From Sphingobium yanoikuyae (GTDB lineage: Bacteria > Pseudomonadota > Alphaproteobacteria > Sphingomonadales > Sphingomonadaceae): a DNA stretch of 64,000 nt. The notes under the pieces are model-generated. The model saw only the letters and a list, made by a program, of their open reading frames with translations, was not told where the DNA came from and did not search any database. Shown in pieces: positions 1-64,000 of this stretch. Positions within the stretch are counted from its first letter, which is position 1, and each line of letters begins with the position of its first letter. The DNA is taken from the NCBI RefSeq assembly GCF_034424525.1, contig NZ_CP139979.1, forward strand, positions 1,240,001 through 1,304,000, in the 5' to 3' direction. Position numbers and translations under genes: made by a program.

Positions 1-1406
1 AGCTTGCCTTCGTCGCGATCCTGCGCATCGATGACCCGGCCGCCAACGCTGAAATTGCCGACAAAGCTGTAGTCGATCCGCCGCAGGCCGCCCGAGATTT
101 CCGTGTCCTTCCCGATATGGGCGGTAAGGTTGCCGAAGAAGGACTGTTCATGCTCGTTGGTCGGCCGGGCGATCGGCGTATTGACGATCTGGGCGACCCC
201 GCCGCCAAAGAGCAGGGGCAGGCGGACGACCGTGGGTGTCGTAAGATTGGTTCGAGACGCATTCTTATAGTCGAAGAAGCCGATCACATAGTCGAGAAAA
301 TCGAAGACCCGTTCTTCATTCTGCAAACGGACTTCATGCGAGGTGGCCTTGGCCCGGGTGTTGGTCACCTGGTCGACGATCTGGCCAGGGAAAAATATCG
401 CGTCGTCGAAATTGTCCGCAGAGTAGAGCTTCTGGGTATAATGCTGCCCCTGATAGATCAGCTTCTGCCCCATTTGGGCGGCTTCCGCACGCCAATTATA
501 GATTTCGAAACGTTGATGGATCGGACGCGGCCGTTCCTGGAGGGAGAGCCGATCCTCGGCCGTGATCAGGACAGGGCTGGGGGCCGCATCGGGGTTGGCT
601 TCGCTGAAGGAAATGGCCTGATCGTAGCTTTGCGCGTTGCGCTTGAGATATTGATAGGTGCCCTCGAAGCTGAGCCAGTCGAGCGGCTTGGCAATTGCGC
701 TCAGACGGCCGCTGGTAGTTGTCGAACGCGGATCGGGATTGTTTGCGGCGCGAACCCGGTCTCCCTCATTCTCGTCCCATACCCCGGCCGCGCGCAAAGC
801 CAATATGCCTTCGATCACGGGAATATTGACGGCCCCTTTCGCGTTCATCGTCCCGATATCGTTCGCAGTGAGATCGACATAGGCGCCATAGCCGTAAAGG
901 TCGGGCTTCTTCGCGCTCACGGTGATCGAACCCGATGGCGAAGCACGCCCACGCAAGGTGCCCTGTGGGCCACGCTGCACCTCGATCTGGCCGATATCAT
1001 ACATCTGCTGGATGATGGCGCCTGCGGTGATGGGCGCGTCATTAAAATAAAATTCTACGGTCGGATTATTGCCGCTCGCGTTGACGTCGAAATTGATGCC
1101 GCGCAGCTTTGCATTGGCGCCGATGCCATTGGCGTTGGAGGACAGTTCGAGACCCGGGACGAGCGCTTGGACGTCGTTGAAGCTGCGCAGGTTGAGCTTG
1201 TCGATCTGCGCGCTGGTGACCGCGTCGATCACGGCAGGGACGTCCTGGACATCCTCCTCCCGTCGCCGGGCCTGCACGATGATGTCGGTGATCGCCGAAG
1301 CGCCGGGGGCCGCCTGCTCCGCTGGCGCTGTCTGCGCGAGCAGGGGCGTTGCCATCAGCACGGCGCCCAAACTGACACCCCAATGAACGGCATGAAATGC
1401 TTTCAT
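1..1406 (-). CDS. TonB-dependent receptor, partial (C-terminus beyond window edge)
   Basis: Outer-membrane receptor that would import a bulky ligand with TonB energy. Hand translation of the minus strand from ATG at 1406 gives a signal peptide (MKAFHAVHWGVSLGAVLMAT...LLAQ), then a plug domain with a TonB-box-like stretch (TDIIVQARRREEDVQDVPAV) and the usual plug words PGLELS, LRGINFD, IGQIEVQRGPQGTLRGR, followed by barrel strands to the edge. A GGAGGGG site lies 8 nt before the ATG. It is divergent from the GH106 rhamnosidase gene and shares a promoter region with two inverted repeats, so the ligand is probably a rhamnose-containing glycoside or oligosaccharide (inference). The true C-terminus is not visible. 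Confidence 0.9.
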   Translation of the reverse strand, partial: MKAFHAVHWGVSLGAVLMATPLLAQTAPAEQAAPGASAITDIIVQARRREEDVQDVPAVIDAVTSAQIDKLNLRSFNDVQALVPGLELSSNANGIGANAKLRGINFDVNASGNNPTVEFYFNDAPITAGAIIQQMYDIGQIEVQRGPQGTLRGRASPSGSITVSAKKPDLYGYGAYVDLTANDIGTMNAKGAVNIPVIEGILALRAAGVWDENEGDRVRAANNPDPRSTTTSGRLSAIAKPLDWLSFEGTYQYLKRNAQSYDQAISFSEANPDAAPSPVLITAEDRLSLQERPRPIHQRFEIYNWRAEAAQMGQKLIYQGQHYTQKLYSADNFDDAIFFPGQIVDQVTNTRAKATSHEVRLQNEERVFDFLDYVIGFFDYKNASRTNLTTPTVVRLPLLFGGGVAQIVNTPIARPTNEHEQSFFGNLTAHIGKDTEISGGLRRIDYSFVGNFSVGGRVIDAQDRDEGK

Positions 1407-1496
1407 GGAAAAATCCCCTCCTTTTGTCGACGGACTATCCCTGTCCGTTCCTGGTCGCCGCATATCCCGACTCAAGCTGCCGGGCCGATCTTGAAC

Positions 1497-1517
1497 TATG
1501 CGACATACAATCGCATA
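1497..1517. promoter_or_regulatory. operator-like inverted repeat TATGCGA-N7-TCGCATA, copy 1
   Basis: A perfect 7-bp inverted repeat with a 7-bp spacer, about 90 bp upstream of the TonB receptor start. The same arms and spacing recur at 1662-1682 with a different spacer sequence, as expected for two sites of one dimeric regulator. The cognate regulator gene is not in the window. Confidence 0.6.
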
Positions 1518-1661
1518 AGTGGGAGATGGCAGGCTTGTCAAGCAATGTCCCGGTGCATGCGCCGGAGCGGCAACCAAGCGCAGGAACCGCTGTTCGCAGG
1601 CGCTTGCATCTCGTAATATCGGCCCGTCAAACCATACTTGACCGGAGCAGATGCATCCATC

Positions 1662-1682
1662 TATGCGATAGATTGTCGCATA
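1662..1682. promoter_or_regulatory. operator-like inverted repeat TATGCGA-N7-TCGCATA, copy 2
   Basis: Same arms and spacing as the copy at 1497-1517. It ends 16 bp before the rhamnosidase ATG, immediately upstream of its ribosome binding site, a position where a bound repressor would block transcription. The two copies bracket most of the divergent intergenic region. Confidence 0.6.
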
Positions 1683-1698
1683 AAATGCGGAGAGGGAC

Positions 1699-4600
1699 AT
1701 GTGGTTATTTGCGCCTGAAAAGAGCCGATTGCGGCACCGGTCGGTCGGGTTGGGCGCTCTTGCGATGGTGCTGGTCGGGCTCGGCACGACTGCCATGAAG
1801 GCGGAGCCTTCGGCGCTCGACACGCTGCGTGAAGGATTTGAAACGCCGCCGCCCGAGGCAAGGCCGCGCCTCTGGTGGCACTGGATGGGCGGGAATATCT
1901 CCGCCGAGGGCGCGCGGCTTGACCTGGAATGGATGCAGCGTATCGGTATTGGCGGCGTGCATGCCTTTTCAGGCGGCAAGCTGCCAACGCCGGCCGTGGT
2001 GAAGCCTGCCATCCCCTTCATGTCGGATCAGTGGCAGGCAATTTTCAACCAGTCGCTTCGTCAGGCGCATGATGCCGGCTTCGAGTTTGGCATTGCCGGC
2101 TCGCCGGGCTGGAGCGAGACGGGCGGTCCCTGGGTCGTCCCCGCCGATGGCATGAAGAAATATGTCTGGAGCGAAACCCGTGTCGTGGGCGGCAGGCCCT
2201 TTCGTGGCCGGCTCGCACTGCCACCGCAGGTGACCGGGCCCTTCCAGGAGATCGAGGAGGGCAGGAGCGCAAGCCAGGCCTATGGCGATACGGCTGTCAT
2301 CGCCTTTCCAACGCCGCGTGACGAACAGGACGCCATCCCCGCGCGCATCGAGCATGTCGGTATGTCCGGGCGGTCCCCGCTCACTCTGCCCGTTCCAGCT
2401 GACCGGCCGCTCAAGCTCGGCTTCGAAGGGGCGGGAGGCGTCCAGATCGAAATCTCCTATCGTCGGCCCGTTCGGCTCGGCGCCTTCACGATCGGCCTGC
2501 GCGAGGATGCGCAGGCCCTGCTTGAGGCACAGGCGGGGGATGGTCGCTGGATAGCCGTCGCGCAAGCGAGCATAGAAGCCGCGGGTGATCAGCTTATCCA
2601 CCCTGCGCCGCAGGAAACAACGGCTTTCACGCCGGTGGCCGCGACCCGGTTCCGGCTGAAATTGACACCCCAGACATTGGAGGTCCGCTCGGCGCTTGGC
2701 GAGATTCTGCCCAAAAAGCCTGTTGGCAGCTTCACGATCACGCGCCTTGCCTTTCTCACCGGTGGCCGTGTCAACGGGTTCGAGGCCAAGGCCGGTTTCC
2801 AGTCGACCATCAGCGAAGAGGCGTCCCGGCCGGCGCCGATCGCCCGGGGGGACGCCGTCTCGCTGGGCAAGGTGGTCTGGCTCACCGATCGTCTGCGGGC
2901 CGATGGCTCGCTCGACTGGACGCCGCCGGCTGGCCGCTGGACCATAGTCCGTATGGGATGGTCGCTCACCGGCGCGGTCAATGCGCCGGCAGAGCCCGGT
3001 GCGACTGGCCTTGAAGTCGATAAGCTCGATCGGGCGGCGGTGACGCGCTATCTCGATCATTATCTGGGCCTTTATGAGCATGCGAGCGGTGGGCGCCTGG
3101 GGCCGGCGGGCATAGGTTCGATGCTGACCGACAGCTGGGAAGCAGGGGTGCAGAACTGGACCCCTGCCATGCTGGCAGAGTTTCGTACTCGGCAAGGCTA
3201 TGACCCCGTGCCCTACCTGCCCGTGCTGACCGGCCGAGTGGTGGGTAATGTTGCGCTTTCGGAGGCATTTCTTTTCGATTTTCGCAAGAACCTCAAGGAA
3301 ATGGTGGCCGAAAATCATCATGCTGTCCTTGCCCGGTCACTCCACGCCCGGGGCATGACCTATTATTCCGAAGCGCAGGGCGATTTCCCCAGAGCCATTG
3401 TCGATGGCATGGCGCTCAAGGCCCGCTCGGACATTCCGACCGCAGAATATTGGTATCGCCCTTTCTCCACCGGACCGGGACAGCCGACATTGCGGGCGGA
3501 TCTGAAGGAAAGCGCATCGGTCGCCCATGTCTATGGTAAGAAGCTGGCTGCAGCCGAGGCGTTGACCGTCGCGGCGATCCAGGATCCCTGGTCCTTTTCC
3601 CCTGCAATGCTTCGGCCGGTGGCAGACCGGATTTTTGCGAGCGGTATCAATCGGCTGCTATTGCATGAATCGCATCATCAGCCGCTTGTCGACGCAAAGC
3701 CGGGTTTGTCCCTCTTCATCTTCGGCCAATATTTCAACCGCAACGAAAGCTGGGCGGAGCTGGCGGGCCCCTGGATCACCTATCTCGGCCGGACCTCCCA
3801 CATGCTCCAGCAGGGGCAGCCGATAGCCGACATCGCCTATTTCTATGGCGAGGAGCGCAGCCTTTCGGAGCAATATGTCGATCGGCTCGAAACCGACATT
3901 CCGGCAGGCCATGATTATGATTATGTCGGTCCCGAGGCGTTGCTCACATTGTTATCCGTGCGCGACGGGAAGATCGTGACCCCGAGCGGGATGCGCTATC
4001 GTTTTCTGTATGTCCCCGATAGGATACGGCGCTTCACCCTGCCTGCCCTGCAGAAGATCGAGGCGCTCGTGCGCTCGGGCGGGATCGTCGTGGCGCAGCG
4101 ACCGCTGGGCGGCCTCGGGGTGATGAGTCCCGACGCCGAGATCGAAAGGATCGCTGCACGACTTTGGGGGAGAAAGGCGCGCGGCAGCGCCAGCGATGGG
4201 CAAGGGGCAGCACAGGTCTACGCCACTATCGCCCAGGCGATCGATGCAGCGCGCCTCACGCCCGATATCGCCTTTGCCACGCCAGAGGATGCCCAATCCA
4301 TCCTCTGGCAGCATCGCCGGAACGGACAGACCGATATCTATTTCCTGAGCAATCAGCAGAAAGTGGCGCGCGACATGTCGCTTCGCTTCCGCGTCACGGG
4401 CCGTGCGCCTGAATTGTGGAAGGCCGACAGTGGCAGCATGACACCGCTGAGCTATCGCCAGCAGCCCGATGGCGTGGATGTCTCGGTTAGGCTGGCCCCG
4501 GAGGAATCCGCCTTTGTCGTGTTTCCCAGCGCTACGCGATTGACGGACTGGACGGCACCCAGGTCTATAGAGACAGCGCTGATGCAAGTAGAGGGCCCCT

Positions 4601-5067
4601 GGATGCTCGCGTTCGAGCCCGGCCGCGGCGCGCCGCCAACCGCGCGGTTCGACAGGCTTATATCCTGGCCGCAGACGACAGATCCCGGCATTCGCTATTT
4701 TTCCGGCAATGTGCGCTATATCAAGGAGGTCGATCTTGCTGCGGGCATGTTGCGGACTGGCCGTCGCATCGAACTGGATCTGGGCACGGTCCATGAGATT
4801 GCCAGCGTCAAGGTTAACGGCATGGCCTTCCCGCCGCAATGGCATTCGCCCTATCGACTGGATGTCACCCATGCGCTCAGGCCAGGCCGCAACCGGCTGG
4901 AAATTAGCGTCGTCAATCTCTGGCCCAACCGCCTGATCGGTGACAAGCAGCCTGGGGTCAGGCCCGTCGCCTTTGCGCCTTCATCGCCCTATCGCGCAAA
5001 TTCGCCTCTGCTGCCTTCCGGACTGCTCGGACCGGTCAGGCTCGTGGGGGTGGAGCAGGAGAATTGA
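1699..5067 (+). CDS. glycoside hydrolase family 106 protein (alpha-L-rhamnosidase)
   Basis: Predicted secreted or periplasmic inverting alpha-L-rhamnosidase that removes terminal rhamnose from plant glycosides or polysaccharides. The 1122-aa product has an N-terminal signal/anchor segment (about residues 15-36), then the GH106 opening signature PRLWWHWMGGNIS and DLEWMQRIGIGGVHAF. The core includes GIAGSPGWSETGGPW, SMLTDSWEAG and YYSEAQGD, and the C-terminus has a galactose-binding-like beta-sandwich (RRIELDLGTVHEIASVKVNG, NRLEISVVNLWPNRLIGD). Full length is usual for the family, whose founder is Sphingomonas paucimobilis RhaM (known). GAGAGGGAC precedes the ATG. It is divergent from a TonB receptor and followed by an esterase and an SGNH protein, consistent with a rhamnoside-use locus. 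Confidence 0.88.
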   Translation: MWLFAPEKSRLRHRSVGLGALAMVLVGLGTTAMKAEPSALDTLREGFETPPPEARPRLWWHWMGGNISAEGARLDLEWMQRIGIGGVHAFSGGKLPTPAVVKPAIPFMSDQWQAIFNQSLRQAHDAGFEFGIAGSPGWSETGGPWVVPADGMKKYVWSETRVVGGRPFRGRLALPPQVTGPFQEIEEGRSASQAYGDTAVIAFPTPRDEQDAIPARIEHVGMSGRSPLTLPVPADRPLKLGFEGAGGVQIEISYRRPVRLGAFTIGLREDAQALLEAQAGDGRWIAVAQASIEAAGDQLIHPAPQETTAFTPVAATRFRLKLTPQTLEVRSALGEILPKKPVGSFTITRLAFLTGGRVNGFEAKAGFQSTISEEASRPAPIARGDAVSLGKVVWLTDRLRADGSLDWTPPAGRWTIVRMGWSLTGAVNAPAEPGATGLEVDKLDRAAVTRYLDHYLGLYEHASGGRLGPAGIGSMLTDSWEAGVQNWTPAMLAEFRTRQGYDPVPYLPVLTGRVVGNVALSEAFLFDFRKNLKEMVAENHHAVLARSLHARGMTYYSEAQGDFPRAIVDGMALKARSDIPTAEYWYRPFSTGPGQPTLRADLKESASVAHVYGKKLAAAEALTVAAIQDPWSFSPAMLRPVADRIFASGINRLLLHESHHQPLVDAKPGLSLFIFGQYFNRNESWAELAGPWITYLGRTSHMLQQGQPIADIAYFYGEERSLSEQYVDRLETDIPAGHDYDYVGPEALLTLLSVRDGKIVTPSGMRYRFLYVPDRIRRFTLPALQKIEALVRSGGIVVAQRPLGGLGVMSPDAEIERIAARLWGRKARGSASDGQGAAQVYATIAQAIDAARLTPDIAFATPEDAQSILWQHRRNGQTDIYFLSNQQKVARDMSLRFRVTGRAPELWKADSGSMTPLSYRQQPDGVDVSVRLAPEESAFVVFPSATRLTDWTAPRSIETALMQVEGPWMLAFEPGRGAPPTARFDRLISWPQTTDPGIRYFSGNVRYIKEVDLAAGMLRTGRRIELDLGTVHEIASVKVNGMAFPPQWHSPYRLDVTHALRPGRNRLEISVVNLWPNRLIGDKQPGVRPVAFAPSSPYRANSPLLPSGLLGPVRLVGVEQEN

Positions 5068-6127
5068 CCGGTCTGCCACGCTGACGCTGTCGCCGTGCCG
5101 CTGGAGTGCCTCAGGTGGTATTTCGATTTCATTCGCTAATCGATGGGATGACGCTTTGGCCGGGCGCAGATGATGGGGCAATCCGGCCGGAAGGCAGGTC
5201 ATGCCCGATAGATCGGCGGCAACAACAGGTCCGCCATCACCATCATTGCTTCGCACTTTTGGCTCGACAACAATTCACGAGCGACGCTTTCAGGAGGCTT
5301 TTTGTGAGGATGTTGAAGGCGCTGACACTGCATTTATTTTTACTCTCCGTAAATGCCGCCCATGCGCTGCCTTCCCGTTCGGGTACGGCAGCTACTCCAG
5401 TGCCCGCGGTTCAGCTGGGAATCGAGACTTACCGCCTCTGGGACGGTCGGGCATCGGAGGCTTCCAGCGACAGTGAGGAGGAAGTGCCAACACTTACGCT
5501 GTTCAAGCCCCATATCGGCACGGCCGTAGGTAGTGCAGTGATCATCGCGCCGGGCGGGGCCTACGTTTCTCTTGCAACGAAGTTGGAGGGGCGCCCCGTT
5601 GCCGACTGGTTCGCCTCGCGCGGGGTCACCGCCTTTGTGCTCTCATACAGGGTCGGCGCCAAGGCGCACTTGCCCACGCCGCTCCTCGATGGAGCAAGAG
5701 CCGTGCGATATGTTCGCGCTAACGCGCAGCGTTTCGGGATCAATCCCGAACGGATAGGGATGGTCGGATTTTCTGCTGGCGGACATTTGGCGGCTACAAC
5801 GGCCGTGGAGGCCAATGCTGGCGACTTAGCATCCGCCGATCCAGTCGAACGCAACAGTAGCAAGCCCAACTTCGTAGTCCTTGCCTATCCTTGGCTGGAA
5901 GGCATGGCGATCGGCGCAGACGGGCAATCGTCCTACTGTAAATTCGTGCGGACATCGTGCGTGCCGAAGGATTATGCTCGATATCGCCCGATAGAGCAGG
6001 TCGGTGCAGGCTTCCCGCCGACATTCATCTATCATACGACTACGGACAATCTGGTCCCAGCTGATGGAATCATTCGCTTTTACCAAAAGCTGGTGGCAGC
6101 AAAGGTGCCGGTCGAAATGCACATTTT

Positions 6128-7486
6128 GGTCGTGTCCCACGGGGTGGTGTAGGAAGGTTTCTCTGAGAGGGTGGCCACCGTCGATCTTCTGGTAGGGTTC
6201 GGATGCGAACTCGAACCTGGAGAAGAAGACGATGACCGACGACAGAATGGCCCTTGTTGAGCTGATTGAGCAAGGGGCAGACAGCGATTTGGTGCGCGAT
6301 ATGCTGGCATTTGCCGCCGAGCGCATGATGGATCTGGAGATTGAGGCCAGAACGGGTGCGGCTGCGGGCAGTCGCAGCCCGGCGCGGCTCAACCACCGCA
6401 ACGGCTATCGCGAACGGGGCTGGGACACTCGGGCCGGCCGGATCGAGCTGGCGATCCCCAAGCTCAGGAAGGGCAGTTACTTCCCGAGCTTCCTTGAGCC
6501 ACGCCGCACGGCTGAGAAGGCGTTGGCGGCGGTGATCCAGGAAGCCTACGTCCACGGTGTCTCGACTCGCTCGGTCGACGATCTGGTCAAGGCGATGGGC
6601 GCCAGCGGCGTCTCGAAGAGCCAGGTGAGCCGTCTGGTGGCCGAGATCGACGAACGGGTGAACGCCTTCCTGCAGCGGCCGATCGAGGGCGAGTGGCCCT
6701 ACCTGTGGATCGACGCCACCTACCTCAAGGTCCGCGAGGGCGGGCGGATCGTCTCGACGGCGGCGATAATCGCCGTCGGCGTCAACACCGATGGTCGGCG
6801 CGAGGTTCTGGGCGTTGCCACCGGCCCTTCAGAAGCGGAACCCTTCTGGAAAGCCTTCCTGCGCTCGCTCGCCGACCGGGGACTTCGCGGGGTAAAGCTG
6901 GTCATCGCGGACGACCACAAGGGGTTGCGCGCCGCCGCCAGCAAGGTGTTCGCCGCGAGCCAGCAACGCTGCCGGGTCCACTGGATGCGCAATGCGCTGG
7001 CACATGCCGCGCCCAAGCAGCGACCGGCAGTCATCGCCATGATCAAGACGATCTTTGCGCAGGAAACGGCTGAAGCGGCTCACCAGCAATGGGAACAGGT
7101 CGCCGATGCCCTGCGCGAGAAGTTCCCGAAGCTGGCCGACATGATGGCCGGATCGCGCGAGGACGTGCTTGCCTACATGACCTTCCCGAAGGAGCACTGG
7201 GCGCAGATCGCGTCGACCAACCCGCTGGAAAGGGTGAACAAGGAGATCAAGCGAAGGGCCGATGTCATCGGCATCTTTCCGAATGACGCCGCCGTCGTCC
7301 GCCTCGTCGGAGCACTCATGCTGGAACAGAATGATGAGTGGGCGGTGTCACGCCGTTACATGACGCTGGAAACCCTCGGCTCGGTAAGCCATAACCCCAT
7401 TGTCAGCCTGCCAGCTCTGGCTGCCTGACCCGAACCTGATCCTACTGCGGATCGACGGTTCCTACACCACCCCGTGGGACACGACC
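6128..7486 (+). mobile_element. IS256-family insertion sequence
   Basis: The ends are near-perfect terminal inverted repeats beginning GGTCGTGTCCCACGGGG at the left and its complement at the right. They are flanked by an 8-bp direct repeat CACATTTT (6120-6127 and 7487-7494), the target duplication size typical of IS256. Total 1359 bp with one transposase gene. Intact ends, intact transposase and a perfect duplication suggest a recent insertion. Confidence 0.93.
6232..7428 (+). CDS. IS256-family transposase (mutator type)
   Basis: DDE transposase of 398 aa, full length for IS256. Seen: LNHRNGYRERGWDTRAGRIELAIPKLRKGSYFPSF in pieces typical of the N-terminal region, the first catalytic Asp in YLWIDATYLKVREGG, the second in LVIADDHKGLR, the CRVHWMRNAL segment, and the Glu in ASTNPLERVNKEIKRR. 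It lies entirely inside the element at 6128-7486 and reads in the same direction as the interrupted esterase gene. Confidence 0.95.
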   Translation: MTDDRMALVELIEQGADSDLVRDMLAFAAERMMDLEIEARTGAAAGSRSPARLNHRNGYRERGWDTRAGRIELAIPKLRKGSYFPSFLEPRRTAEKALAAVIQEAYVHGVSTRSVDDLVKAMGASGVSKSQVSRLVAEIDERVNAFLQRPIEGEWPYLWIDATYLKVREGGRIVSTAAIIAVGVNTDGRREVLGVATGPSEAEPFWKAFLRSLADRGLRGVKLVIADDHKGLRAAASKVFAASQQRCRVHWMRNALAHAAPKQRPAVIAMIKTIFAQETAEAAHQQWEQVADALREKFPKLADMMAGSREDVLAYMTFPKEHWAQIASTNPLERVNKEIKRRADVIGIFPNDAAVVRLVGALMLEQNDEWAVSRRYMTLETLGSVSHNPIVSLPALAA

Positions 7487-7614
7487 CACATTTTCGCAAA
7501 TGGTCAGCATGGAACCGGGTTCGGCGGCGCAGACCCCGCGCTCTCCCATTGGCCCGAACTGCTTCAGGAATGGCTGCGCGCCCAAGGTCTACTGAACAGG
7601 CTGCCGCGCCCGTG

Positions 7615-8469
7615 ATGAGACTATCTTCTGGCCTCAGCGCGCTACCCCTTGCCTTTCTAAGCGGCTGCGCCGCGACGAACCATTCGGGTCGTTTCGCGAC
7701 CTTGCCGCCTGGCGCTCACTATGTCGCGATGGGTAGCTCGTTCGCGGCGGGGGCCGGTATCGGCCCAACTAAGCCGAACACGCCAACGCGCTGTCAGCGT
7801 ACGTCGATCAACTATGCGTCGCTCTTGGTAAACAAGCTTGCCCTCGACCTCACAGATGTTACCTGCGGCGGCGCGACGACGGCGCATCTGCTCGGCCCAT
7901 GGAACGAGCTTCTGCCGCAGATCGCTGCGGTTCGCTCCGACACGCGTCTCGTTACCGTCACCATCGGCGGCAACGATATCGGCTATGTCGCCGGGCTGAT
8001 GACGGCGAGTTGTCGGGCAGGCGTGTCATTCCGCGGCCGGCCCTGTCCGCCTGGAACTGCGCCACGGGAAGCTGACTACCGTGAGCTTGAAGACCGCATG
8101 CGCGCATTTGCTAAACAGGTCTCAGCGACGGCCCCTAGGGCAAAGCTCGTATTCGTGCAGTATGTTACTTTGGTGCCAAACGTCCCATGCTATGCTGCGC
8201 CGCTCCGCCCCGATGACGCGAGGGTAAGCCGGGCTCTCGGGCTGCGCCTTGCCCAGATCACCTCGCGCGTTGCGCGAGAATCTGGCGCGGTGGTGCTCTC
8301 GGCTGATAAATTGTCTCGTGATCACACACCCTGCTCTGCCGTTCCTTGGAGCGAGGGCCTGAGCTTGCGTTCAACCGGAGCGGGTGCGCCGTGGCATCCA
8401 AATGCTTTCGGGCACGCAGCGATTGCCCATGCCCTTTCAGGAAGGCTAGGAGGTGGGGAGCGCCCTTAG
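7615..8469 (+). CDS. SGNH/GDSL-type hydrolase, predicted lipoprotein
   Basis: Predicted esterase or lipase-like hydrolase of 284 aa anchored in the envelope. Seen: a lipobox LAFLSGC near residue 16, block I as YVAMGSSFAAG (nucleophile Ser), block III as TIGGNDIGY, and block V as PWHPNAFGHAAIA (Asp replaced by a His-Pro context, catalytic His present), plus paired cysteines as in secreted SGNH enzymes. Its ATG overlaps the esterase stop codon (TGATG at 7613-7617), so the two were translationally coupled before the IS256 insertion; expression now probably depends on read-through from the element. The substrate is unknown; deacylation of plant glycans fits the locus. Confidence 0.8.
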   Translation: MRLSSGLSALPLAFLSGCAATNHSGRFATLPPGAHYVAMGSSFAAGAGIGPTKPNTPTRCQRTSINYASLLVNKLALDLTDVTCGGATTAHLLGPWNELLPQIAAVRSDTRLVTVTIGGNDIGYVAGLMTASCRAGVSFRGRPCPPGTAPREADYRELEDRMRAFAKQVSATAPRAKLVFVQYVTLVPNVPCYAAPLRPDDARVSRALGLRLAQITSRVARESGAVVLSADKLSRDHTPCSAVPWSEGLSLRSTGAGAPWHPNAFGHAAIAHALSGRLGGGERP

Positions 8470-9192
8470 TCAGCCTCGTCAATTACGCGCAGTCTCAGTT
8501 CACATCGCTGTCGAAAAGCATTGGGAGCGGTTCTTCGCGGATGGCCTGCCCAATAGAAAGCCTAGTCAAATACCTGCTGGGCTCGACTGGCGGCCACGTT
8601 AAAGGGTGACGTGCTGCTGGATGCAGCATGTTCGCAAGACCCTAAGAAGGTTGTTGCAGGCTTGCGGCGGGGCGAAAGATTGCATGGGGCACTTCCGTAG
8701 CATGGCTTGTCACGCTGATGCGATTGGTTACACTCTGGCTGCGCCGAGTGGAAACGGCGCAGAGGCGTGAGAACCTCCCCATCCTCCCCACCGGTTTTCT
8801 GCCGGGTGGCCGGTGCGCATGTCCAAGCCGCTTGCGGCCAAAGGCATCGGCGCATGCTTGGGCATGTTCTCAACACTCTCTAGCTGAGGTCCCTGCGGCA
8901 GGGCGGGACGTTGGTATTTCCTACTTCATCATGCTTCGCCTTTTCTGGCAATGGTCACGTCGGCATGTCGATCGACCCGGGGTGCAACAGTCTCTCCGGG
9001 GTCATGCGACGGCTGTTGTGATGCAGCCTTTCTCATAGTCGCATGCCGCAATGGGGTCGGTTCGTATCGAAGGGTGGCGCTTCAACAACCGTAGCTCGGG
9101 GTCATTGCTGCCCCAATGTTAGAATCGAAGTCACCGGCCCTCCGCCTCCCGGGAGGATCATACCGTCCGACGGGACGGATAGCGTAATCACA
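8470..9192. other. intergenic stretch, no gene recognised
   Basis: No open frame here has recognisable protein features. The last ~60 bp before the IS110 transposase stop contain two short inverted repeats (CCTCCCGGGAGG and CCGTCC-GAC-GGGACGG), probably belonging to the end of the IS110-family element. The rest may be eroded insertion-sequence DNA. Confidence 0.5.
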
Positions 9193-10353
9193 TCATGCGC
9201 GGGCGGCCTGCATCATCTGTCGATGCGGCTCGACGGTTTCCGACTTGAACTGGAAGTGGGTACCATCGCGCCACATGCCGAACAGAATGACGGCCAGCTT
9301 GCGGGCGACCGCGACCTTCGCCTTGTTGAACCCGACCTTCTTTGCCAGCCTGACACCCCAGTCTTTCAAGGATGAGAAGGTCTTGGTGGCCGACAGCAAT
9401 ACCGTGGCGGCATTGACCATGTGGGTGCGTGTCAGTCGGTTGCCCATCTTGCTGATCTTGCCGTGGGTCAGGCTTTCGCCTGATTGGTACACGCGCGGTG
9501 TGAGGCCCAGATAGGCGGCGACATCATCAGCCCGTCGGAAGCGCGATGGCTCCTCGATCGCAGTGAAGAAGGACAGTGCCGTGATCGCACCAATGCCAGG
9601 CACCGCCATGAACCGTCGACAAATCGGGTTGGCGGCTGCCAGCGCTTCCAGTTCGGTCTCGATCCGTTCGGCATCCACCTGAAGCCGCTCACATAGATCG
9701 AGCACCGGCAGGATGCGCGGACGCAGGTTAAGGCCCTCATGATCCTGTATGATGAGCAATTGCTCAACGACCCGCTCCCTGTAGGTGGCGGAAGATTTGG
9801 CGCCGGGTTCAACCCGCCCACCGTAAACACGGAGCAGGCCACGGATCATGTTCTCGTTGGCCAGGCGCTGCTGGACGAGCCGATGGCGCATGATGAGTTG
9901 CGCGCGCACCTCGTAACAGGCAGCACTCTTCACATAGACCTCGGTCAGATAATCACGGCCGGTCCGCGTGATCTCGGCGATGCCCCGCGCGTCATTGGTA
10001 TCGGTCTTATTGCGCTTGAGCGACAGGACGCGGTGGACCTGCAAGGCATCCATTACGGCAACCTGATAGCCCTGTCGGCGCAGACCGTCGGCGAGATGCG
10101 CTGACATCGCGCCGGTCTCCATGCCGACGACAGCGACGTTGGAGGCGAAGTTCTTCGCGAGATAGCGCCCGATCTCGGTCGGGTGCGTCTTCATCGAAAC
10201 CTGGTGGACGACCTTGCCGTCGCGATCCAGCACGCACACCGACGTCGATTTTAAGCCAACATCCAGCCCGACCCAGACGCGGCCACATGCAGGGTCCACA
10301 TCCGCCGCTGCCCGGATCGCCAGTATCTCGGGGTTCGTGATCTTCTTCGTCAT
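9193..10353 (-). CDS. IS110-family transposase
   Basis: RNA-guided (bridge RNA) serine-dependent recombinase of the IS110 family, 386 aa. Seen: N-terminal RuvC-like DEDD domain (VWVGLDVGLKSTSVCVLD, VVGMETGAM, KTDTNDARGIAEI) and C-terminal Tnp20 domain (MAVPGIGAITALSFFTAIEE, RRADDVAAYLGLTPR, with the serine in YQSGES). The start at 10353 is preferred over 10371 because AAGGGAG sits 8 nt before it. The ~190 bp between this gene and fecI would hold the upstream end of the element, where IS110-group bridge RNAs are encoded; exact ends could not be fixed because the family lacks clear terminal repeats. It sits directly before the lasso locus. Confidence 0.92.
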   Translation of the reverse strand: MTKKITNPEILAIRAAADVDPACGRVWVGLDVGLKSTSVCVLDRDGKVVHQVSMKTHPTEIGRYLAKNFASNVAVVGMETGAMSAHLADGLRRQGYQVAVMDALQVHRVLSLKRNKTDTNDARGIAEITRTGRDYLTEVYVKSAACYEVRAQLIMRHRLVQQRLANENMIRGLLRVYGGRVEPGAKSSATYRERVVEQLLIIQDHEGLNLRPRILPVLDLCERLQVDAERIETELEALAAANPICRRFMAVPGIGAITALSFFTAIEEPSRFRRADDVAAYLGLTPRVYQSGESLTHGKISKMGNRLTRTHMVNAATVLLSATKTFSSLKDWGVRLAKKVGFNKAKVAVARKLAVILFGMWRDGTHFQFKSETVEPHRQMMQAARA

Positions 10354-10544
10354 CGTGTCATCTCCCTTCATCGTGCAGCACCATCGTGCGCCTGTTTGCA
10401 GGAGAGAAAAGACCTCAGCTAAACCACAACCGGTTTGGACCGGCTGTGCCTTTTGGAAAGGAGGTGCGGCAGGAACATGTGCAGGAAGACCATATCGGAG
10501 GCGGGACTCTCTGCCGGCGCACGTTGGCTGAGGGGAGCGATGTT

Positions 10545-11132
10545 ATGCGCCTGATCGTCAATGCCTTGCGCGCCATCGGCGACACACGCCTTGCAGACGA
10601 AGATCCCTTGCCGCCGAGCGATCGGCTGATCGTCGGTTCATCCCTTGCCCTTGAAGATCTGTATCGCAGCCAGTCGGGGCGGCTGCAGCGCTATTTCGCC
10701 AGCAACCAGGCCCGTCAGGACGCAGCCGACCTCGTTCAGGAAAGTTTCGCGCGCCTTGCTGAAGCCGGACGGGATCCGGCGCGCAGGATCGAAGAGCCCG
10801 AGGCCTATCTGGGCCGGGTAGCGACTAACCTGTTGCGCAATCGCGCCCGTTCAGCCCTCCAGCGATCGCTGGCCCAGCAGATACAAGCAGAGGAAGCAGG
10901 GCTCACCGCACCTGACATGATCGCTGCGCTCGAAGCCCGCGACATGCTGGCGCGGCTGCAGGCGGCGCTGGAAAAGCTCAAACCCAGAACTCGGGAGATA
11001 TTTCTTGCCCATCGCGTCGATGGTATGAGCTATCGGGATATCGCGGCTGCGCAGGGGCTCAGCATCAAGGGGGTGGAATGGCATATGCGCAAGGCAATCG
11101 CGCAGCTTGACCGGGCGCTGCGGGCGCGCTGA
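10545..11132 (+). CDS. FecI-type ECF RNA polymerase sigma factor
   Basis: Extracytoplasmic-function sigma factor of 195 aa that would direct transcription of the receptor/isopeptidase genes when the lasso peptide is sensed. Seen: region 2 (LYRSQSGRLQRYFASNQ, DAADLVQESFARL) and region 4 HTH (REIFLAHRVDGMSYRDIAAAQ, GLSIKGVEWHMRKAIAQL). ATG at 10545 is chosen because GGGGAG lies 8 nt before it and the longer frame from 10386 has no family features. The fecR gene starts 5 nt downstream. Pairing with FecR and an STN-domain receptor is the standard cell-surface signalling arrangement and is found at astexin and sphingopyxin loci (known). Confidence 0.92.
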   Translation: MRLIVNALRAIGDTRLADEDPLPPSDRLIVGSSLALEDLYRSQSGRLQRYFASNQARQDAADLVQESFARLAEAGRDPARRIEEPEAYLGRVATNLLRNRARSALQRSLAQQIQAEEAGLTAPDMIAALEARDMLARLQAALEKLKPRTREIFLAHRVDGMSYRDIAAAQGLSIKGVEWHMRKAIAQLDRALRAR

Positions 11133-11137
11133 CCGGG

Positions 11138-12127
11138 ATGACATCATCCAATAGCGATCCGCTCGAGCAGATTCGGGCGCAGGCCGTGGCCTGGCTCGCC
11201 CGTTTGCGCGGTCCGACCGGTGCGGTCGATCACGCCGCATTCGAAGACTGGTATTGCGCCGATCCGCGGCACGCCGACATCTATGATGCGCTGCTCGACA
11301 GTTGGGACGCCACGGAACAACTGCCTCCCTCCAGATCGGATGATGATCGCAGTCGAGGCAGCGCGACACGTGCTGTTCTGGTTGGCCTTCTGGCTGCCAG
11401 CCTGATCGCCATCATCGGTGCAGGCGTCTGGACGCAGTATCTTGATCGCGATCAGAGAAGCGCGTCGCCCCAATTGGCATCGCGGTACCCCGGGGAACGG
11501 CGCGAGACGGCGCCGGGCCATATCGAGACAATCCGTCTGCCCGATGGCTCACGCGTGACGTTGGATACCGCAAGCCGGATCGACCTTGCCTTTTCGGGCA
11601 CGGAACGGCGCATTCATCTGATCTCGGGCCGTGCCCGCTTTGCGGTCGCGCATGGCGATCCGCGGCCTTTCATCGTCACGGCCGGTGCGCAGGACGTGGT
11701 CGCCCATGGCACGCTCTTCGACATATTCCTGCAGGATGAAAGAGCCGCGATCGCCCTGATCGAAGGAAAGATCGAGGTGCGCCGGACAGATCATGATGGG
11801 GCGTCCCGATTTCTTGCGCCCGGCGAGGTCATGAGGGTTGAGAGGTCCGGGCCCTTGCCCAGGCCCGAACCGGACCGGTCGGCAATCCAGGACTGGCCGA
11901 GCGGCATGCAGCGTTTCACAGATGCGTCGCTCGAAAGCGTGGCTGCGGCCTGTAATCGTTATGCCGCGCATGGGCCGATCATCGTGACTGGGGCACTTGC
12001 CAGCAAGCGGTTCAGCGGCACGCTCGACGTGCGTGATACCAGGGCTGCCGCGCAATTGCTGGCCAGCGCCATGGGCGCGAAGATCGAGGTCGCGGCGGAT
12101 GGCGCGATCCGTCTGATAGAGCAGTAG
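11138..12127 (+). CDS. FecR-type anti-sigma factor / cell-surface signalling regulator
   Basis: Inner-membrane regulator of 329 aa that holds the ECF sigma factor and relays the receptor signal. Seen in order: N-terminal cytoplasmic DUF4880 region (AVAWLARLRG, FEDWYCADPRHADIYDAL), one membrane helix (VLVGLLAASLIAIIGAGVW, about residues 88-106), the FecR domain (IRLPDGSRVTLDTASRIDL, LISGRARFAVAH, VVAHGTLFDI, ALIEGKIEV), and a C-terminal STN-like segment (RFSGTLDVRDTRAAAQLLAS). It sits 5 nt after fecI and 84 nt before the TonB receptor gene, in one apparent operon. Confidence 0.9.
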   Translation: MTSSNSDPLEQIRAQAVAWLARLRGPTGAVDHAAFEDWYCADPRHADIYDALLDSWDATEQLPPSRSDDDRSRGSATRAVLVGLLAASLIAIIGAGVWTQYLDRDQRSASPQLASRYPGERRETAPGHIETIRLPDGSRVTLDTASRIDLAFSGTERRIHLISGRARFAVAHGDPRPFIVTAGAQDVVAHGTLFDIFLQDERAAIALIEGKIEVRRTDHDGASRFLAPGEVMRVERSGPLPRPEPDRSAIQDWPSGMQRFTDASLESVAAACNRYAAHGPIIVTGALASKRFSGTLDVRDTRAAAQLLASAMGAKIEVAADGAIRLIEQ

Positions 12128-12211
12128 AAAAAAAACTGCCAGGGTAGAGGCAAGGTCATCTGTCCTTCCCCTTGAGCCGGCCCGAAAATGGGGTCGGCGG
12201 GGGAGAAGAAT

Positions 12212-14773
12212 ATGAGATCGTCCAATGCCCGTCGCCTGACCTTCCTGCTATGCCTTGCGACGGCTTCGTCGCTTACGCCGGCGATCAGCCGTGCCCAGAA
12301 TCTGCCTCGGCAGGATTATGATCTGCCCGCCCAGTCGCTCGAAGATGCGCTTGATGCGGTATCCACTCGTTCGGGACGGTCGATAGGCGCGCCCTCCGCG
12401 ATTCTGCAGTGGCGGTCCGCACCGGCGCTCAAGGGAAGCTTATCAGCCGAGGAAGCCGTGGCGACATTGCTTGCGCAAAGCGGCCTGAGTTATCGGCTCG
12501 AGGGCAGCGCCATCATCATCGAAGGTCCGGACAAGCTGTCTCCGGCACAGAGGGAAGAGGCCGATCCACTGCTGGTCGTCACCGGGAGCCGCATTCGCGG
12601 TGCGCCGATCGCCTCGCCCGTGATCCGCCTGGAACGCGACAATCTCGTGCGCAGCGGCCAGACCAGCCTTGCCGATGTGGTGCGGAATATCCCGCAAAAT
12701 TACAGCGGCGGGCTCAACCATGGCGTGGGGTTCAACACGGGCAGCAACAATATCGATACCGGTGGCGCAAGCACGATCAACCTGCGCGGGCTTGGCAGCG
12801 ACGCGACCCTGACCCTGCTCAATGGGCATCGGCTGGCCTATAATGGCTCGCGCCAGGGGATCGACGTGTCGGCCATTCCCCTTGGCGCGGTCGAACGCAT
12901 CGAGATTGTCGCGGACGGGGCGTCGGCCCTCTATGGTTCGGATGCAGTCGCGGGCGTCGCCAATATCATATTGCGGCGCGACTATGACGGGTTGCGCTTT
13001 GATCTTGAGGGCGGACTTGCCACGCAGGGCGGCTATTCGCGCCAGCGTTATGGCGCGACCACCGGGCAGCGCTGGGAGGGCGGTGGCTTCATGGCCTCCT
13101 TCGAATATGCCCGCTCCAGCCTTCTCATGTCGGATGAACGGGATTTTGCCGACAGTCGCCCCGGCGTCAGCATCCTCCCGCCACTCGAGCATCATGCTGT
13201 GGCTGTCGCTGGCCATCAGGACCTTACGAGCAACCTCCATTTTTCCGCCGACCTTCTCTACGACCGTCGCACCACCCACACAGTCCAGCCCGGCAATCCG
13301 GCGGGGGACCTGTCGATCAGCCGTTACATCCAGCCGTCGGTCACGCGCTCCTTCGCCATTGCGCCGGCCCTGACACTCGACCTGCCAGGCCAGTGGCATG
13401 TCGGGCTGTCGGGCGTCTATGGCGATGAAAAGCTCACCAGCCGCAATACCTATTATGTAGGCGACACGCCGGTCGCATCCGCCCAGCTCTGCTATTGCAA
13501 TGAAGGCCAATCGGTCGAACTGGCGGCCGACGGTGACCTCTTCCATCTCCCCGCCGGTGCCGTGCGGGTGGCGCTGGGCACCGGCTTTCGCCGCAATCTG
13601 CTCGACGGCAATCAGGGCCCGGGCAATGTCGCCAATGTCTATGCCGTGCAGAAAAGCTATTATGGATATGGCGAACTGAGCCTGCCCTTCGTCTCGCCCG
13701 CCATGGAGTGGGCCGGCATCCATCGCCTGAGCGCCAGCGCCGCACTTCGCTATGAAGATTATCCCGGCATTGGCGACGTGCTGACCCCGAAACTGGGCCT
13801 CATCTATGCGCCCAGCCGGGCGATCGAGGTCAAGGCGAGCTGGGGACGGTCCTTCCGCGCGCCGACCCTCATGCAGCAGCATCAGGCCCAGACCGCTTCA
13901 CTCGCGGCCATCAGCGCCTTTGGCGGAACCGGCTATGGCGCCGATGCTACCGGCCTGCTGCTGAGCGGCGGCAATCCCGAGGTGACGCCGGAAAAGGCCC
14001 GCAGCTGGACGCTGGGCGTGGATATTCATCCTCCCGAGCTTGCCGGGTTGCGGCTGCAGCTCAGCTATTTCAACACCCGCTATCAGGATCGGATCGTCAC
14101 GCCGATCGCGCTCAGCTCCCAATCTTTGCGCGATCCGGTCTATGCCGATTTCATCACCTATGATCCGGCCGATGCGGCCGTCTCTGCGCTCATTGCGCAG
14201 GCGGCGACCTTCACCAACCGGACCGGATCGCCCGTCGATCCGGCCAAGGTGGTCGCGATCGTCAATAATCGCTACACCAATGCCAGCAGCCAGGCGATCG
14301 AGGGCGTCGACATGCTGGCCGACTATGCCCGCCCGCTCGGCAGCGGCACGCTCAATGCGTCCCTTAACCTGAGCTATCTCCATTTCGACCAGCGCTTCCT
14401 GCCCGGCCAGCCGGTGCTGCCGCGGTCGGGGCAATTATTCACGCCGCCCCATTGGCGCGGCCGGGCGAGCCTGGGATGGCTGGACAAGGAGCTCAGTCTC
14501 AACGCCTCCCTGAGCTATATCGGCAGCGTCAAGGACCGTCGCACCAACAATGTCGTGACGGTCGACGGCATGCGCTCGCTCGATCTCACAGCCCGCTACA
14601 CATTGTCGCGCGGCGCGCTTGCAGGCCTGGAACTGGGGCTCTCGGTCAACAATGCGCTCGACGACCGGCCAACGGAAATCGCCAGCACATCCTATATCGA
14701 CAGCACCTATGACTCGACCAATTATGCCCCGATCGGGCGACTGATCACGCTTTCGCTGGGGATGGCCTGGTGA
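12212..14773 (+). CDS. TonB-dependent receptor with STN signalling domain (lasso peptide uptake candidate)
   Basis: Outer-membrane receptor of 853 aa with a signalling N-terminus. Seen: signal peptide ending ISRAQN, STN domain (DYDLPAQSLEDALDAVSTRSG, LKGSLSAEEAVATLLAQSGL), plug (DPLLVVTGSRIRG, LADVVRNIPQN, INLRGLGSDATLTLLNGHR, VERIEIVADGASALYGSDA, GVANIILRRD) and a barrel ending in LSLGMAW with the terminal aromatic residue. ATG at 12212 is preferred over 12188 because GGGGGAGAAG precedes it. The STN domain contacts FecR in this architecture. Its coupling to the isopeptidase gene (GTGA overlap) suggests re-import of the threaded peptide before ring opening in the periplasm (inference from astexin loci). 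Confidence 0.92.
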   Translation: MRSSNARRLTFLLCLATASSLTPAISRAQNLPRQDYDLPAQSLEDALDAVSTRSGRSIGAPSAILQWRSAPALKGSLSAEEAVATLLAQSGLSYRLEGSAIIIEGPDKLSPAQREEADPLLVVTGSRIRGAPIASPVIRLERDNLVRSGQTSLADVVRNIPQNYSGGLNHGVGFNTGSNNIDTGGASTINLRGLGSDATLTLLNGHRLAYNGSRQGIDVSAIPLGAVERIEIVADGASALYGSDAVAGVANIILRRDYDGLRFDLEGGLATQGGYSRQRYGATTGQRWEGGGFMASFEYARSSLLMSDERDFADSRPGVSILPPLEHHAVAVAGHQDLTSNLHFSADLLYDRRTTHTVQPGNPAGDLSISRYIQPSVTRSFAIAPALTLDLPGQWHVGLSGVYGDEKLTSRNTYYVGDTPVASAQLCYCNEGQSVELAADGDLFHLPAGAVRVALGTGFRRNLLDGNQGPGNVANVYAVQKSYYGYGELSLPFVSPAMEWAGIHRLSASAALRYEDYPGIGDVLTPKLGLIYAPSRAIEVKASWGRSFRAPTLMQQHQAQTASLAAISAFGGTGYGADATGLLLSGGNPEVTPEKARSWTLGVDIHPPELAGLRLQLSYFNTRYQDRIVTPIALSSQSLRDPVYADFITYDPADAAVSALIAQAATFTNRTGSPVDPAKVVAIVNNRYTNASSQAIEGVDMLADYARPLGSGTLNASLNLSYLHFDQRFLPGQPVLPRSGQLFTPPHWRGRASLGWLDKELSLNASLSYIGSVKDRRTNNVVTVDGMRSLDLTARYTLSRGALAGLELGLSVNNALDDRPTEIASTSYIDSTYDSTNYAPIGRLITLSLGMAW

Positions 14774-16890
14774 GCGGCGGGCGGACCATGCGCGCTTGCG
14801 CTGCCTTGCTGCTGGGCGCCAGCCTGCTTGCCTTCTGCCCGGATGCCCGGGCTGAGGCATCATGCGCGGATCTCCTGCCTGGCCGGGTCGCAGCGGATGC
14901 ACCGCGCCGGCTGATCAATGCCGACGATCTTGTACGCCTGCGCGATATCGGCCGGCCCGAGGGATCCGCCTTCAGCGCGCCGACGCCGCTCGGCGCATCA
15001 CCCGATGGACAGGAAGTCGCCTTCATCCTGCGGCGCGCCGATCCGGGCTCGAACAGTTACTGCCTGGGTCTGGTCGTGGTGAGCCGCGACGGCGCAGTTC
15101 GGCTGCTCGATCAGGGGGGCGAACTGGCGACAGCCAGTCTGGACGGGGAAGGAGGGCGCATGCCGACCGGTGTCCCCGAAGTCTGGGCTCCAAGCTGGTC
15201 GCCCGATGGCAGGCAGATCGCCTTTTTGCGCCGTGACAGCGGCGTCACCCAGCTCTGGATCGTTCCGGCGGCTGGTGGCAAGGCCCGGGCCATCACCCAG
15301 GGCAAGGTCGATATCGAGGCTTTTGCCTGGTCGGCTGATGGCAGGTCCCTGCTGGTCGCCGCGCGCCCGGCAATCCTGACCGACAGGGCCAGGGTCGACG
15401 CCGAGGGGCTGGGGGGCTGGCTTTATGATCGGCGCGTCGCACCCAATATCGGTGCCCGGCCACGCCCGCCCGTGGGGCTCGCCGTCGAAGTGAGGCTGAT
15501 CGATATCGCAACCGGCGCGGAACGCACGGCGACGCAGGCGGAGGCTGAACAACTTGCAGAAAGCCGGAAAAACGAGCCCTTCGCGCGAGGAAAAGATGGC
15601 CAGCGCGCCTCGCTCTCGCCTGAAAGCGCTGCCCCGCTTAGCCCCGAGCGGATCCATGTGCGTGACCGCGCCGGTCGGGACATTGCCTGTCCGTCGCCGC
15701 TCTGCCTTGGCGATGTTCAGGGCGTCTGGTGGGATGCGCAGGGGCATCTCTATTTTCTGCGGCGCGAAGGGTGGGCCAAGGAGGATATGGTCCTTTACGC
15801 CTGGAACGTCGACGACAGCACTCCGCGGCCCGTCCTGCGCACGCGTGACGTCCTGCTGGGATGTGTGCAGGGCGGCGGCGCGCTCTACTGCCTGCGCGAA
15901 AATGCGACCACGCCGCGCTATCTGGCCCGCATTGCCCTGACCGATGGCAGGGCTGAGAGCCTGTTCGTTCCCAATCCGGAATTTGCCCATATTCGTCTGG
16001 GATCGGTCGAACGGCTGCGCTGGCGCAATGACCGGGGGCTGGCCGCCTGGGGCGATCTGGTCCTGCCGCCCGATGCGCGGCCGGGACAGAAATTTCCGCT
16101 CGTGGTGGTCCAATATCATAGCGACGGCTTCCTGCGTGGGGGGACGGGGGATGAATATCCGATCCAGCTGTTCGCGGCGCGCGGCATGGCGGTTCTCAGT
16201 CTCGAGCGTCCGGCCTTCGTCGCCACCGGCCAGACCGGCCTCAGGACGATGGAGGACTTCAATCGGGCAATGCAGGCCGGTTGGGCCGAGCGCTGGAGCC
16301 TTCTCTCCTCGCTCATGACCGGGATCGACGCAGTGAAGGCGCGCGGCATCGTCGATCCCGACCGGATCGGTATCACGGGATTGAGCGATGGCAGTTCGAC
16401 CGTTCGCTTCGCGCTCATCAATCGGCCGATCTTTGCGGCCGCTTCGATCAGCAATTGCTGCTTTGACGCGAACATGGTCATGATGCAGGCCGGCATTGCC
16501 TTTGCCGACAAGCAGCGAGCCTATGGTCTGCCCCCGCTGACGAGGCCGGATCCCGATCTGTGGCGTCCCTATTCGGTTGCGATGAACGCCGGAAAACTGA
16601 ACCGGCCACTGCTCATGCAATTGTCGGACGACGAATATATCCATAGCCTTGAAGGCTTCACGGCCCTGCGCGAATATGGCCAGCCGGTAGAGATGCATGT
16701 CTTTCCCGGCGAACATCATATCAAATGGCAGCCCGCCCATCGCCGCGCCGCCTATCTGCGCAATCTCGACTGGTTTGCCTACTGGCTTCAGGGCGCGCGC
16801 GATCCTGACCCAGCCAAGCAGGATCAATATGCGCGCTGGGACGCGATGCGGTCGCATGAGGCTACGCCGATATCGGGGGACAGGCCATGA
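14770..16890 (+). CDS. Atxe2-type lasso peptide isopeptidase
   Basis: Prolyl-oligopeptidase-fold serine hydrolase of 706 aa that cleaves the isopeptide bond of a lasso ring (known for Atxe2 and sphingopyxin homologues). Seen: signal peptide (MRACAALLLGASLLAFCPDARA), a beta-propeller with WSPDGRQIAFL and WSADGRSLLVAA blades, and a C-terminal alpha/beta-hydrolase with nucleophile GLSDG (Ser539), acid QLSDDEY (Asp620/621) and His in GEHHIKWQP (His649/650). The GTG at 14770 overlaps the receptor stop; ATG 14788 is an alternative. It ends 6 bp from the convergent cyclase gene. This gene, absent from most other lasso types, marks the proteobacterial isopeptidase clade. Confidence 0.92.
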   Translation: MSGGRTMRACAALLLGASLLAFCPDARAEASCADLLPGRVAADAPRRLINADDLVRLRDIGRPEGSAFSAPTPLGASPDGQEVAFILRRADPGSNSYCLGLVVVSRDGAVRLLDQGGELATASLDGEGGRMPTGVPEVWAPSWSPDGRQIAFLRRDSGVTQLWIVPAAGGKARAITQGKVDIEAFAWSADGRSLLVAARPAILTDRARVDAEGLGGWLYDRRVAPNIGARPRPPVGLAVEVRLIDIATGAERTATQAEAEQLAESRKNEPFARGKDGQRASLSPESAAPLSPERIHVRDRAGRDIACPSPLCLGDVQGVWWDAQGHLYFLRREGWAKEDMVLYAWNVDDSTPRPVLRTRDVLLGCVQGGGALYCLRENATTPRYLARIALTDGRAESLFVPNPEFAHIRLGSVERLRWRNDRGLAAWGDLVLPPDARPGQKFPLVVVQYHSDGFLRGGTGDEYPIQLFAARGMAVLSLERPAFVATGQTGLRTMEDFNRAMQAGWAERWSLLSSLMTGIDAVKARGIVDPDRIGITGLSDGSSTVRFALINRPIFAAASISNCCFDANMVMMQAGIAFADKQRAYGLPPLTRPDPDLWRPYSVAMNAGKLNRPLLMQLSDDEYIHSLEGFTALREYGQPVEMHVFPGEHHIKWQPAHRRAAYLRNLDWFAYWLQGARDPDPAKQDQYARWDAMRSHEATPISGDRP

Positions 16891-16896
16891 TGGACT

Positions 16897-18648
16897 TCAT
16901 TCATGGCGTCCCGGTGCCGAGCGCAACCAGGCTTCGACATCGACCAGCCGCAACAGGCTGCCAATATCGGGTGGCGCCATCGGCACAGAGCTCGAAAAGA
17001 CCCGGGTCAGCCGGGGCAGGTCGATCAGACCCTGATCGGCAAGGGCACCGCCCAGCAGCATGTCCCGCAAGGTGGCATGATGATGTTCGAATATCTCTCC
17101 CTGGAAGGAATCGGGTGTGCCCTTCGACCGCCGCTCGACGATCGCGCGTGGAAGATGGGGCGCAAAGGCCCGACGCGCCAGCGCCCGGTTCCTTCCCTTT
17201 TCGAACCACAGCCAACTGGGGACGGCAAGACAGGCTTCGACCACGGGCTGAGCGAGCAGGGGTAGGATGGTCGGGATGGTCGCCGCGGGATCCCGACCCT
17301 CACTGAAGCTCTGCGCCAGAGCAAGGAGCCGGATATGCCCGGCAAGGCCGGGCAAGGGCCGGGTCGGGGGCGTCAGCCAGGGATGGGCCGGCGGGCTTGC
17401 GCCTGCGCGCGCTTTGGCTTCTTCGCTCAGATAGGCATGATCGGGTCGGGCGATGCTCCTGCGTGCCCAGGGCATCGACTTCGCAAGGGTGGAACGCAGG
17501 ACCGTCGCCATCGGCGCGGAGGCGAGCGTGCTGATTTCGCGCGCGGTGCCGAGCATGCCCGGGCCGGGACCTTCGACCAGCAGCCGGTCGGCGACCGGCG
17601 CTGCCGACTGGAGGGCGCAGAAGACATTGTCGCCACCGCCGCCCGTCATCAGCGCTGCGGCGCCATGGGCGGCTGCGGCAATGTCGACATGCCGCATCGT
17701 TTCCTGTTCGAACAGGCGCCGCGCCGGCCAGGGGAGGCCAGCAGCTGCAGAACGGAGCGGATGGATTTCGCTCACCTCTCGCCGCGCCTCGATGAGCGGC
17801 TTGCCGATATGGTCGGCGACCTGCGCGGCATAGGCGCGTTCGTCGCCGATCGGGTCGCGGGTGTAGAGGGTGAGCAGATCTGCATCATGGCGGGCGAGCG
17901 TTGCCGCGAGGACCGAGCTGTCGAGCCCGCCGGACAGAAGCAGGATCGGACGGCCCCAATGACCTGCCAGGGTCGCGACGCTGTTGGTCACTGCGCGCGA
18001 TATCCGCTCGACATGCTCGTCGCGGGTGAGACATTGTGTATGATCGGCGAACGACCAGGGTGACCAGAGCGGCGCCATATATAGGCGCGCATTGCGGGAC
18101 TGCAGCTTATGGCCCGAAGGCAGCGCCATCACCTTTTCAAGGCAGGTCCAGCTCCCCCGCAGATAGGGCCAGGCGAGATGCTGCGCGATCATGCCCCAGT
18201 CCGTTGCGAAGGGGGCCATACCCGTCCGCTTGAGCAGAGCGATATCGGACGCCACCCATGTGCGCGGCGCCTGATGCATGAACAGGCAGGCCAGGTCGCC
18301 CAGCGGCGCGCGCAGCAGGTCAATTCCTTCATCGGTGCGCAGAAAGGCGACATAGCCGCCCCAGAAAGTCTCGATCAGATGGTGTCCCTGGCTTGCCCTG
18401 ATCTTCGCCTGATCCTCTGGTGCGAGCGTATCCACCGGCCCAGGATGACGGCGGTCAAATAATGGGCCGACAATCAGGCCGGCATCGATCGCCATCGGTG
18501 GCTCGCCCAGCACCAGCAGCGCGAAATCCTTTTCAAGATGGATCTGCACCTCATGGCCTTCATGGACCAGCCGATCGCCGATCCGGCGCATGCGCTCGGG
18601 TGCATCCTCGGACGGCCCAAGCAGCGCAAGATAGCGTTGCAGCGTCAC
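16897..18648 (-). CDS. lasso peptide cyclase (C protein, asparagine-synthetase-like)
   Basis: ATP-dependent macrolactam synthetase of 583 aa that adenylates the ring Asp/Glu side chain and joins it to the N-terminal Gly of the core. Seen: N-terminal glutaminase-like domain without the catalytic Cys at position 2 (WGGYVAFLRTDEG, LLRAPLGDLACLFMH), and the synthetase domain with the pyrophosphate motif LLSGGLDSS (about residues 234-242), LYTRDPIGDERAYAAQVA, and the conserved acidic pair in MTGGGGDNVFC. The GTG start overlaps the B gene stop by 4 nt (GTGA), so B and C are coupled. Confidence 0.93.
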   Translation of the reverse strand: MTLQRYLALLGPSEDAPERMRRIGDRLVHEGHEVQIHLEKDFALLVLGEPPMAIDAGLIVGPLFDRRHPGPVDTLAPEDQAKIRASQGHHLIETFWGGYVAFLRTDEGIDLLRAPLGDLACLFMHQAPRTWVASDIALLKRTGMAPFATDWGMIAQHLAWPYLRGSWTCLEKVMALPSGHKLQSRNARLYMAPLWSPWSFADHTQCLTRDEHVERISRAVTNSVATLAGHWGRPILLLSGGLDSSVLAATLARHDADLLTLYTRDPIGDERAYAAQVADHIGKPLIEARREVSEIHPLRSAAAGLPWPARRLFEQETMRHVDIAAAAHGAAALMTGGGGDNVFCALQSAAPVADRLLVEGPGPGMLGTAREISTLASAPMATVLRSTLAKSMPWARRSIARPDHAYLSEEAKARAGASPPAHPWLTPPTRPLPGLAGHIRLLALAQSFSEGRDPAATIPTILPLLAQPVVEACLAVPSWLWFEKGRNRALARRAFAPHLPRAIVERRSKGTPDSFQGEIFEHHHATLRDMLLGGALADQGLIDLPRLTRVFSSSVPMAPPDIGSLLRLVDVEAWLRSAPGRHE

Positions 18649-19361
18649 AGGATCAGGATCGGCTGATAGCTGTCGACATGCGCGGCACGGTCATTGGCGA
18701 TGAGGCCGTCATGCTCGACCCAGCAATGGGCTGCGAACGGCCTCAGCCGAACCGCCAGGAACAGATCGGCCGCAAGACCCGCTCGAATGAAGGCATGGGC
18801 CAGGGCAAGGGAGCGTGGCAGGCACTGGTCATGAGATCGCAGCACCCGGGCGCTGGCGGCGAAGGCGGCAATGATCGCCAGAGCCTCGTCGGGCGCATGC
18901 CGCCAATTGCGCACGGCGCTCTTGCTGCGTCGCAGCCGCGCAAAAATGCTCGAAAGGCTGCGCACGCGCAATTGGGCGCGGATGGATGTTATGTGGAGGC
19001 TGGCGGCGATCGTCGCGGCGGCGCTCGACCTGTGGTCGCTGGCCTCCAGCCGATCGAGAAGGCTCTCTCCACCGCTTGCGCGCGCTGGACAGGGCATGGG
19101 CGCCGCCGGCGCATCCATCTCGAGCAGCTGCGCATGGCCGATCAGCGCCATGACAGAAGATGCGGGGTCTGGAGAGGCGGGATCAGGGGAGGCGGGGGCA
19201 TCAGAAGCGGGGGCAGGCGATGCCGGGTCGGCCAGGAGGCGCCGGAAACTCTGCTCCGCCGCGGGCGAAAGCCCGAAATAGCGATCCGCCTCGATGTCGA
19301 GAAACACCAATTGTCCCTCGACGTCGCAAAAGCTGATACTGGACTTGAGGCCGATGGCCAT
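18645..19361 (-). CDS. lasso peptide B protein: RRE domain fused to transglutaminase-like leader peptidase
   Basis: Binds the precursor leader and cuts it off. Start ATG 19361 follows AAAGG with 7-nt spacing; the longer upstream frame runs across the precursor gene. Residues 1-83 form the PqqD-like recognition element (SISFCDVEGQLVFLDIEADRYFGLSPAAEQSFRRLL). Residues 130-238 form the cysteine peptidase with Cys180 (SHDQCLPRSLAL), His212 (FAAHCWVEHDG) and Asp224 (IANDR), as in McjB. Odd: residues 45-68 are a low-complexity Ala/Pro/Ser/Asp repeat (units like ASPDP) inserted between the first helix and last strand of the recognition element. The 238-aa length suits the fused proteobacterial type. 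Confidence 0.9.
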   Translation of the reverse strand: MAIGLKSSISFCDVEGQLVFLDIEADRYFGLSPAAEQSFRRLLADPASPAPASDAPASPDPASPDPASSVMALIGHAQLLEMDAPAAPMPCPARASGGESLLDRLEASDHRSSAAATIAASLHITSIRAQLRVRSLSSIFARLRRSKSAVRNWRHAPDEALAIIAAFAASARVLRSHDQCLPRSLALAHAFIRAGLAADLFLAVRLRPFAAHCWVEHDGLIANDRAAHVDSYQPILIL

Positions 19362-19386
19362 GGCTGACCTTTCCGATGAGAGGAAG

Positions 19387-19412
19387 GACGCCCGGCGCGA
19401 TCGCCGGGCGTC
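19387..19412 (-). promoter_or_regulatory. stem-loop between precursor gene and B gene
   Basis: Perfect 10-bp inverted repeat GACGCCCGGC / GCCGGGCGTC with a 6-nt loop, 8 nt after the precursor stop codon. No T-run follows in the reading direction, so it is more likely a partial attenuator or 3' stabiliser that raises precursor mRNA over B-C mRNA than a full terminator (inference). Confidence 0.65.
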
Positions 19413-19420
19413 CCCCTGGA

Positions 19421-19546
19421 TCAGTCGTCGGCCAGGCCGACCCGGTCCTGCTGGAGGAATTCGTCCCCATCGATGCCGCCCGGGCCCTGGGTCTGCTCGG
19501 TTGCCGCACCAAGGTCGATGCGCATGATTTCCTCTTCGCGTTCCAT
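19421..19546 (-). CDS. lasso peptide precursor, sphingonodin-like
   Basis: A 41-aa peptide read by hand from ATG 19546, preceded by GAGGAG. Leader MEREEEIMRIDLGAATEQTQ ends with Thr at the penultimate position, the hallmark recognised by B proteins. The predicted core has ring GPGGIDGD and tail EFLQQDRVGLADD. Gly1 would bond to Asp8 (8-residue ring) or, less likely, Glu9. The GPGGI-GD start and LADD end match the pattern recalled for sphingonodin I of Sphingobium japonicum; the middle differs, so this is a distinct sequence. It directly precedes the B and C genes on the same strand. Activity is unknown. Confidence 0.92.
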   Translation of the reverse strand: MEREEEIMRIDLGAATEQTQGPGGIDGDEFLQQDRVGLADD

Positions 19547-19620
19547 CAGCTTCACTCCTCTGCTGCGCCACCAGGATGGTGACAGGCTCGAGTGTATGGC
19601 GCGCGGCGCGCTATCTGCAT

Positions 19621-19650
19621 CTTATACGGATTTAATATCGCGATTATTGC
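19621..19650 (-). promoter_or_regulatory. possible promoter of the lasso precursor operon
   Basis: AT-rich patch in GC-rich DNA, with a TATAAG -10-like hexamer (minus strand, 19626-19621) about 75 nt before the precursor start. The -35 match is weak (GCAATA or CAATAA), so an activator or alternative sigma factor may be needed. No second precursor peptide is visible in the 136 bp after the GntR gene. Confidence 0.3.
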
Positions 19651-19682
19651 CTCGAGCGTGCGATGCTGGCCAGGCGACGCGC

Positions 19683-20276
19683 TCAGTGGGGGCGATAGAG
19701 GGCACGCAATATGGCGCCGGCAGCCCGGCCGCGCCGGCGATGATAGGCGCCGACAAGCGAGAGAAAGTGGCGCCTGTCGGGATGAACCAGCCCCTCTTCG
19801 AGGCTTCCAAGCTCCTCGTCCACGCCCGGCAAGGCATGTGGTTCGACATGCCGGACCGCATGGAGACGCGCTGCCACCTGCTGCATGGCGCGACGATGCT
19901 CGCCATTGTCCGATCCCCGCGCAATCCGGTCGAAAAGCGCGTCCGTGCGATCGGTCAATGTCGGTGACGGCGCCGGCTCGGAAGGTTCGGGCGTCCAGTG
20001 CCGCATCGCCAGCAGGCTGAGTTCATGCGACCAGCGATAGAGATCGATCAGCGACAATTCGTCCAGAAGCGGCAAGTGAAAGCCGCTCCCCGTCCGGGCT
20101 TCGACAAGGCCTTCTCCCATCAGTCGATGCAGCGCGTCGCGCACGGGCGTCATGCTGGCGGCCAGATCCTTTGCCAGCTGTGCCGGATCCAGCCTTGTGC
20201 CAGGAAGATAGGCCCGATCGAGAATTTGCGCGCGTATCGCGTCATAGACGCGCTCGGCGGTCAGCCCGGAGTTCAT
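19683..20276 (-). CDS. GntR-family transcriptional regulator
   Basis: DNA-binding regulator of 197 aa. Seen: an N-terminal winged helix typical of GntR proteins (TAERVYDAIRAQILDRAYLPG, LDPAQLAKDLAASMTPVRDALHRLMGEGLV, RTGSGFHLP) followed by a helical effector domain (DLYRWSHELSLLAM to the end) of FadR/VanR kind, shorter than usual. ATG 20276 overlaps the stop of the PhyH gene (ATGA), which places it in the luxI-phyH transcript. It ends 136 bp before the lasso precursor, so it could regulate that promoter or the dioxygenase product pathway. The ligand is unknown. Confidence 0.8.
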   Translation of the reverse strand: MNSGLTAERVYDAIRAQILDRAYLPGTRLDPAQLAKDLAASMTPVRDALHRLMGEGLVEARTGSGFHLPLLDELSLIDLYRWSHELSLLAMRHWTPEPSEPAPSPTLTDRTDALFDRIARGSDNGEHRRAMQQVAARLHAVRHVEPHALPGVDEELGSLEEGLVHPDRRHFLSLVGAYHRRRGRAAGAILRALYRPH

Positions 20277-21175
20277 CCTGGCACCTGTTGCGCCCGGCAA
20301 TAGGCTTCGACCATCTCGGCCTGCTCGGGCAGCAGGGCATCGCGGGGCCCCGTCATCAGCTCTGGCCCGGCGGTCAGCAATGTCGAGGGACATTGCCCTT
20401 CGAAATTGCCAAGGTTGGGACGGTGCTGGACATAGCCTGCAAGCTTTGCGAGCTCTGGGGAGAAGTGGCGTGCGATCAGAGGCGGATAGGCAAGCCAGGG
20501 ATTTTCATAGGGCTTGAGCCAGCCAAGGCTATAGCCGATCACCACTGCGCGCCGGACCGATCCGCTGCGATTGGCGCCGGCGCCATGCAGCGTCGAGCCC
20601 AGGAACAGGAGGGCTGAACCGGGCGCAAGCACCGGCGCAACCGCCTGTTCTTCTCGGACCTCGCTTCCTTCGATCGCGGCGTAGCCATGGCTGCCGGGCC
20701 AGAGCCGGGTCGCGCCATTGTCGGGATGAAAGGGCGTCAGCGGCCAGATCACGTTGAGAAGATATTCCAACTCGCCCTTGGGCCCGTGAAACATGTCCTG
20801 GTCGCGGTGGGGGGCCTGGGCCGGCGCGCCGGGATCGATGGCAATGGCCTGGGTCGTGTTGAGCTGGACATGATCGCACCAGCGCCCCAGAAACTGCTGC
20901 ACGATCTCCAATATCCGGGCATGGCAGATGAGCGCTTCGCTATGGACAGAGCGCAGCGGCAGGCGGCCCAGCCGCTTGGTCGTCTCGCCATAAAAGGGCC
21001 CGTTGCAATAGGGCGCCTGATCGAACCCCTCTGCAAGATCCTCGTCGAGCCGGGTGATGTGCTGAGCCGTTAGCGCATCGGGCATGATGCACCAGCCGTC
21101 CCGGGCAAGCTGGTCGACATAGGGCTCGAGGGCGTGATCGCAAGCGTCCGCGGCGCGTGTTTGGATCTGGGACAT
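20273..21175 (-). CDS. PhyH-family Fe(II)/2-oxoglutarate dioxygenase
   Basis: Non-haem iron oxygenase of 300 aa related to phytanoyl-CoA dioxygenase. Seen: iron ligands His123 and Asp125 in APHRDQDMF, distal His197 in STLHGAGANRSG, and the oxoglutarate-binding Arg in VRRAVVIGYS. It starts 12 nt after luxI, preceded by AAGGA, and overlaps the GntR gene. A phyH gene next to luxI is a recurrent arrangement in sphingomonads (recalled from comparative work). Possible substrates are a fatty acyl chain, an acyl-homoserine lactone side chain, or a small molecule; modification of the lasso peptide is conceivable but unsupported. Confidence 0.85.
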   Translation of the reverse strand: MSQIQTRAADACDHALEPYVDQLARDGWCIMPDALTAQHITRLDEDLAEGFDQAPYCNGPFYGETTKRLGRLPLRSVHSEALICHARILEIVQQFLGRWCDHVQLNTTQAIAIDPGAPAQAPHRDQDMFHGPKGELEYLLNVIWPLTPFHPDNGATRLWPGSHGYAAIEGSEVREEQAVAPVLAPGSALLFLGSTLHGAGANRSGSVRRAVVIGYSLGWLKPYENPWLAYPPLIARHFSPELAKLAGYVQHRPNLGNFEGQCPSTLLTAGPELMTGPRDALLPEQAEMVEAYCRAQQVPG

Positions 21176-21187
21176 GATGGGTTCCTT

Positions 21188-21835
21188 TCAGGCGCTCGGC
21201 AGGGCTGCGACGAGCAGCGAACGGGAAGGGCGGATGCCCGCTGTCGCAAGCCGATCGGGTGTGGTCGCATCGATCCGGATGGAAAGCGCGCCCAGCATCT
21301 GGCCATCGATCATCTGCGGCAGGCCGAGCAGATGGCATTCCCAGCCAAAGGCCAGAATCTGCGAAAGCCAGCTCATTTCGGCGATCGCCACATATTGGCG
21401 CATATTCCGGGCAAGCCCGTGGTCGACAAGGGCGCAGATGAGGCTGTGGCGGGCCTGGCGCCGCTCGCTGGCACTCAGCCGGCGATCGAGGCAGAAGCGG
21501 GTAATCTCGAAAATATCCGGTCCTTGTGGCGGTTCCTGCTCGCACAGGCATTCGTAAAAGCTGCCAAGAATGTGCGGATGCAGGGTCGGCAAGAGCCGTG
21601 CCGAGGCCAGATGGGCGCCATCCCGATCCGCCAGGATCAGATATTGGGCGCGCGGATCGTCGAACTGATCCACCTCATAACGACCGGCAAGGACCGGCAC
21701 GTCCCATTTGAGCAGATCGACGAAGACCGACTTTCTGGCCGCGAACATGGCGCGCAGCAATGTGTCTTCGGCAAACCCCAGGCCGCCGGCGTCCGGTCCG
21801 CTCCTGGCCTGCGACGCATCATGGATATGCAACAT
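21188..21835 (-). CDS. acyl-homoserine lactone synthase, LuxI family
   Basis: Makes an N-acyl-homoserine lactone signal from S-adenosylmethionine and an acyl carrier. The 215-aa product carries the family's invariant residues in order: Arg34, Phe38 and Trp44 (RKSVFVDLLKW), Asp56 and Asp59 (EVDQFDD), Arg80 (SARLLPT), then Glu110 and Arg113 (FEITRFCLD). Thr is not visible at the position that favours 3-oxo chains, so chain type is open. Start ATG 21835 follows GAGGGAG. It lies 55 bp after luxR on the same strand and 12 bp before phyH. Confidence 0.92.
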   Translation of the reverse strand: MLHIHDASQARSGPDAGGLGFAEDTLLRAMFAARKSVFVDLLKWDVPVLAGRYEVDQFDDPRAQYLILADRDGAHLASARLLPTLHPHILGSFYECLCEQEPPQGPDIFEITRFCLDRRLSASERRQARHSLICALVDHGLARNMRQYVAIAEMSWLSQILAFGWECHLLGLPQMIDGQMLGALSIRIDATTPDRLATAGIRPSRSLLVAALPSA

Positions 21836-21890
21836 GGCTCGACTCCCTCTTGAAATGGGAGCCGAACATCATCGCGCTGGCGTGCCGCCG

Positions 21891-22667
21891 CTACGTACCG
21901 AAAGATGTATCGCGATAGCCGTAGATTTCCGTGATGCTGAAGGTTCCGTCCAACAATGTCGGGGCCAGAAGCATGATCCGCTTGTTGACCCGATAGCGTG
22001 CACAGGCGTTCAGGATATGGCGTTTGACCGTTCCTTCGGTGACCTTGAGGATCTGGCTGATCTCCCAGTCGCTCTTGCCGCGAAAGGCCCACAAAAGGCA
22101 GTCGCGCTGGCGGCGGGTCAGGATGCGGCCGAGCATCGGCAGTCGCAACGCCTGTCTTCCGATCAGCCGGCGCGCGCCGTCAAAGGCGAAACGGCCCGCA
22201 ATCTCGGCCAAGGCGAGCCATGCGCTGTCGAGCGGGCGGCCCGAACGCATGGCAAAGGTGCAGGAGCCGGGCATTTCGCCTTCGATACGGATCGGGATGG
22301 TGAACCCGTCGCCGATCCCCTGGCTCGCGCCCAGGCGCAGCATATGGCGATCGCGCGCGGTCAGATCGATATAGTCGCCTATGCGTGCCCAGGGAAAACC
22401 GCCCGGTGCGACATGGCTTGCCCGGTGGATCGGATCGCAGATGCCCAGCGCATGCCGGGCATAATAATCGGCCCATTGCGCGGGATAATTGTGCAGATGC
22501 ACCGCCTCTTCGCCCGCGCTGCGCGGATCGACATGATGGGTAAGGGCGAAATAATCGAAATTGAGGCCCTGCGTCAGAGCCGCCATGGCCTCACGGTAAT
22601 CCTCGAGCGTTGCGGCGTCCTGAACCTGCCGGGTCAGCTGTTGCAGCAGAAAATAGTCTGGCTCCAT
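21891..22667 (-). CDS. LuxR-family quorum-sensing transcriptional regulator
   Basis: Signal-responsive activator or repressor of 258 aa. The N-terminal autoinducer-binding domain has the expected Trp/Tyr/Asp-Pro/Trp set (QWADYYARHALGICDPIHRA, GGFPW, and the strand SGRPLDSAWLALAE). The C-terminal LuxR HTH is LTRRQRDCLLWAFRGKSDWE, ISQILKVTEGTVKRHI. ATG 22667 is preferred to the TTG at 22673. It is first in a same-strand series luxR-luxI-phyH-gntR-lasso genes. No convincing lux box was found by eye upstream of luxR or luxI. Confidence 0.9.
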   Translation of the reverse strand: MEPDYFLLQQLTRQVQDAATLEDYREAMAALTQGLNFDYFALTHHVDPRSAGEEAVHLHNYPAQWADYYARHALGICDPIHRASHVAPGGFPWARIGDYIDLTARDRHMLRLGASQGIGDGFTIPIRIEGEMPGSCTFAMRSGRPLDSAWLALAEIAGRFAFDGARRLIGRQALRLPMLGRILTRRQRDCLLWAFRGKSDWEISQILKVTEGTVKRHILNACARYRVNKRIMLLAPTLLDGTFSITEIYGYRDTSFGT

Positions 22668-22891
22668 AGTCAAATGGCGGCGCGAGCGGCGTCTTGGGAT
22701 GCCGGCGACCCCGCACCCAACCCCTTTCCGATGTACAAGCCGGCGACAGGGGTCTCATGCCTCCCGCAGGCGACCAAAACTGTCACGAAAATGTCATATG
22801 TTGCGACGCAGCGCAAAGTCTCATTGTCGGGGGATGGACAGGCCATGAGGCGGTCATGGCTATGCCCGCCATGCCGTAGCGTATTTCTTGC

Positions 22892-23663
22892 ATGAGCCCG
22901 ATCGGCGCCTGGCGCGACGGGCGGATTTATGCCCGCCTCATGGGAATCGATCGGGCGGGACTCATGTGGGAATGGCTGCGGCGCGACAGTGGCTATATCG
23001 CCTGGTACGCCGGAGCGCGCGCCAGCACGCATGGGCCTTCCGATCCTGACCAATGGGGGCTGCATTTTCGCCGAACATCCCGACGTCCCGGCCCCGGACG
23101 CGCGGATCTTATGGCATGCCGATCGCGATCCTGAAATATTGCGTCTGTCCTTGCTGCCGGCGGGGAAGGGCGATGGTGACGGCCTCGACCCGGCCGCATG
23201 GAGGGAGTTTCTGACCGTCGGGGAAGGTCCGAAGGGATGTGAGCCTCTGCTTCTTTCCGATGGTTGGCGCCGGATCCGTCTCGATATTGTCGAGGGCAGT
23301 CTCGCCATGGCGCCGCCACTGCGCCCCTTGTTCCACATCGAGGGCGTTTCCTCCGCACGCGGTCCGCTCCGCGCGCTCAATCGCTTCCTCGATTTCCTGT
23401 CGCACCGCCGCTTGCGGCCCGCGCTCTATCCCGCCGAGCCGCGCATGGCGCGCTGGCTCCTCTTGCTGCGCGTCCAGGACGCGCTGCAAGAGGGGGCGTC
23501 GCATCGTGATATCGGCATTGCCCTGTTCGGTGCCGATCGCGTCGCGATCCAGTGGGATGGTCCGACCGATGCGTTGCGATCGCGTGTCCGCCGGCTCGTA
23601 CGCGACGCGCAGCATATGGCCAGCGGTGGGTATCGGCAATTGTTGGGGCGCGATCCGGACTGA
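22892..23663 (+). pseudogene. DUF2285-domain protein, frame broken by one extra T
   Basis: Member of a protein family carried by alphaproteobacterial integrative elements, probably a DNA-binding regulator. The first frame gives the family start (GRIYARLMGIDRAGLMWEWL, RRDSGYIAWYAGARAS, DPDQWGLHF). The following frame carries the rest (AEHPDVPAPDARILWHADRD, LRPLFHIEG, DFLSHRRLRPALYPAEPRMARWL in part, DGPTDALRSRVRRLVRDA). The switch falls in CATTTTCGCC near 23063-23067: with one T fewer, GLHF joins AEHP in frame. It is therefore a one-base insertion, a sequencing error, or less likely a slippage site. Confidence 0.8.
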
Positions 23664-23831
23664 GAGGCGAAGCGCCCGTCGAACGGCAGGGCGATTTCGA
23701 CGCCCGAAGCGGGCCCTGCGATCGCTGATAATCTGTCGAACTGGTACCTCTGTCGCAGGGGCAAGCACTTTGCGCTGCAATGGCATGGCAGGGATCGCGC
23801 CATGTGCCAGGGAGAAGACACGGCTGGCGCC

Positions 23832-23888
23832 TTGCGGGCGCGATGCGCCCGCAACCCCGCTCTTGCGCGGCGCGTCGTGACGCGCCGC
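23832..23888. repeat. two adjacent perfect hairpin palindromes in the 540-bp gap before ardC
   Basis: Arms TTGCGGGCGC / GCGCCCGCAA with a 3-nt loop (23832-23854), then GCGGCGCGTC / GACGCGCCGC with a 2-nt centre (23867-23888). No T-run follows either. The gap 23664-24203 holds no recognisable gene; it contains these palindromes and a leader shared with the DUF736 gene. Confidence 0.6.
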
Positions 23889-24021
23889 TGCCGAGCCCGC
23901 CGGCGGTCTCGGCCATGCGGCGGCGATCGGGTGGCGCAGGGCGCGGCGCGCGCGCCGCACGCAGCGGTCGCGGCGCACGCGCCGCGGCGTTTTCGGGGAT
24001 GGTCCTCCCTTTCAAGCGGGC

Positions 24022-24160
24022 CATGGGCTCCTCCGCCCTGCTAGGCCAGGGCCGGCCGCAGACAAGCCTTCGGCTCCTCCACTTTCGTTCCGGCCCTGCG
24101 GGTGCATGCGGCCGGCCCCGGCCTCACGCCGTGCGTCCTGTCGCCCATCCCCCGCTTTCC
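24022..24160 (+). promoter_or_regulatory. conserved leader upstream of ardC, also found upstream of the DUF736 gene
   Basis: The segment with CGGCCCTGCGGGTGCA followed by T-GCGGCCGGC recurs at about 28590-28617 with one mismatch. In both places it is preceded by ATGGGCTCCTC and followed some 30-40 bp later by TGTCGCCC. Both copies end shortly before the ribosome binding site of an element gene. A shared RNA structure or operator is likely. Confidence 0.5.
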
Positions 24161-24203
24161 GGGGGATCCATGATGAGGAGTGGGCGGTGTCAGGAGGCTT
24201 GGC

Positions 24204-25229
24204 ATGACCTTTGTCCACAAACGGCGCGGCCGGACCACGCGCGAGACAGCGCAGGGGGATGACCTCTATGCGCAGGTGACCCGCAAGATCATCGGCGAAC
24301 TGGAGGCCGGACGCCTGCCATGGGTGCAGCCCTGGGGCAGTGCAGGCGGACCGTCTCCGGCCCTGCCGCGCAATGCGCTCTCGGGACGCTGCTATTCGGG
24401 AATCAATATCCTCATGCTCTGGGGCGCCGTGATCGAGGGCGGTTGGCCTAGCCAGAAGTGGATTACCTACAAGCAGGCCATCGCGGCGGGTGGCTGTGTG
24501 CGCAAGGGCGAGCATGGCACGATGGTCGTCTATGCCGACCGGTTCGTGCCTGCCGAAGCCGGGGCGCATGGATCGGAGCCGCTGGGGTCGGCAGGGTCTG
24601 GCGAGACCGGACCCAGGGAAAGGGACGGGACGCCGCGCGCCATTCCCTTTCTCAAGCGCTTTACCCTTTTCAACGTCGCCCAGTGCGAGGGCCTGCGGTC
24701 CGACATCGCGGGCGATCCCGCGCCGCTGCCCGAACGGGAGATCGTGCCCGAGGGCGAGGCGCTGATCGCGGCCAGCGGCGTTCCCTTCTCCATGGGCGGT
24801 GACCGGGCCTTTTACGCGCCCGCACTTGATCGGGTGCAGGTGCCGCCGCAACCGGCTTTCTTTGATCAGGTCAATTTCTATCGGACCTGTTTTCACGAAC
24901 TCTGCCACGCGACCGGCCATCCCGCCCGGCTGGCCCGCGATCTTGCCCATCCCTTCGGCAGCAAGGGCTATGCCCGCGAGGAACTGATCGCCGAAATGGG
25001 CGCCGCCTTCCTGTGCGCGAGCCTCGGCATCGCCCCGACCGTGCGCCACGCCGACTATATCGGCGGCTGGCTCGAACTGCTGCGCGATGATCTGAGCGAT
25101 GATCCCCATGTGCGCGGCGCGGGAAGCCCGCGCGGGCGCGCGATATTCCGCGCGGCCAGTGCCGCCGGGAAGGCCGCCGACTGGCTGCTTGCCCGCTATC
25201 ATGACGCGCGGACCGGACAGGCGGCGTGA
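24204..25229 (+). CDS. ardC: ArdC-type antirestriction / ssDNA-binding protein with zincin domain
   Basis: Protects incoming single-stranded element DNA and shows antirestriction activity in characterised ArdC proteins. The 341-aa product has the N-terminal ssDNA-binding domain (DLYAQVTRKIIGELEAGRLP, WVQPW, SGRCYSGINILMLW, WITYKQAIAAGGCVRKGEHG, KRFTLFNVAQCEGL). The C-terminal zincin-like metalloprotease has the HExxH motif in FHELCHATGH and the downstream acid in YAREELIAEMGAAFLCA. ATG 24204 is chosen for AGGAGG 7 nt upstream. A standard gene of conjugative elements. Confidence 0.88.
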   Translation: MTFVHKRRGRTTRETAQGDDLYAQVTRKIIGELEAGRLPWVQPWGSAGGPSPALPRNALSGRCYSGINILMLWGAVIEGGWPSQKWITYKQAIAAGGCVRKGEHGTMVVYADRFVPAEAGAHGSEPLGSAGSGETGPRERDGTPRAIPFLKRFTLFNVAQCEGLRSDIAGDPAPLPEREIVPEGEALIAASGVPFSMGGDRAFYAPALDRVQVPPQPAFFDQVNFYRTCFHELCHATGHPARLARDLAHPFGSKGYAREELIAEMGAAFLCASLGIAPTVRHADYIGGWLELLRDDLSDDPHVRGAGSPRGRAIFRAASAAGKAADWLLARYHDARTGQAA

Positions 25230-25357
25230 GGGGCATCGACGCCTCGACCCGGCCCGGCCCCCCTGTCAACCCGCCCGCCCGGCTGGCCATCCGACCGTGG
25301 ATGCGACAGGCCGGGCGGTCGGCGCCCATCCGCGCGGCTGTGCCGCCGTCCGGCTAC

Positions 25358-25409
25358 GCCCCGCCCGCAACCTGTCGCCGGATCGCCGATGTCCGGTTGC
25401 GGGCGGGGC
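25358..25409. repeat. 15-bp perfect inverted repeat in the gap before parB
   Basis: Arms GCCCCGCCCGCAACC (25358-25372) and its complement (25395-25409) with a 22-nt spacer, in the 433-bp gap 25230-25662 that holds no recognisable gene. It could be a hairpin in the parB leader, a parS-like site for the downstream ParB protein, or a transfer-origin feature; no nick-site motif could be recognised. Confidence 0.6.
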
Positions 25410-25662
25410 ATGTTCGCGCGCGCGGTCCGCCCGACACATGCGCGCGCCCGGGTAGCTGAAACTGCGACGAGGTCGCGGTCATCTGCCCTCTGCGCTCTGG
25501 CTTCATGCATCCCGGCATGCGTCCGGGCCCGCGATACGCCGAGCAGGTCCGCAATTTTCCGCAGGCGGTCCGGGGAATGAAGAAAATCGACATGGCGTCG
25601 GCGGCCATAAGCGCGCCCGAAAGGGGGCGGAGCGGTCCGACGCTCAACAAGGATATTGACCC

Positions 25663-27804
25663 ATGAAACTCCAATTTCTGCCTCTCGAAAGCCTGTGCGT
25701 CAGCCGCCTCAACATGCGGCATGGGCGCAAGCAGCCCGACCTTGCCAATCTTCTTCCGAGCATTCGCAAGCGGGGCATTCTCCAGCCGCTCCTTGTTCGC
25801 CCGCTATGCGTCGGCGCAAGTCCGGCGCCGGGACAGGGCAGCAACAGTGCCGGGACCGGCCGCCCGCCGGACGCGAGCAGTGCGCCGCTTGCGCCCACCC
25901 ATGAAATCCTTGCCGGGCGCCGCCGCTATCATGCTGCCTGCCTGATAGCGGCGGAAGAGCGGGACGCTACGAGCGAGGATCGCGCCATTCCCTGCGCGAT
26001 CCTCGAGGAAGGCGACGACGCTGCCGCGCTCGAGGCTTCGCTGCTCGAGAATGCGGCGCGGCTCGATCCCGACGAAGTGACCCAATGGGAGAGCTTCGTG
26101 CGGCTGGTGAAGGCAGGGCGGGACATACCGGCCATTGCCGACATGTTCGCGCTTCCGCCGCTTGCCGTGCGGCGCATTCTGGCGCTGGGCAATCTCCTGC
26201 CGCGCATCCGGACCCTCTATGCCCGCGACGAGATCGACCGGGCGACGATCCGGCATCTCACTCTCGCGACCAAGCGGCAGCAACGCGAATGGCTGGACCT
26301 GCGCGAGGCCCCTGGCCAGCATGCGCCCACGGGGCACATGCTGCGGCAATGGCTGATGGGCGGGGCCGCGATCCCCGTGCGCCACGCATTGTTCGACGTG
26401 CCATCAAGCGGCCTTGAAACACGCGCCGACCTGTTCGGCGAGGATGCCTATTTCCTCGATCCCGAGGCCTTCTGGGCCGCCCAGAATGCGGTCATCGCGA
26501 ACCGTCGCGAGGCGTGGCTGGCATCTGGCTGGCGCGAGGTCGTCATCGTGCCGCCCGACAGCCATTTTGCGCTTTGGGAACATGAGAAATGCCCCAAGCG
26601 CAAGGGCGGGCGTATCTATGTCGATGTTCGTGCGTCGGGCGAGACGGTCATCCACGAAGCCTATGTGCGGCGCGGCGAGACACGGAAGAGCGGCCGGGAT
26701 GAGGACGGGCCTGATGGCTCTGGCGCCCAGCGTTCGCTTCGCCCCGAAATGACCAGCAGCCTTGCCGCCTATGTCGATCTGCATCGCCATGCCGCGCTGC
26801 GCGTCGAACTGCTCGAACGGCCCGATATTGCCCTTCGCCTGATGCTCGCCCATGCCATGGCAGGCGCGCTGCACTGGCATGTCCATGCCGACCCCCAGCA
26901 GGCCCGCCGCGCCGATATCGCACAAAGTCTGGCGACCGCCCCGGCACAGATGGAATTTGCCGCCCGGCGCGCGGCCCTGCTGGCGACAATCGGCCTCGCT
27001 GAGGACGAGCCGTCGCTGTGCGACATGCGGGGCGGGGAGGCCCGCCTCCTCCGCCTGTTCCAGCGGCTCCTCGATCTGCCCGACAAGAGCTGTCTCGACG
27101 TCGTCGCCATGCTGATGGCCGAGAGCCTCGCCTGTGGCAGCGCGACCCTTGCCCATCTGGGGCCATTGCTCGGGGTCGATATGGGCAAATGGTGGCGCGG
27201 CGATACGGTTCTTCCTGCCCTCGTCCGCGATCGCGAACTGCTGCTCGCACTCCTGGCCGACGTCGCGGGCGAAAGCGTCGCCCGGGCGAACGGCGCGACC
27301 AGAAGCACAACGTTGCGCATGATGCTGGGCGACCACCTGACCCATGGCAATGGCCGCGCGGCGCCTGAGGGATGGGTGCCGCGCTGGATGGCGTTCCCGC
27401 CGGGCGCCTACAGCGCGCGCGGCGGCGTACCGATGATCGACGCGGACCAGCGCGCCGGCGAAGCACTGGCCGGCAATGAGGGAGCCGGGCTGACAAAAGG
27501 GGATCACGAGCATGAAGCAAGGCCCGCTGTCAGCGCCGTGGGCCCCGGTGCGGCGATCGATGCAACCGGGCCCGACTGCGACGAGCGTGACAGTTGGTAC
27601 TCGGGCCCTATGGGACCGGACGCATTGGTACCGGAGGGCGGGACAGTATCTGGCGCGCCTGTGGCCGCCATATCGGCGCAAGACGAGGCGGTCGGCGACT
27701 GCGCTGCCCCGGCCAAGGACATGCCGGGAGCGCAGCAGGCGGCGGGGGATGTCGGTGTGCCTGCGTCCGATATGCCCGGGTCGAGAGAGGCAAGGGCTGC
27801 CTGA
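25663..27804 (+). CDS. ParB/RepB-type partition protein of an integrative element
   Basis: Centromere-binding-like protein of 713 aa, much longer than chromosomal ParB. Seen: N-terminal ParB/Srx domain (LESLCVSRLNMRHGRKQPDL, LLPSIRKRGILQPLLVRP, HEILAGRRRYHAACLIA, LEASLLENAARLDPDEVTQW), split by a Gly/Ser/Pro-rich insertion at about residues 51-80. An HTH follows (DIPAIADMFALPPLAVRRIL, LGNLLPRI, DRATIRHLTL), then a long C-terminal region of unknown role. The last ~110 residues are low-complexity and acidic. ParB proteins of this type are typical of alphaproteobacterial integrative elements, where they may regulate or stabilise the excised circle. Confidence 0.85.
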   Translation: MKLQFLPLESLCVSRLNMRHGRKQPDLANLLPSIRKRGILQPLLVRPLCVGASPAPGQGSNSAGTGRPPDASSAPLAPTHEILAGRRRYHAACLIAAEERDATSEDRAIPCAILEEGDDAAALEASLLENAARLDPDEVTQWESFVRLVKAGRDIPAIADMFALPPLAVRRILALGNLLPRIRTLYARDEIDRATIRHLTLATKRQQREWLDLREAPGQHAPTGHMLRQWLMGGAAIPVRHALFDVPSSGLETRADLFGEDAYFLDPEAFWAAQNAVIANRREAWLASGWREVVIVPPDSHFALWEHEKCPKRKGGRIYVDVRASGETVIHEAYVRRGETRKSGRDEDGPDGSGAQRSLRPEMTSSLAAYVDLHRHAALRVELLERPDIALRLMLAHAMAGALHWHVHADPQQARRADIAQSLATAPAQMEFAARRAALLATIGLAEDEPSLCDMRGGEARLLRLFQRLLDLPDKSCLDVVAMLMAESLACGSATLAHLGPLLGVDMGKWWRGDTVLPALVRDRELLLALLADVAGESVARANGATRSTTLRMMLGDHLTHGNGRAAPEGWVPRWMAFPPGAYSARGGVPMIDADQRAGEALAGNEGAGLTKGDHEHEARPAVSAVGPGAAIDATGPDCDERDSWYSGPMGPDALVPEGGTVSGAPVAAISAQDEAVGDCAAPAKDMPGAQQAAGDVGVPASDMPGSREARAA

Positions 27805-27967
27805 TGAAAGGAGCGGGCGCCCTGGCGCCCGCTCCCGATCGCGCGTGGCTTGCAAGGCGCATGGGCGGAAACTGGCCGCGCACGGGCACGAAAGAAGAGG
27901 GCATATGCGAGGGGGGGCGGTCTGAAAATCCGGCGGTCTGCAGGGCCGTTTGTAGCTGACCGAAAAA

Positions 27968-28010
27968 TTCGCCGCCGCCCGCGCCGCTGCGCAGCGCGGG
28001 CGGCGGCGAA
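27968..28010. repeat. 17-bp perfect inverted repeat after parB
   Basis: Arms TTCGCCGCCGCCCGCGC (27968-27984) and its complement (27994-28010) with a 9-nt spacer. It has no T-run, so it is not a standard terminator. The surrounding gap 27805-28679 (875 bp) holds no recognisable gene; its end carries the second copy of the ardC-type leader. Confidence 0.6.
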
Positions 28011-28529
28011 GCACGGATGGGACCGAAGGCCTGCGCGGCTTGCTCCGCGCTGTCCTGCCGACCGTGGGACGATCCGGGTGCCGATCGGGAAAAGGCGGCC
28101 CCGGCGGCGGACCCTGACCCGGGATCGGCGGCGCTGCGCCGGGCCGCAAGGCGCATGCTCTCGATCCTGCTGTGCCGGGGGTTCCGAAACATGGTGCCGG
28201 AGGGCGGCCCGCGCTGGGGCGGCGCACCCTTCTGTCCCCTGCGGCCAACGGTCCCGCCGCCTATGTCTCCCGCCCAGCTCCTTGAGCCGGCGATAACGCC
28301 CCCCGGGGCGGAACCAGGAAGCGGCGTTTGCGAATGCAAATCTGTCGGATCGAAAGCAGGAATATGCGGCGCTTTGCCGCTGGCAAATCATGTCTGGCAT
28401 CCTGTGCGGGCATCGCTCGTCCGCCTGCCGTACGGCACGAACCTTCCGGCGCCATCCACGTCGACCTGGTCCGGCCACCACCCGCCTGCAACCGGCCTTG
28501 CTGCCTTATTTCCCCGCCCATCGCGATGG

Positions 28530-28660
28530 GCTCCTCGCGGCGCTTCGCTCCAAATAAGGCGCGCGCCCGGTCCTGCGCTCCCGCTTCGGCCCTGCGGGTG
28601 CAGGCGGCCGGCTGGGGCCGGTCCGCTGGTCTGTGTGTCGCCCGGGATGGTCCGGGACGC
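28530..28660 (+). promoter_or_regulatory. second copy of the conserved element leader, upstream of the DUF736 gene
   Basis: Shares ATGGGCTCCTC, then CGGCCCTGCGGGTGCA followed by G-GCGGCCGGC, then TGTCGCCC, with the leader of ardC, in the same order and orientation. The copies diverge between these blocks, as expected for a structured RNA or multi-site operator rather than a recent duplication. Confidence 0.5.
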
Positions 28661-28679
28661 ACAGCCAAGGAGACTGAAA

Positions 28680-29000
28680 ATGCCCGCAATCGGTTTTGTC
28701 ACCCGCGATGGCCACGGCTTCAAGGGCCAGCTTCGCACCCTCTCGATCCGCACCGATATCGAGATCATTCCCAACAGCCGCAAGACCAGTGAGGTCCAGC
28801 CCGATTTCAGGGTCGTTGCCGCCGGCGCGGATGTCGGGGCGGGATGGCTGCGGCGCGGCGAAATGTCCGGCAAGGACTATGTGTCGCTGAGCCTGGCTGC
28901 CCCCGAGTTCGGGCCCCGCCGCCTCTATGCCAATCTCGGCCGTGCCGCGGGCCAGGATGATGACGACGCCTTCGCCATCATCTGGAACCCGAACGACTAG
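28680..29000 (+). CDS. DUF736 family protein
   Basis: Small protein of 106 aa found almost only on alphaproteobacterial plasmids and integrative elements; function unknown. Seen: the family start MPAIGFVTRDGHGFKGQLRT, the central DIEIIPNSRKTSEVQPDFRV, and the end YVSLSLAAPEFGPRRLYANL followed by DAFAIIWNP. AAGGAG lies 7 nt before the ATG. It is preceded by the shared leader and followed by the HTH-TraF-transglycosylase operon. Confidence 0.9.
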   Translation: MPAIGFVTRDGHGFKGQLRTLSIRTDIEIIPNSRKTSEVQPDFRVVAAGADVGAGWLRRGEMSGKDYVSLSLAAPEFGPRRLYANLGRAAGQDDDDAFAIIWNPND

Positions 29001-29174
29001 CCCTTCGGGGCCGGCCCCCGCGCTCCAGCAGAGCGTGGGGGCCGATGGCCCGAACGGGCTTGGCGGGACGGTCGAATTCAGATGGCCCCGATTGCGACCC
29101 TGCCGATGCATCGACCCGGACGGCAAAGCCCTGCCGAACGGACCATGTCGGTCCGCGCAAGAAGGGCAAATCCC

Positions 29175-29399
29175 ATGGACGATAGCGACAAGCGCGCCCG
29201 CGTCGCGCGACAGACCAATCCCTTTCTCACGATGAAACAGGCCGCCTTTCATCTCGGGCTTTCGCTGCGCAGTTTCCAGCGTCTCCAGGCCGCCGGAACG
29301 GGCCCTCGCGGGCGCCGCCACGGGCGCAGCTGGCGCTTCCATATCGATGATATCGAGGCCTGGTCGCGGGGCGGTGCCACAGGCGGCGATCATGACTGA
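29175..29399 (+). CDS. excisionase/AlpA-like helix-turn-helix protein
   Basis: Small DNA-binding protein of 74 aa with a MerR/excisionase-type wing: FLTMKQAAFHLGLSLRSFQR (recognition helix), GTGPRGRRHGRSWRFHIDDI (wing), EAWSRG. Such proteins regulate the transfer operon or excision. Its stop overlaps the traF start by 8 nt (ATGACTGA), so it leads a coupled set with traF and the lytic transglycosylase gene. Confidence 0.8.
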   Translation: MDDSDKRARVARQTNPFLTMKQAAFHLGLSLRSFQRLQAAGTGPRGRRHGRSWRFHIDDIEAWSRGGATGGDHD

Positions 29400-29976
29400 T
29401 CCCCGCCTTGCCGCCGTGATGGCTTGGGGGAAGGCGCTGCGAGCGCAGAAACTGGCCCGGCTGCGATTGCGCCGCCGCTGCTGTCTAGGCCTTGGCGCAC
29501 TGGTGCTGTCACTGGGGGCAAGCATCGTCTTTCCGCCGCGTCCGCGTCTTGTCTGGAATGCGAGCGCCAGCGCTCCGATCGGCCTCTATCGCGTCATGCC
29601 GGGCGCGCATCTGGCGCGCGGCGACATGGTCATCGCCTGGGCCCCATATCCTGCCCGTCTGCTGGCCGCGCGCCGGAACTATCTCCCCTTCAACGTGCCG
29701 CTGGTCAAGACCGTGGTGGGCGTGCCGGGCGATATCATCTGCGCCCGCGATGGCGCCATCCTCGTCAATGGCCGGCTTGTCGCCCAGCGCCAGGCGCGCG
29801 ACGGCGCGGGGCGACCGCTGCCGCGCTGGCGGGGCTGCGAGGGCCTCGGCCCGACCCGCTTCCTCCTCCTGATGGAGGCTGCCCCAAGCTCATTTGACGG
29901 TCGCTATTTCGGCAGTTCCGAGCGCGCCGACATCATCGGCCGCGCGACCCTGCTCTGGGGAGGATCAGGGACATGA
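29392..29976 (+). CDS. traF: S26-family signal peptidase, TraF type
   Basis: Membrane-bound conjugative-transfer peptidase of 194 aa that matures or cyclises pilin in RP4-like systems. Seen: one membrane helix (CCLGLGALVLSLGASIVF, about residues 29-46), the catalytic Ser in WNASASAPIGLYRV, the Lys in VPLVKTVVGVPGD, and the late box SSFDGRYFG-ERADIIGRA. ATG 29392 lies inside the end of the HTH gene. Its stop overlaps the transglycosylase start (ATGA at 29973-29976). The pilus genes it would serve are absent from the window. Confidence 0.88.
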   Translation: MTDPRLAAVMAWGKALRAQKLARLRLRRRCCLGLGALVLSLGASIVFPPRPRLVWNASASAPIGLYRVMPGAHLARGDMVIAWAPYPARLLAARRNYLPFNVPLVKTVVGVPGDIICARDGAILVNGRLVAQRQARDGAGRPLPRWRGCEGLGPTRFLLLMEAAPSSFDGRYFGSSERADIIGRATLLWGGSGT

Positions 29977-30764
29977 TCGGGGCCTGGTCCGTCCCGATCG
30001 CGGCCGCTGCCTTTCTCCTGGCCGGTCTGGCCGGCGAGGATCGCGCCATTGCAGTGCCACCCGGCTTCGATGCGCGCATCGATCCGCATATTGATCCAGG
30101 CTTCGATCCGGGCCCCGACGGGCGGCTGTCGCGCTGGGCCCTTCCGGTCAATGACGCCGCGCGCCGGTTCGGCCTGCCCGCCCGCTGGATCTTGGCCGTC
30201 ATGCAGATCGAGAGCGGCGGCCAGACCATGCGGCAAGGCCGGCCGATCCGCAGTGTGGCAGGCGCCATGGGTTTGATGCAGCTGATGCCGGGCACCTGGG
30301 CGGCGATGCGGCTGCGCCATGGGCTGGGTGACGATCCCGACGCGCCGATCGACAATATCCTGGCGGGCACCGCCTATCTCGCCCAGATGCATGCGCGCTT
30401 TGGCTATCCCGGTCTGTTCGCCGCCTATCATGCCGGCCCCGGCCGCTATGCCCAATATCTGGGCGGGCGCGCACTCCCCCTCGAAACGCGGCTCTATGTG
30501 GCGCGGATACGGGCGCTGCTGGAATCCGGGCGCCCGGTCTTGGGCGATGTAATCATGATGGCCGGCGCGGCCCAGGATCGCCGTCCCGAACCCTCGGGAC
30601 TGTTCGTCCTGGGCGGGCCCCTTTCGGCGGCCCGGGCGGATGAGGGGCCGGCGGTGCGGGCGCCGGCGATGGCCACCGATCGCGACGATGCCGATGCGTA
30701 TGCGTTTCTGCCCGGCATCGACCGCGCGCGCGATCGTCTGTTTGCAATCCAGACCCGTCCCTGA
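29973..30764 (+). CDS. lytic transglycosylase (SLT domain) of the transfer operon
   Basis: Exported muramidase-like enzyme of 263 aa that opens peptidoglycan for the transfer apparatus. Seen: signal peptide (WSVPIAAAAFLLAGLAG), an Asp/Pro repeat linker (DARIDPHIDPGFDPGPDG), then the SLT core with catalytic Glu in ILAVMQIESGGQ, GAMGLMQLMPGTW, DNILAGTAYLAQMHARFG and the AAYHAGPGRY motif. It is translationally coupled to traF. The C-terminal third is low-complexity. Confidence 0.9.
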   Translation: MIGAWSVPIAAAAFLLAGLAGEDRAIAVPPGFDARIDPHIDPGFDPGPDGRLSRWALPVNDAARRFGLPARWILAVMQIESGGQTMRQGRPIRSVAGAMGLMQLMPGTWAAMRLRHGLGDDPDAPIDNILAGTAYLAQMHARFGYPGLFAAYHAGPGRYAQYLGGRALPLETRLYVARIRALLESGRPVLGDVIMMAGAAQDRRPEPSGLFVLGGPLSAARADEGPAVRAPAMATDRDDADAYAFLPGIDRARDRLFAIQTRP

Positions 30765-31102
30765 CGGAAGCATTCGCCTGCTCGGGACGTGACATCGCTA
30801 TTGCCCGGATAGGGGCATATGCCCTGGGGCGAGGTCAGCGCATGCAGGAGAGGGAGAGAAGCTCATCTCGGCAAGGCCCAGCATGACGGCCGGCGGCGGG
30901 GCTGATCAAGGCCGGCGGCCCCTCCAATTTTGCCGGGAAGAAGGAGCGCGCTGCGCGCGCGCGTCTTTTTGATGGCAGCCCGACAAAATCGGTTCCTCCG
31001 CCGCCGCTGGCGCGGCGCTGCGCGGCCCTGACAGCCCCGCCACCGCCCGTCGATCGAGGACTGTTCTCGAAGAGAGAGGACAGGCAATTGATGGAGGATA
31101 TC

Positions 31103-31489
31103 ATGCATCTGGATTTCGAGGCCCGGACCGGCGCACGCAAGGCAGTGACGCTGATGTGGACACGCGCGGCAGGAGGGCAGGCGTTCGCCAGGCCCAGCGG
31201 GCAGGGCAGCGCACAGGCGAGCGGCAGTGGCGCAGCGGCCCATGGCATGGACGCGGAAGAGGATAGCCTGTGGGACGCACGGATCGCGGAGCGCTGGCTC
31301 GGCGCCTATGAAGGCGAGGTCGAGGACGGGGAGGAATGGGATTTGGTCGCGATCCTGGGGCAGGTGGCAGGGGTCTGGTTCGCCGCGACGATGCTGGTCG
31401 ACGGAGAAGGCGCCCCGCGGCAAGTGGGGGCGCGCCGAAATCTGCCGAGCAAATGGGCGGCGTTGCGGGCATTCCGGCAATGGCGCTGA
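31103..31489 (+). CDS. hypothetical protein of the integrative element
   Basis: Predicted 128-aa acidic protein not recognised by family. ATG 31103 is chosen for GGAGG 5 nt upstream; the in-frame ATG 31088 lacks one. The N-terminal third is Gly/Ala/Ser-rich and the C-terminal half looks folded (LWDARIAERWLGAYEGEVED, LVAILGQVAGVWFAATMLVD). A T-run terminator follows within 70 bp. It sits between the transglycosylase and relaxase genes, where elements of this kind often carry small unknown genes. The gap 30765-31102 before it shows no feature. Confidence 0.6.
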   Translation: MHLDFEARTGARKAVTLMWTRAAGGQAFARPSGQGSAQASGSGAAAHGMDAEEDSLWDARIAERWLGAYEGEVEDGEEWDLVAILGQVAGVWFAATMLVDGEGAPRQVGARRNLPSKWAALRAFRQWR

Positions 31490-31513
31490 CCAGAGGAACG
31501 GCATTTTCGAAGG

Positions 31514-31556
31514 CCCGGTTCACGACATCGATCGATGTCGGGACCGGGTCTTTTTT
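31514..31556 (+). terminator. rho-independent terminator with an 18-bp palindromic core
   Basis: CCCGGT...ACCGGG arms enclose the perfect palindrome CGACATCGATCGATGTCG (31523-31540) and are followed by TCTTTTTT. It ends the hypothetical gene at 31103-31489. The remaining gap to the relaxase (to 31902) has no recognisable gene. Confidence 0.75.
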
Positions 31557-31902
31557 CGCGCGGATCGCCGGCGCTGCAATCGCGGGTGCTGCAAGCGATG
31601 GTGGTGCAATCGCGAGTTCTGGGGCGCCGTCATGCGAACAAGAGGCGTCGGGATCGTGAAGCGGAGAGGTCGTGGCGAAGGGAAGGGCGCGGAGGGCAAG
31701 ATAAAAGCACCGACACCCATTGGGCGCCAAGTGATTGTCTGCACGTCCTTTTCTGTGGTGTCGTCGGCTTGTCGGGGCGCCTGGACCAGTGTCGGTCGGG
31801 TGCCCGGCCGCAGATTTCCGGGCCTCCGGGCAGCACTGCGGGTCGGCTGGTGCCTCGTCGGGCATGATGGAGGCGAGAGCGGCCTGCACAGGATATTGAA
31901 GC

Positions 31903-33906
31903 ATGGTCGATGACGATGATCTGGAACCCCGGCTTGGCCGGATCGGTCGCGGGCGCGGGCCTTCGGCAAGGCGCTATGCCGGCGCGGTTCTGGCGGCGAC
32001 CAATCTGGCGCGCGGTGGCCCGCGCGGAACGGGCGCAGCCAGTCGCTTTGCCGGCCACCGCAATGGACGCGGTGCAGGGATCGGCCGGCTGCTTGCAAGC
32101 CGCGATCGCCACGCTCTCTATCGCCGTCGGCGCGTCGTCGTGAAGGCCCGGATCGTCCGGCTCGGCGGAGGCGGAATCGGTGGCGCAAAGGCGCATTTGC
32201 GCTATCTCCAGCGCGATGGAACGACGCGCGAGGGGGAGCGCGGGCAGCTTTATGGTGCGCAGGATGTGACGGTGGATGGTCAGCAATTCCTTGGCCGCAG
32301 CGAGGGCGACAGGCATCAGTTCCGCTTCATCGTGGCGCCCGAGGATGGCGCGCAATATAGCGATCTTCGACCGCTTGTGCGGCGGCTCATGACCCGGATG
32401 GAAGGCGATCTGGGGACCAGGCTCGACTGGATCGCGGTCGATCATTTCAACACGGGCCATCCCCACAGCCACATTCTGCTGCGCGGCGTGGATGATCGCG
32501 GAAAAGACCTCGTCATCGCTCGCGATTATATCAGCCAGGGCCTGCGGGAGCGGGCCGCCGAACTGGTGGATCTTGATCTCGGGCCAAGAAGCGACCGGGA
32601 AATCAGGGCGAGCCGGCGCGCAGAAATTGGGCAGGCGCGCTGGACCTCGATCGACCGGACGCTGGTGCGTGCGGCCGACGCGGAGCGGATGATCTCGCCG
32701 CGCGCCCGCGATCCGTTCGAGCATGATCTGCGTGCCGGCCGTCTTGCACAGCTCGGCCGGATGGGCCTTGCCGACCCTGTCGGAGCGGGCCGCTGGCAGC
32801 TTGCTGCTGATCTTGAAGCGACGCTGCGCGCAATGGGCGAGAAGGGCGATATCATCCGCACCCTGCAACGCGAATATGCAAGAGCATCGCGCCCGCTTGT
32901 CCCTTCAGCCATGCGCATTCATGATCCTGCGCTGGCGGGTGACGAGCCGCTCACCGGGCGCGTGCTGGCACGCGGGCTTGCCGATGAGCATGCCGGCCGT
33001 GAATATCTCATCGTCGAAGGCGTGGATGGCAACAGCCATTATGTGGCGCTTGGCAAGGCGCAGGTCGATGGCGGCGGACCGGAGAGTCTCCCCGATGGCA
33101 TATTACCCGGTACCATCGTCGATATCCGCGCACGAAACCCAGGTTTGCGACCCGCCGACCGTACCATCGCTGCCATCGCCAGGAACAATGGCGGCCTTTA
33201 TGACCGCGATGCGCATCTGGACGCTGACCCAACCGCGTCGCCGGCTTTTCTCGATCGGCATGAGCGCCGGCTGGAGGCGCTGCGCAGGCCGCTCGGCCTG
33301 ACGCGCACGGCCGACGGGGCCTGGATGATCCCGGCGGATCATCTCGAGCGGGTGATGGCCCATGAAGCAGGTCAGGCCCGGGATCGGCCGGTCAAGGTCG
33401 AATTGCGCGCGCCGGTTCCGCTCGAAAGGATGACAGGGGCACATGCCTCGACCTGGCTCGATCATTTGCTGGTCGGCGATGGCGAGGCGCAGCTGCGCGA
33501 CGCGGGTTTCGGGGCGGAGGCAAGGGCTGCACTCGCTGCGCGCCGTGCCTGGCTGATCGGCGAGGGCCTCGCCAGGCAGGAGGGCGCCACGACCCATTAT
33601 GTGCCCCGCATGCTCGGCCAGTTGCAGCAGCGGGAACTGGGGCGGGTCGCCGAACGGCTCGCCCGTCAAATGGCCTTGCCCTATCGCGATGCGGGCGAGG
33701 GCGAACGCATCGAGGGGCGGCTGGTCCGACGCCTGGACCTGATTTCGGGGCGCTTTGCGCTGCTTGAGAATTCCTATGAATTTACCCTCGTCCCCTGGCG
33801 TGGCGCGCTTGATCGCCGTGTTGGCCAGTCGGTCTCGGGCAGGCTCGTCGGTGGCGAGGTCGACTGGCGGTTTGGAAGGGGACGGGCTGGGCCAGGCCTT
33901 GGCTGA
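31903..33906 (+). CDS. VirD2-like relaxase / mobilisation nuclease with DUF3363 domain
   Basis: Nicks the transfer origin and pilots the DNA strand during conjugation. The 667-aa product has a basic N-terminus, the conserved block VVVKARIVRLGGGGIGGAKAHLRYLQRDGT, and the metal-binding three-His motif in IAVDHFNTGHPHSHILLRG. It continues with DLVIARDYISQGLRERAAEL and the DUF3363 C-terminal half (EYLIVEGVDGNSHYVALG, LERMTGAHASTWLDHLL, YRDAGEGERIEGRLVRRLDL). Length is normal. In intact relatives a coupling protein and trb genes follow; here none do. Confidence 0.9.
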   Translation: MVDDDDLEPRLGRIGRGRGPSARRYAGAVLAATNLARGGPRGTGAASRFAGHRNGRGAGIGRLLASRDRHALYRRRRVVVKARIVRLGGGGIGGAKAHLRYLQRDGTTREGERGQLYGAQDVTVDGQQFLGRSEGDRHQFRFIVAPEDGAQYSDLRPLVRRLMTRMEGDLGTRLDWIAVDHFNTGHPHSHILLRGVDDRGKDLVIARDYISQGLRERAAELVDLDLGPRSDREIRASRRAEIGQARWTSIDRTLVRAADAERMISPRARDPFEHDLRAGRLAQLGRMGLADPVGAGRWQLAADLEATLRAMGEKGDIIRTLQREYARASRPLVPSAMRIHDPALAGDEPLTGRVLARGLADEHAGREYLIVEGVDGNSHYVALGKAQVDGGGPESLPDGILPGTIVDIRARNPGLRPADRTIAAIARNNGGLYDRDAHLDADPTASPAFLDRHERRLEALRRPLGLTRTADGAWMIPADHLERVMAHEAGQARDRPVKVELRAPVPLERMTGAHASTWLDHLLVGDGEAQLRDAGFGAEARAALAARRAWLIGEGLARQEGATTHYVPRMLGQLQQRELGRVAERLARQMALPYRDAGEGERIEGRLVRRLDLISGRFALLENSYEFTLVPWRGALDRRVGQSVSGRLVGGEVDWRFGRGRAGPGLG

Positions 33907-34807
33907 GCGGTCGATCTGTCATTGCGCGAGCCGTTCAATGGGCCAGCCTGGCATCAAGTGAACCTGTCATCGGTAACTGGGTATCGATAAGGCGAAGAAC
34001 GATCCACCCTGATGGGGTGATAAGACGTAGTCGCTAGCTGCTCCCGCAGCCGGCTGTCGCTCCCAAAAGGTGGGCTTAGCTGCTCGCTGCGCCATCGTGT
34101 CGTGCGAGGCGCGTGATCCATGATTGACGATATCTAGCTGGCAAGAAAGGCTTCAGGCGCGATGCCTTGCGCGCCTAATGGTGCCCCTGACGCACGCCGC
34201 GATGAAGGGCGTCAGGGGCGTTGGGGCGTTAGCAGGGCGCTGCCAACAAATGCAAGCGTTGGACGGTCCGTATTAGAGGGGGCAGCTCGGTGTCTCTACC
34301 CGATGCAAGGGATGACAGCGCAGTATGGGTGTCAGCCTTTCTCGCCGGCTCGGGCAAGGGCATCACGACGGAAAGTCGCCCGCGACGCGCGCTGCGGCCT
34401 ATCGCACATGCTTGTTTGCGATGTCGCAGATTGTGATGCCTGGCGGGCGACATTCTTGCCGGGCGAGTCGATCTCGAGCTTGAGACGCAGCCTTTTGAGG
34501 CGGGTCAATCTGTTGCTGGGCATGGTGGCGTTCCCCTTGTCGCCAGCCTGTCTAGGGATTTTCCGGGCGAGAGGTGCGAATGCCTCACATGAGCGAAAAT
34601 TTACTGGATCAACAGGTTCGGGCGTTTGGAAACGATCTCTTCGCTGCCTTATCGCAAGCCTGCTTCAGGCGCGGAAATCATATAGTCGGAGTGCGACAAG
34701 ATCATCGGTCTCGAAATCCAAGTGACTTAGCGTGCGTTGGCGGCCCCTATCCGATTGCATCATTGGCACGGCATCGACTAGCCTGCATTCCCATGAAGGA
34801 GACGAAT
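33907..34807. other. 900-bp stretch without a recognisable gene
   Basis: No frame on either strand shows family features. Visible structure: an 11-bp perfect inverted repeat GCCCCTGACGC (34183-34193) / GCGTCAGGGGC (34209-34219). GC content drops compared with the element block, and the junction right after the relaxase suggests that the transfer genes were deleted here. Confidence 0.5.
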
Positions 34808-35260
34808 ATGCGAGGCTGCTATCTTCCCATCTTCATCTTATTGGTGGGTTGCGGCTCAGAAAGGCAGGCAGTGCCGTCTAACAATGCCGGTCTGCATGAC
34901 GAGCCACTTTCAGTCCAAGCCCTTTCTCAGATTGCTCCAGAGTTGACTGCTCCACCGAGCGATTTTCAGATGCCCGACTTTGCACCGCGCTACCCCGGTT
35001 CCGTCCTCGTTTCCGTAAATATTGCAGATGCCGGCACGACCCGAAATCACGAGGTGCGATTGACGACGACGGACGACGCCGAAGCAATTATGGCCTTCTA
35101 TCGCGAACGCTTTGCTACTGGAGGGATGCGCAAAACATCCGATTTCCTGTCGGGCGGGAGCGGGATGATGTCGGCAACCGGCAAGGGGCGCAAAGCGTCG
35201 GTCGCGATTGCCCGAGAGCGCGACCATCAAGCCATCATCCTCACCTATTCAGGCGAGTGA
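34808..35260 (+). CDS. putative small lipoprotein, function unknown
   Basis: A 150-aa predicted lipoprotein. ATG 34808 follows AAGGAG with 6-nt spacing; signal sequence MRGCYLPIFILLVGCGSE has a lipobox LLVGC. The mature part has an acidic, proline-containing linker and then a folded C-terminal half (YPGSVLVSVNIADAGTTRNH, DDAEAIMAFYRERFATGGM, RKASVAIARERDHQAIILTY) that looks like the small secreted domains with a DAxxV/FY helix, seen in many proteobacterial proteins of unknown function. No operon partner is visible. Confidence 0.65.
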   Translation: MRGCYLPIFILLVGCGSERQAVPSNNAGLHDEPLSVQALSQIAPELTAPPSDFQMPDFAPRYPGSVLVSVNIADAGTTRNHEVRLTTTDDAEAIMAFYRERFATGGMRKTSDFLSGGSGMMSATGKGRKASVAIARERDHQAIILTYSGE

Positions 35261-35690
35261 CGCACCGACTGCGAGCTAGCGATTGCCGAACTGAAGCAAC
35301 ATCAACGATGTGGGGCAGGGGGCGCGAGTGGCCGAGGATGGGACTTTCCCGAATGTCAGGTTCAGAGCCCCACAGCATCGGTTCCGGACGTTACGGGGAG
35401 CAAACCTACCGACCGTTGGCACCGTTAGAGCGGCCATTCATACCCGAAAGGCCGTCCCTGTTCGCTGACGATCGTTCAACTTCGGCGGTACAGGCCGTTG
35501 AGCAGGTAGGACCGCTGCTCAGGCAGCGAAAGGACAGACTTTTGTTGAGACACCCGGTGATGACCGGGGGCACCGTCAATCCGATTGAAGCTGGGCCGCG
35601 AACAGCCCGCTGCTTTTGGCGATGCGATGTACGACACCGGACATTTCCGCCGGCACTGAAATGCGCCCTAAGCTGCTTGGAATGTTCCTA
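35261..35690. other. 430-bp gap, nothing recognised
   Basis: An open frame runs through most of this stretch on the plus strand, but its translation has no recognisable fold, motif or good ribosome binding site and it stops at the IS5 boundary. Treated as noncoding or remnant DNA. Confidence 0.4.
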
Positions 35691-36534
35691 GGCTCAGGAC
35701 TCATTGATTGAGCCAGAAGATGACGGCGGCGGCGATACAGATGGCGGACATGAAGGTGTGGGCGCAACGGTCGTATCGGGTGTGGATGCGCCGCCAGTCC
35801 TTGAGCTTGCAGAACATGTTTTCGATCTTGTGGCGCTGACGATAGAGCGCAGCGTCGTGCGGGATTGGCACCTTCCGGTTCTTCTTTGAGGGAATACAGG
35901 CGGTGATGTTGCGCTCCGCAAGCGCCTTGCGGAACCAGTCGGCGTCATAGCCTCGATCGCCGAGCAAGGCTTTGGCGGGAGGCAAGGCGTCGAGCATCAG
36001 GGCAGCGCCCTTGTAGTCGCTCATCTGGCCCTCGCTCAGCAGCATGACCAGCGGCCGGCCCTTGCCGTCGCAGACGGTGTGGAGCTTCGAGTTCAGGCCG
36101 CCCTTGGTGCGTCCGATACGTCTGGGAACATCCCCTTTTTGAGCAGGCTTGCCGCCGTCCGGTGTGCTTTCAGGTGGGTTGCATCTATCATCAACTGGTC
36201 GGGCTTGCCGCCCTTCGCCGCGAGGGCCGCGAAGATCTTGTTGAACACGCCGAGCCGGCTCCACCGGATGAAGCGGTTGTAGATCGTCTTCGGCGGGCCA
36301 TAATCGGCAGGCGCATCGCGCCACCGCAGGCCGTTCCTGATCACGAAGATGATCCCGCTGATGATCCGACGGTCGTCCACCCGTGGCACCCCGTGCGATA
36401 GCGGAAAATATGGCTCGATCCGGCGCATCTGCGCTTCCGACAACCAGAGCAGGTCACTCATCACGACGTCTCCTCACGCCATCATTGAATCAACCCTTCG
36501 CTATCACCGCAAGCGATTTAATAGGTCCTGAGCC
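35691..36534 (-). mobile_element. IS5-family insertion sequence (IS427-like group)
   Basis: Terminal inverted repeats begin GGCTCAGGAC at both ends (left at 35691, right complement ending 36534), with CTAG at both junctions, consistent with a TA target duplication (35689-35690 and 36535-36536). Total 844 bp, with a two-frame transposase on the minus strand. Confidence 0.88.
35701..36461 (-). CDS. IS5-family transposase, made by -1 frameshift
   Basis: DDE transposase encoded in two overlapping frames. The first (start ATG 36461) gives MSDLLWLSEAQMRRIEPYFP and GLRWRDAPADYGPPKTIYNR and has the first catalytic Asp in LMIDATHLKAHRTAASL. The second gives GRTKGGLNSKLHTVCDGKGR, the second Asp in ALLGDRGYDADWFR, and the Glu in RQRHKIENMFCKLKDWRRI. 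They join at CTC AAA AAG GGG near 36132-36141 by slipping back one base, giving KKGDVPRRIGRTKGG. This layout is normal for the group, so the element may be active. Confidence 0.88.
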
Positions 36535-36643
36535 TAGCGCACAGAGGGTTCCTTCGCGCAAGTTCTGCTCAGTTTGAAATAACAGACCTTGTCTTTCGAT
36601 CTTGGTTGCCCCCATTTTATGCGACGCACGCAATGGAAGACTT

Positions 36644-39600
36644 ATGCTCGCAGAGTTCATTTTTGGGGCGATTGGAGAGGCGGTAGTCGGACACGCCGCC
36701 GACAAGGGCTTACAGCTATTCAAGTCCGCTAACGCAAAGAAAGAAATTTCTGCGATCGGTGCCGCTGCCATTGAGGCGGGAATAGCCAACGCCCCCGCCT
36801 TGGCAGAAGATTTGCGGTCCATCAGCTTCGTGTCAGGCGTATTTATTCCGCTTCTCCAGGCGACGATAAAAGACCCGTCTAGAGTGCCGGATGCTGACGC
36901 ACTAGCCCGTGACTTTGTGGAAATGTTCGTCGAGCGCTTTGCGAGCAACTCGTCTACGGACGAAGTGCTCCTCCACATTTTTCAAACCGAGCGGCATCAG
37001 CTTCTAGCCGCATTTTCGAGCATCATCAGAGAGCTTCGTTCGCAGCTCTATGCATCCGAATTCTGGCGGGAATCCGCACACTATCTAGCGACAGAGCAAA
37101 TCCTCTCTGAAACAGGTGTCATCCGCGCGATTTTGGAGCGGAGCGAGCGCGCCGAAAGCATTGCGTCGATTGATTTGGACAACGCACGAAAGGACGCGAA
37201 GCAAGGCTCGACAGAGCTTCGTGACTGGCCGCGCGATATTTCGGGCGCCGAATTGCTCCGGCCGGAGCTTGATAGACTTAAACGTCACTTTGAAAGCGCC
37301 AAGAGCGGGGCAGCGCTTCTAATCGGCGAAGCTGGTTCGGGAAAATCGGCATTGTTGTCCAAGCTTACCGAGGATCTGGAAAGCGACGGACATGTGGTTT
37401 TCGGCATCAAAGCGGACACCCTTCCTCCCTCGGTGCAGACTATTGATGAGGTCGGGCAAGCACTTGGCCTCGCAGGGCCTTTGGCTTTCGAAATAGCGGC
37501 TCTGGCAAGGAATGGTCGGGTTTACCTGATAATCGATCAGCTCGACGCTGTGAGCGACGTCATGGATCGTTCATCCGAACGAATGCGTTTGCTCCTTCGG
37601 CTGGTTAAGGAGATTCAAGATCAGTCCTTACCGGTTCACATTCTGGTTTCATCCCGCCCCTTTGAGGCGGCACACGATGCGAGATTTCAGCGCCTACGCG
37701 CGGAAGAATTCAAACTTGGCTTGCCCTCCGTCGATCAGATTATCGAGTTCCTCGGTGAGCTTGGGATCGACGGCACCGCTCTTTCTGATCCACTCAAGCA
37801 GACGCTGCGCCGGCCGTTCGCACTCAAGCTATTCGTGCAGCTAGTGCAGCGCGGAGTTGAGCCTACGAGCGTCAAGAGCAGCGAATTGCTTGACCGCTGG
37901 CTTGCCACAGCGGACCTCGGCCCCGACGAATTGCGGGCACGCGCATTGGCTCTCATGACCAAGCTCGCCGAAGACATGCTGGAAACAGAAACCCTGTGGA
38001 GGCCACTCGATCAGTACGAGGCCGCCCATAAAGAAGCGATCGCTAGGTGCGAAGGGTGCGGCCTGCTCGTCCGCAGCGGAACCAAAATTGGTTTTAATCA
38101 CCAATCTTGGCTTGACGATTTTCAGGCTCGGAGTTTTCGCACAGGCGGAGACTTGGCCGAATATGCATGGCGAAACCAAGACAGTTTGTTCGTCCGCGCC
38201 ACGGTTTTGCGCTCGCTCGAACGGCTACGTTTAGTTGAGTTCGAAGCCTATGTCAGAGCGGTCAACGCGCTGCTTTGGACCAACAAAACTCGTCGTCATT
38301 TGAAACATCTGATTGCTGATGTGATCGGAACCGTCCGCGATCCCAACGCTCGTGAAGGGGCCTGGGTCGAAACCCTAATCCAGAAGGAGCCTATCCTCGC
38401 TAATCGCGCGCTCGGCACGATTTCCGATCAGTGGCTTGCATGGAGACGTTTCCTATCACGCTCGCTCGGCCAGCTAATGAAAGGGGATCAGTTTCATTGG
38501 CGAGCGGTACGTCTCCTAGCCGCAGAGGCTAAAATCGATCCGGACAACGTCATCGCGCTGATAAACGCTTATTGGAGCGATTCATCCAAGGATCATCTTG
38601 TATTCAACATTGCAGAGCAGTCCGGCGTGGTTACCGACGCTGTTGAAGCGCTGTTACGCAAGATACTCGAACGGACCAAGATCGATCAGCACTCCGTCTC
38701 GCATTTCGTCACGACGTTGCGAACTGAGGCACGTTTCAGGGAAGCCGCGCGCTTGGTTGCGGTGTGGTTGTCCACAGTCGAGCCGGACAAATATCGTGGC
38801 CCTGAACTCTACGACGTCGAGAAGCTTGTGGAAGCTGCGCCCGAGGAATTTGCGGAAGAGATTCTTCCGTGGTTCGTCAGGTTCGCTTCTCTGCAAGTCG
38901 AACCGTACCGCGAGGGCGTAAAGCGCTACCCGCAATCGCGGTCGTTACCGTGGGATTGGGATTCCGAGCAAGAGCGGGGCCATATCATTGAGGCCATTCG
39001 TGACGCGATGCGAGGTATGGCGAAATCAAATCCGGCTGCGGCGATGCGTCTGCTCAAACCGCTCTTTACTGTTGAAGTAGAGCAAATTCAGGAATTGATC
39101 GCCCAAACCATCACGTCAGGTTCGGAGGCGCTAGCGGAAGAGGGGTTGAGTTTTCTTCTATCGGACGAGCGCCGGCTTCAACTGGGGACAGGCTCGGTCG
39201 AAATCGAGCCAGGTTGTTCGTCCATCGAAAGCGGTCTGACATCTCAAGAGCTCGTAGAGGCAATCTGTCCTTACCTGAGCTCGGAGCAATTAGCATTGTT
39301 GCGAGATAGGATTGAGGCTTGGTCCCTTTACGCGCCGAGTGCGAGTGAGGGCGACGATGCCCGATTGAAGCGGGACCGGTTGCGCTGGGTCGAAGATAAT
39401 CGGTTGGAGCTCCTGGAGCGCTTGCCGGGAAACATTCTGTCACCTCGCCGGCGGCGCCAGATAGCCGAATGGCGCGCACGGAAAGGGCGCCCAGTTCCGC
39501 GCAGGCGTGGAAGATCGATGGCTACATTCGTTGGCTCTCCAATGTCGCAGCTCGCAATGGCGGCGGCAAAAAACGACGATATTTTCAAAATGCTCGACGA

Positions 39601-41065
39601 AATCAACGACGAAGCTCCCGAACGATCCCGTCGGCGGCCGATCGCCAGAGATGGTGGCGTAGTCGAGCTATCCCGCGCCTTCGCGGCATTTGGAAAAGAT
39701 CATCCGCAAAGGGCGTTCGATTTAGCGGCGACGAGGTTTGTAGCAGGCAAGCACGAGCACGCCGCCGGCTATCTCGTCGACGAGCTTTCCAAAAACGAGG
39801 AAGGAACGGAGGCCCCTGTTCATCCGCCTTCAGATGTTCACCAACTCATTCTCGATCTTTCCGAGCGAGGGTTTAGCTCACGTACATGGAAGACGCATAC
39901 ATCTTGGGCGCTATCCCGCCTCGCGGACGATTTAGATGGGCTCCCAGATGACACGATCGCGATGCTGGAAGGCTGGCTTGAAAACGAAGCTCCGGTGGTT
40001 GAAGACAAGATCGAACGCCGCCTTGAGCTAGACGCAGAAAATGCACGCCGGAACAAGCGTGAGAAAACCCATCCTGAACCGCTTCTATTCCACCGCTACG
40101 GCGGGATGCGCATTGTTCCGCAAGATAATTACAGCGTCCTATCCGCCATTTTTCACGGGCTGATCGGACGAAAGGATCGGGATTATAACGGCTGGCTTGC
40201 TATTCTGGAGCGCCACGCGGCCAAGTCCGAAGACCCTCACATCTGGACATTTCTGTTGGCGGACAAGGGTCGCTGGCTTTTTTGGGCCGATCGCAAGCGC
40301 GTTCAGGCGCTGCTGACCGTGCTTTGGGAACGAGATAGACGCATTTTTCTCGATGTTGATCTCGTGGGATTCCTTTGGAGTAATAGGGAAATGATCCCCT
40401 CCACGCTGCTCATGGAAATTCTTAGCCATTGGTTTGAGCAGGACGATGAGCATTCCCGGCAAGCAGCCGCTGAATTTGTTCAGGCGCTGGTGCTCGTTGA
40501 TCCTGACGATGAGGTAGGAATGACTTTAGCCGATCGGCTACTCGATAAATCTTCGCCTGAATTAGTCGGCCGGCTCCTTTCTACGGCTTCGGCTTGGCGC
40601 GAGGACGATCAGGAATTGCGTGAGCGTTCTCACGCGCTGCTGGTGAGCTTTGCACCAAACGCGACCGGGGATGAGGCGCATGCCATCTCGTCGGCGGTCG
40701 ATAAGGACGATCATCTTCTACCGGACGATTTTACGCGAGAGATGATCGATATCATTTCTAGGAATCCGGAGCTGCTTGGCGCGTCTCTAACGAGGCGCTT
40801 TGCAGACGGTGTTCGAGGCCTTCTGCTCTATCCCGGTTTTGACGAAGCAGTCATGACTGTCACCGAGAGGGTGGCGGAGCTGATTGCCAACGAACAGGGA
40901 GGCCGCCATCGCTCGTATATTGACAGCGATTTCGTCCAAGTGACGGTAGCGCTCCAGCGAAGCGACGGTCCCCTCCGCGCCAAGGCGATGGACGTCTATG
41001 AGAAACTGTTGGACGCCGGCGCATATGGCGCTGAGCAAGCTGCCAAAGCAGCGATATCAAGGTGA
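36644..41065 (+). CDS. large STAND-type P-loop NTPase, candidate antiphage defence protein
   Basis: Lone 1473-aa protein. ATG 36644 follows GGAAG; an upstream TTG (36602) is less likely. Seen: a helical N-terminal ~150 residues starting MLAEFIFGAIGEAVVGHAAD, not recognised. The NTPase core has Walker A GEAGSGKS (residues 228-235), Walker B VYLIIDQLD (293-301), and sensor HILVSSRPF (Arg338). A winged-helix-like region (LKQTLRRPFALKLFVQLVQR) follows, then ~950 residues of predicted helical repeats without a known motif. This is the layout of STAND sensors (known to include Avs and NACHT defence proteins): effector, NTPase switch, repeat sensor. GC is visibly lower than in its neighbours, and insertion sequences lie on both sides. 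Function is inferred, not shown. Confidence 0.7.
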   Translation: MLAEFIFGAIGEAVVGHAADKGLQLFKSANAKKEISAIGAAAIEAGIANAPALAEDLRSISFVSGVFIPLLQATIKDPSRVPDADALARDFVEMFVERFASNSSTDEVLLHIFQTERHQLLAAFSSIIRELRSQLYASEFWRESAHYLATEQILSETGVIRAILERSERAESIASIDLDNARKDAKQGSTELRDWPRDISGAELLRPELDRLKRHFESAKSGAALLIGEAGSGKSALLSKLTEDLESDGHVVFGIKADTLPPSVQTIDEVGQALGLAGPLAFEIAALARNGRVYLIIDQLDAVSDVMDRSSERMRLLLRLVKEIQDQSLPVHILVSSRPFEAAHDARFQRLRAEEFKLGLPSVDQIIEFLGELGIDGTALSDPLKQTLRRPFALKLFVQLVQRGVEPTSVKSSELLDRWLATADLGPDELRARALALMTKLAEDMLETETLWRPLDQYEAAHKEAIARCEGCGLLVRSGTKIGFNHQSWLDDFQARSFRTGGDLAEYAWRNQDSLFVRATVLRSLERLRLVEFEAYVRAVNALLWTNKTRRHLKHLIADVIGTVRDPNAREGAWVETLIQKEPILANRALGTISDQWLAWRRFLSRSLGQLMKGDQFHWRAVRLLAAEAKIDPDNVIALINAYWSDSSKDHLVFNIAEQSGVVTDAVEALLRKILERTKIDQHSVSHFVTTLRTEARFREAARLVAVWLSTVEPDKYRGPELYDVEKLVEAAPEEFAEEILPWFVRFASLQVEPYREGVKRYPQSRSLPWDWDSEQERGHIIEAIRDAMRGMAKSNPAAAMRLLKPLFTVEVEQIQELIAQTITSGSEALAEEGLSFLLSDERRLQLGTGSVEIEPGCSSIESGLTSQELVEAICPYLSSEQLALLRDRIEAWSLYAPSASEGDDARLKRDRLRWVEDNRLELLERLPGNILSPRRRRQIAEWRARKGRPVPRRRGRSMATFVGSPMSQLAMAAAKNDDIFKMLDEINDEAPERSRRRPIARDGGVVELSRAFAAFGKDHPQRAFDLAATRFVAGKHEHAAGYLVDELSKNEEGTEAPVHPPSDVHQLILDLSERGFSSRTWKTHTSWALSRLADDLDGLPDDTIAMLEGWLENEAPVVEDKIERRLELDAENARRNKREKTHPEPLLFHRYGGMRIVPQDNYSVLSAIFHGLIGRKDRDYNGWLAILERHAAKSEDPHIWTFLLADKGRWLFWADRKRVQALLTVLWERDRRIFLDVDLVGFLWSNREMIPSTLLMEILSHWFEQDDEHSRQAAAEFVQALVLVDPDDEVGMTLADRLLDKSSPELVGRLLSTASAWREDDQELRERSHALLVSFAPNATGDEAHAISSAVDKDDHLLPDDFTREMIDIISRNPELLGASLTRRFADGVRGLLLYPGFDEAVMTVTERVAELIANEQGGRHRSYIDSDFVQVTVALQRSDGPLRAKAMDVYEKLLDAGAYGAEQAAKAAISR

Positions 41066-41158
41066 TGCCCCTATTCCAGTCGCGACCTTATCGCGGCCCG
41101 TACGAAGGGAAAGCGGGTGCATAGGAAACCGGAACTTCGGTTCCTGAGTATCTGAAAT

Positions 41159-41560
41159 GTAAGCGCCGACGGAAGGCGGCCTTGTCGCTGAGGTCGGAAT
41201 AGGAAAGCTCGCGGCCTTTGAGGAGGCGTGAGCATGGACATCGAGCAGTCAAACGAGCCTCGTATGAGCGGTCGTGGTGATGGCGGAGCGCTTGTACGGG
41301 TAGAGCGGCGTCGGAACTGGAGCGACGAGGAGAAGCTGGCGATCCTGAAGGAGACGACGGTGCCGGGGGCGATCGTCTCGGCCGTGGCTCGGCGGCACAG
41401 CGTTGGAACAGGCCAGCTTTATACCTGGCGCAAGCAACTGCTCCGCGGAGCGATGGCAGGCTTCGTGCCTGTCGAACTGGCATCGTCTTCGCCGGCGGCC
41501 AAAGCTCGGGAAGTTGGGCGGATCGAGGTTCGAGGGCGGTGCGGCCTGACGGTGTTGGTT
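41159..41560 (+). mobile_element. IS66-family remnant, left end only
   Basis: Starts with GTAAGCGCCGAC, the usual IS66 terminal sequence, and contains only the first accessory gene before being cut at 41560 by the IS3-family element. The tnpB and tnpC genes and right end are missing. Confidence 0.75.
41234..41560 (+). pseudogene. tnpA: IS66-family accessory protein TnpA, truncated
   Basis: Small HTH protein of IS66 elements. Seen: RRRNWSDEEKLAILKETTVP and AIVSAVARRHSVGTGQLYTW (HTH), RKQLLRG, then FVPVEL, a family hallmark. The frame is cut by the neighbouring element after GRIEVRGRCGLTVL; intact relatives continue a little further. ATG 41234 is preferred to GTG 41228 because AGGAGG lies 7 nt before it. 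Confidence 0.78.
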
Positions 41561-42835
41561 TGATCTGCCCCCACCGAGTGGACCGATTGGTTTGTTAGTG
41601 GATTAAGCCCATCGCCGCCATATTCGGACGGAGGTGGAGCGAAGCGGAACCGGAGGCCGGATATGGCGGTGTCGCCGTTTCCGGTGCCGGCGGTCGGTAG
41701 CCCAAGCTGCTGTGAGGGCGAACGGTGTTGTAATGCCGCCGCCATGCCTCGATCAGCACCTTGGCCTCAGCGAGGCTGTAGAAGATCTCGCCGTTGAGCA
41801 GTTCGTCGCGAAGCGATCCATTGAAGCTTTCGTTATAGCCATTCTCCCATGGTGATCCCGGCGTGATGTAGAGCGTCGTCACGCCGATCTGCCCCAGCCA
41901 TTTCTGGACGGCGGTCGCGATAAATTCGCTTCCGTTGTCGGACCGTATATGTACCGGAGGACCGCGAGAAATGAACAGGTCGGCCAGCGCCGCCAGCACA
42001 TCCTCGTGTTTGAGCTGCCGGGCAACGATGAGTGCCAGGCACTCCCTGCTGGCCTCATCGATGATGGTCAGGATCCGGAACTTGCGGCCATCGTGCGTGC
42101 GCCCTTCGACGAAGTCGTAGGCCCACACATGCCCGGGATACTCAGGCCGTAGGCGGATACATGATCCGTCGTTGAGCCACAGGCGTCCCCGTTTGGGCTG
42201 GCGCAGCGGGACCTTCAGTCCTTCGCGTCGCCATATCCGCTCGACCCGTTTGTGGTTCACCGTCCACCCCGCATGGCACAGCAACGCCGTCACCCGGCGG
42301 TAGCCATAGCGACCATATTGCTTCGCCAACGCGACGATGTCCTCCGTGAGCGCCTGTTCGTCATCCGCCCCACGCGGCACCTTGCGCTGTGTCGATCGAT
42401 GCTGCCCTAGCACCCGGCATATCCGTCGCTCGGACACTCGGATCGGCAAATCTTGTCGCAACTGATCGATGCAGCGCCGCCGCCGCGCGGGGCTTAGAAG
42501 TTTCCCTTGGCAGCTTCCTGCAAGATCAGCTTGTCCAACGTCAGATCCGAAATCGCCCGGCGTAGCCGCTGGTTCTCTTTCTCCAGATCCTTCATCCGCC
42601 GCGCTTGGTCGGTCTTCAGGCCGCCATATTCCTTGCGCCAGCGATAGTATGTCTGCTCGCTGACTGCGATCCGGCGGCACGCCTCTGCTGTCGAGGCTCC
42701 CTGCGCCAGCACAATCTCAGCTTCACGCAGCTTGCCGATAATCTCTTCCGGCCTGTGCTTCTTGCTCGGCATTCATCGTCCCTTTCGTGGTCCAGACTAT
42801 CATAGTCTCTGGGCCACTCAGCGGGGGGCAGATCA
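41561..42835 (-). mobile_element. IS3-family insertion sequence (IS407-like)
   Basis: Ends begin TGATCTGCCCCC on both sides (left at 41561; right complement ending 42835), giving 1275 bp. The flanks differ: GGTT on the left and GTCA on the right, so no target duplication. The left flank is IS66 DNA and the right flank is an integrase gene. This pattern points to a deletion or recombination between two copies rather than simple insertion. Confidence 0.88.
41595..42772 (-). CDS. IS3-family transposase OrfAB (-1 frameshift)
   Basis: OrfA (42494-42772) has an HTH and leucine-zipper region ([60 protein letters not shown]). OrfB has the integrase-like DDE core: [20 protein letters not shown], the Asp in [12 protein letters not shown], the Asp in IRSDNGSEF, and the Glu in [15 protein letters not shown], ending with [14 protein letters not shown]. 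The frames join at the slippery heptamer GGGAAAC (minus strand, 42506-42500) by a -1 shift. Both frames are intact. Confidence 0.9.
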
Positions 42836-43129
42836 GTCAAGCGAGCAGGGATCAAGGATTTCCGCTGGCACGATCTGCGTCACACCTGGGCGAGTTGGCT
42901 TCGGCAGAATGATGTACCCACCTGGGTGCTTCAGGAACTGGGCGGCTGGAAATCTGAGGTGATGGTGCGCCGTTATGCGCATATGTCGGTGAAGCATTTG
43001 CAGCCCTACGCCGACCAGCTGATTTTCAAGGACACAAAAGCGCCGAGCCAAGTGTCTGAGAAGATTGAGGCGGGTGGACCCAAAAATGGACACAGGGCAG
43101 GGCCTCCGCGGCTCTACCTCGTGGAGTGA
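42836..43129 (+). pseudogene. tyrosine-type site-specific integrase, C-terminal fragment
   Basis: The open frame begins exactly at the IS3 right end and reads VKRAGIKDFRWHDLRHTWAS, then LQELGGWKSEVMVRRYAHMS. It therefore keeps the catalytic His-x-x-Arg, the GGW/His position and the nucleophilic Tyr, but lacks the arm-binding and core-binding domains and the first catalytic Arg. The stop is 33 bp from the 3' end of tRNA-Lys. The gene would have integrated an element into this tRNA; in its present form it cannot work. Confidence 0.88.
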
Positions 43130-43162
43130 GTTCGGTAACTCACTGATACGACTGTGAAAAAA

Positions 43163-43238
43163 TGGTGAGTCCAGCTGGGTTCGAACCAGCGACCTACTGA
43201 TTAAAAGTCAGTTGCTCTACCGACTGAGCTATGGACCC
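43163..43238 (-). tRNA. tRNA-Lys (anticodon UUU), CCA encoded
   Basis: 76-nt cloverleaf read on the minus strand: acceptor GGGTCCA pairs with TGGACTC, anticodon loop CTTTTAA (TTT), T-arm GGTTCGAACC, discriminator A and encoded CCA (43165-43163). The 3' end faces the integrase fragment, the standard attachment arrangement for tRNA-targeting integrases. No second copy of the tRNA 3' end was noticed in the window. Confidence 0.95.
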
Positions 43239-43279
43239 CCTGTCGAGACCGCTCGCACTAGTGGCGCGCGGGCGGCTGG

Positions 43280-43789
43280 TCAACCTCTTGTGGCACGATG
43301 ATATGTCGCTTTTCGCAAAAGCGCGTGCAGATGCCGCACGCTCTGCCCGGAAGGCGGGCATTTCCAGTCGGGTGCGATAGCGCCGAGCGGGCGCAGGACG
43401 AAGTCGCGCTGGGCAAAGGCGGGGTGTGGGATGGTGAGGTCGCTGCTGCGCCAGCGGCCGCCCGACCAGAGGATGATGTCGATGTCGAGCCGGCGCGCGC
43501 CCCAGCGCTGGAAGCGGCGGCGGCCAAGTCCGGTCTCGATGGCCTGCAGCGCAACCAGCATGGCGGGCGGGGGGAGGGCGCTGTCGACCAGCAGCGCGGC
43601 ATTGGCGAAACGGCGACGCGAGGGGCCGAGCGGCGGCGTCTCGATCGTCGGCGACAGGGCGACCACATCGCCCAGCGCACCGATCCGGCGCACGGCTTCG
43701 GCCAGCAGGCGTGGCGGCGTCAGCCGGGCGGAGAGCGGTCGGTTCGATCCGATCGAGAGGGCATAGAGGTGGCGGCTTGTGTCCGGCAT
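43280..43789 (-). CDS. folK: 6-hydroxymethyl-7,8-dihydropterin pyrophosphokinase
   Basis: Folate biosynthesis enzyme that transfers pyrophosphate from ATP to hydroxymethyl-dihydropterin. The 169-aa product has YALSIGSNRP at the start, SPTIETPPLGPSRRRFANAA, the ATP-binding RRFQRWGARRLDIDIILW, and the C-terminal LTIPHPAFAQRDFVLRPLG. The start at 43789 gives the family N-terminus. First core gene beyond tRNA-Lys. Confidence 0.92.
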   Translation of the reverse strand: MPDTSRHLYALSIGSNRPLSARLTPPRLLAEAVRRIGALGDVVALSPTIETPPLGPSRRRFANAALLVDSALPPPAMLVALQAIETGLGRRRFQRWGARRLDIDIILWSGGRWRSSDLTIPHPAFAQRDFVLRPLGAIAPDWKCPPSGQSVRHLHALLRKATYHRATRG

Positions 43790-43812
43790 GGTGCAGCGCC
43801 TATCTGAGCGCC

Positions 43813-44478
43813 ATGATCCTGCAAAGCCCCCTATCAAGTGAACCGCCCCGCGACTGTCCGCTCTGCCCGCGCCTGGTGGCGCTGCGCGTGGAATGCCGGG
43901 CGGAACATCCCGACTGGTGGAACGCGCCGGTGCCCGCCTTTGGCGACCCGATGGCGCGGATCGGCATCATCGGCCTGGCGCCGGGAAAGCAGGGCGCGAA
44001 CCGCACCGGCCGCCCCTTCACCGGCGATGTCGCGGGCGAGCTGTTTTTCGCCACGCTCAAGAAGTTCGGCCTGGCGCAGGGCAATTATGAGGCGCGGGTC
44101 GATGACGGGCTGGAACTGCGCGACGCGATCATCATCAATTCGGTTCGCTGCCTGCCGCCGCAGAACAAGCCGGTGCCGGCCGAAGTGCATGCCTGCCGCC
44201 CCTTCCTAGCCGATGGCGTGGCGCAGCTGCCGCGCGCGCGGACCTTCGTGGCGCTGGGCGAGATTGCGCATCAATCGGCGGTGAAGGTGCTTGGCGGCAA
44301 GTTGCCCAAGGCGCGTTTCGCCCATGGTGCGGAGCATCGCATGCCCGACGGGCGGATGCTGATCGATAGCTATCATTGCTCGCGCTACAACCAGAATACC
44401 AACCGGCTGACGGCGGAGATGTTCGAGGCGGTGTTCGCGCGGGCGGTGGAGCTGGCGGGGCTGACGTCCGCCAATTAG
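43813..44478 (+). CDS. uracil-DNA glycosylase, family 5 (UDGb type)
   Basis: Base-excision repair enzyme of 221 aa removing uracil and some other deaminated bases. Seen: iron-sulphur cysteines in CPLCPRL and later positions, motif [19 protein letters not shown] (family 5 has Ala-rather than Asn-type chemistry), [13 protein letters not shown], and the His motif [15 protein letters not shown] 43813 is 23 bp from the divergent folK start. Its stop overlaps the convergent ynfA-type gene by 4 bp. Confidence 0.88.
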
Positions 44479-44801
44479 GCGCGGTGCGGGCCGAACAGGA
44501 TGATGCCCGCGCCGACCAGGCTGAGCGCCACGCCGGTCATGTCCCAGCGGTCCGGCCGCACGCCCTCCACCAGCCAGAGCCAGAGCAGGGCCGAACTGAT
44601 ATAGACGCCGCCATAGGCCGCATAGGCGCGCCCGGCTGCCGCCGCGTCGACCAGGGTCAGCAGCCAGGCGAAGAGCAGCAGCGATCCCGCGCCGGGGATC
44701 AGCCACAGCATCGACTTGTCCATCCGCAGCCAGGCCCAGAAGGCGAAGCAGCCGGCGATCTCGGCGAGGGCGGCGGCGATATAGACCAGGATCGACGGCA
44801 T
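44475..44801 (-). CDS. YnfA/UPF0060 family membrane protein
   Basis: Small inner-membrane protein of 108 aa with four predicted helices and similarity to small multidrug-resistance-type folds. Seen: [39 protein letters not shown], the family motif [20 protein letters not shown] and [20 protein letters not shown]. Function is not firmly known. It starts 31 bp after the aguB stop on the same strand. Confidence 0.9.
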
Positions 44802-44832
44802 CAGCCGATCCGGGCCGGGTGATGCTGCGCCA

Positions 44833-45681
44833 TCAGATATCCTGCGCGATGCGGCCGTAAAGTTCCGGGCGGCGATCGCGGAAGAAGCCCATGCCGGCGC
44901 GGTGGATCTTCGCCTTGGCAAGGTCCAGCGTGGCGACCAGCGCGCCATTGTCCTTGGCGTCGGACTCCGCGAGGAAATCGCCCCATTCATCGCTGATGAA
45001 GCTGTGGCCGTAGAATTTCTGGCCCTCTTCCTCGCCGATGCGGTTGGCGGCGATCACCGGCATGCAGTTGCTGACCGCATGGCCGATCATCGCGCGGCGC
45101 CACATGCGGCTGGTATCCAGCTCCGCATCATAGGGTTCGGAGCCGATCGCGGTCGGGTAGAACAGCATTTCGGCGCCCATCAGCGCCATGCAGCGGGCGG
45201 TTTCGGGATACCATTGGTCCCAGCAGATGCCGACGCCCACGGTGCCATATTTGGTCGGCCACACCTTGAAGCCGGTGTTGCCGGGGCGGAAATAATATTT
45301 TTCCTCATAGCCCGGACCGTCGGGGATGTGGCTCTTGCGATAGACGCCCATGATCTCGCCCTCATCATCGATCATGGCGAGCGAGTTGTAATAATGATGG
45401 CCGTCCCGCTCGAAATAGCTGGTCGGGATATAGACGCCCAGATCCTTGGCCAGCTTGCGCATTTCCTGCACGGCCGGGTGCTGGTCGGTCGGCTGGGCGC
45501 GGTCGAACAGGGCTTCGTCCTCTTGCCTGCAGAAATAATGGCCCTCGAACAGTTCGGGCGGCAGGATGATCTTCGCGCCGCGGGCGGCGGCCTTGGTCAC
45601 ATGATCGGCGACCATGGCGATATTGTCGGCCATGTCGTCCGAAAAGGCGAGCTGCAGGGCGGCGACGGTCACGCGGGTCAT
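44833..45681 (-). CDS. aguB: N-carbamoylputrescine amidase
   Basis: Nitrilase-family amidase of 282 aa that converts N-carbamoylputrescine to putrescine, the second step of arginine-decarboxylase-route polyamine synthesis. Catalytic triad: Glu in [12 protein letters not shown], Lys in [11 protein letters not shown], Cys in [11 protein letters not shown]. The partner gene aguA lies 490 bp upstream on the same strand, separated by a DUF2501 gene. Confidence 0.93.
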
Positions 45682-45749
45682 TCATCACTCCATGGTGGGT
45701 TCGCCGCGCGATATAGGGGCTATGGCGCCGCCGCGCTACCGGGAAGCGC

Positions 45750-46082
45750 CTATAGCAGGGAAGCCGATTGCTTGAGCACCATGGAGCACATCTTGCCCTT
45801 GGCATCGCCCTTCAGGCTGTCGAGCGAAATGTCCTTCTTGCCGGCATGGATGATGCCGGTCTCGCCGGACTTGAAGGCGCCCGAGCCCTTCACGCCCGGT
45901 TTCTTGTTCAGCTTGTCCAGCACGGCATTGGCGCTGGTCGCATCGACGAGCCGGTTCTTGACGCAATAGCCCAGCACGCCGGCGGCGTTTTCAGCGCCCA
46001 TGCCGACGATGCTGGGCAATTGGGCGGTGCCGGCGCTGGCGCCAAGCAGGATCAGTGAAGTGGCAAGGATCGGACGAAACAT
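45750..46082 (-). CDS. DUF2501 family exported protein
   Basis: Predicted periplasmic protein of 110 aa, function unknown. Signal peptide MFRPILATSLILLGASAGTA, then LPSIVGMGAENAAGVLGYCV with the conserved Cys, DATSANAVLDKLNKKPGV, and the C-terminal KGKMCSMVLKQ with the second Cys, which probably form a disulphide. Related to E. coli YjjA. It sits between aguA and aguB. Confidence 0.85.
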   Translation of the reverse strand: MFRPILATSLILLGASAGTAQLPSIVGMGAENAAGVLGYCVKNRLVDATSANAVLDKLNKKPGVKGSGAFKSGETGIIHAGKKDISLDSLKGDAKGKMCSMVLKQSASLL

Positions 46083-46171
46083 GGGGCAATGCTCCTGAAG
46101 CCGGGCGATGCTGCGTCGCCCGGCCCGGAAATTGCGCCCGCATGAGCATCCCCGCAACGGGGGACTAACCC

Positions 46172-47164
46172 TTAGACCAGCGAGGGCATCTGCTGGCTGC
46201 AGCAATGGAAGCTGCCGCCGCCCGACAGGATCGCGTCGCTGCGCAGGCCGACAATCTGACGCCCCGGAAAGAAGGGGGCGAAGGCGTCGAGTGCCGCCTG
46301 GTCATTGGGCTGGCCATAGATGGGGACGATGACGGCGGCATTGCCGACATAGAAATTCATGTAGCTGGCGGGGATCGCTTCGCCATCGACCAGCACCAGG
46401 CCGGGCGAGGGGATGTCGACCACCTCCACGCCATGCGCCTTGGCGCGGGCGCGGGCGTCGGCATAAATGGCCGTATTGGGATCGTCCGGCGTGGTCGCGA
46501 TCGGCAGCGCCAGTTTGCCCGGCGCGACGAAGCGGGCGAGATTGTCGACATGGCCGTCGGTATGGTCGTTGAGCAGGCCATCGCCCAGCCACAGCATGTC
46601 GGACAGGCCGAGCGCGCCGGCCAGCAGCGTCTCGATCTTGCCGCGATCGAGGTCCGGGTTGCGATTGGGGTTGAGCAGGCATTGCTCGGTCGTCACGAAC
46701 AGGCCGGTGCCGTCAGTGTCGATCGCGCCGCCCTCGAACACCCAATTCTGGGTCGAGGTCGCCATGCCGGTGGTCGCGGCGAGGCGCGCGCCGATATCCT
46801 CGTCACCGGGCATCTGATATTTGCCGCCCCAGCCGTTGAAGCCGAAATCGACCAGCGCGCGCTCCCCGGTCACGCCGTTCAGCACGGCGATCGGCGCGGT
46901 GTCGCGCAGCCATACGTCGCCCAGATTGTGGACGGCGATGGTGACGCCCGGCGCAACCAGCGCACGCGCAGCGTCGGCATCCGCCTCATTGGCGACCACC
47001 AGACGCACCTCTTCACCCTTGCCATCGGCATGGAGCGCGCTGGCGAAATCGGCGATCTGGCGACGGGCGCCGTCAAAGGCGCCGGGCCATTCGTCCGGGC
47101 TGGTCGGGAAGCCGATCCAGGTCCAGTCGTGCGGCGCCCATTCGGCAGGCATGCGAAAAGTCAT
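46172..47164 (-). CDS. aguA: agmatine deiminase
   Basis: Hydrolyses agmatine to N-carbamoylputrescine. The 330-aa product shows the family start MPAEWAPHDWTWIGFP, VWLRDTAPIAVLNG, NGWGGKY, VFEGGAIDTDG, TEQCLLNPNRNP, the catalytic His in DHTDGHVDNLARF, NFYVGNAAVIVPIYG and the nucleophilic Cys near the end in GGGSFHCCSQQMP. Works with the aguB product in putrescine synthesis. Confidence 0.94.
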   Translation of the reverse strand: MTFRMPAEWAPHDWTWIGFPTSPDEWPGAFDGARRQIADFASALHADGKGEEVRLVVANEADADAARALVAPGVTIAVHNLGDVWLRDTAPIAVLNGVTGERALVDFGFNGWGGKYQMPGDEDIGARLAATTGMATSTQNWVFEGGAIDTDGTGLFVTTEQCLLNPNRNPDLDRGKIETLLAGALGLSDMLWLGDGLLNDHTDGHVDNLARFVAPGKLALPIATTPDDPNTAIYADARARAKAHGVEVVDIPSPGLVLVDGEAIPASYMNFYVGNAAVIVPIYGQPNDQAALDAFAPFFPGRQIVGLRSDAILSGGGSFHCCSQQMPSLV

Positions 47165-47265
47165 AGATTTGTCCTTGCCCGGCGCGCTGGCCGGTCCGAG
47201 ATAGCGGGAGAGATGTTGCGCGCTCCATAGCGCAGGGTCGCGGGTCTGGACAGAGGGTGTAGCGG

Positions 47266-47718
47266 GTGAAGAAGAGCGTATCGATCATGCTGGCGGCACT
47301 GATGCTGGGCGGGGCGCCGCTGGCGCAGGCGGCGGACCTGCCCGAATGGCTGACCGGCGAATGGCAGCAGGAACGGGGCGACCGCTGGACCGAGGAACTG
47401 TGGTCGCTGCCGCGCGGCGGGGTGATGATCGGCATGGGGCGCAGCGGGCGGGGCGAAAGCCTGCAAAGCTGGGAGTTGATGAGGATCGTGCGCGCGGCGG
47501 ACGGAATGCTGACGCTGCATGCCGCGCCGGAGGGCGGCAAGGAGACGATCTTCCCCGTGCTGGAGCAGGGCGTGCGCGACATCAGCTTCGCCAATCCCGA
47601 CCATGATTATCCCCAGCGCATCCGCTACTGGCGCGAAGGCCGCCTGCTGATGGCCGAAACCGCGATGATGGACGGCAGCAACGCCCAGAACTGGACCTAT
47701 GCCCCGGCGGGGCAATGA
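47266..47718 (+). CDS. DUF6265 family exported protein
   Basis: Predicted periplasmic protein of 150 aa with GTG start, signal peptide (SIMLAALMLGGAPLAQAADL) and a lipocalin-like beta domain: WLTGEWQQERGDRWTEELWS, GGVMIGMGRSGRG, FANPDHDYPQRIRYWREGRL, NWTYAP. Function unknown. It is divergent from aguA. Confidence 0.8.
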   Translation: MKKSVSIMLAALMLGGAPLAQAADLPEWLTGEWQQERGDRWTEELWSLPRGGVMIGMGRSGRGESLQSWELMRIVRAADGMLTLHAAPEGGKETIFPVLEQGVRDISFANPDHDYPQRIRYWREGRLLMAETAMMDGSNAQNWTYAPAGQ

Positions 47719-47752
47719 GGGGGAAGTTGCGACCAGAAGCGGAAGTTTCCTA

Positions 47753-47873
47753 CTCCCCTCCCTTCCAGGGAGGGGGCGGGGGTGGGTGCGCCGCGTAGCG
47801 GCGGTCTGCGGTCGATAGGGCAGAAGCTCGCTACGCTCGCAACCCACCCCAACCCCTCCCTTCCAGGGAGGGG
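47753..47873. repeat. intergenic repeat: two CCCCTCCCTTCCAGGGAGGGG-like palindromes in inverted context
   Basis: Palindromes CCCTCCCTTCCAGGGAGGG near 47756-47775 and 47854-47872 frame a segment whose ends are also complementary (GGGGGTGGGT / ACCCACCCC). The whole can fold into one long stem. Sphingomonad genomes carry many such intergenic blocks (general knowledge). Confidence 0.65.
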
Positions 47874-47898
47874 CTATGTCTTGCTCCCACCCAGGTCC

Positions 47899-47982
47899 GT
47901 CATGCCAGCGGAGGCTGGCATCTCACTTCTTTTAACGATGGGTTTGAAAGAAAAGAGAGATCCCAGCCTTCGCTGGGATGAC
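47899..47982. repeat. imperfect inverted repeat with internal palindromes
   Basis: GTCATGCCAGCG-GAGGCTGGCATCTC at 47899-47924 is mirrored by GAGATCCCAGCC-TTCGCTGGGATGAC at 47957-47982; each arm is itself a small hairpin. It lies in the 300-bp gap between the DUF6265 gene and the next minus-strand gene, which holds only repeats. It resembles bacterial REP doublets. Confidence 0.65.
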
Positions 47983-48024
47983 GGGATGAAAGGCAGGTTG
48001 GCGCCTATGCGCCCACCTCAGACT

Positions 48025-48405
48025 TTAAGGCCGTTTTCCGCCCGGCTGGCTGCGCTGGGCTTCGGTCAGGCTCTGCAGGGCGCGGCCTTGCATGTCGATT
48101 TCGCGCTGTTCTGAGTAGCTGAGGCCATCGCGGGCGCTGCGATCGGCCTGCGCGTCGGCGCGGTCGGCCTCGCGGCGGAGCGCGCGCGCCTGTTTCCTGC
48201 TGAGCGTGCCGCTCTTGCGTCCGTCGCTTATGTCCTGACGCGCGCGATCCAGTTCATAGTCGCCGGATGGCCGAGGCTCGACCCGGACATTCACCGGGCC
48301 GGGCGGTGCGGTCGGCTCTGTCTTGGGCGCGATTTGCGCGGGCAGCGCGGCCGGCAGGGCGAGGGCGGTCAGAAACAGGCTGGGCAGGGCAAGGGTTATG
48401 CGCAT
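48025..48405 (-). CDS. hypothetical exported protein
   Basis: Predicted 126-aa periplasmic protein with signal peptide (LALPSLFLTALALPAALPAQ), a Pro-rich segment (PKTEPTAPPGPVNVRVEPRP), and a charged helical C-terminal half (ELDRARQDISDGRKSGTLSR, KQARALRREADRADAQADRS) likely to form a coiled coil. ATG 48405 is chosen for AGGAG upstream and the signal sequence. No family recognised. Confidence 0.7.
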   Translation of the reverse strand: MRITLALPSLFLTALALPAALPAQIAPKTEPTAPPGPVNVRVEPRPSGDYELDRARQDISDGRKSGTLSRKQARALRREADRADAQADRSARDGLSYSEQREIDMQGRALQSLTEAQRSQPGGKRP

Positions 48406-48524
48406 GGCGTTGCTCCTACAGGACGGGGCAAGGTCAGCCCCAAGCGCTGAACCCGCGCTGAACCTTTGCGCCATCGGATGAGGCCGGCGACAGCGCCCCA
48501 TGCTGTCCCCGGCCTTGACGATGC

Positions 48525-50198
48525 TTATTTGCCCGCGCGGTCCTTGTCGCGGATGGCGCGGAATTCGTCGCCATCGACCCAGTTGGGCCAGTCGGTCGTG
48601 TTGGCGAGCGCCCGGCCGACATCATAATAGAGCTTCAGGTCGGCGGCGACGCCGGTCCAGTCCCAATTGGGATCATATTCGTCCTTGGGGCCGTGATAGC
48701 GATGCTCGGTATAATCCTCGGCTGCGGCCATGCCGGCGGCGGTGCCGCCCTTCACCAGATCCTCGCCGCCCTCGAAATAGAGCATCGGCAGGCCGTGCTT
48801 GGCGAAGCTGAAATGGTCGGAACGGTAATAATAGCCCTTTTCCGGGGTGGGTTCGAGCGTGGCGACGCGGCCCTGCGCCCCCAGTGCCCGGTCGAGATAG
48901 GCGTCGAGCTGCGACTTGCCCTTGCCGATGACGACGACATTCTTGGCGAGGCCGGCGACGCTCAAGGCATCCATGTTGACGCCGCCGACGGTCTTGCTGA
49001 ACGGGAAGACCGGGTTGTTGCCATAATAGGCCGAACCCAGCAGGCCCGATTCCTCGCCGGTGACGGCCAGGAACACCTGGCTGCGGTCGGACGGGCCGGC
49101 CTTCACATTGGCCTGGGCCAGGGCGACCAGCGCGGCGGTGCCGGTGGCATTGTCGACTGCGCCGTTGCAGATATCGTCGCCGTCGGGCGCCGCCTGGCAA
49201 TGGCCCAGATGATCCCAATGGGCGCTGTAGAGCACATATTCGTCTGGGCGGGTCTTGCCCGGCAGCAGGGCGACGACATTCTTCGACGCATGCTTGCGCA
49301 GGTCATTGTCGAACGAGACATTGGCCTTGATCGCGCCCAGCGGCACGGCCTTGAAGCCCTTCTGCTTGGCGGCGGCCATCTGCTGGTCGAGGTTGAGGCC
49401 GGCGTCGGCGAACAGGGCGGCGGCCTTGTCCTTCTGGATCCAGCCGATCGCGGCCGACTGGTCGGCATTGCCGCCCGGATTATCGGCGACATGCTGCGAC
49501 CCGGTCCAGCTCGACTGGACGACGTTCCAGCCATAGGCGGCCGGTTCGGTGTCGTGGATGATGATCGCGGCGGTGGCGCCCTGACGCGCGGCTTCCTCGA
49601 ACTTGTAGGTCCAGCGGCCATAATAGGTCATGGCGCGGCCATTGAACGGACCGGTCAGGCCCGGCGTCTGATAATCCGGGTCATTGACCAGGATCAGCAC
49701 GGTCTTGCCCTTCACGTCCAGGCCGGCATAGTCGTTCCAGCCCTTTTCCGGGGCGTTGATGCCATAGCCGACGAACACGACCGGGCTGTCCTTGACCTCG
49801 ATCTTGGGCTGGGTGGTGCGATAGGTGCCGATCACCATCTCGGGACCATAGGCGGCGGTGATCGGGGTCTTGCCACCCGTGAAGCTCAAGGGCGAGACAT
49901 TCTTGGCGGTGATTTCGACCAGCGGCACGTCCTGGAACCAGCTGCCCTTGTTGCCGGGTTTGAGGCCCAGCTTCTCGAACTCCGCGGTCAGCAACGCCAG
50001 GGTCTTTTCCTCGCCCACGGTGCCGGGTGCGCGGCCCTCATAGGAGTCGGACGAAAGCTCCTTCACCAGCCGCTTCATCGTGTCGATCGAGGGGGCGGCG
50101 TCGCTCTTGGCGGCCGGGGCGGCCAGCGCGACGGCGGGCGTCAGGGCAGGAGCGGAAAGGGCGAGAACGGCGGCGATCGCCGTGACGGAGCTGCGCAT
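48525..50198 (-). CDS. M28-family zinc aminopeptidase, exported
   Basis: Periplasmic or secreted peptidase of 557 aa. Signal peptide (VTAIAAVLALSAPALTPAVALA), a PA (protease-associated) insert domain (PVVFVGYGINAPEKGWNDYA, GKTVLILVNDPDY, ATAAIIIHDTEPAAYGWNVV), and the M28 core with zinc ligands in YSAHWDHLG, GAVDNATGTAAL, VTGEESGLLGSAYYG, VNMDALSVAG and the final YRSDHFSFAKHGLP. Divergent from an S9 peptidase gene, which suggests shared peptide scavenging. Confidence 0.9.
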   Translation of the reverse strand: MRSSVTAIAAVLALSAPALTPAVALAAPAAKSDAAPSIDTMKRLVKELSSDSYEGRAPGTVGEEKTLALLTAEFEKLGLKPGNKGSWFQDVPLVEITAKNVSPLSFTGGKTPITAAYGPEMVIGTYRTTQPKIEVKDSPVVFVGYGINAPEKGWNDYAGLDVKGKTVLILVNDPDYQTPGLTGPFNGRAMTYYGRWTYKFEEAARQGATAAIIIHDTEPAAYGWNVVQSSWTGSQHVADNPGGNADQSAAIGWIQKDKAAALFADAGLNLDQQMAAAKQKGFKAVPLGAIKANVSFDNDLRKHASKNVVALLPGKTRPDEYVLYSAHWDHLGHCQAAPDGDDICNGAVDNATGTAALVALAQANVKAGPSDRSQVFLAVTGEESGLLGSAYYGNNPVFPFSKTVGGVNMDALSVAGLAKNVVVIGKGKSQLDAYLDRALGAQGRVATLEPTPEKGYYYRSDHFSFAKHGLPMLYFEGGEDLVKGGTAAGMAAAEDYTEHRYHGPKDEYDPNWDWTGVAADLKLYYDVGRALANTTDWPNWVDGDEFRAIRDKDRAGK

Positions 50199-50332
50199 GG
50201 AAGGAACCCTTGTCTTTATGGAACGCGCCTGATGCCACCGCCACGGGCCGAGGGCAAGAAATGCCGATTGTCACATTTGTTGCACTTGGTTAGCAATTGA
50301 TCCGGGGAATTTGGGGGGAGTATTTTTCCAGC

Positions 50333-52312
50333 ATGCATAATAAGTTGAATGCGGCGCGCCTGGGTGCGCTGCTGGCCATGTCGTCGCTGTCGGCGATGGC
50401 CCATGCCGAACCCGATGCACTGGCCAAGGCATTTGGCGCGCGGGAAACCGTGATTTCGGCCAGCCTGTCCGCCGATGGCGAGAAGATTGCGCTGGTCGCC
50501 GCCGGACCGGGCCGGACGACGCGTGTCCATGTGCTGAACGCGCAGGAGGGAGCGGAACCCAAGGCCGTTCTTTCAGGCAGTGGAAAGCCGGAATATCTGA
50601 CGAGTTGCGACTGGATCGGGGCAGCGCGCCTGAGCTGCAACATTTTCAGCACGCAACGCTATGGCGACAATGTCTACACATCCAGCAATGTCGTGGCGGT
50701 TGATGCGGAAGGCGGCAATATCAAGGGGTTGAGCCAAAAACGGGGCGAGAATGCTCTGGGCTATGACCTGCGCGGCGGCGAGGTGCTCGATTTCCTGCCC
50801 GGCGAGGACGGCGCGATCCTCATGACGCGTTCCTATGTGCCTGAAGCCAAGGCCGGCAGCCTGATCGAGAAGAAGGCCGAAGGGCTGGGGGTCGATCGGA
50901 TCGACAGTCGCACCGGAACGTCACGGCGGGTCGAGGCGCCCGAGAAGAACGCCTTCGACTTCATTACCGATGGGCTTGGCCATGTACGCGTCATGGGCCT
51001 GTGGGACCGCAAGGACACCGGCTATGTCACCAGCCAGTTCAAATATCTGTACCGTGGTGCCGATGGGGGCGGTTGGCGCCAGCTTTCCACCTATGACTGG
51101 CAGTCGGAAACAGGCTTCAGGCCCGTTGCGGTCGATCCGGCCAAGAATATTGCCTATGGCTTCGAGCGCAAGGAGGGGCGTTTTGCGCTGATGGCGGTGC
51201 AACTGGATCCCGGCCTGGAAAAGACGCTGGTCTACGCCAATCCGAACGTCGATGTTGCTGGTCTGGTCAAGACCGGGCGCGACCAGCGCGTCGTCGGCGT
51301 CAGCTATGTCGATGATTATCGCCATACGGACTATTTCGATCCGGCGGTGCTGGCGATGGTCAAATCGCTCGGCAAGGCGCTGGGCGGCAAGTCCGTCCAT
51401 ATTGGCGATCTCAGCGCCGACGGGCAGAGAGCATTGGTCTGGGCCGGCAGCGACGTCGATCCGGGGCAATATTATCTGTATGACAAGGCTGCGCGCAAAT
51501 TGTCGCCGATCATGCCTGATCGACCGGAACTGGCCGGACACGCGCTCGCGGCGATGAAGCCGATCCAGTACAAGGCGCAGGACGGAACCGTCATTCCCGC
51601 CTATCTGACCCTGCCGCCCGGCAAGGAGGACGCCAAGGGGCTGCCGGCGATCGTCATGCCCCATGGCGGTCCGGAATCCCGCGACGAATGGGGTTTCGAC
51701 TGGCTGGTGCAATATTATGCGGCGCGTGGCTTCGCCGTTATCCAGCCGCAATTTCGGGGGTCTTTCGGCTTTGGCGAGAATTGGCTGATGGGCAATGCCT
51801 TCCGTTCCTGGAAGGCGGCCGTCGGCGACGTGGCAGATTCGGGACGCTGGCTGGTCCAGCAGGGGATTGCCGATCCTGCCCGACTGACCATCCTGGGCTG
51901 GTCCTATGGCGGCTATGCGGCGTTGCAGGCGCAGGCGATCGACCCCAAGCTGTTCAAGGCGGTGGTGGCTATCGCGCCGGTCACCGACATCAGTGACATG
52001 CTGCGGCGCAACCGGTATTCGGCGACCTATCTGGAAGATCGCAAGATGCTGGGCACGGGCCCGGAGGCGGCCAATGCGTCGCCGGCCAATCATGCCGCCG
52101 AATTCCAGGCGCCGGTGCTGATGTTCCATGGCACGGATGACGCCAATGTCGACATCACCCAGGCGCGGATCATGCAGTCCAAGCTGGAAGGCGCGGGGAA
52201 GCGCAGCCGGCTGGTCGTCTATGACGGGCTGGCGCACAGCCTGAACGATAGCGAGGCGCGGGCGGACATGCTCCAGCAGAGTGCGGACTTCCTGCTGCAG
52301 GCGGGGAAATAG
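50333..52312 (+). CDS. S9-family peptidase (acylaminoacyl/prolyl-oligopeptidase type), exported
   Basis: Serine peptidase of 659 aa. ATG 50333 gives the signal peptide (AARLGALLAMSSLSAMAHA); an upstream TTG at 50297 is less likely. An N-terminal beta-propeller (ISASLSADGEKIALVAAG, WIGAARLSCNIFS) precedes the catalytic domain with PHGGPESRDEWGFDWLVQYY, nucleophile LGWSYGGYAAL, acid MFHGTDDANVD and His in YDGLAHSLND. Related in fold to the lasso isopeptidase at 14.8-16.9 kb, but with the usual GWSYGG site and in a core context. A strong terminator follows. Confidence 0.9.
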   Translation: MHNKLNAARLGALLAMSSLSAMAHAEPDALAKAFGARETVISASLSADGEKIALVAAGPGRTTRVHVLNAQEGAEPKAVLSGSGKPEYLTSCDWIGAARLSCNIFSTQRYGDNVYTSSNVVAVDAEGGNIKGLSQKRGENALGYDLRGGEVLDFLPGEDGAILMTRSYVPEAKAGSLIEKKAEGLGVDRIDSRTGTSRRVEAPEKNAFDFITDGLGHVRVMGLWDRKDTGYVTSQFKYLYRGADGGGWRQLSTYDWQSETGFRPVAVDPAKNIAYGFERKEGRFALMAVQLDPGLEKTLVYANPNVDVAGLVKTGRDQRVVGVSYVDDYRHTDYFDPAVLAMVKSLGKALGGKSVHIGDLSADGQRALVWAGSDVDPGQYYLYDKAARKLSPIMPDRPELAGHALAAMKPIQYKAQDGTVIPAYLTLPPGKEDAKGLPAIVMPHGGPESRDEWGFDWLVQYYAARGFAVIQPQFRGSFGFGENWLMGNAFRSWKAAVGDVADSGRWLVQQGIADPARLTILGWSYGGYAALQAQAIDPKLFKAVVAIAPVTDISDMLRRNRYSATYLEDRKMLGTGPEAANASPANHAAEFQAPVLMFHGTDDANVDITQARIMQSKLEGAGKRSRLVVYDGLAHSLNDSEARADMLQQSADFLLQAGK

Positions 52313-52320
52313 GAAAAGGA

Positions 52321-52350
52321 AAGGGGAGGCTTCGGGCCTCCCTTTTTTTG
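52321..52350 (+). terminator. rho-independent terminator of the S9 peptidase gene
   Basis: GGGAGGC-TTCGG-GCCTCCC stem followed by TTTTTTT, 10 bp after the stop codon. Confidence 0.88.
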
Positions 52351-52391
52351 TCCTGTGGCCATGCGAGGCAACGGCCAAGGAAAAAGGCCAA

Positions 52392-52425
52392 AAGAAAAAG
52401 GGCGGTCCCTTGCGGGGCCGCCCTT
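52392..52425 (-). terminator. rho-independent terminator of rpsD
   Basis: On the minus strand GGGCGG...CCGCCC (loop region CCCCGCAAGGGA) is followed by CTTTTTCTTTT, about 25 bp after the rpsD stop. Confidence 0.85.
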
Positions 52426-52451
52426 CTCCAAATTCTGTCCGGAAGGACCGA

Positions 52452-53066
52452 TTAGCGCGAATAGAATTCGACGACCAGATTCGGTTCCATCTTCACCGGG
52501 TAGGGCACTTCGTCCAGCGTCGGAACGCGGACATAGGTGACCTTGGTGGCGCCGTCGGGGGCGACATAGTCGGGGATGTCACGCTCGGGCAGGCTCTGCG
52601 CTTCGAGAACCAGCGCCATTTCCTGCGCCTTCTTGCCCAGGGTGATCTCGTCGCCCGGCTTCACCAGACGCGAGGCGATGTTGCACTTCACGCCGTTCAC
52701 ATAGATGTGGCCGTGCGAAACGATCTGGCGCGCCGAGAAGATGGTCGGTGCGAACTTGGCGCGGTACACGACGGCGTCCAGGCGGCGCTCCAGCAGACCG
52801 ATCAGGTTCTGGCCGGTGTCGCCCTTCATGCGGCTGGCTTCGAAATAGTTCTTCTTGAACTGCTTTTCGGTGATGTCGCCGTAATAGCCCTTCAGCTTCT
52901 GCTTGGCGCGCAGCTGGATGCCGTAGTCCGACATCTTGCCCTTGCGGCGCTGGCCGTGCTGACCGGGGCCATATTCGCGCTTGTTGACCGGGCTCTTCGG
53001 GCGACCCCAGATGTTCTCGCCCATGCGACGGTCGAGCTTGTACTTGGCGCTAGAGCGCTTCGACAT
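52452..53066 (-). CDS. rpsD: 30S ribosomal protein S4
   Basis: Primary 16S rRNA-binding protein of 204 aa and assembly initiator. Seen: [40 protein letters not shown], and the S4 RNA-binding domain [40 protein letters not shown], ending [12 protein letters not shown] 53066 follows AAGGA. Monocistronic with its own terminator. Confidence 0.97.
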
Positions 53067-53322
53067 ACCTAATTCCTTACAACTGCATACTACGTTATCC
53101 GCCCTCCGGATCCGATGAACCGAGGTCCGCGCATTGCGGAGGACGAAGGCTTCCCGGTCATCGCCTGTTTCCATATTTCAGGGACAGGGCCGCCGCTTCA
53201 CCGGGATGCGGGGCCAATCGCGAAGGCGCGCCTATGGAGAAGGTCGGATATTATGTCAAGCCCGGACATCTGTCGCCACTGGGGCCTCGACAGGTCGCGG
53301 AGCGCGGCCTAATCCGGCGGCC

Positions 53323-53619
53323 ATGAAGCCCGAAGACTATACCAGCATGACCGAGGTGCGCGCCGGTGTCGACGCCCTCGACCGCCAGCTCGTCGCCCTG
53401 CTTGATCAGCGTTTTGCCCATATGCGCGCCGCCGCCCGGATCAAGCCGGATCGCGGTGCCGTCCGCGACGAGGCGCGCAAGCGTCAGGTGATCGACAATG
53501 TACGCGCGGAGGCCGAGCACCTGGGCGCGCCGGGCGACCTGATCGCGGAGCTGTGGGAGCAACTGGTCGAAGCCTCGATAGCCTATGAAATGGCCGAGTA
53601 TGACCGCACGCGGGGTTAA
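53323..53619 (+). CDS. chorismate mutase, AroQ (monofunctional)
   Basis: Converts chorismate to prephenate in phenylalanine/tyrosine synthesis. The 98-aa helical product has TEVRAGVDALDRQLVALLDQ, RFAHMRAAARIKPDRGAVRD, EARKRQVIDNVRAEA and ELWEQLVEASIAYEM, matching the short PchB-like AroQ type with its Arg, Lys and Glu/Gln active-site positions. Its stop overlaps the convergent trmJ stop by 4 bp. Confidence 0.9.
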   Translation: MKPEDYTSMTEVRAGVDALDRQLVALLDQRFAHMRAAARIKPDRGAVRDEARKRQVIDNVRAEAEHLGAPGDLIAELWEQLVEASIAYEMAEYDRTRG

Positions 53620-54344
53620 CGCTCGCGCGGCCGGTTGAGGTGCGACAGCACGCCGCGGAGCGTGCGCACCTCCAGATGGTTCCAGCCCGGCTTGGTAAGC
53701 AGGTTGCGCAGCGTCAGCTTGGTCGCGGGCGCGCGGTCGGGCGGGAAGAAATAGCCGACCTTCTCCAACAGCGTGTTGAGCTGCAGGATCATGCCTTCCA
53801 GTTCCTCCTGCGGCGCGGGCTCGCCCAGTTCGGTCACGGTCGGCTGGGCCAGATTGGCCTGCTTGGACCATTCATAGGCGCACAGGATTACCGCCTGGGC
53901 GAGGTTCAGCGAGCCGAATTCCGGATTGATCGGCACGGTCAGGATCTTGCGGGCTAGCGCCACATCCTCGGTTTCCAGCCCCGAGCGTTCCGGCCCGAAC
54001 ACATAGGCGCAGCGGCCCTGCGCGGCATGGATTTCCTGCGCCGCTTCCTCGGGCGTGACCACCGGCTTGGTGACGCCGCGCTTGCGCACGGTGGTGGCAT
54101 AGACATGGGCGCAGTCGGCGACCGCATCGGCCAGCGTCTCATAGACCTGCGCCTTGTCCAGGATGAAGTCCGCGCCGGCCGCCGCCGGGCCGGCGTCGGG
54201 ATTGGGCCAGCCGTCGCGCGGGGAAACAAGCCGCATCTCGGTCAGCCCGAAATTCAGCATCGCCCGCGCCGCCTTGCCGATATTCTCGCCCAGTTGCGGG
54301 CGGACCAGGACGATGACGGGGGGGAGGGGGGAGGTGTCAGTCAT
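53616..54344 (-). CDS. trmJ: tRNA/rRNA 2'-O-methyltransferase, TrmJ-like (SPOUT)
   Basis: RNA ribose methyltransferase of 242 aa, probably acting on tRNA position 32. Seen: IVLVRPQLGENIGKAARAML (motif 1), MRLVSPRDGWPN, YVFGPERSGLETEDVALARK (motif 2) and FGSLNLAQAVILCAYEW (motif 3, knot). ATG 54344 sits at the edge of a ~50-bp intergenic repeat; the frame stays open into the repeat and beyond, so the region upstream is not a reliable guide to the start. Confidence 0.9.
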   Translation of the reverse strand: MTDTSPLPPVIVLVRPQLGENIGKAARAMLNFGLTEMRLVSPRDGWPNPDAGPAAAGADFILDKAQVYETLADAVADCAHVYATTVRKRGVTKPVVTPEEAAQEIHAAQGRCAYVFGPERSGLETEDVALARKILTVPINPEFGSLNLAQAVILCAYEWSKQANLAQPTVTELGEPAPQEELEGMILQLNTLLEKVGYFFPPDRAPATKLTLRNLLTKPGWNHLEVRTLRGVLSHLNRPRER

Positions 54345-54348
54345 AATT

Positions 54349-54398
54349 CCGTTCGTCCTGAGTAGGGGCTGAGCCTGTCGAAGCCCCGTATCGAAGGA
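54349..54398. repeat. ~50-bp palindromic repeat, left copy beside the GIY-YIG gene
   Basis: On the minus strand it begins TCCTTCGATACG, has a palindromic centre (GGGGC-TTCGACAG-GCTCAGCCCC) and ends CTACTCAGGACGAACGG. Its ends match those of the copy at 54678-54728, in inverted orientation. The repeat forms the immediate upstream region of trmJ. Confidence 0.8.
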
Positions 54399-54439
54399 TT
54401 TGCGCGCCGCCAACCGGATGGCATCCCAATCACCAGTGA

Positions 54440-54670
54440 TCAGCGCTTCCTTCTTCTTTCGCGACAGCCCTTGATCTGCTGTTCTGCGGCAAGGGCTTCG
54501 TCCCTGGTCCCGAACGCCTCGCTCCAGACCAGGGTTACGGGACGTCGGCGCTGGGTGTAGCCTGCGACTTCACCGGAATGATGCTGGCCCAACCGCAATT
54601 CCAGATTATCGGTATGGCCCAGATAATAGCTGCCGTCCGCGCATCGCAGCATATAGGTATGAAAGCTCAT
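54440..54670 (-). pseudogene. GIY-YIG nuclease domain protein, C-terminus frameshifted
   Basis: Stand-alone single-domain nuclease of about 95 aa in relatives (YhbQ/UvrC-like). Seen: FHTYMLRCADGSYYLGHTDN (the GIY and YIG equivalents), LELRLGQHHSGEVAGYTQRR, RPVTLVWSEAF, RDEALAAEQQIKG. After this the frame reads CRERRRKR and stops. Inserting one G at 54465-54466 restores WSRKKKEALITGDWDAIRLA, the usual family end. The catalytic residues (Tyr, His, Glu) are before the break, so residual function is possible. Restored, the frame would have no stop before trmJ. Flanked by inverted copies of one repeat. Confidence 0.82.
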
Positions 54671-54677
54671 CACGCGG

Positions 54678-54728
54678 TCCTTCGATACGCCATTTCGACT
54701 TCGCTCAATGGCTACTCAGGACGAACGG
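54678..54728. repeat. ~51-bp palindromic repeat, right copy beside the GIY-YIG gene
   Basis: Begins TCCTTCGATACG, has its own palindromic centre (CCATT-TCGACTTCGCTC-AATGG) and ends CTACTCAGGACGAACGG. The outer ends match the copy at 54349-54398 while the centres differ but keep pairing, as in REP-type elements. Confidence 0.8.
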
Positions 54729-54769
54729 ATGTGGAAAGGGCTGGCTAAGGGGAATGAGGGGGAGGCCCC

Positions 54770-55231
54770 TCACTCACTCCCGACCTCCTTCACGGTACTC
54801 GCGAAATCCTCGAAGTCGCGGGCGTCGGTGAAGTCCTTGTAGACGCTGGCGAAGCGGATATAGGCGACGCTGTCGAGGCGCTTGAGCCCCTCCATCACCA
54901 TCTCGCCGATCGATCGCGCCGGGATTTCGCTTTCGCCGCTGGTTTCCAGCTGGCGCTGGATGCCCGAAATCAGCTTCTCGATCCGGCTCGGGTCGATCGG
55001 CCGCTTGCGGCAGGCGATGCCGATGGAGCGGGCCAGCTTGTCGCGCTCGAACGCTTCCTTGCGGCCTTCGCTCTTCACCACCCAGATGTCGCGCAACTGG
55101 ATGCGCTCGAAAGTGGTGAAGCGCGCGCCGCAGGCTTCGCACTGCCGGCGACGGCGAATGGCATTGCCATCCTCCGTCGGCCGGCTGTCCTTCACCTGGC
55201 TGTCCTCATGGGCGCAGAAAGGGCAGCGCAA
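54770..55231 (-). CDS. nrdR: transcriptional repressor NrdR
   Basis: Nucleotide-sensing repressor of ribonucleotide reductase genes, 153 aa. Seen: zinc ribbon [20 protein letters not shown] and [20 protein letters not shown], then the ATP-cone domain [60 protein letters not shown]. Start is 6 bp after the glyA stop; rpiB-glyA-nrdR form one operon. Confidence 0.95.
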
Positions 55232-55237
55232 GCGGGC

Positions 55238-56557
55238 TTACCCCTGATAGATGGGGAAGCGGGCGCAGAGCGCGGCGACACGTTCGCGGACGCTGGCTTC
55301 GACGGCGGCATCGCCATGTTCGCCATTGTCGCGCAGGCCTTCCAGAACGTCGGCGATCATGTCACCGATATCCTCGAACTCGGCGACGCCGAAGCCGCGG
55401 GTGGTGCCGGCCGGCGAACCGACGCGGATGCCGCTGGTCTTGGTCGGCGGCAGCGGATCACCCGGCACGCCATTCTTGTTGCAGGTGATGAAGCTGCGCT
55501 CCAGCGCCTCGTCCGCATCCTTGCCCGAAATGCCATAGGGGCGCAGGTCGATCAGGGCGAGGTGGGTGTCGGTGCCGCCCGAGACCACGGCCAGACCGCG
55601 CTGCTCCAGCTTGCCGGCCAGTGCCTTCGCGTTGGTGACGATCGCCTGGGCATAGGTCTTGAATTCGGGCTGCAGCGCTTCGCCGAAGGCGACAGCCTTG
55701 GCGGCGATCACGTGCATCAGCGGGCCGCCCTGAAGGCCGGGGAAGATCGCCGAATTGATCTTCTTCGCGATCGCCTCGTCATCGGTCATGATCATGCCGC
55801 CACGCGGACCACGCAGCGTCTTGTGCGTGGTGGTGGTCACGACATGGGCATGGCCGAAGGGCGAGGGATGGGCACCACCGGCGACCAGGCCGGCGAAATG
55901 GGCCATGTCGACCATGAACAGCGCGCCGACCTTGTCCGCGATCGCGCGGAAGCGGGCGAAGTCGATCTGACGCGGATAGGCGCTGCCGCCGGCGATGATC
56001 AGCTTGGGCTGGCATTCGACCGCCTGGGCCTCAACCGCGTCATAGTCGATCAGATGGGTGTCTTCGCGCACGCCATATTGCACGGCGTTGAACCACTTGC
56101 CCGACATGCTGGGCTTGGAACCGTGGGTCAGGTGACCACCGGCGTCGAGCGACAGGCCCATGATGGTTTCGCCGGGCTTGACCAGCGCCAGCATCACGCC
56201 GCCATTGGCCTGCGCGCCCGAATGGGGCTGGACGTTGGCGAACTGGCAACCGAACAATTCCTTCGCGCGGTCGATGGCGAGCTGTTCCACCACGTCCGAC
56301 GGGGCGCAGCCCTGATAATAGCGCTTGCCCGGATAGCCTTCGGCATATTTGTTGGTGAAGACGCTGCCCTGCGCTTCGAGCACGGCCTGCGACACGATAT
56401 TTTCCGACGCGATCAGCTCGATCTGGGTCTGCTCGCGCTTCAGTTCCTGGGCAACGCCGGCGAACACGGCCGGATCGGCAGCGGCCAGGCCTGCGGTGAA
56501 ATAGCCTTCCGAACGAATGTCGGACTGGTTGGGCTGGGTGAGGGTTTCGGTGCTCAT
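55238..56557 (-). CDS. glyA: serine hydroxymethyltransferase
   Basis: PLP enzyme interconverting serine and glycine with tetrahydrofolate, 439 aa. Seen: [72 protein letters not shown], the PLP lysine in [18 protein letters not shown] and the C-terminal [15 protein letters not shown]. It lies between rpiB (11-bp gap) and nrdR (6-bp gap). Confidence 0.97.
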
Positions 56558-56568
56558 CTCAAGTCCTT

Positions 56569-57006
56569 TCAGAGCGCGGGCTGGGACAGTTTCTCGACGC
56601 GGCCGGCATGGCGGCCACCGCCGAACTCGGTGGTGAGGAAGGCGGTGACGCAGGCCTTGGCCATGTCGACGCCGGTCAGGCGCGCACCCATGGCCAGGAC
56701 ATTGGCGTCATTATGCTCGCGCGACAGCGCGGCCGACAGCGGCTCGCCGACCAGGGCGCAGCGGCAGGCCGGGTTGCGATTGACGGCGATCGAGATGCCG
56801 ATGCCCGAACCGCAGAGCGCGATGCCGCGCTCCGCTTCGCCCGATGCGACGGCGGTCGCGAGCTTGTAACCAAAATCGGGATAATCGACGCGGTCGGCGG
56901 TGGCCGGGCCGAGGTCGGCGACCTCATGGCCCTCGTCGCGCAACCATAGCGCAAGTTCGGCCTTCAGGTCGACGGCGGCATGATCGGAAGCGATGGCGAT
57001 TTTCAT
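56569..57006 (-). CDS. rpiB: ribose-5-phosphate isomerase B
   Basis: Pentose phosphate isomerase of 145 aa. Seen: [40 protein letters not shown], the catalytic Cys region [53 protein letters not shown] 57006 gives the family N-terminus. First gene of the rpiB-glyA-nrdR operon. Confidence 0.95.
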
Positions 57007-57096
57007 GGGTGCGTTCCCCTGCGGCTTGGGGTGATTCGTTTCTGCGCGCCTCATAGGGGCATGGGCCGCCAATTGCCACAGTCCAGCTAGGCGCCT

Positions 57097-57294
57097 ATGG
57101 ACTGGCCCATGGCGGGGATGATCCTTTCGATATTGATGCTGGCGGGTATCCTGCTGACCGGCGGGGGAATTTACGCGATCGTGAAGCGCGGCGACCGCAA
57201 GCGCGGGGTGCTGATGATCGTCGCGGGGCTGGTGATGTTCGGCAATGTCGCGATCAGCGCGATACCGATGCCGCCGCCGCAACGGGTTCGCTGA
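57097..57294 (+). CDS. small hypothetical membrane protein
   Basis: A 65-aa protein with two predicted membrane helices (MILSILMLAGILLTGGGIYA and GVLMIVAGLVMFGNVAISAI) separated by a basic loop VKRGDRKR. No family recognised. It is divergent from rpiB and followed by a hairpin. Confidence 0.65.
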   Translation: MDWPMAGMILSILMLAGILLTGGGIYAIVKRGDRKRGVLMIVAGLVMFGNVAISAIPMPPPQRVR

Positions 57295-57310
57295 ACGGCG
57301 GGCAGCAAGA

Positions 57311-57336
57311 AGGGCGCAACCTTGCGGTCGCGCCCT
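57311..57336. terminator. hairpin between convergent genes, possible bidirectional terminator
   Basis: AGGGCGC-AACC-TTGC-GGTC-GCGCCCT can form a 7-bp outer and 3-bp inner stem. T-runs are weak on both sides (GCTTGTTTC on plus, TTCTTGC on minus). It lies between the small membrane protein gene and hsp20. Confidence 0.5.
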
Positions 57337-57358
57337 GTGCTTGTTTCGGGTGGCCGGA

Positions 57359-57820
57359 TCAGGCGGCGTCGCGATCCTTGTTGATGTCGACCAGATGGCC
57401 GCCATTCACGGCGATCTTCTTGGGCTTCATCGCTTCGGGCACTTCGCGCACCAGTTCGATCACCAGCAGGCCGTCGGCCAGGTCCGCCTTTTCGACGCGG
57501 ACGAAATCGGCCAGTTCGAAGCGGCGTTCGAAGCTGCGATTGGCGATGCCGACATGCAGGAACTTGGAACGGTCGGCGTTGGTCTCATCCTTGCGGCCGA
57601 TCACCTGGAGCAGGTTCTGCTGGGCGGTGATGTCGATTTCCTCGGGACGGAAGCCGGCGACGGCCAGGGTCACGCGATAGCGGTCCTCGGCCAGGCGTTC
57701 GATGTTGAAGGGCGGGTAATTGTCGCCCTGCGCCAGACGGGCATTATTCTCGATCAGGTCGAACAGACGATCGAAGCCGACGGTCGAGCGACGATAGGGG
57801 GTAAGGTCGAAACCACGCAT
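57359..57820 (-). CDS. Hsp20-family small heat shock protein
   Basis: ATP-independent holdase chaperone of 153 aa (IbpA class). Seen: N-terminus MRGFDLTPYRRSTVGFDRLF, alpha-crystallin domain YPPFNIERLAEDRYRVTLAV, AGFRPEEIDITAQQNLLQVI, GIANRSFERRFELADFVRV, and the LADGLLVIEL strand. ATG 57820 (9 nt after GGAG) is preferred to 57826 (3 nt). The leader can fold into alternative stems, so a heat-responsive control is plausible. Confidence 0.92.
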   Translation of the reverse strand: MRGFDLTPYRRSTVGFDRLFDLIENNARLAQGDNYPPFNIERLAEDRYRVTLAVAGFRPEEIDITAQQNLLQVIGRKDETNADRSKFLHVGIANRSFERRFELADFVRVEKADLADGLLVIELVREVPEAMKPKKIAVNGGHLVDINKDRDAA

Positions 57821-57913
57821 GCTCATAATCTCCAACAGAGCAAAATGATCCTGCCGGACCCGGTCTTCGGCGTCCGGCCTATGCTTGCGCCCAGCCCCAT
57901 GTGGCGGCCGGAC
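57821..57913 (-). promoter_or_regulatory. structured hsp20 leader, candidate ROSE-like RNA thermometer
   Basis: GTCCGGCC (57872-57879) can pair with GGCCGGAC (57906-57913). Its first six bases can instead pair with CCGGAC (57854-57859), so two stems exclude each other. Next to the start, the mRNA UUUUGCUCUGUUGGAG can fold CUC onto the GAG of the ribosome binding site, after a UUGCU as in ROSE elements that control alphaproteobacterial hsp20 genes (known). Only a fold calculation or mapping would settle it. Confidence 0.4.
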
Positions 57914-58130
57914 GGGATTGATATGGTTGGCTCTTTGCGTTGTTCAAGAGGGGGCAGGGGCGAAGCATCGTGCCGTCTGTCCTACAGCGCCCACAGGCGA
58001 TAGACTGGCGAGAAGAGGGTGCGGTAAATGGATGGAAGCGTAACAAAATTTCCGTCTTGAATCCGAAAATGCCAAGATGTGCGGGAAATGTGCGAAGTTA
58101 AGCGGGAAGGATGCTCAAGAGTCGCCGAAC

Positions 58131-58166
58131 AAAAAAGTGCCCGGGCCGCTTTCGCGATCCGGGCAC
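58131..58166 (-). terminator. rho-independent terminator on the minus strand
   Basis: AAGTGCCCGG / CCGGGCACTT 10-bp stem with loop ATCGCGAAAGCGGC, followed on the minus strand by a run of six T. The plus strand has no T-run. Confidence 0.8.
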
Positions 58167-58400
58167 TTAATGGACGATTGCTCGTCTCCCCCTTGGCCTG
58201 CCTCTACCGACTTCTCAGCCCCCTAAGCTTGAAGTGGGAAGCAGTATCCCTGAACCACGGCCTTTTGCCTGTGCCTCGGGAGCCTTGCTATGACTGGCGC
58301 AGCCTGCTGTCACGGGCAAAATCCGGGCTCTGTGATTTTCTGTATCGGCCTGTGTCCCGCGTGCAACAATTCCGCAATCCTTGCCGTTAAGGCTCAGCCT
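58131..58400 (-). ncRNA. candidate small RNA gene upstream of hsp20
   Basis: A strong minus-strand terminator (58131-58166) ends a region with no open frame on that strand. The nearest minus-strand gene, rpsD-side or otherwise, does not read into it, and lolC on the right reads away. The ~230 bp before the terminator contain several short complementary segments. A possible promoter (TTGTTG-N17-GATACA) lies near 58370. The 5' end is a guess. No Rfam family could be assigned by eye. Confidence 0.4.
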
Positions 58401-58444
58401 GCTAGACCGGCCGCATCACTACCAGAAGGGCCATTCGCGCCACC

Positions 58445-59695
58445 ATGATTCTATCCCGCTACGAACGCATGATCGCCAAGCGCTATTTGCTGCCGGGCAA
58501 GGGGGAAGGCTTCATCTTCCTCGTCGCCGGCATCAGCCTGGCCGCGGTCATGCTCGGAGTCGCCGCGCTCATCATCGTCATGAGCGTCATGAACGGGTTC
58601 CGCGCGGAGCTGTTCGACAAGATTGTCGGCCTCAACGGCCATGCCGTGGTGCAGGGCTATGGCGGGCGCCTGCCCGACTGGCGCGATGTGCTGAAGGAAG
58701 CGAAGGCGACGCCGGGCGTCACCAGCGCGACCCCGCTGATCGAACAGCCCCTGCTCGGCCTTTATCAGGGGCGGGTCGAGGGCGTGCTGGTGCGTGGCAT
58801 GACCGTGCCCGACATTCGCAGCAACACGACGCTCAAGGGCAAGGTTGTCGCCGGTGACCTCAATGCGCTGACCGCCAATAGGGAGAAGGTCGGCATTGGT
58901 GTCCGCCTGGCCGAAAATCTGGGCATCCAGGTTGGCGACCATATCAGCATCATGAACCCGGCTGGCCGCGCGACCCCGTTCGGCACGATGCCGCGCCAGA
59001 TATCCTATCAGGTCGCCGCCATCTTCGAGGTCGGCGTCTATGATTATGACAAGGCCTTCGTGGTCATGCCGATCGAGGATGCGCAGACGCTGCTGCTGCT
59101 GGGCGATGTCGTCAGCATGATCGAGGTCGAGACGGTCAATGCCGACAAGGTCGGGTCGATCCTGGAGCCGCTGGCGGCCAAGGTTGCCGGTCGCGCCGTG
59201 GTGCAGGACTGGCGCCAGATGAATGCCAGCCTGTTCGAGGCGCTGGCGGTCGAGCGGGTGGCGATGTTCGTCGTGCTGTCGATCATCGTGCTGGTTGCGG
59301 TGTTCAACATCCTGTCCTCGCTGATCATGCTGGTGCGCGCCAAGACGCGCGATATCGCGATCCTGCGCACCATGGGGGCGAGCCGGAGCGGGCTGGTGAA
59401 GATCTTCATGACGGTGGGCGTGACCATCGGCACGCTGGGCATGGTCGCCGGCATGGCGCTGGGCTTCACCTTCCTCTTCTTCCGCCAGAGCGTGGTGAAT
59501 GTGATCCAGTTCGTGACGGGGCAGAATCTGTGGGATCCCTCGATCCGCTTCCTGACCGAATTGCCGTCCAAGCCCGATCCGGTCGAGATCGTGATCATCT
59601 GTCTGATGGCGCTGGTCTTCAGCTTCCTCGCCACCCTCTATCCGGCCTTCAAGGCTGCCAATACCGATCCTGTCCAGGTGCTGCGCTATGAATGA
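58445..59695 (+). CDS. lolC: lipoprotein-releasing ABC transporter permease, LolC/E family
   Basis: Inner-membrane permease of 416 aa that extracts outer-membrane lipoproteins for LolA. Seen: N-terminal [20 protein letters not shown], first membrane helix [20 protein letters not shown], a periplasmic MacB-like domain, and three C-terminal helices with the coupling region [20 protein letters not shown] and end [18 protein letters not shown]. The lolD gene overlaps its end by 8 bp. Only one permease gene is present here, so a homodimer (LolF-like) or a second copy elsewhere is possible. Confidence 0.93.
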
Positions 59696-60374
59696 TGTCC
59701 TCAAGGTCAGCGGCCTGTCCCGCAGCTTCACCCAGGGCGGGGTCACGATCGACGTGCTGCGCGGCGTCGACCTGACGGTCGGGCCGGGCGAGATCGTCGC
59801 GCTGCTCGGCCCGTCGGGCTCGGGCAAGTCGACGCTGTTGCAGGCGGTCGGCCTGCTGGAAGGCGGGTTCGACGGATCGATCCGCATCGCCGGCGAGGAA
59901 GCCGCGAAGCTCGACAATGACGGGCGCACCCGCCTGCGCCGCGATGCGCTGGGCTTCGTCTATCAGTTCCACCACCTATTGCCCGATTTCAACGCGACCG
60001 AGAATGTGGTGCTGCCGCAGGTGATCAAGGACGCGACCATGGACGCGGCGCGGACCCGTGCGGAATCGCTGCTGACGGCGCTGGGGCTGGGCCATCGGCT
60101 CGACCATCGGCCGAGCCAGTTGTCGGGCGGCGAGCAGCAGCGCGTCGCGGTCGCCCGCGCGCTGGCCAATCGCCCGGCGCTGGTGCTGGCGGACGAGCCG
60201 ACCGGCAATCTGGACGAGCGCACCGCCGACGTGGTGCTGGCCGAATTTCTGCGCCTGGTGCGCGGCGAAGGATCGGCGGCACTGGTCGCAACCCATAATG
60301 AGCGGCTGGCGGAAAAGATGGACCGGGTGGTCCGCCTGCACGAAGGGCGGCTGGAAGAGGCGTCAGCCCGGTAA
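59688..60374 (+). CDS. lolD: lipoprotein-releasing ABC transporter ATP-binding protein LolD
   Basis: ATPase of 228 aa for the Lol system. Walker [11 protein letters not shown]-loop [18 protein letters not shown], signature [15 protein letters not shown], Walker [14 protein letters not shown], His switch [11 protein letters not shown]. Coupled to lolC. Its last 12 bp overlap the convergent diguanylate cyclase gene. Confidence 0.95.
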
Positions 60375-62168
60375 CAGCCCCTCGCGCGCGGTCGCGACCA
60401 TGATCTGGTCGCGGCCCTCGCCCTTGGCGCGCAGCAGCGCGGCGTCGGCGGTGGTGACCAGTCGGGTGACGGCGCCATGGTCGGGCCAGGCGGCCAGGCC
60501 AAAGGAGGCGGTGATCGGCCCCAGTTCCTGCCCGCGATGCTCGACCCGCAGGTCGCGGATGCGCTGCTGGATCTGGGCGGATCGGGCGAGTGCCTGCTCC
60601 AGCGTGAAGCCGGGCATCAGGAGGACAAATTCCTCGCCGCCCAGGCGGAAGGCAAAACCCTGTTCGCGCAGCGAGTCGCCCAGCACCGCGCCGACCGCGC
60701 GCAGCACCGCGTCGCCAGCATCATGGCCATAGCTGTCGTTGAACCGCTTGAAATGGTCGATGTCGACCATCAGGCAGGCGAGCGGTGCATGGTTGCGTTC
60801 GGCCTCGTCCACCAGCGCCTCGAACATGGCGTCGAAATGACGGCGGTTGGGCAGGCCGGTCAGCGCGTCCGCCATCGCCATTTCGCGCAGCGCGTCGCGC
60901 AGGCGCAGATTGGCGAGGGCTAGGCCGATATTCTCCGCCAGCATCTCCAGATATTTTTCCGCCCGATCGAGATGTTCGGCATCCATCTCGCGGGTCTGTT
61001 CGAAATAGAGCAGGCCGATGCTTTCGCCCTGCGCCGCCAGCGGGATGCAGATGGTCGGGACGGCGGTTTCGCCTTCCAGATGCTCGCAGGCAATGTCGAC
61101 CATGCCGCCGCGCGGCTTGTGGACCTGGCCGCGTCGCAGCGCCCAGCAGGCCGAGGCCGGGAAATCGTTGCGCGACTGTTTGGGATCGAGCCAGTCGCAG
61201 GCCTGCAGCATCATGTTGCGGCGAATGTCGTGGATATAGAGGCGGCCGGGGAAGTCGGGCGTGATTTCCGGGGTGAAACGGCGCACCACCTCGACCAGAT
61301 CGGCGGTGCTGTCGCAGCCCTGCAGGCGCTGGGTCATGCGCGACAGCAGGTCGCGCATGGTGCGATCGACATCGCGCTCCTGCTCCAGTCGCTGGCGCTC
61401 CAGGCCATTTTCACGGAAAATACGGATCGCCTGCGCCATGTCGCCAATCTCGTCCACCTGCGGGAAATCGGGCGGGATCGCGGCAAAATCCTGCGCGGCA
61501 AGGCGGGTGACGACATCGCTCAGCCGCACGACCGGATGCAGGATGCGCTGCTTCAGCACGAAATAGAGGACGCACAGGAACAGCAGGGCGGTGACGCCCA
61601 GCATGATTTCCGACATGGTCCGCCACTGGCGCGCGCTATCGGTCGCGCCCTGCACTGCCGTGTCGGTGCGATGGTCCAGCATATATTGGAAGCGGCCGAC
61701 CTGTGCCGCCACCCGGTCCAGTTCGCGGCCATATTCGTCGCCGAAGAGGATGGTGCGGGCGGTCTTGTCATCGCCCGACTGTGCCGCCTTGATCGCGACA
61801 TCCTGCTCGTCGGACAGGGCGTCGGACCACTGGATCGCCTGGCGCAGCGCGTTCAGCTCATTCTCGTTGGCGCCGGCATCCTTGAGATGCCTAATGCGGT
61901 CCTCGACGGAACGCAGCGCTTCCTTCTCGCGGCGGTAGACGACCAGATGGCTGGGATCGCCCGAAATCACATAGCCGCGCGCCTGTTCGGTCAGGCGATA
62001 GACATCCTCCTCCAGGGTGGAGGTCAACTGGTCGAAACTGGCGCGCTGGGCGACCGCGGCGCGCTCGCGCTGTTCCGCGCCGGACGCGAACAGCATCGTC
62101 GTGCCCGACGCCAAGGTGAGCAGGACGGTGGCCCCATAGGCCCAGTTGGTGATCGTGGATAAACGCAT
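60363..62168 (-). CDS. membrane-bound diguanylate cyclase (CHASE3/HAMP/GAF/GGDEF)
   Basis: Predicted to make cyclic di-GMP in response to an envelope or bound signal. The 601-aa product has two membrane helices (about residues 10-30 and 187-206) around a helical periplasmic sensor of CHASE3 kind ([20 protein letters not shown]), a HAMP region ([20 protein letters not shown]), a GAF domain (about 290-430), and a GGDEF domain with [40 protein letters not shown] and active-site [10 protein letters not shown] (GGEEF, active form). The product-inhibition site RxxD is not obvious. Confidence 0.9.
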
Positions 62169-62232
62169 GGTGGCGCCTAACCTAGGCCCGATAGCTTGGC
62201 AATTCGTTACGCGGGCGACCTCATGACATTGC

Positions 62233-63405
62233 CTATTTTGCGGCGAGCGCGCTCAGCCGGTCGAGATCGAGCGCGTTCACTGCGGCTTTGAGTTCCCCGA
62301 TATCGGCGACGGTGCCCTCCGCCTCGACCATGAAGCGGTCGGCCAGCGTGGTGGCATATTTGCCGTGACGGCTGTCCTTGTCCCATTCCTCGGTGACGAT
62401 GCGGCCGTCGATCGTCTGGGTGCGCTCATAGCCGCTGGCGGTCTGGCGGTTCGACTGGACGTTGAGCGCCGCGCCGATCCCGGCAAAGGCGCCGGCCACC
62501 GCGATGTCGTTCACCTCCAGCTCGATCTCGTCGTCGCCGGCGCGGTAGCGGGCGGAGGCATGGGCGCCGGCGGACATGCCGCTGCTTTCCATCTCGGTGC
62601 GGGTGAAGCGGCCGATCTTCTCGGGCAGCAGCGCCTGCAGCACATCGGGCGCGATCGCGGCGGAGCGGCCATTCCTGGTTGCTTCCTCCATCCGCTTGGC
62701 GGCCTGTTCCATCTGCCTAGTGGCGGCGTCCATCTTGTCGACGTCGATCTTGCCGATGCCCGGCACCATGATGTCGGCGCTGATATCGTCCGGCCCGGCA
62801 TGGCCGCCGAACAGGCCGCTGAACGGCATGGCGAGCAGGCTGGCGAGGATGAAGAGCAGCGCGCCCGCGACCATGGTGACGATGGTGTAGGGCAACGCCT
62901 TCTGCTCTGGCACCTTCATCAGGCGCGGCAGGCCGAGATAGAGGAGGTAGAGGCTGTAAAGTCCGAGCAGGCCGAGCATGGTGAGGCCGGGTATCAGCGA
63001 GAAGATGCCGGCCAGCCAGCCGGCGGTCGCCGAATAGGCGGAAATCTTGAAGGCCTTGAGCTTGTCGCGCTGGCCGCCGAAGCTGGGAGCGAGGAAGTTG
63101 ATGATGATCGCCAGCACGGCCAGGCCGATCAGCGACAGGACATAATGGGCGATCGCCATGCCGACCGCGCCGATCAGCGGCGGGCGCCAGCTGATGCCGA
63201 ACAGGCCATGGCCAAAGAGCTGTCCGCCGATCAGGGTCGCGAGCGGCGGGATCGCCGCCAGGATCATGGCATAGCCGGTATAGATGCTGCCGATGCTGGC
63301 CGGTTCGGCCTCGATCAGCGGCCATTCGTCCCTGGGCCGCAGGATGATCGCCTTGGCCCGGTCGACGATGCCGGGTGGGGTGGAAACCGGGTTGCTGTCC
63401 GACAT
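62233..63405 (-). CDS. Yip1-domain integral membrane protein
   Basis: A 390-aa inner-membrane protein of unknown role. Seen: the Yip1 start VDRAKAIILRPRDEWPLIEA, GYAMILAAIPPLATLIGG, then five predicted helices including VLSLIGLAVLAIIINFLAPS, IFSLIPGLTMLGLLGLYSLY and VTMVAGALLFILASLLAMPF. A soluble C-terminal half of about 180 residues (from GGHAGPDDISADIMVPG) with a helical segment QMEQAAKRMEEATRNG follows, of unknown fold. Confidence 0.82.
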   Translation of the reverse strand: MSDSNPVSTPPGIVDRAKAIILRPRDEWPLIEAEPASIGSIYTGYAMILAAIPPLATLIGGQLFGHGLFGISWRPPLIGAVGMAIAHYVLSLIGLAVLAIIINFLAPSFGGQRDKLKAFKISAYSATAGWLAGIFSLIPGLTMLGLLGLYSLYLLYLGLPRLMKVPEQKALPYTIVTMVAGALLFILASLLAMPFSGLFGGHAGPDDISADIMVPGIGKIDVDKMDAATRQMEQAAKRMEEATRNGRSAAIAPDVLQALLPEKIGRFTRTEMESSGMSAGAHASARYRAGDDEIELEVNDIAVAGAFAGIGAALNVQSNRQTASGYERTQTIDGRIVTEEWDKDSRHGKYATTLADRFMVEAEGTVADIGELKAAVNALDLDRLSALAAK

Positions 63406-63564
63406 GACCGTGCTCCCTGTTCTCTGGCCTATCCTCTGGCCCGTTCTTTGGGCGCGATAGGATCAGCAAGCGCGGTCCTTGGCAAGCGACAAGTGGTGCT
63501 TTTGTCCACAGCTTTTCGCCGGGCGGGACTGGCGCGCGGGCGCTGCCGTCGTTAGATTGCCGCG

Positions 63565-64000
63565 ATGTCTCATTCCGCCTTCGTACCGCTGCGCATCTTT
63601 TCGTCCTTCACCATGCTCGAAGGGGCGATCGACCCCAAGAAGATCGCCAAGCAGGCCAAGGCCCTGGGTTTTCCGGCGGCGGCGATCACCGACCGCAACG
63701 GCCTTTATGGGTCGATGGCCTTTTCCGATGGCTGCAAGGGCGAGGGCGTGCAGCCGATCGTCGGCGCCATGCTGGGCGTCGTGCGACCGGGCCGGCCATC
63801 CAACGCGCCGGCGGTGCATGACTGGATCGCCCTCTATGCGCAGGATGCGGGCGGCTATGACAATATCTGCGCGCTGGTGTCGATGGCGCATCTCGACCGG
63901 CCGCTGGAAGAAGTGCCGCATGTCACGCTCGACATGCTGGAGGGGCGGACCGATGGCGTGATCGCGCTGACCGCCGGCGGGGAGGGGGCGATCGCCCGCC
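63565..64000 (+). CDS. dnaE: DNA polymerase III alpha subunit, N-terminal part (runs off window)
   Basis: Replicative polymerase catalytic subunit. The visible 145 residues are the PHP domain: FVPLRIFSSFTMLEGAIDPK, KIAKQAKALGFPAAAITDRN, GLYGSMAFSDGCKGEGVQPI, IALYAQDAGGYDNICALVS. ATG 63565 gives the family N-terminus. Confidence 0.95.
   Translation, partial: MSHSAFVPLRIFSSFTMLEGAIDPKKIAKQAKALGFPAAAITDRNGLYGSMAFSDGCKGEGVQPIVGAMLGVVRPGRPSNAPAVHDWIALYAQDAGGYDNICALVSMAHLDRPLEEVPHVTLDMLEGRTDGVIALTAGGEGAIAR

Follow-up and report, generated by a model that had tools for sequence, protein, structure and literature searches.

A sphingonodin-like lasso peptide locus beside a luxR-luxI-phyH-gntR module in Sphingobium yanoikuyae, with possible quorum control

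Bacteria that produce isopeptidase-type lasso peptides seem also to import and cleave them. As set out in passages of a lasso peptide review, the clusters uncovered share a gntR gene before the precursor, with TonB and sigma/anti-sigma genes after the isopeptidase (PMC9266682). The closest described peptide, sphingonodin I from Sphingobium japonicum UT26, is given as GPGGITGDVGLGENNFG in a review table (PMC12427821). A separate group of papers concerns the acyl-homoserine lactones (AHLs) of sphingomonads, parts of which report that phyH adjoins luxI (PMC3704786) and that, in Novosphingobium subterraneum, three LuxI proteins in the novR-novI-phyH arrangement make medium-length AHLs, gntR following phyH at one of the loci, novI-Nsub3 (PMC5012321). 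The present locus joins these two bodies of work, neither of which mentions the other in the passages searched: the AHL papers have phyH and gntR beside luxI, and the lasso review has gntR before the precursor. The word ‘lasso’ is absent from the main text of PMC3704786, PMC4288048, PMC7432010, PMC11024222, PMC6163740 and PMC5012321; the main text of the last also lacks ‘asparagine’, and the neighbours of its quorum loci may appear in its figure. Among the matches listed in a literature search, made in a library mostly without subscription papers, the pairing of lasso peptides with quorum sensing is unreported.

The locus described here lies in a 64,000-nucleotide stretch of the 5.5 Mb genome of Sphingobium yanoikuyae (NZ_CP139979.1, positions 1,240,001 to 1,304,000), the whole of which we call the window. 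On balance we favour the view that it is a complete, probably working sphingonodin-like lasso locus under quorum control, the control by AHL being the part that we infer. What can be seen directly in the DNA is the gene set, its order, the intact motifs and, across 26 genera, the recurrence of a luxI module at no more than 30 kb from loci of this kind. The peptide itself joins a known lasso type; the surprising part is its quorum-sensing partner.

An earlier sequence-only reading had proposed a 41-residue lasso precursor at 19421..19546 on the minus strand, and translation confirms it. The gene, A, has its ATG at 19546 and its stop at 19421-19423, with a GAGGAG ribosome-binding site 8 bases before the ATG. 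Read from 19555 to 19421, the minus strand gives VKLMEREEEIMRIDLGAATEQTQGPGGIDGDEFLQQDRVGLADD and then the stop; the 41-residue form begins at the ATG at 19546, and the precursors of genus relatives likewise start with MER or ME. The precursor consists of the leader MEREEEIMRIDLGAATEQTQ and the core GPGGIDGDEFLQQDRVGLADD (codons 19424-19486, minus strand). Both the threonine claimed for the penultimate leader position (-2) and the claimed Gly1 with Asp8 and Glu9 in the core are present, as in a class II lasso precursor. The protein scores 43.8 bits against the Pfam Subterisin model PF24178 (cut-off 27), and precursors of this type were found in none of 14 control genomes; it narrowly missed the NCBIfam benenodin model NF033522 (31.9 bits against 33) and is not filed there.

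The core is identical to sphingonodin I at 12 of 21 positions, including the ring start GPGGI.GD and a tail ending in GL.DD; among its differences are Glu9-Phe10, Gln12-Gln13 and an Arg located in loop or tail; the likeness that had been noted, with a different loop and tail, thus stands. Matches to the precursor at E <= 0.01 occur in 21 of 94 genomes of the genus, the best besides the window's own being 55% identical, and the nearest core noted among the fetched family loci is GPGGQPADEFLGQDQTGLTDD of L170, identical at 14 of 21 positions. The protein database holds one entry, P0004, with an identical core and one leader change, in a cluster that may include the window's own protein, and a metagenomic entry, P0005, with Asn8 for Asp8, Glu9 retained, 20 of 21 core residues in common and four leader changes. 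The core GPGGIDGDEFLQQDRVGLADD is absent from the papers searched (again a library mostly without subscription papers), a plasmid collection searched with the precursor gave no match, and a search of PDB sequences gave nothing relevant. The proposal of a new peptide holds, and we conclude from its predicted core that the peptide is a novel sibling of sphingonodin I within the known lasso type. Elsewhere in the family, tandem precursors with different cores share one locus (L064, L142, L152, L160, L168, L177, L179 and L180).

As had been claimed, A stands directly before the genes for its enzymes: B starts 59 bases past the stop of A, and there is a four-base overlap between B and C. The B gene (18645..19361, minus strand) encodes a leader peptidase with a C-terminal transglutaminase-like domain (PF13471, 67.7 bits; NF033537, 66.1 bits, cut-off 33), the N-terminus of which gives a weak PqqD-like match under its cut-off. 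The C gene (16897..18648, minus strand) encodes an asparagine-synthetase-like lasso macrolactam synthetase (PF00733, 83 bits, cut-off 21) with the SGGLDSS loop present; its scores against the NCBIfam lasso cyclase models are under their cut-offs. By sequence, the precursor with its adjoining B and C genes marks this as a class II lasso locus. The facing strand carries a lasso peptide isopeptidase of the AtxE2 family (14770..16890, plus strand; NF033523, 791.6 bits, cut-off 400) with the nucleophile motif GLSDGSS. Its residues 41-696 align at 480 bits with the solved AtxE2 (PDB 5TXC), in which respect the locus resembles the AtxE2 loci of the astexins in Asticcacaulis excentricus. The gene for a TonB-dependent outer-membrane receptor (12188..14773, plus strand; PF00593, 109 bits; PF07715, 62.2 bits) overlaps the start of the isopeptidase gene, and on the same strand lie genes for a FecR anti-sigma/sensor (11138..12127; PF04773, 65.6 bits) and a FecI-like ECF sigma factor (longest ORF 10386..11132; PF08281, 50.9 bits; PF04542, 28.7 bits). 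With a GntR gene before A, this is the isopeptidase-type proteobacterial locus that had been recognized, and the arrangement of A-B-C facing isopeptidase-TonB-FecR-sigma is that of the sphingonodin I locus. To judge from these genes, the locus is probably complete and working.

Upstream of A on the same strand lie, in turn, gntR, phyH, luxI and luxR. The GntR-family regulator gene (19683..20279, minus strand; PF00392, 56.4 bits) is 136 bases from the precursor ATG and downstream of phyH, which encodes a phytanoyl-CoA dioxygenase-like Fe(II)/2-oxoglutarate oxygenase (20273..21175, minus strand; PF05721, 95.4 bits). Next come the genes for a LuxI-type AHL synthase (21188..21835, minus strand; PF00765, 73.6 bits, cut-off 24) and a LuxR-type autoinducer receptor (21891..22667, minus strand; PF03472, 81.8 bits, cut-off 23; PF00196, 40.6 bits), the latter with its ATG at 22667 and a TTG upstream at 22673. 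The signature residues Arg34, Phe38 and Trp44 of LuxI, which are invariant in all 14 aligned lasso-linked LuxI proteins, and the autoinducer-binding and GerE domains of LuxR identify a LuxI/LuxR AHL pair. The order luxR-luxI-phyH is the one described in parts of the Novosphingobium papers, as is a gntR after phyH in the case of novI-Nsub3 (PMC5012321; PMC3704786). The locus L055, which encodes the sphingonodin I core exactly, plus LSDD, is likewise lux-linked, with luxR-luxI-phyH-gntR upstream. A role for PhyH as a lasso-tailoring oxygenase was set aside because phyH accompanies luxI also where no lasso genes are seen (L113, L114, L115, L117, L118, L119 and L122). Nor do we claim a lasso-specific clade of LuxI: in a LuxI tree of 110 rows the lasso-linked proteins do not fall on one branch, and the lasso label requires 15 changes against a shuffled mean of 26.5.

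How often luxI and lasso loci are found together was counted from both sides. In the genus there are 14 LuxI relatives, 62-69% identical to that of the window; for eight of them a lasso precursor or its cluster is found at a distance of 4 kb or less, the sphingonodin I locus L055 being one of these close cases, and for two at about 6 kb. The 20 kb examined around each of the other four (G466, G391, G144 and G423) contain no lasso genes. For the family, named genomes were scanned with a LuxI alignment, and the best 80 of 199 confirmed stretches were kept. Within the stretch examined, lasso B and C were present at 60 of these 80 loci, on the luxI strand in 59 of the 60, and GntR at 75; because the loci were selected for likeness to lasso-linked LuxI, this proportion does not extend to LuxI at large. 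At least four of the remaining 20 have lasso genes farther off: 67 kb from luxI in Sphingobium sp. SYK-6 (L225/G144), 22 kb in S. phenoxybenzoativorans (L235/G423), 63 kb in Sphingosinicella sp. LHD-64 (L236/G297) and 19 kb in Sphingomonas sp. LaA6.9 (L271/G215).

For the count from the lasso side, 397 genomes sampled evenly across the family were searched with PF24178, and 68 of them gave matches. Surroundings were collected for 81 loci, 79 of which have B and C in the stretch examined while two lack B or C; tandem precursors were merged by hand, and four weak matches (G052, G260, G054 and G324:C2) were left out. Among the 79, luxI lies within 6 kb in 31, at 6-12 kb in 13, at 12-30 kb in nine and at 30-80 kb in four; in 13 none was found, which for L178 and L188 (G057 and G163) means none within about 10 kb, and in nine the contig ends. 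Thus 53 of 79 lasso loci, from 50 genomes and 26 genera (genus codes copied by hand), have luxI within 30 kb. By a rough estimate, with one or two luxI per genome of 3-5 Mb, chance would pair them at this distance in a few per cent of cases. The loci share ancestry, and so the counts are not independent events. The module is found either before A, as in the window, or beside the sigma gene at the far end (e.g. L288, L289 and L290), from which it follows that it has moved or been re-gained, and kept. As a genomic association the recurrence of the luxI module beside lasso loci is strong; as a mechanism we infer it. A class-wide isopeptidase search, in which at most three candidates per genome were scored, was positive in two of 385 genomes, including the one that holds the window, and therefore says little on families outside Sphingomonadaceae. 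L287, an isopeptidase locus of a different family within the class, had no luxI in the 20 kb examined, which run from about 6 kb before B to 4 kb past sigma; it is a single case.

Between gntR and A lies a conserved lasA promoter element, GATATTAAATCCGTATAAGATGCAGATAG (19611..19639, minus strand), which is a candidate regulatory site. Its consensus, CCGTATAAAGTTCGGAT, was drawn from module-bearing loci; 12 of 17 positions or better were counted as a match. The count took only the first precursor of each locus, provided that 150 or more bases preceded it, and frames that had matched the precursor pattern falsely were removed by hand. The copy in the window scores 13 of 17, as does one other match at 12927 (plus strand), inside tonB, and a stricter pattern has no match in the window. 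Of the 61 loci in which the lux module precedes A, 48 have the element and 13 do not; it is also present in four of six with luxI 12-35 kb away. Where no luxI was found or the contig ends, it occurs in two of 28 loci. That it accompanies the lux module generally is ruled out by the loci whose module sits at the far end (one of ten) and those with luxI 35-80 kb away (none of three); being nearly absent from far-end loci, it marks one arrangement and not the presence of luxI as such. The element fits a regulator of the adjacent module, either GntR or LuxR, as an association among related loci and not a proof. GntR may bind it, which would leave the role of LuxR indirect. It is no textbook lux box; the NNCT-N12-AGNN rule for such boxes was judged too loose to apply. 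Where the module is unlinked or at the far end (e.g. L062, L128, L145, L158 and L161), A+T-rich repeats of the ATTATAA type replace CCGTATAA upstream of A, and this motif is perhaps the site of another regulator. The interval between gntR and A also holds insertions of about 2-5 kb in L056 (transposase-like by eye), L104, L107 and L171, and one of about 20 kb separates gntR from the precursor where L296 and L063 (G423) are concerned; breaks thus recur at the point where the module joins the lasso operon.

A second possible control point lies before luxI. The hairpin CGGCTCCC-ATTTCAAGA-GGGAGTCG (21840..21864, minus strand) contains the likely luxI ribosome-binding site in its 3' arm, and its fold has z = -3.93 against shuffles. 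An arm able to pair with the Shine-Dalgarno sequence is present in 37 of 92 luxI leaders, against 7.6 expected after shuffling, and in 24 different arm sequences. The same count in control leaders gave three of 90 for phyH (5.7 expected), two of 48 for gntR (2.4), one of 59 for tonB (4.1), three of 24 for the isopeptidase (2.4) and four of 30 for B (2.1). Arms that differ and still pair suggest an RNA feature rather than a protein site, and the hairpin is a possible RNA thermometer or other translational switch.

The scheme that we favour would run as follows. LuxI would make an AHL, and LuxR with bound AHL would activate its own operon as cell density rises; GntR or LuxR, acting at the element before A, would then have the precursor, B and C made at density. 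B would cleave the leader after ...TQ, and C would join Gly1 to Asp8, or with lower probability to Glu9, in a ring that encloses the threaded tail. The exported peptide would bind the TonB receptor and signal via FecR to the ECF sigma factor, to be followed by import and opening by the isopeptidase. If the peptide is taken up, sensed and opened in this way, its role is more likely that of a recyclable signal or carrier gated by cell density than that of an antibiotic. A wider proposal, which we offer tentatively and with more doubt than conviction, is that most isopeptidase-type lasso peptides of Sphingomonadaceae, together with a LuxR/LuxI system nearby, form a two-signal density circuit: AHL would gate synthesis, with the hairpin holding luxI translation, the exported lasso peptide would act as a second, slower signal via TonB-FecR-sigma, and the isopeptidase would erase it. 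Such a circuit, if true, would give lasso peptides a family-wide function. Because the quorum module is kept beside many lasso loci of the family, the question of their purpose becomes directly testable; the pairing may explain why producers are silent in some cultures, and it offers a simple switch for such loci. Lasso peptides have been proposed to contribute to the use of phenanthrene by Sphingomonas BPH, on the basis of a B2 protease gene that is interrupted (PMC11006600), and quorum sensing is described as controlling the degradation of polycyclic aromatic hydrocarbons in Croceicoccus (PMC7432010); a link between the two is speculation.

The locus might instead be an ordinary one, ruled by GntR and FecR/sigma alone, in which luxR-luxI-phyH are passengers with no control of the peptide. 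This would accord with the review, which treats GntR, TonB and sigma/anti-sigma as near-constant partners in the passages concerned and has neither ‘quorum’ nor ‘LuxR’ in its main text (PMC9266682), with the 13 of 79 loci where luxI was not found nearby, with the existence of luxR-luxI-phyH where no lasso genes are in view, and with the absence of the promoter element from nine of ten far-end loci. Passengers would not, however, be expected to lie within 30 kb of 53 of 79 lasso loci in 26 genera, to be found at either end of the locus, and hence to have been moved or re-gained and kept, or to share one promoter element in 48 of 61 loci where they precede A; we regard a passenger module as rather unlikely. 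Much more remote is the prospect that the locus is decayed or silent, a transposon having severed the sigma operon from its promoter so that the peptide is neither made nor sensed. An IS110-family transposase gene (9193-10371, minus strand) does start 14 bases before the sigma ORF, and the sigma operon may have lost its native promoter, but the insertion lies at the opposite end from A, B, C and the lux genes, and the reading frames are all open, with scores above their family cut-offs except for those named above as missed (the benenodin and cyclase models and the PqqD-like match). Quorum control of a working locus remains the reading that we prefer.

A comparable choice concerns the ring. 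The cyclase is expected to require a carboxylate, and the window core offers two, Asp8 and Glu9. Acids at these positions were surveyed in 122 unique cores from lasso loci, with precursors found by pattern; LuxI tail ends and other frames that matched the pattern were removed by hand, and precursors missing it are uncounted. Position 8 is acidic in 111 cores, among which position 9 varies widely; ten have no acid at 8 but one at 9, and a single core, which may be a false call, has none at 7-9. Both positions are acidic in 26 of the 122, as in the window. Because position 8 is so constant and position 9 so variable, Asp8 is the likelier ring closer, and we think it quite probable that it closes a ring of eight residues. 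The ring of sphingonodin I is taken to close on Asp8. To go by the review table (PMC12427821), that residue is the only acid of sphingonodin I at 7-9, and position 9 is Val. A nine-residue ring through Glu9, with Asp8 an ordinary ring residue, seems rather improbable against these numbers, yet P0005 replaces Asp8 by Asn8 while retaining Glu9 and 20 of 21 core residues, and ten cores that lack an acid at 8 carry one at 9, so that nine-residue rings fit this enzyme family. P0005, however, comes from a single metagenome contig and could reflect an error or an inactive gene. The eight-residue ring through Asp8 that had been put forward is thus favoured by the survey and questioned by the Asn8-Glu9 of P0005, a near-identical core on account of which the doubt first raised over Glu9 stands.

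Some further features of the genome may be recorded. A Mutator-family transposase gene lies farther left of the IS110 gene (6232-7428, plus strand). To the right of luxR, the interval 22929-27804 (plus strand) encodes a RovC-type DNA-binding protein, an ArdC-like antirestriction protein and a ParB-domain protein, and the locus looks as though it adjoins a conjugative element. Outside the window, the same genome has a second lasso locus, L073 (G000:C1:4714621-4714749), with the core GVLLIGQDDGNGTLYKASGISDED; its isopeptidase is divergent (145 bits, under the cut-off), and it lies 61 kb from a luxI-like gene with an in-frame TAG.
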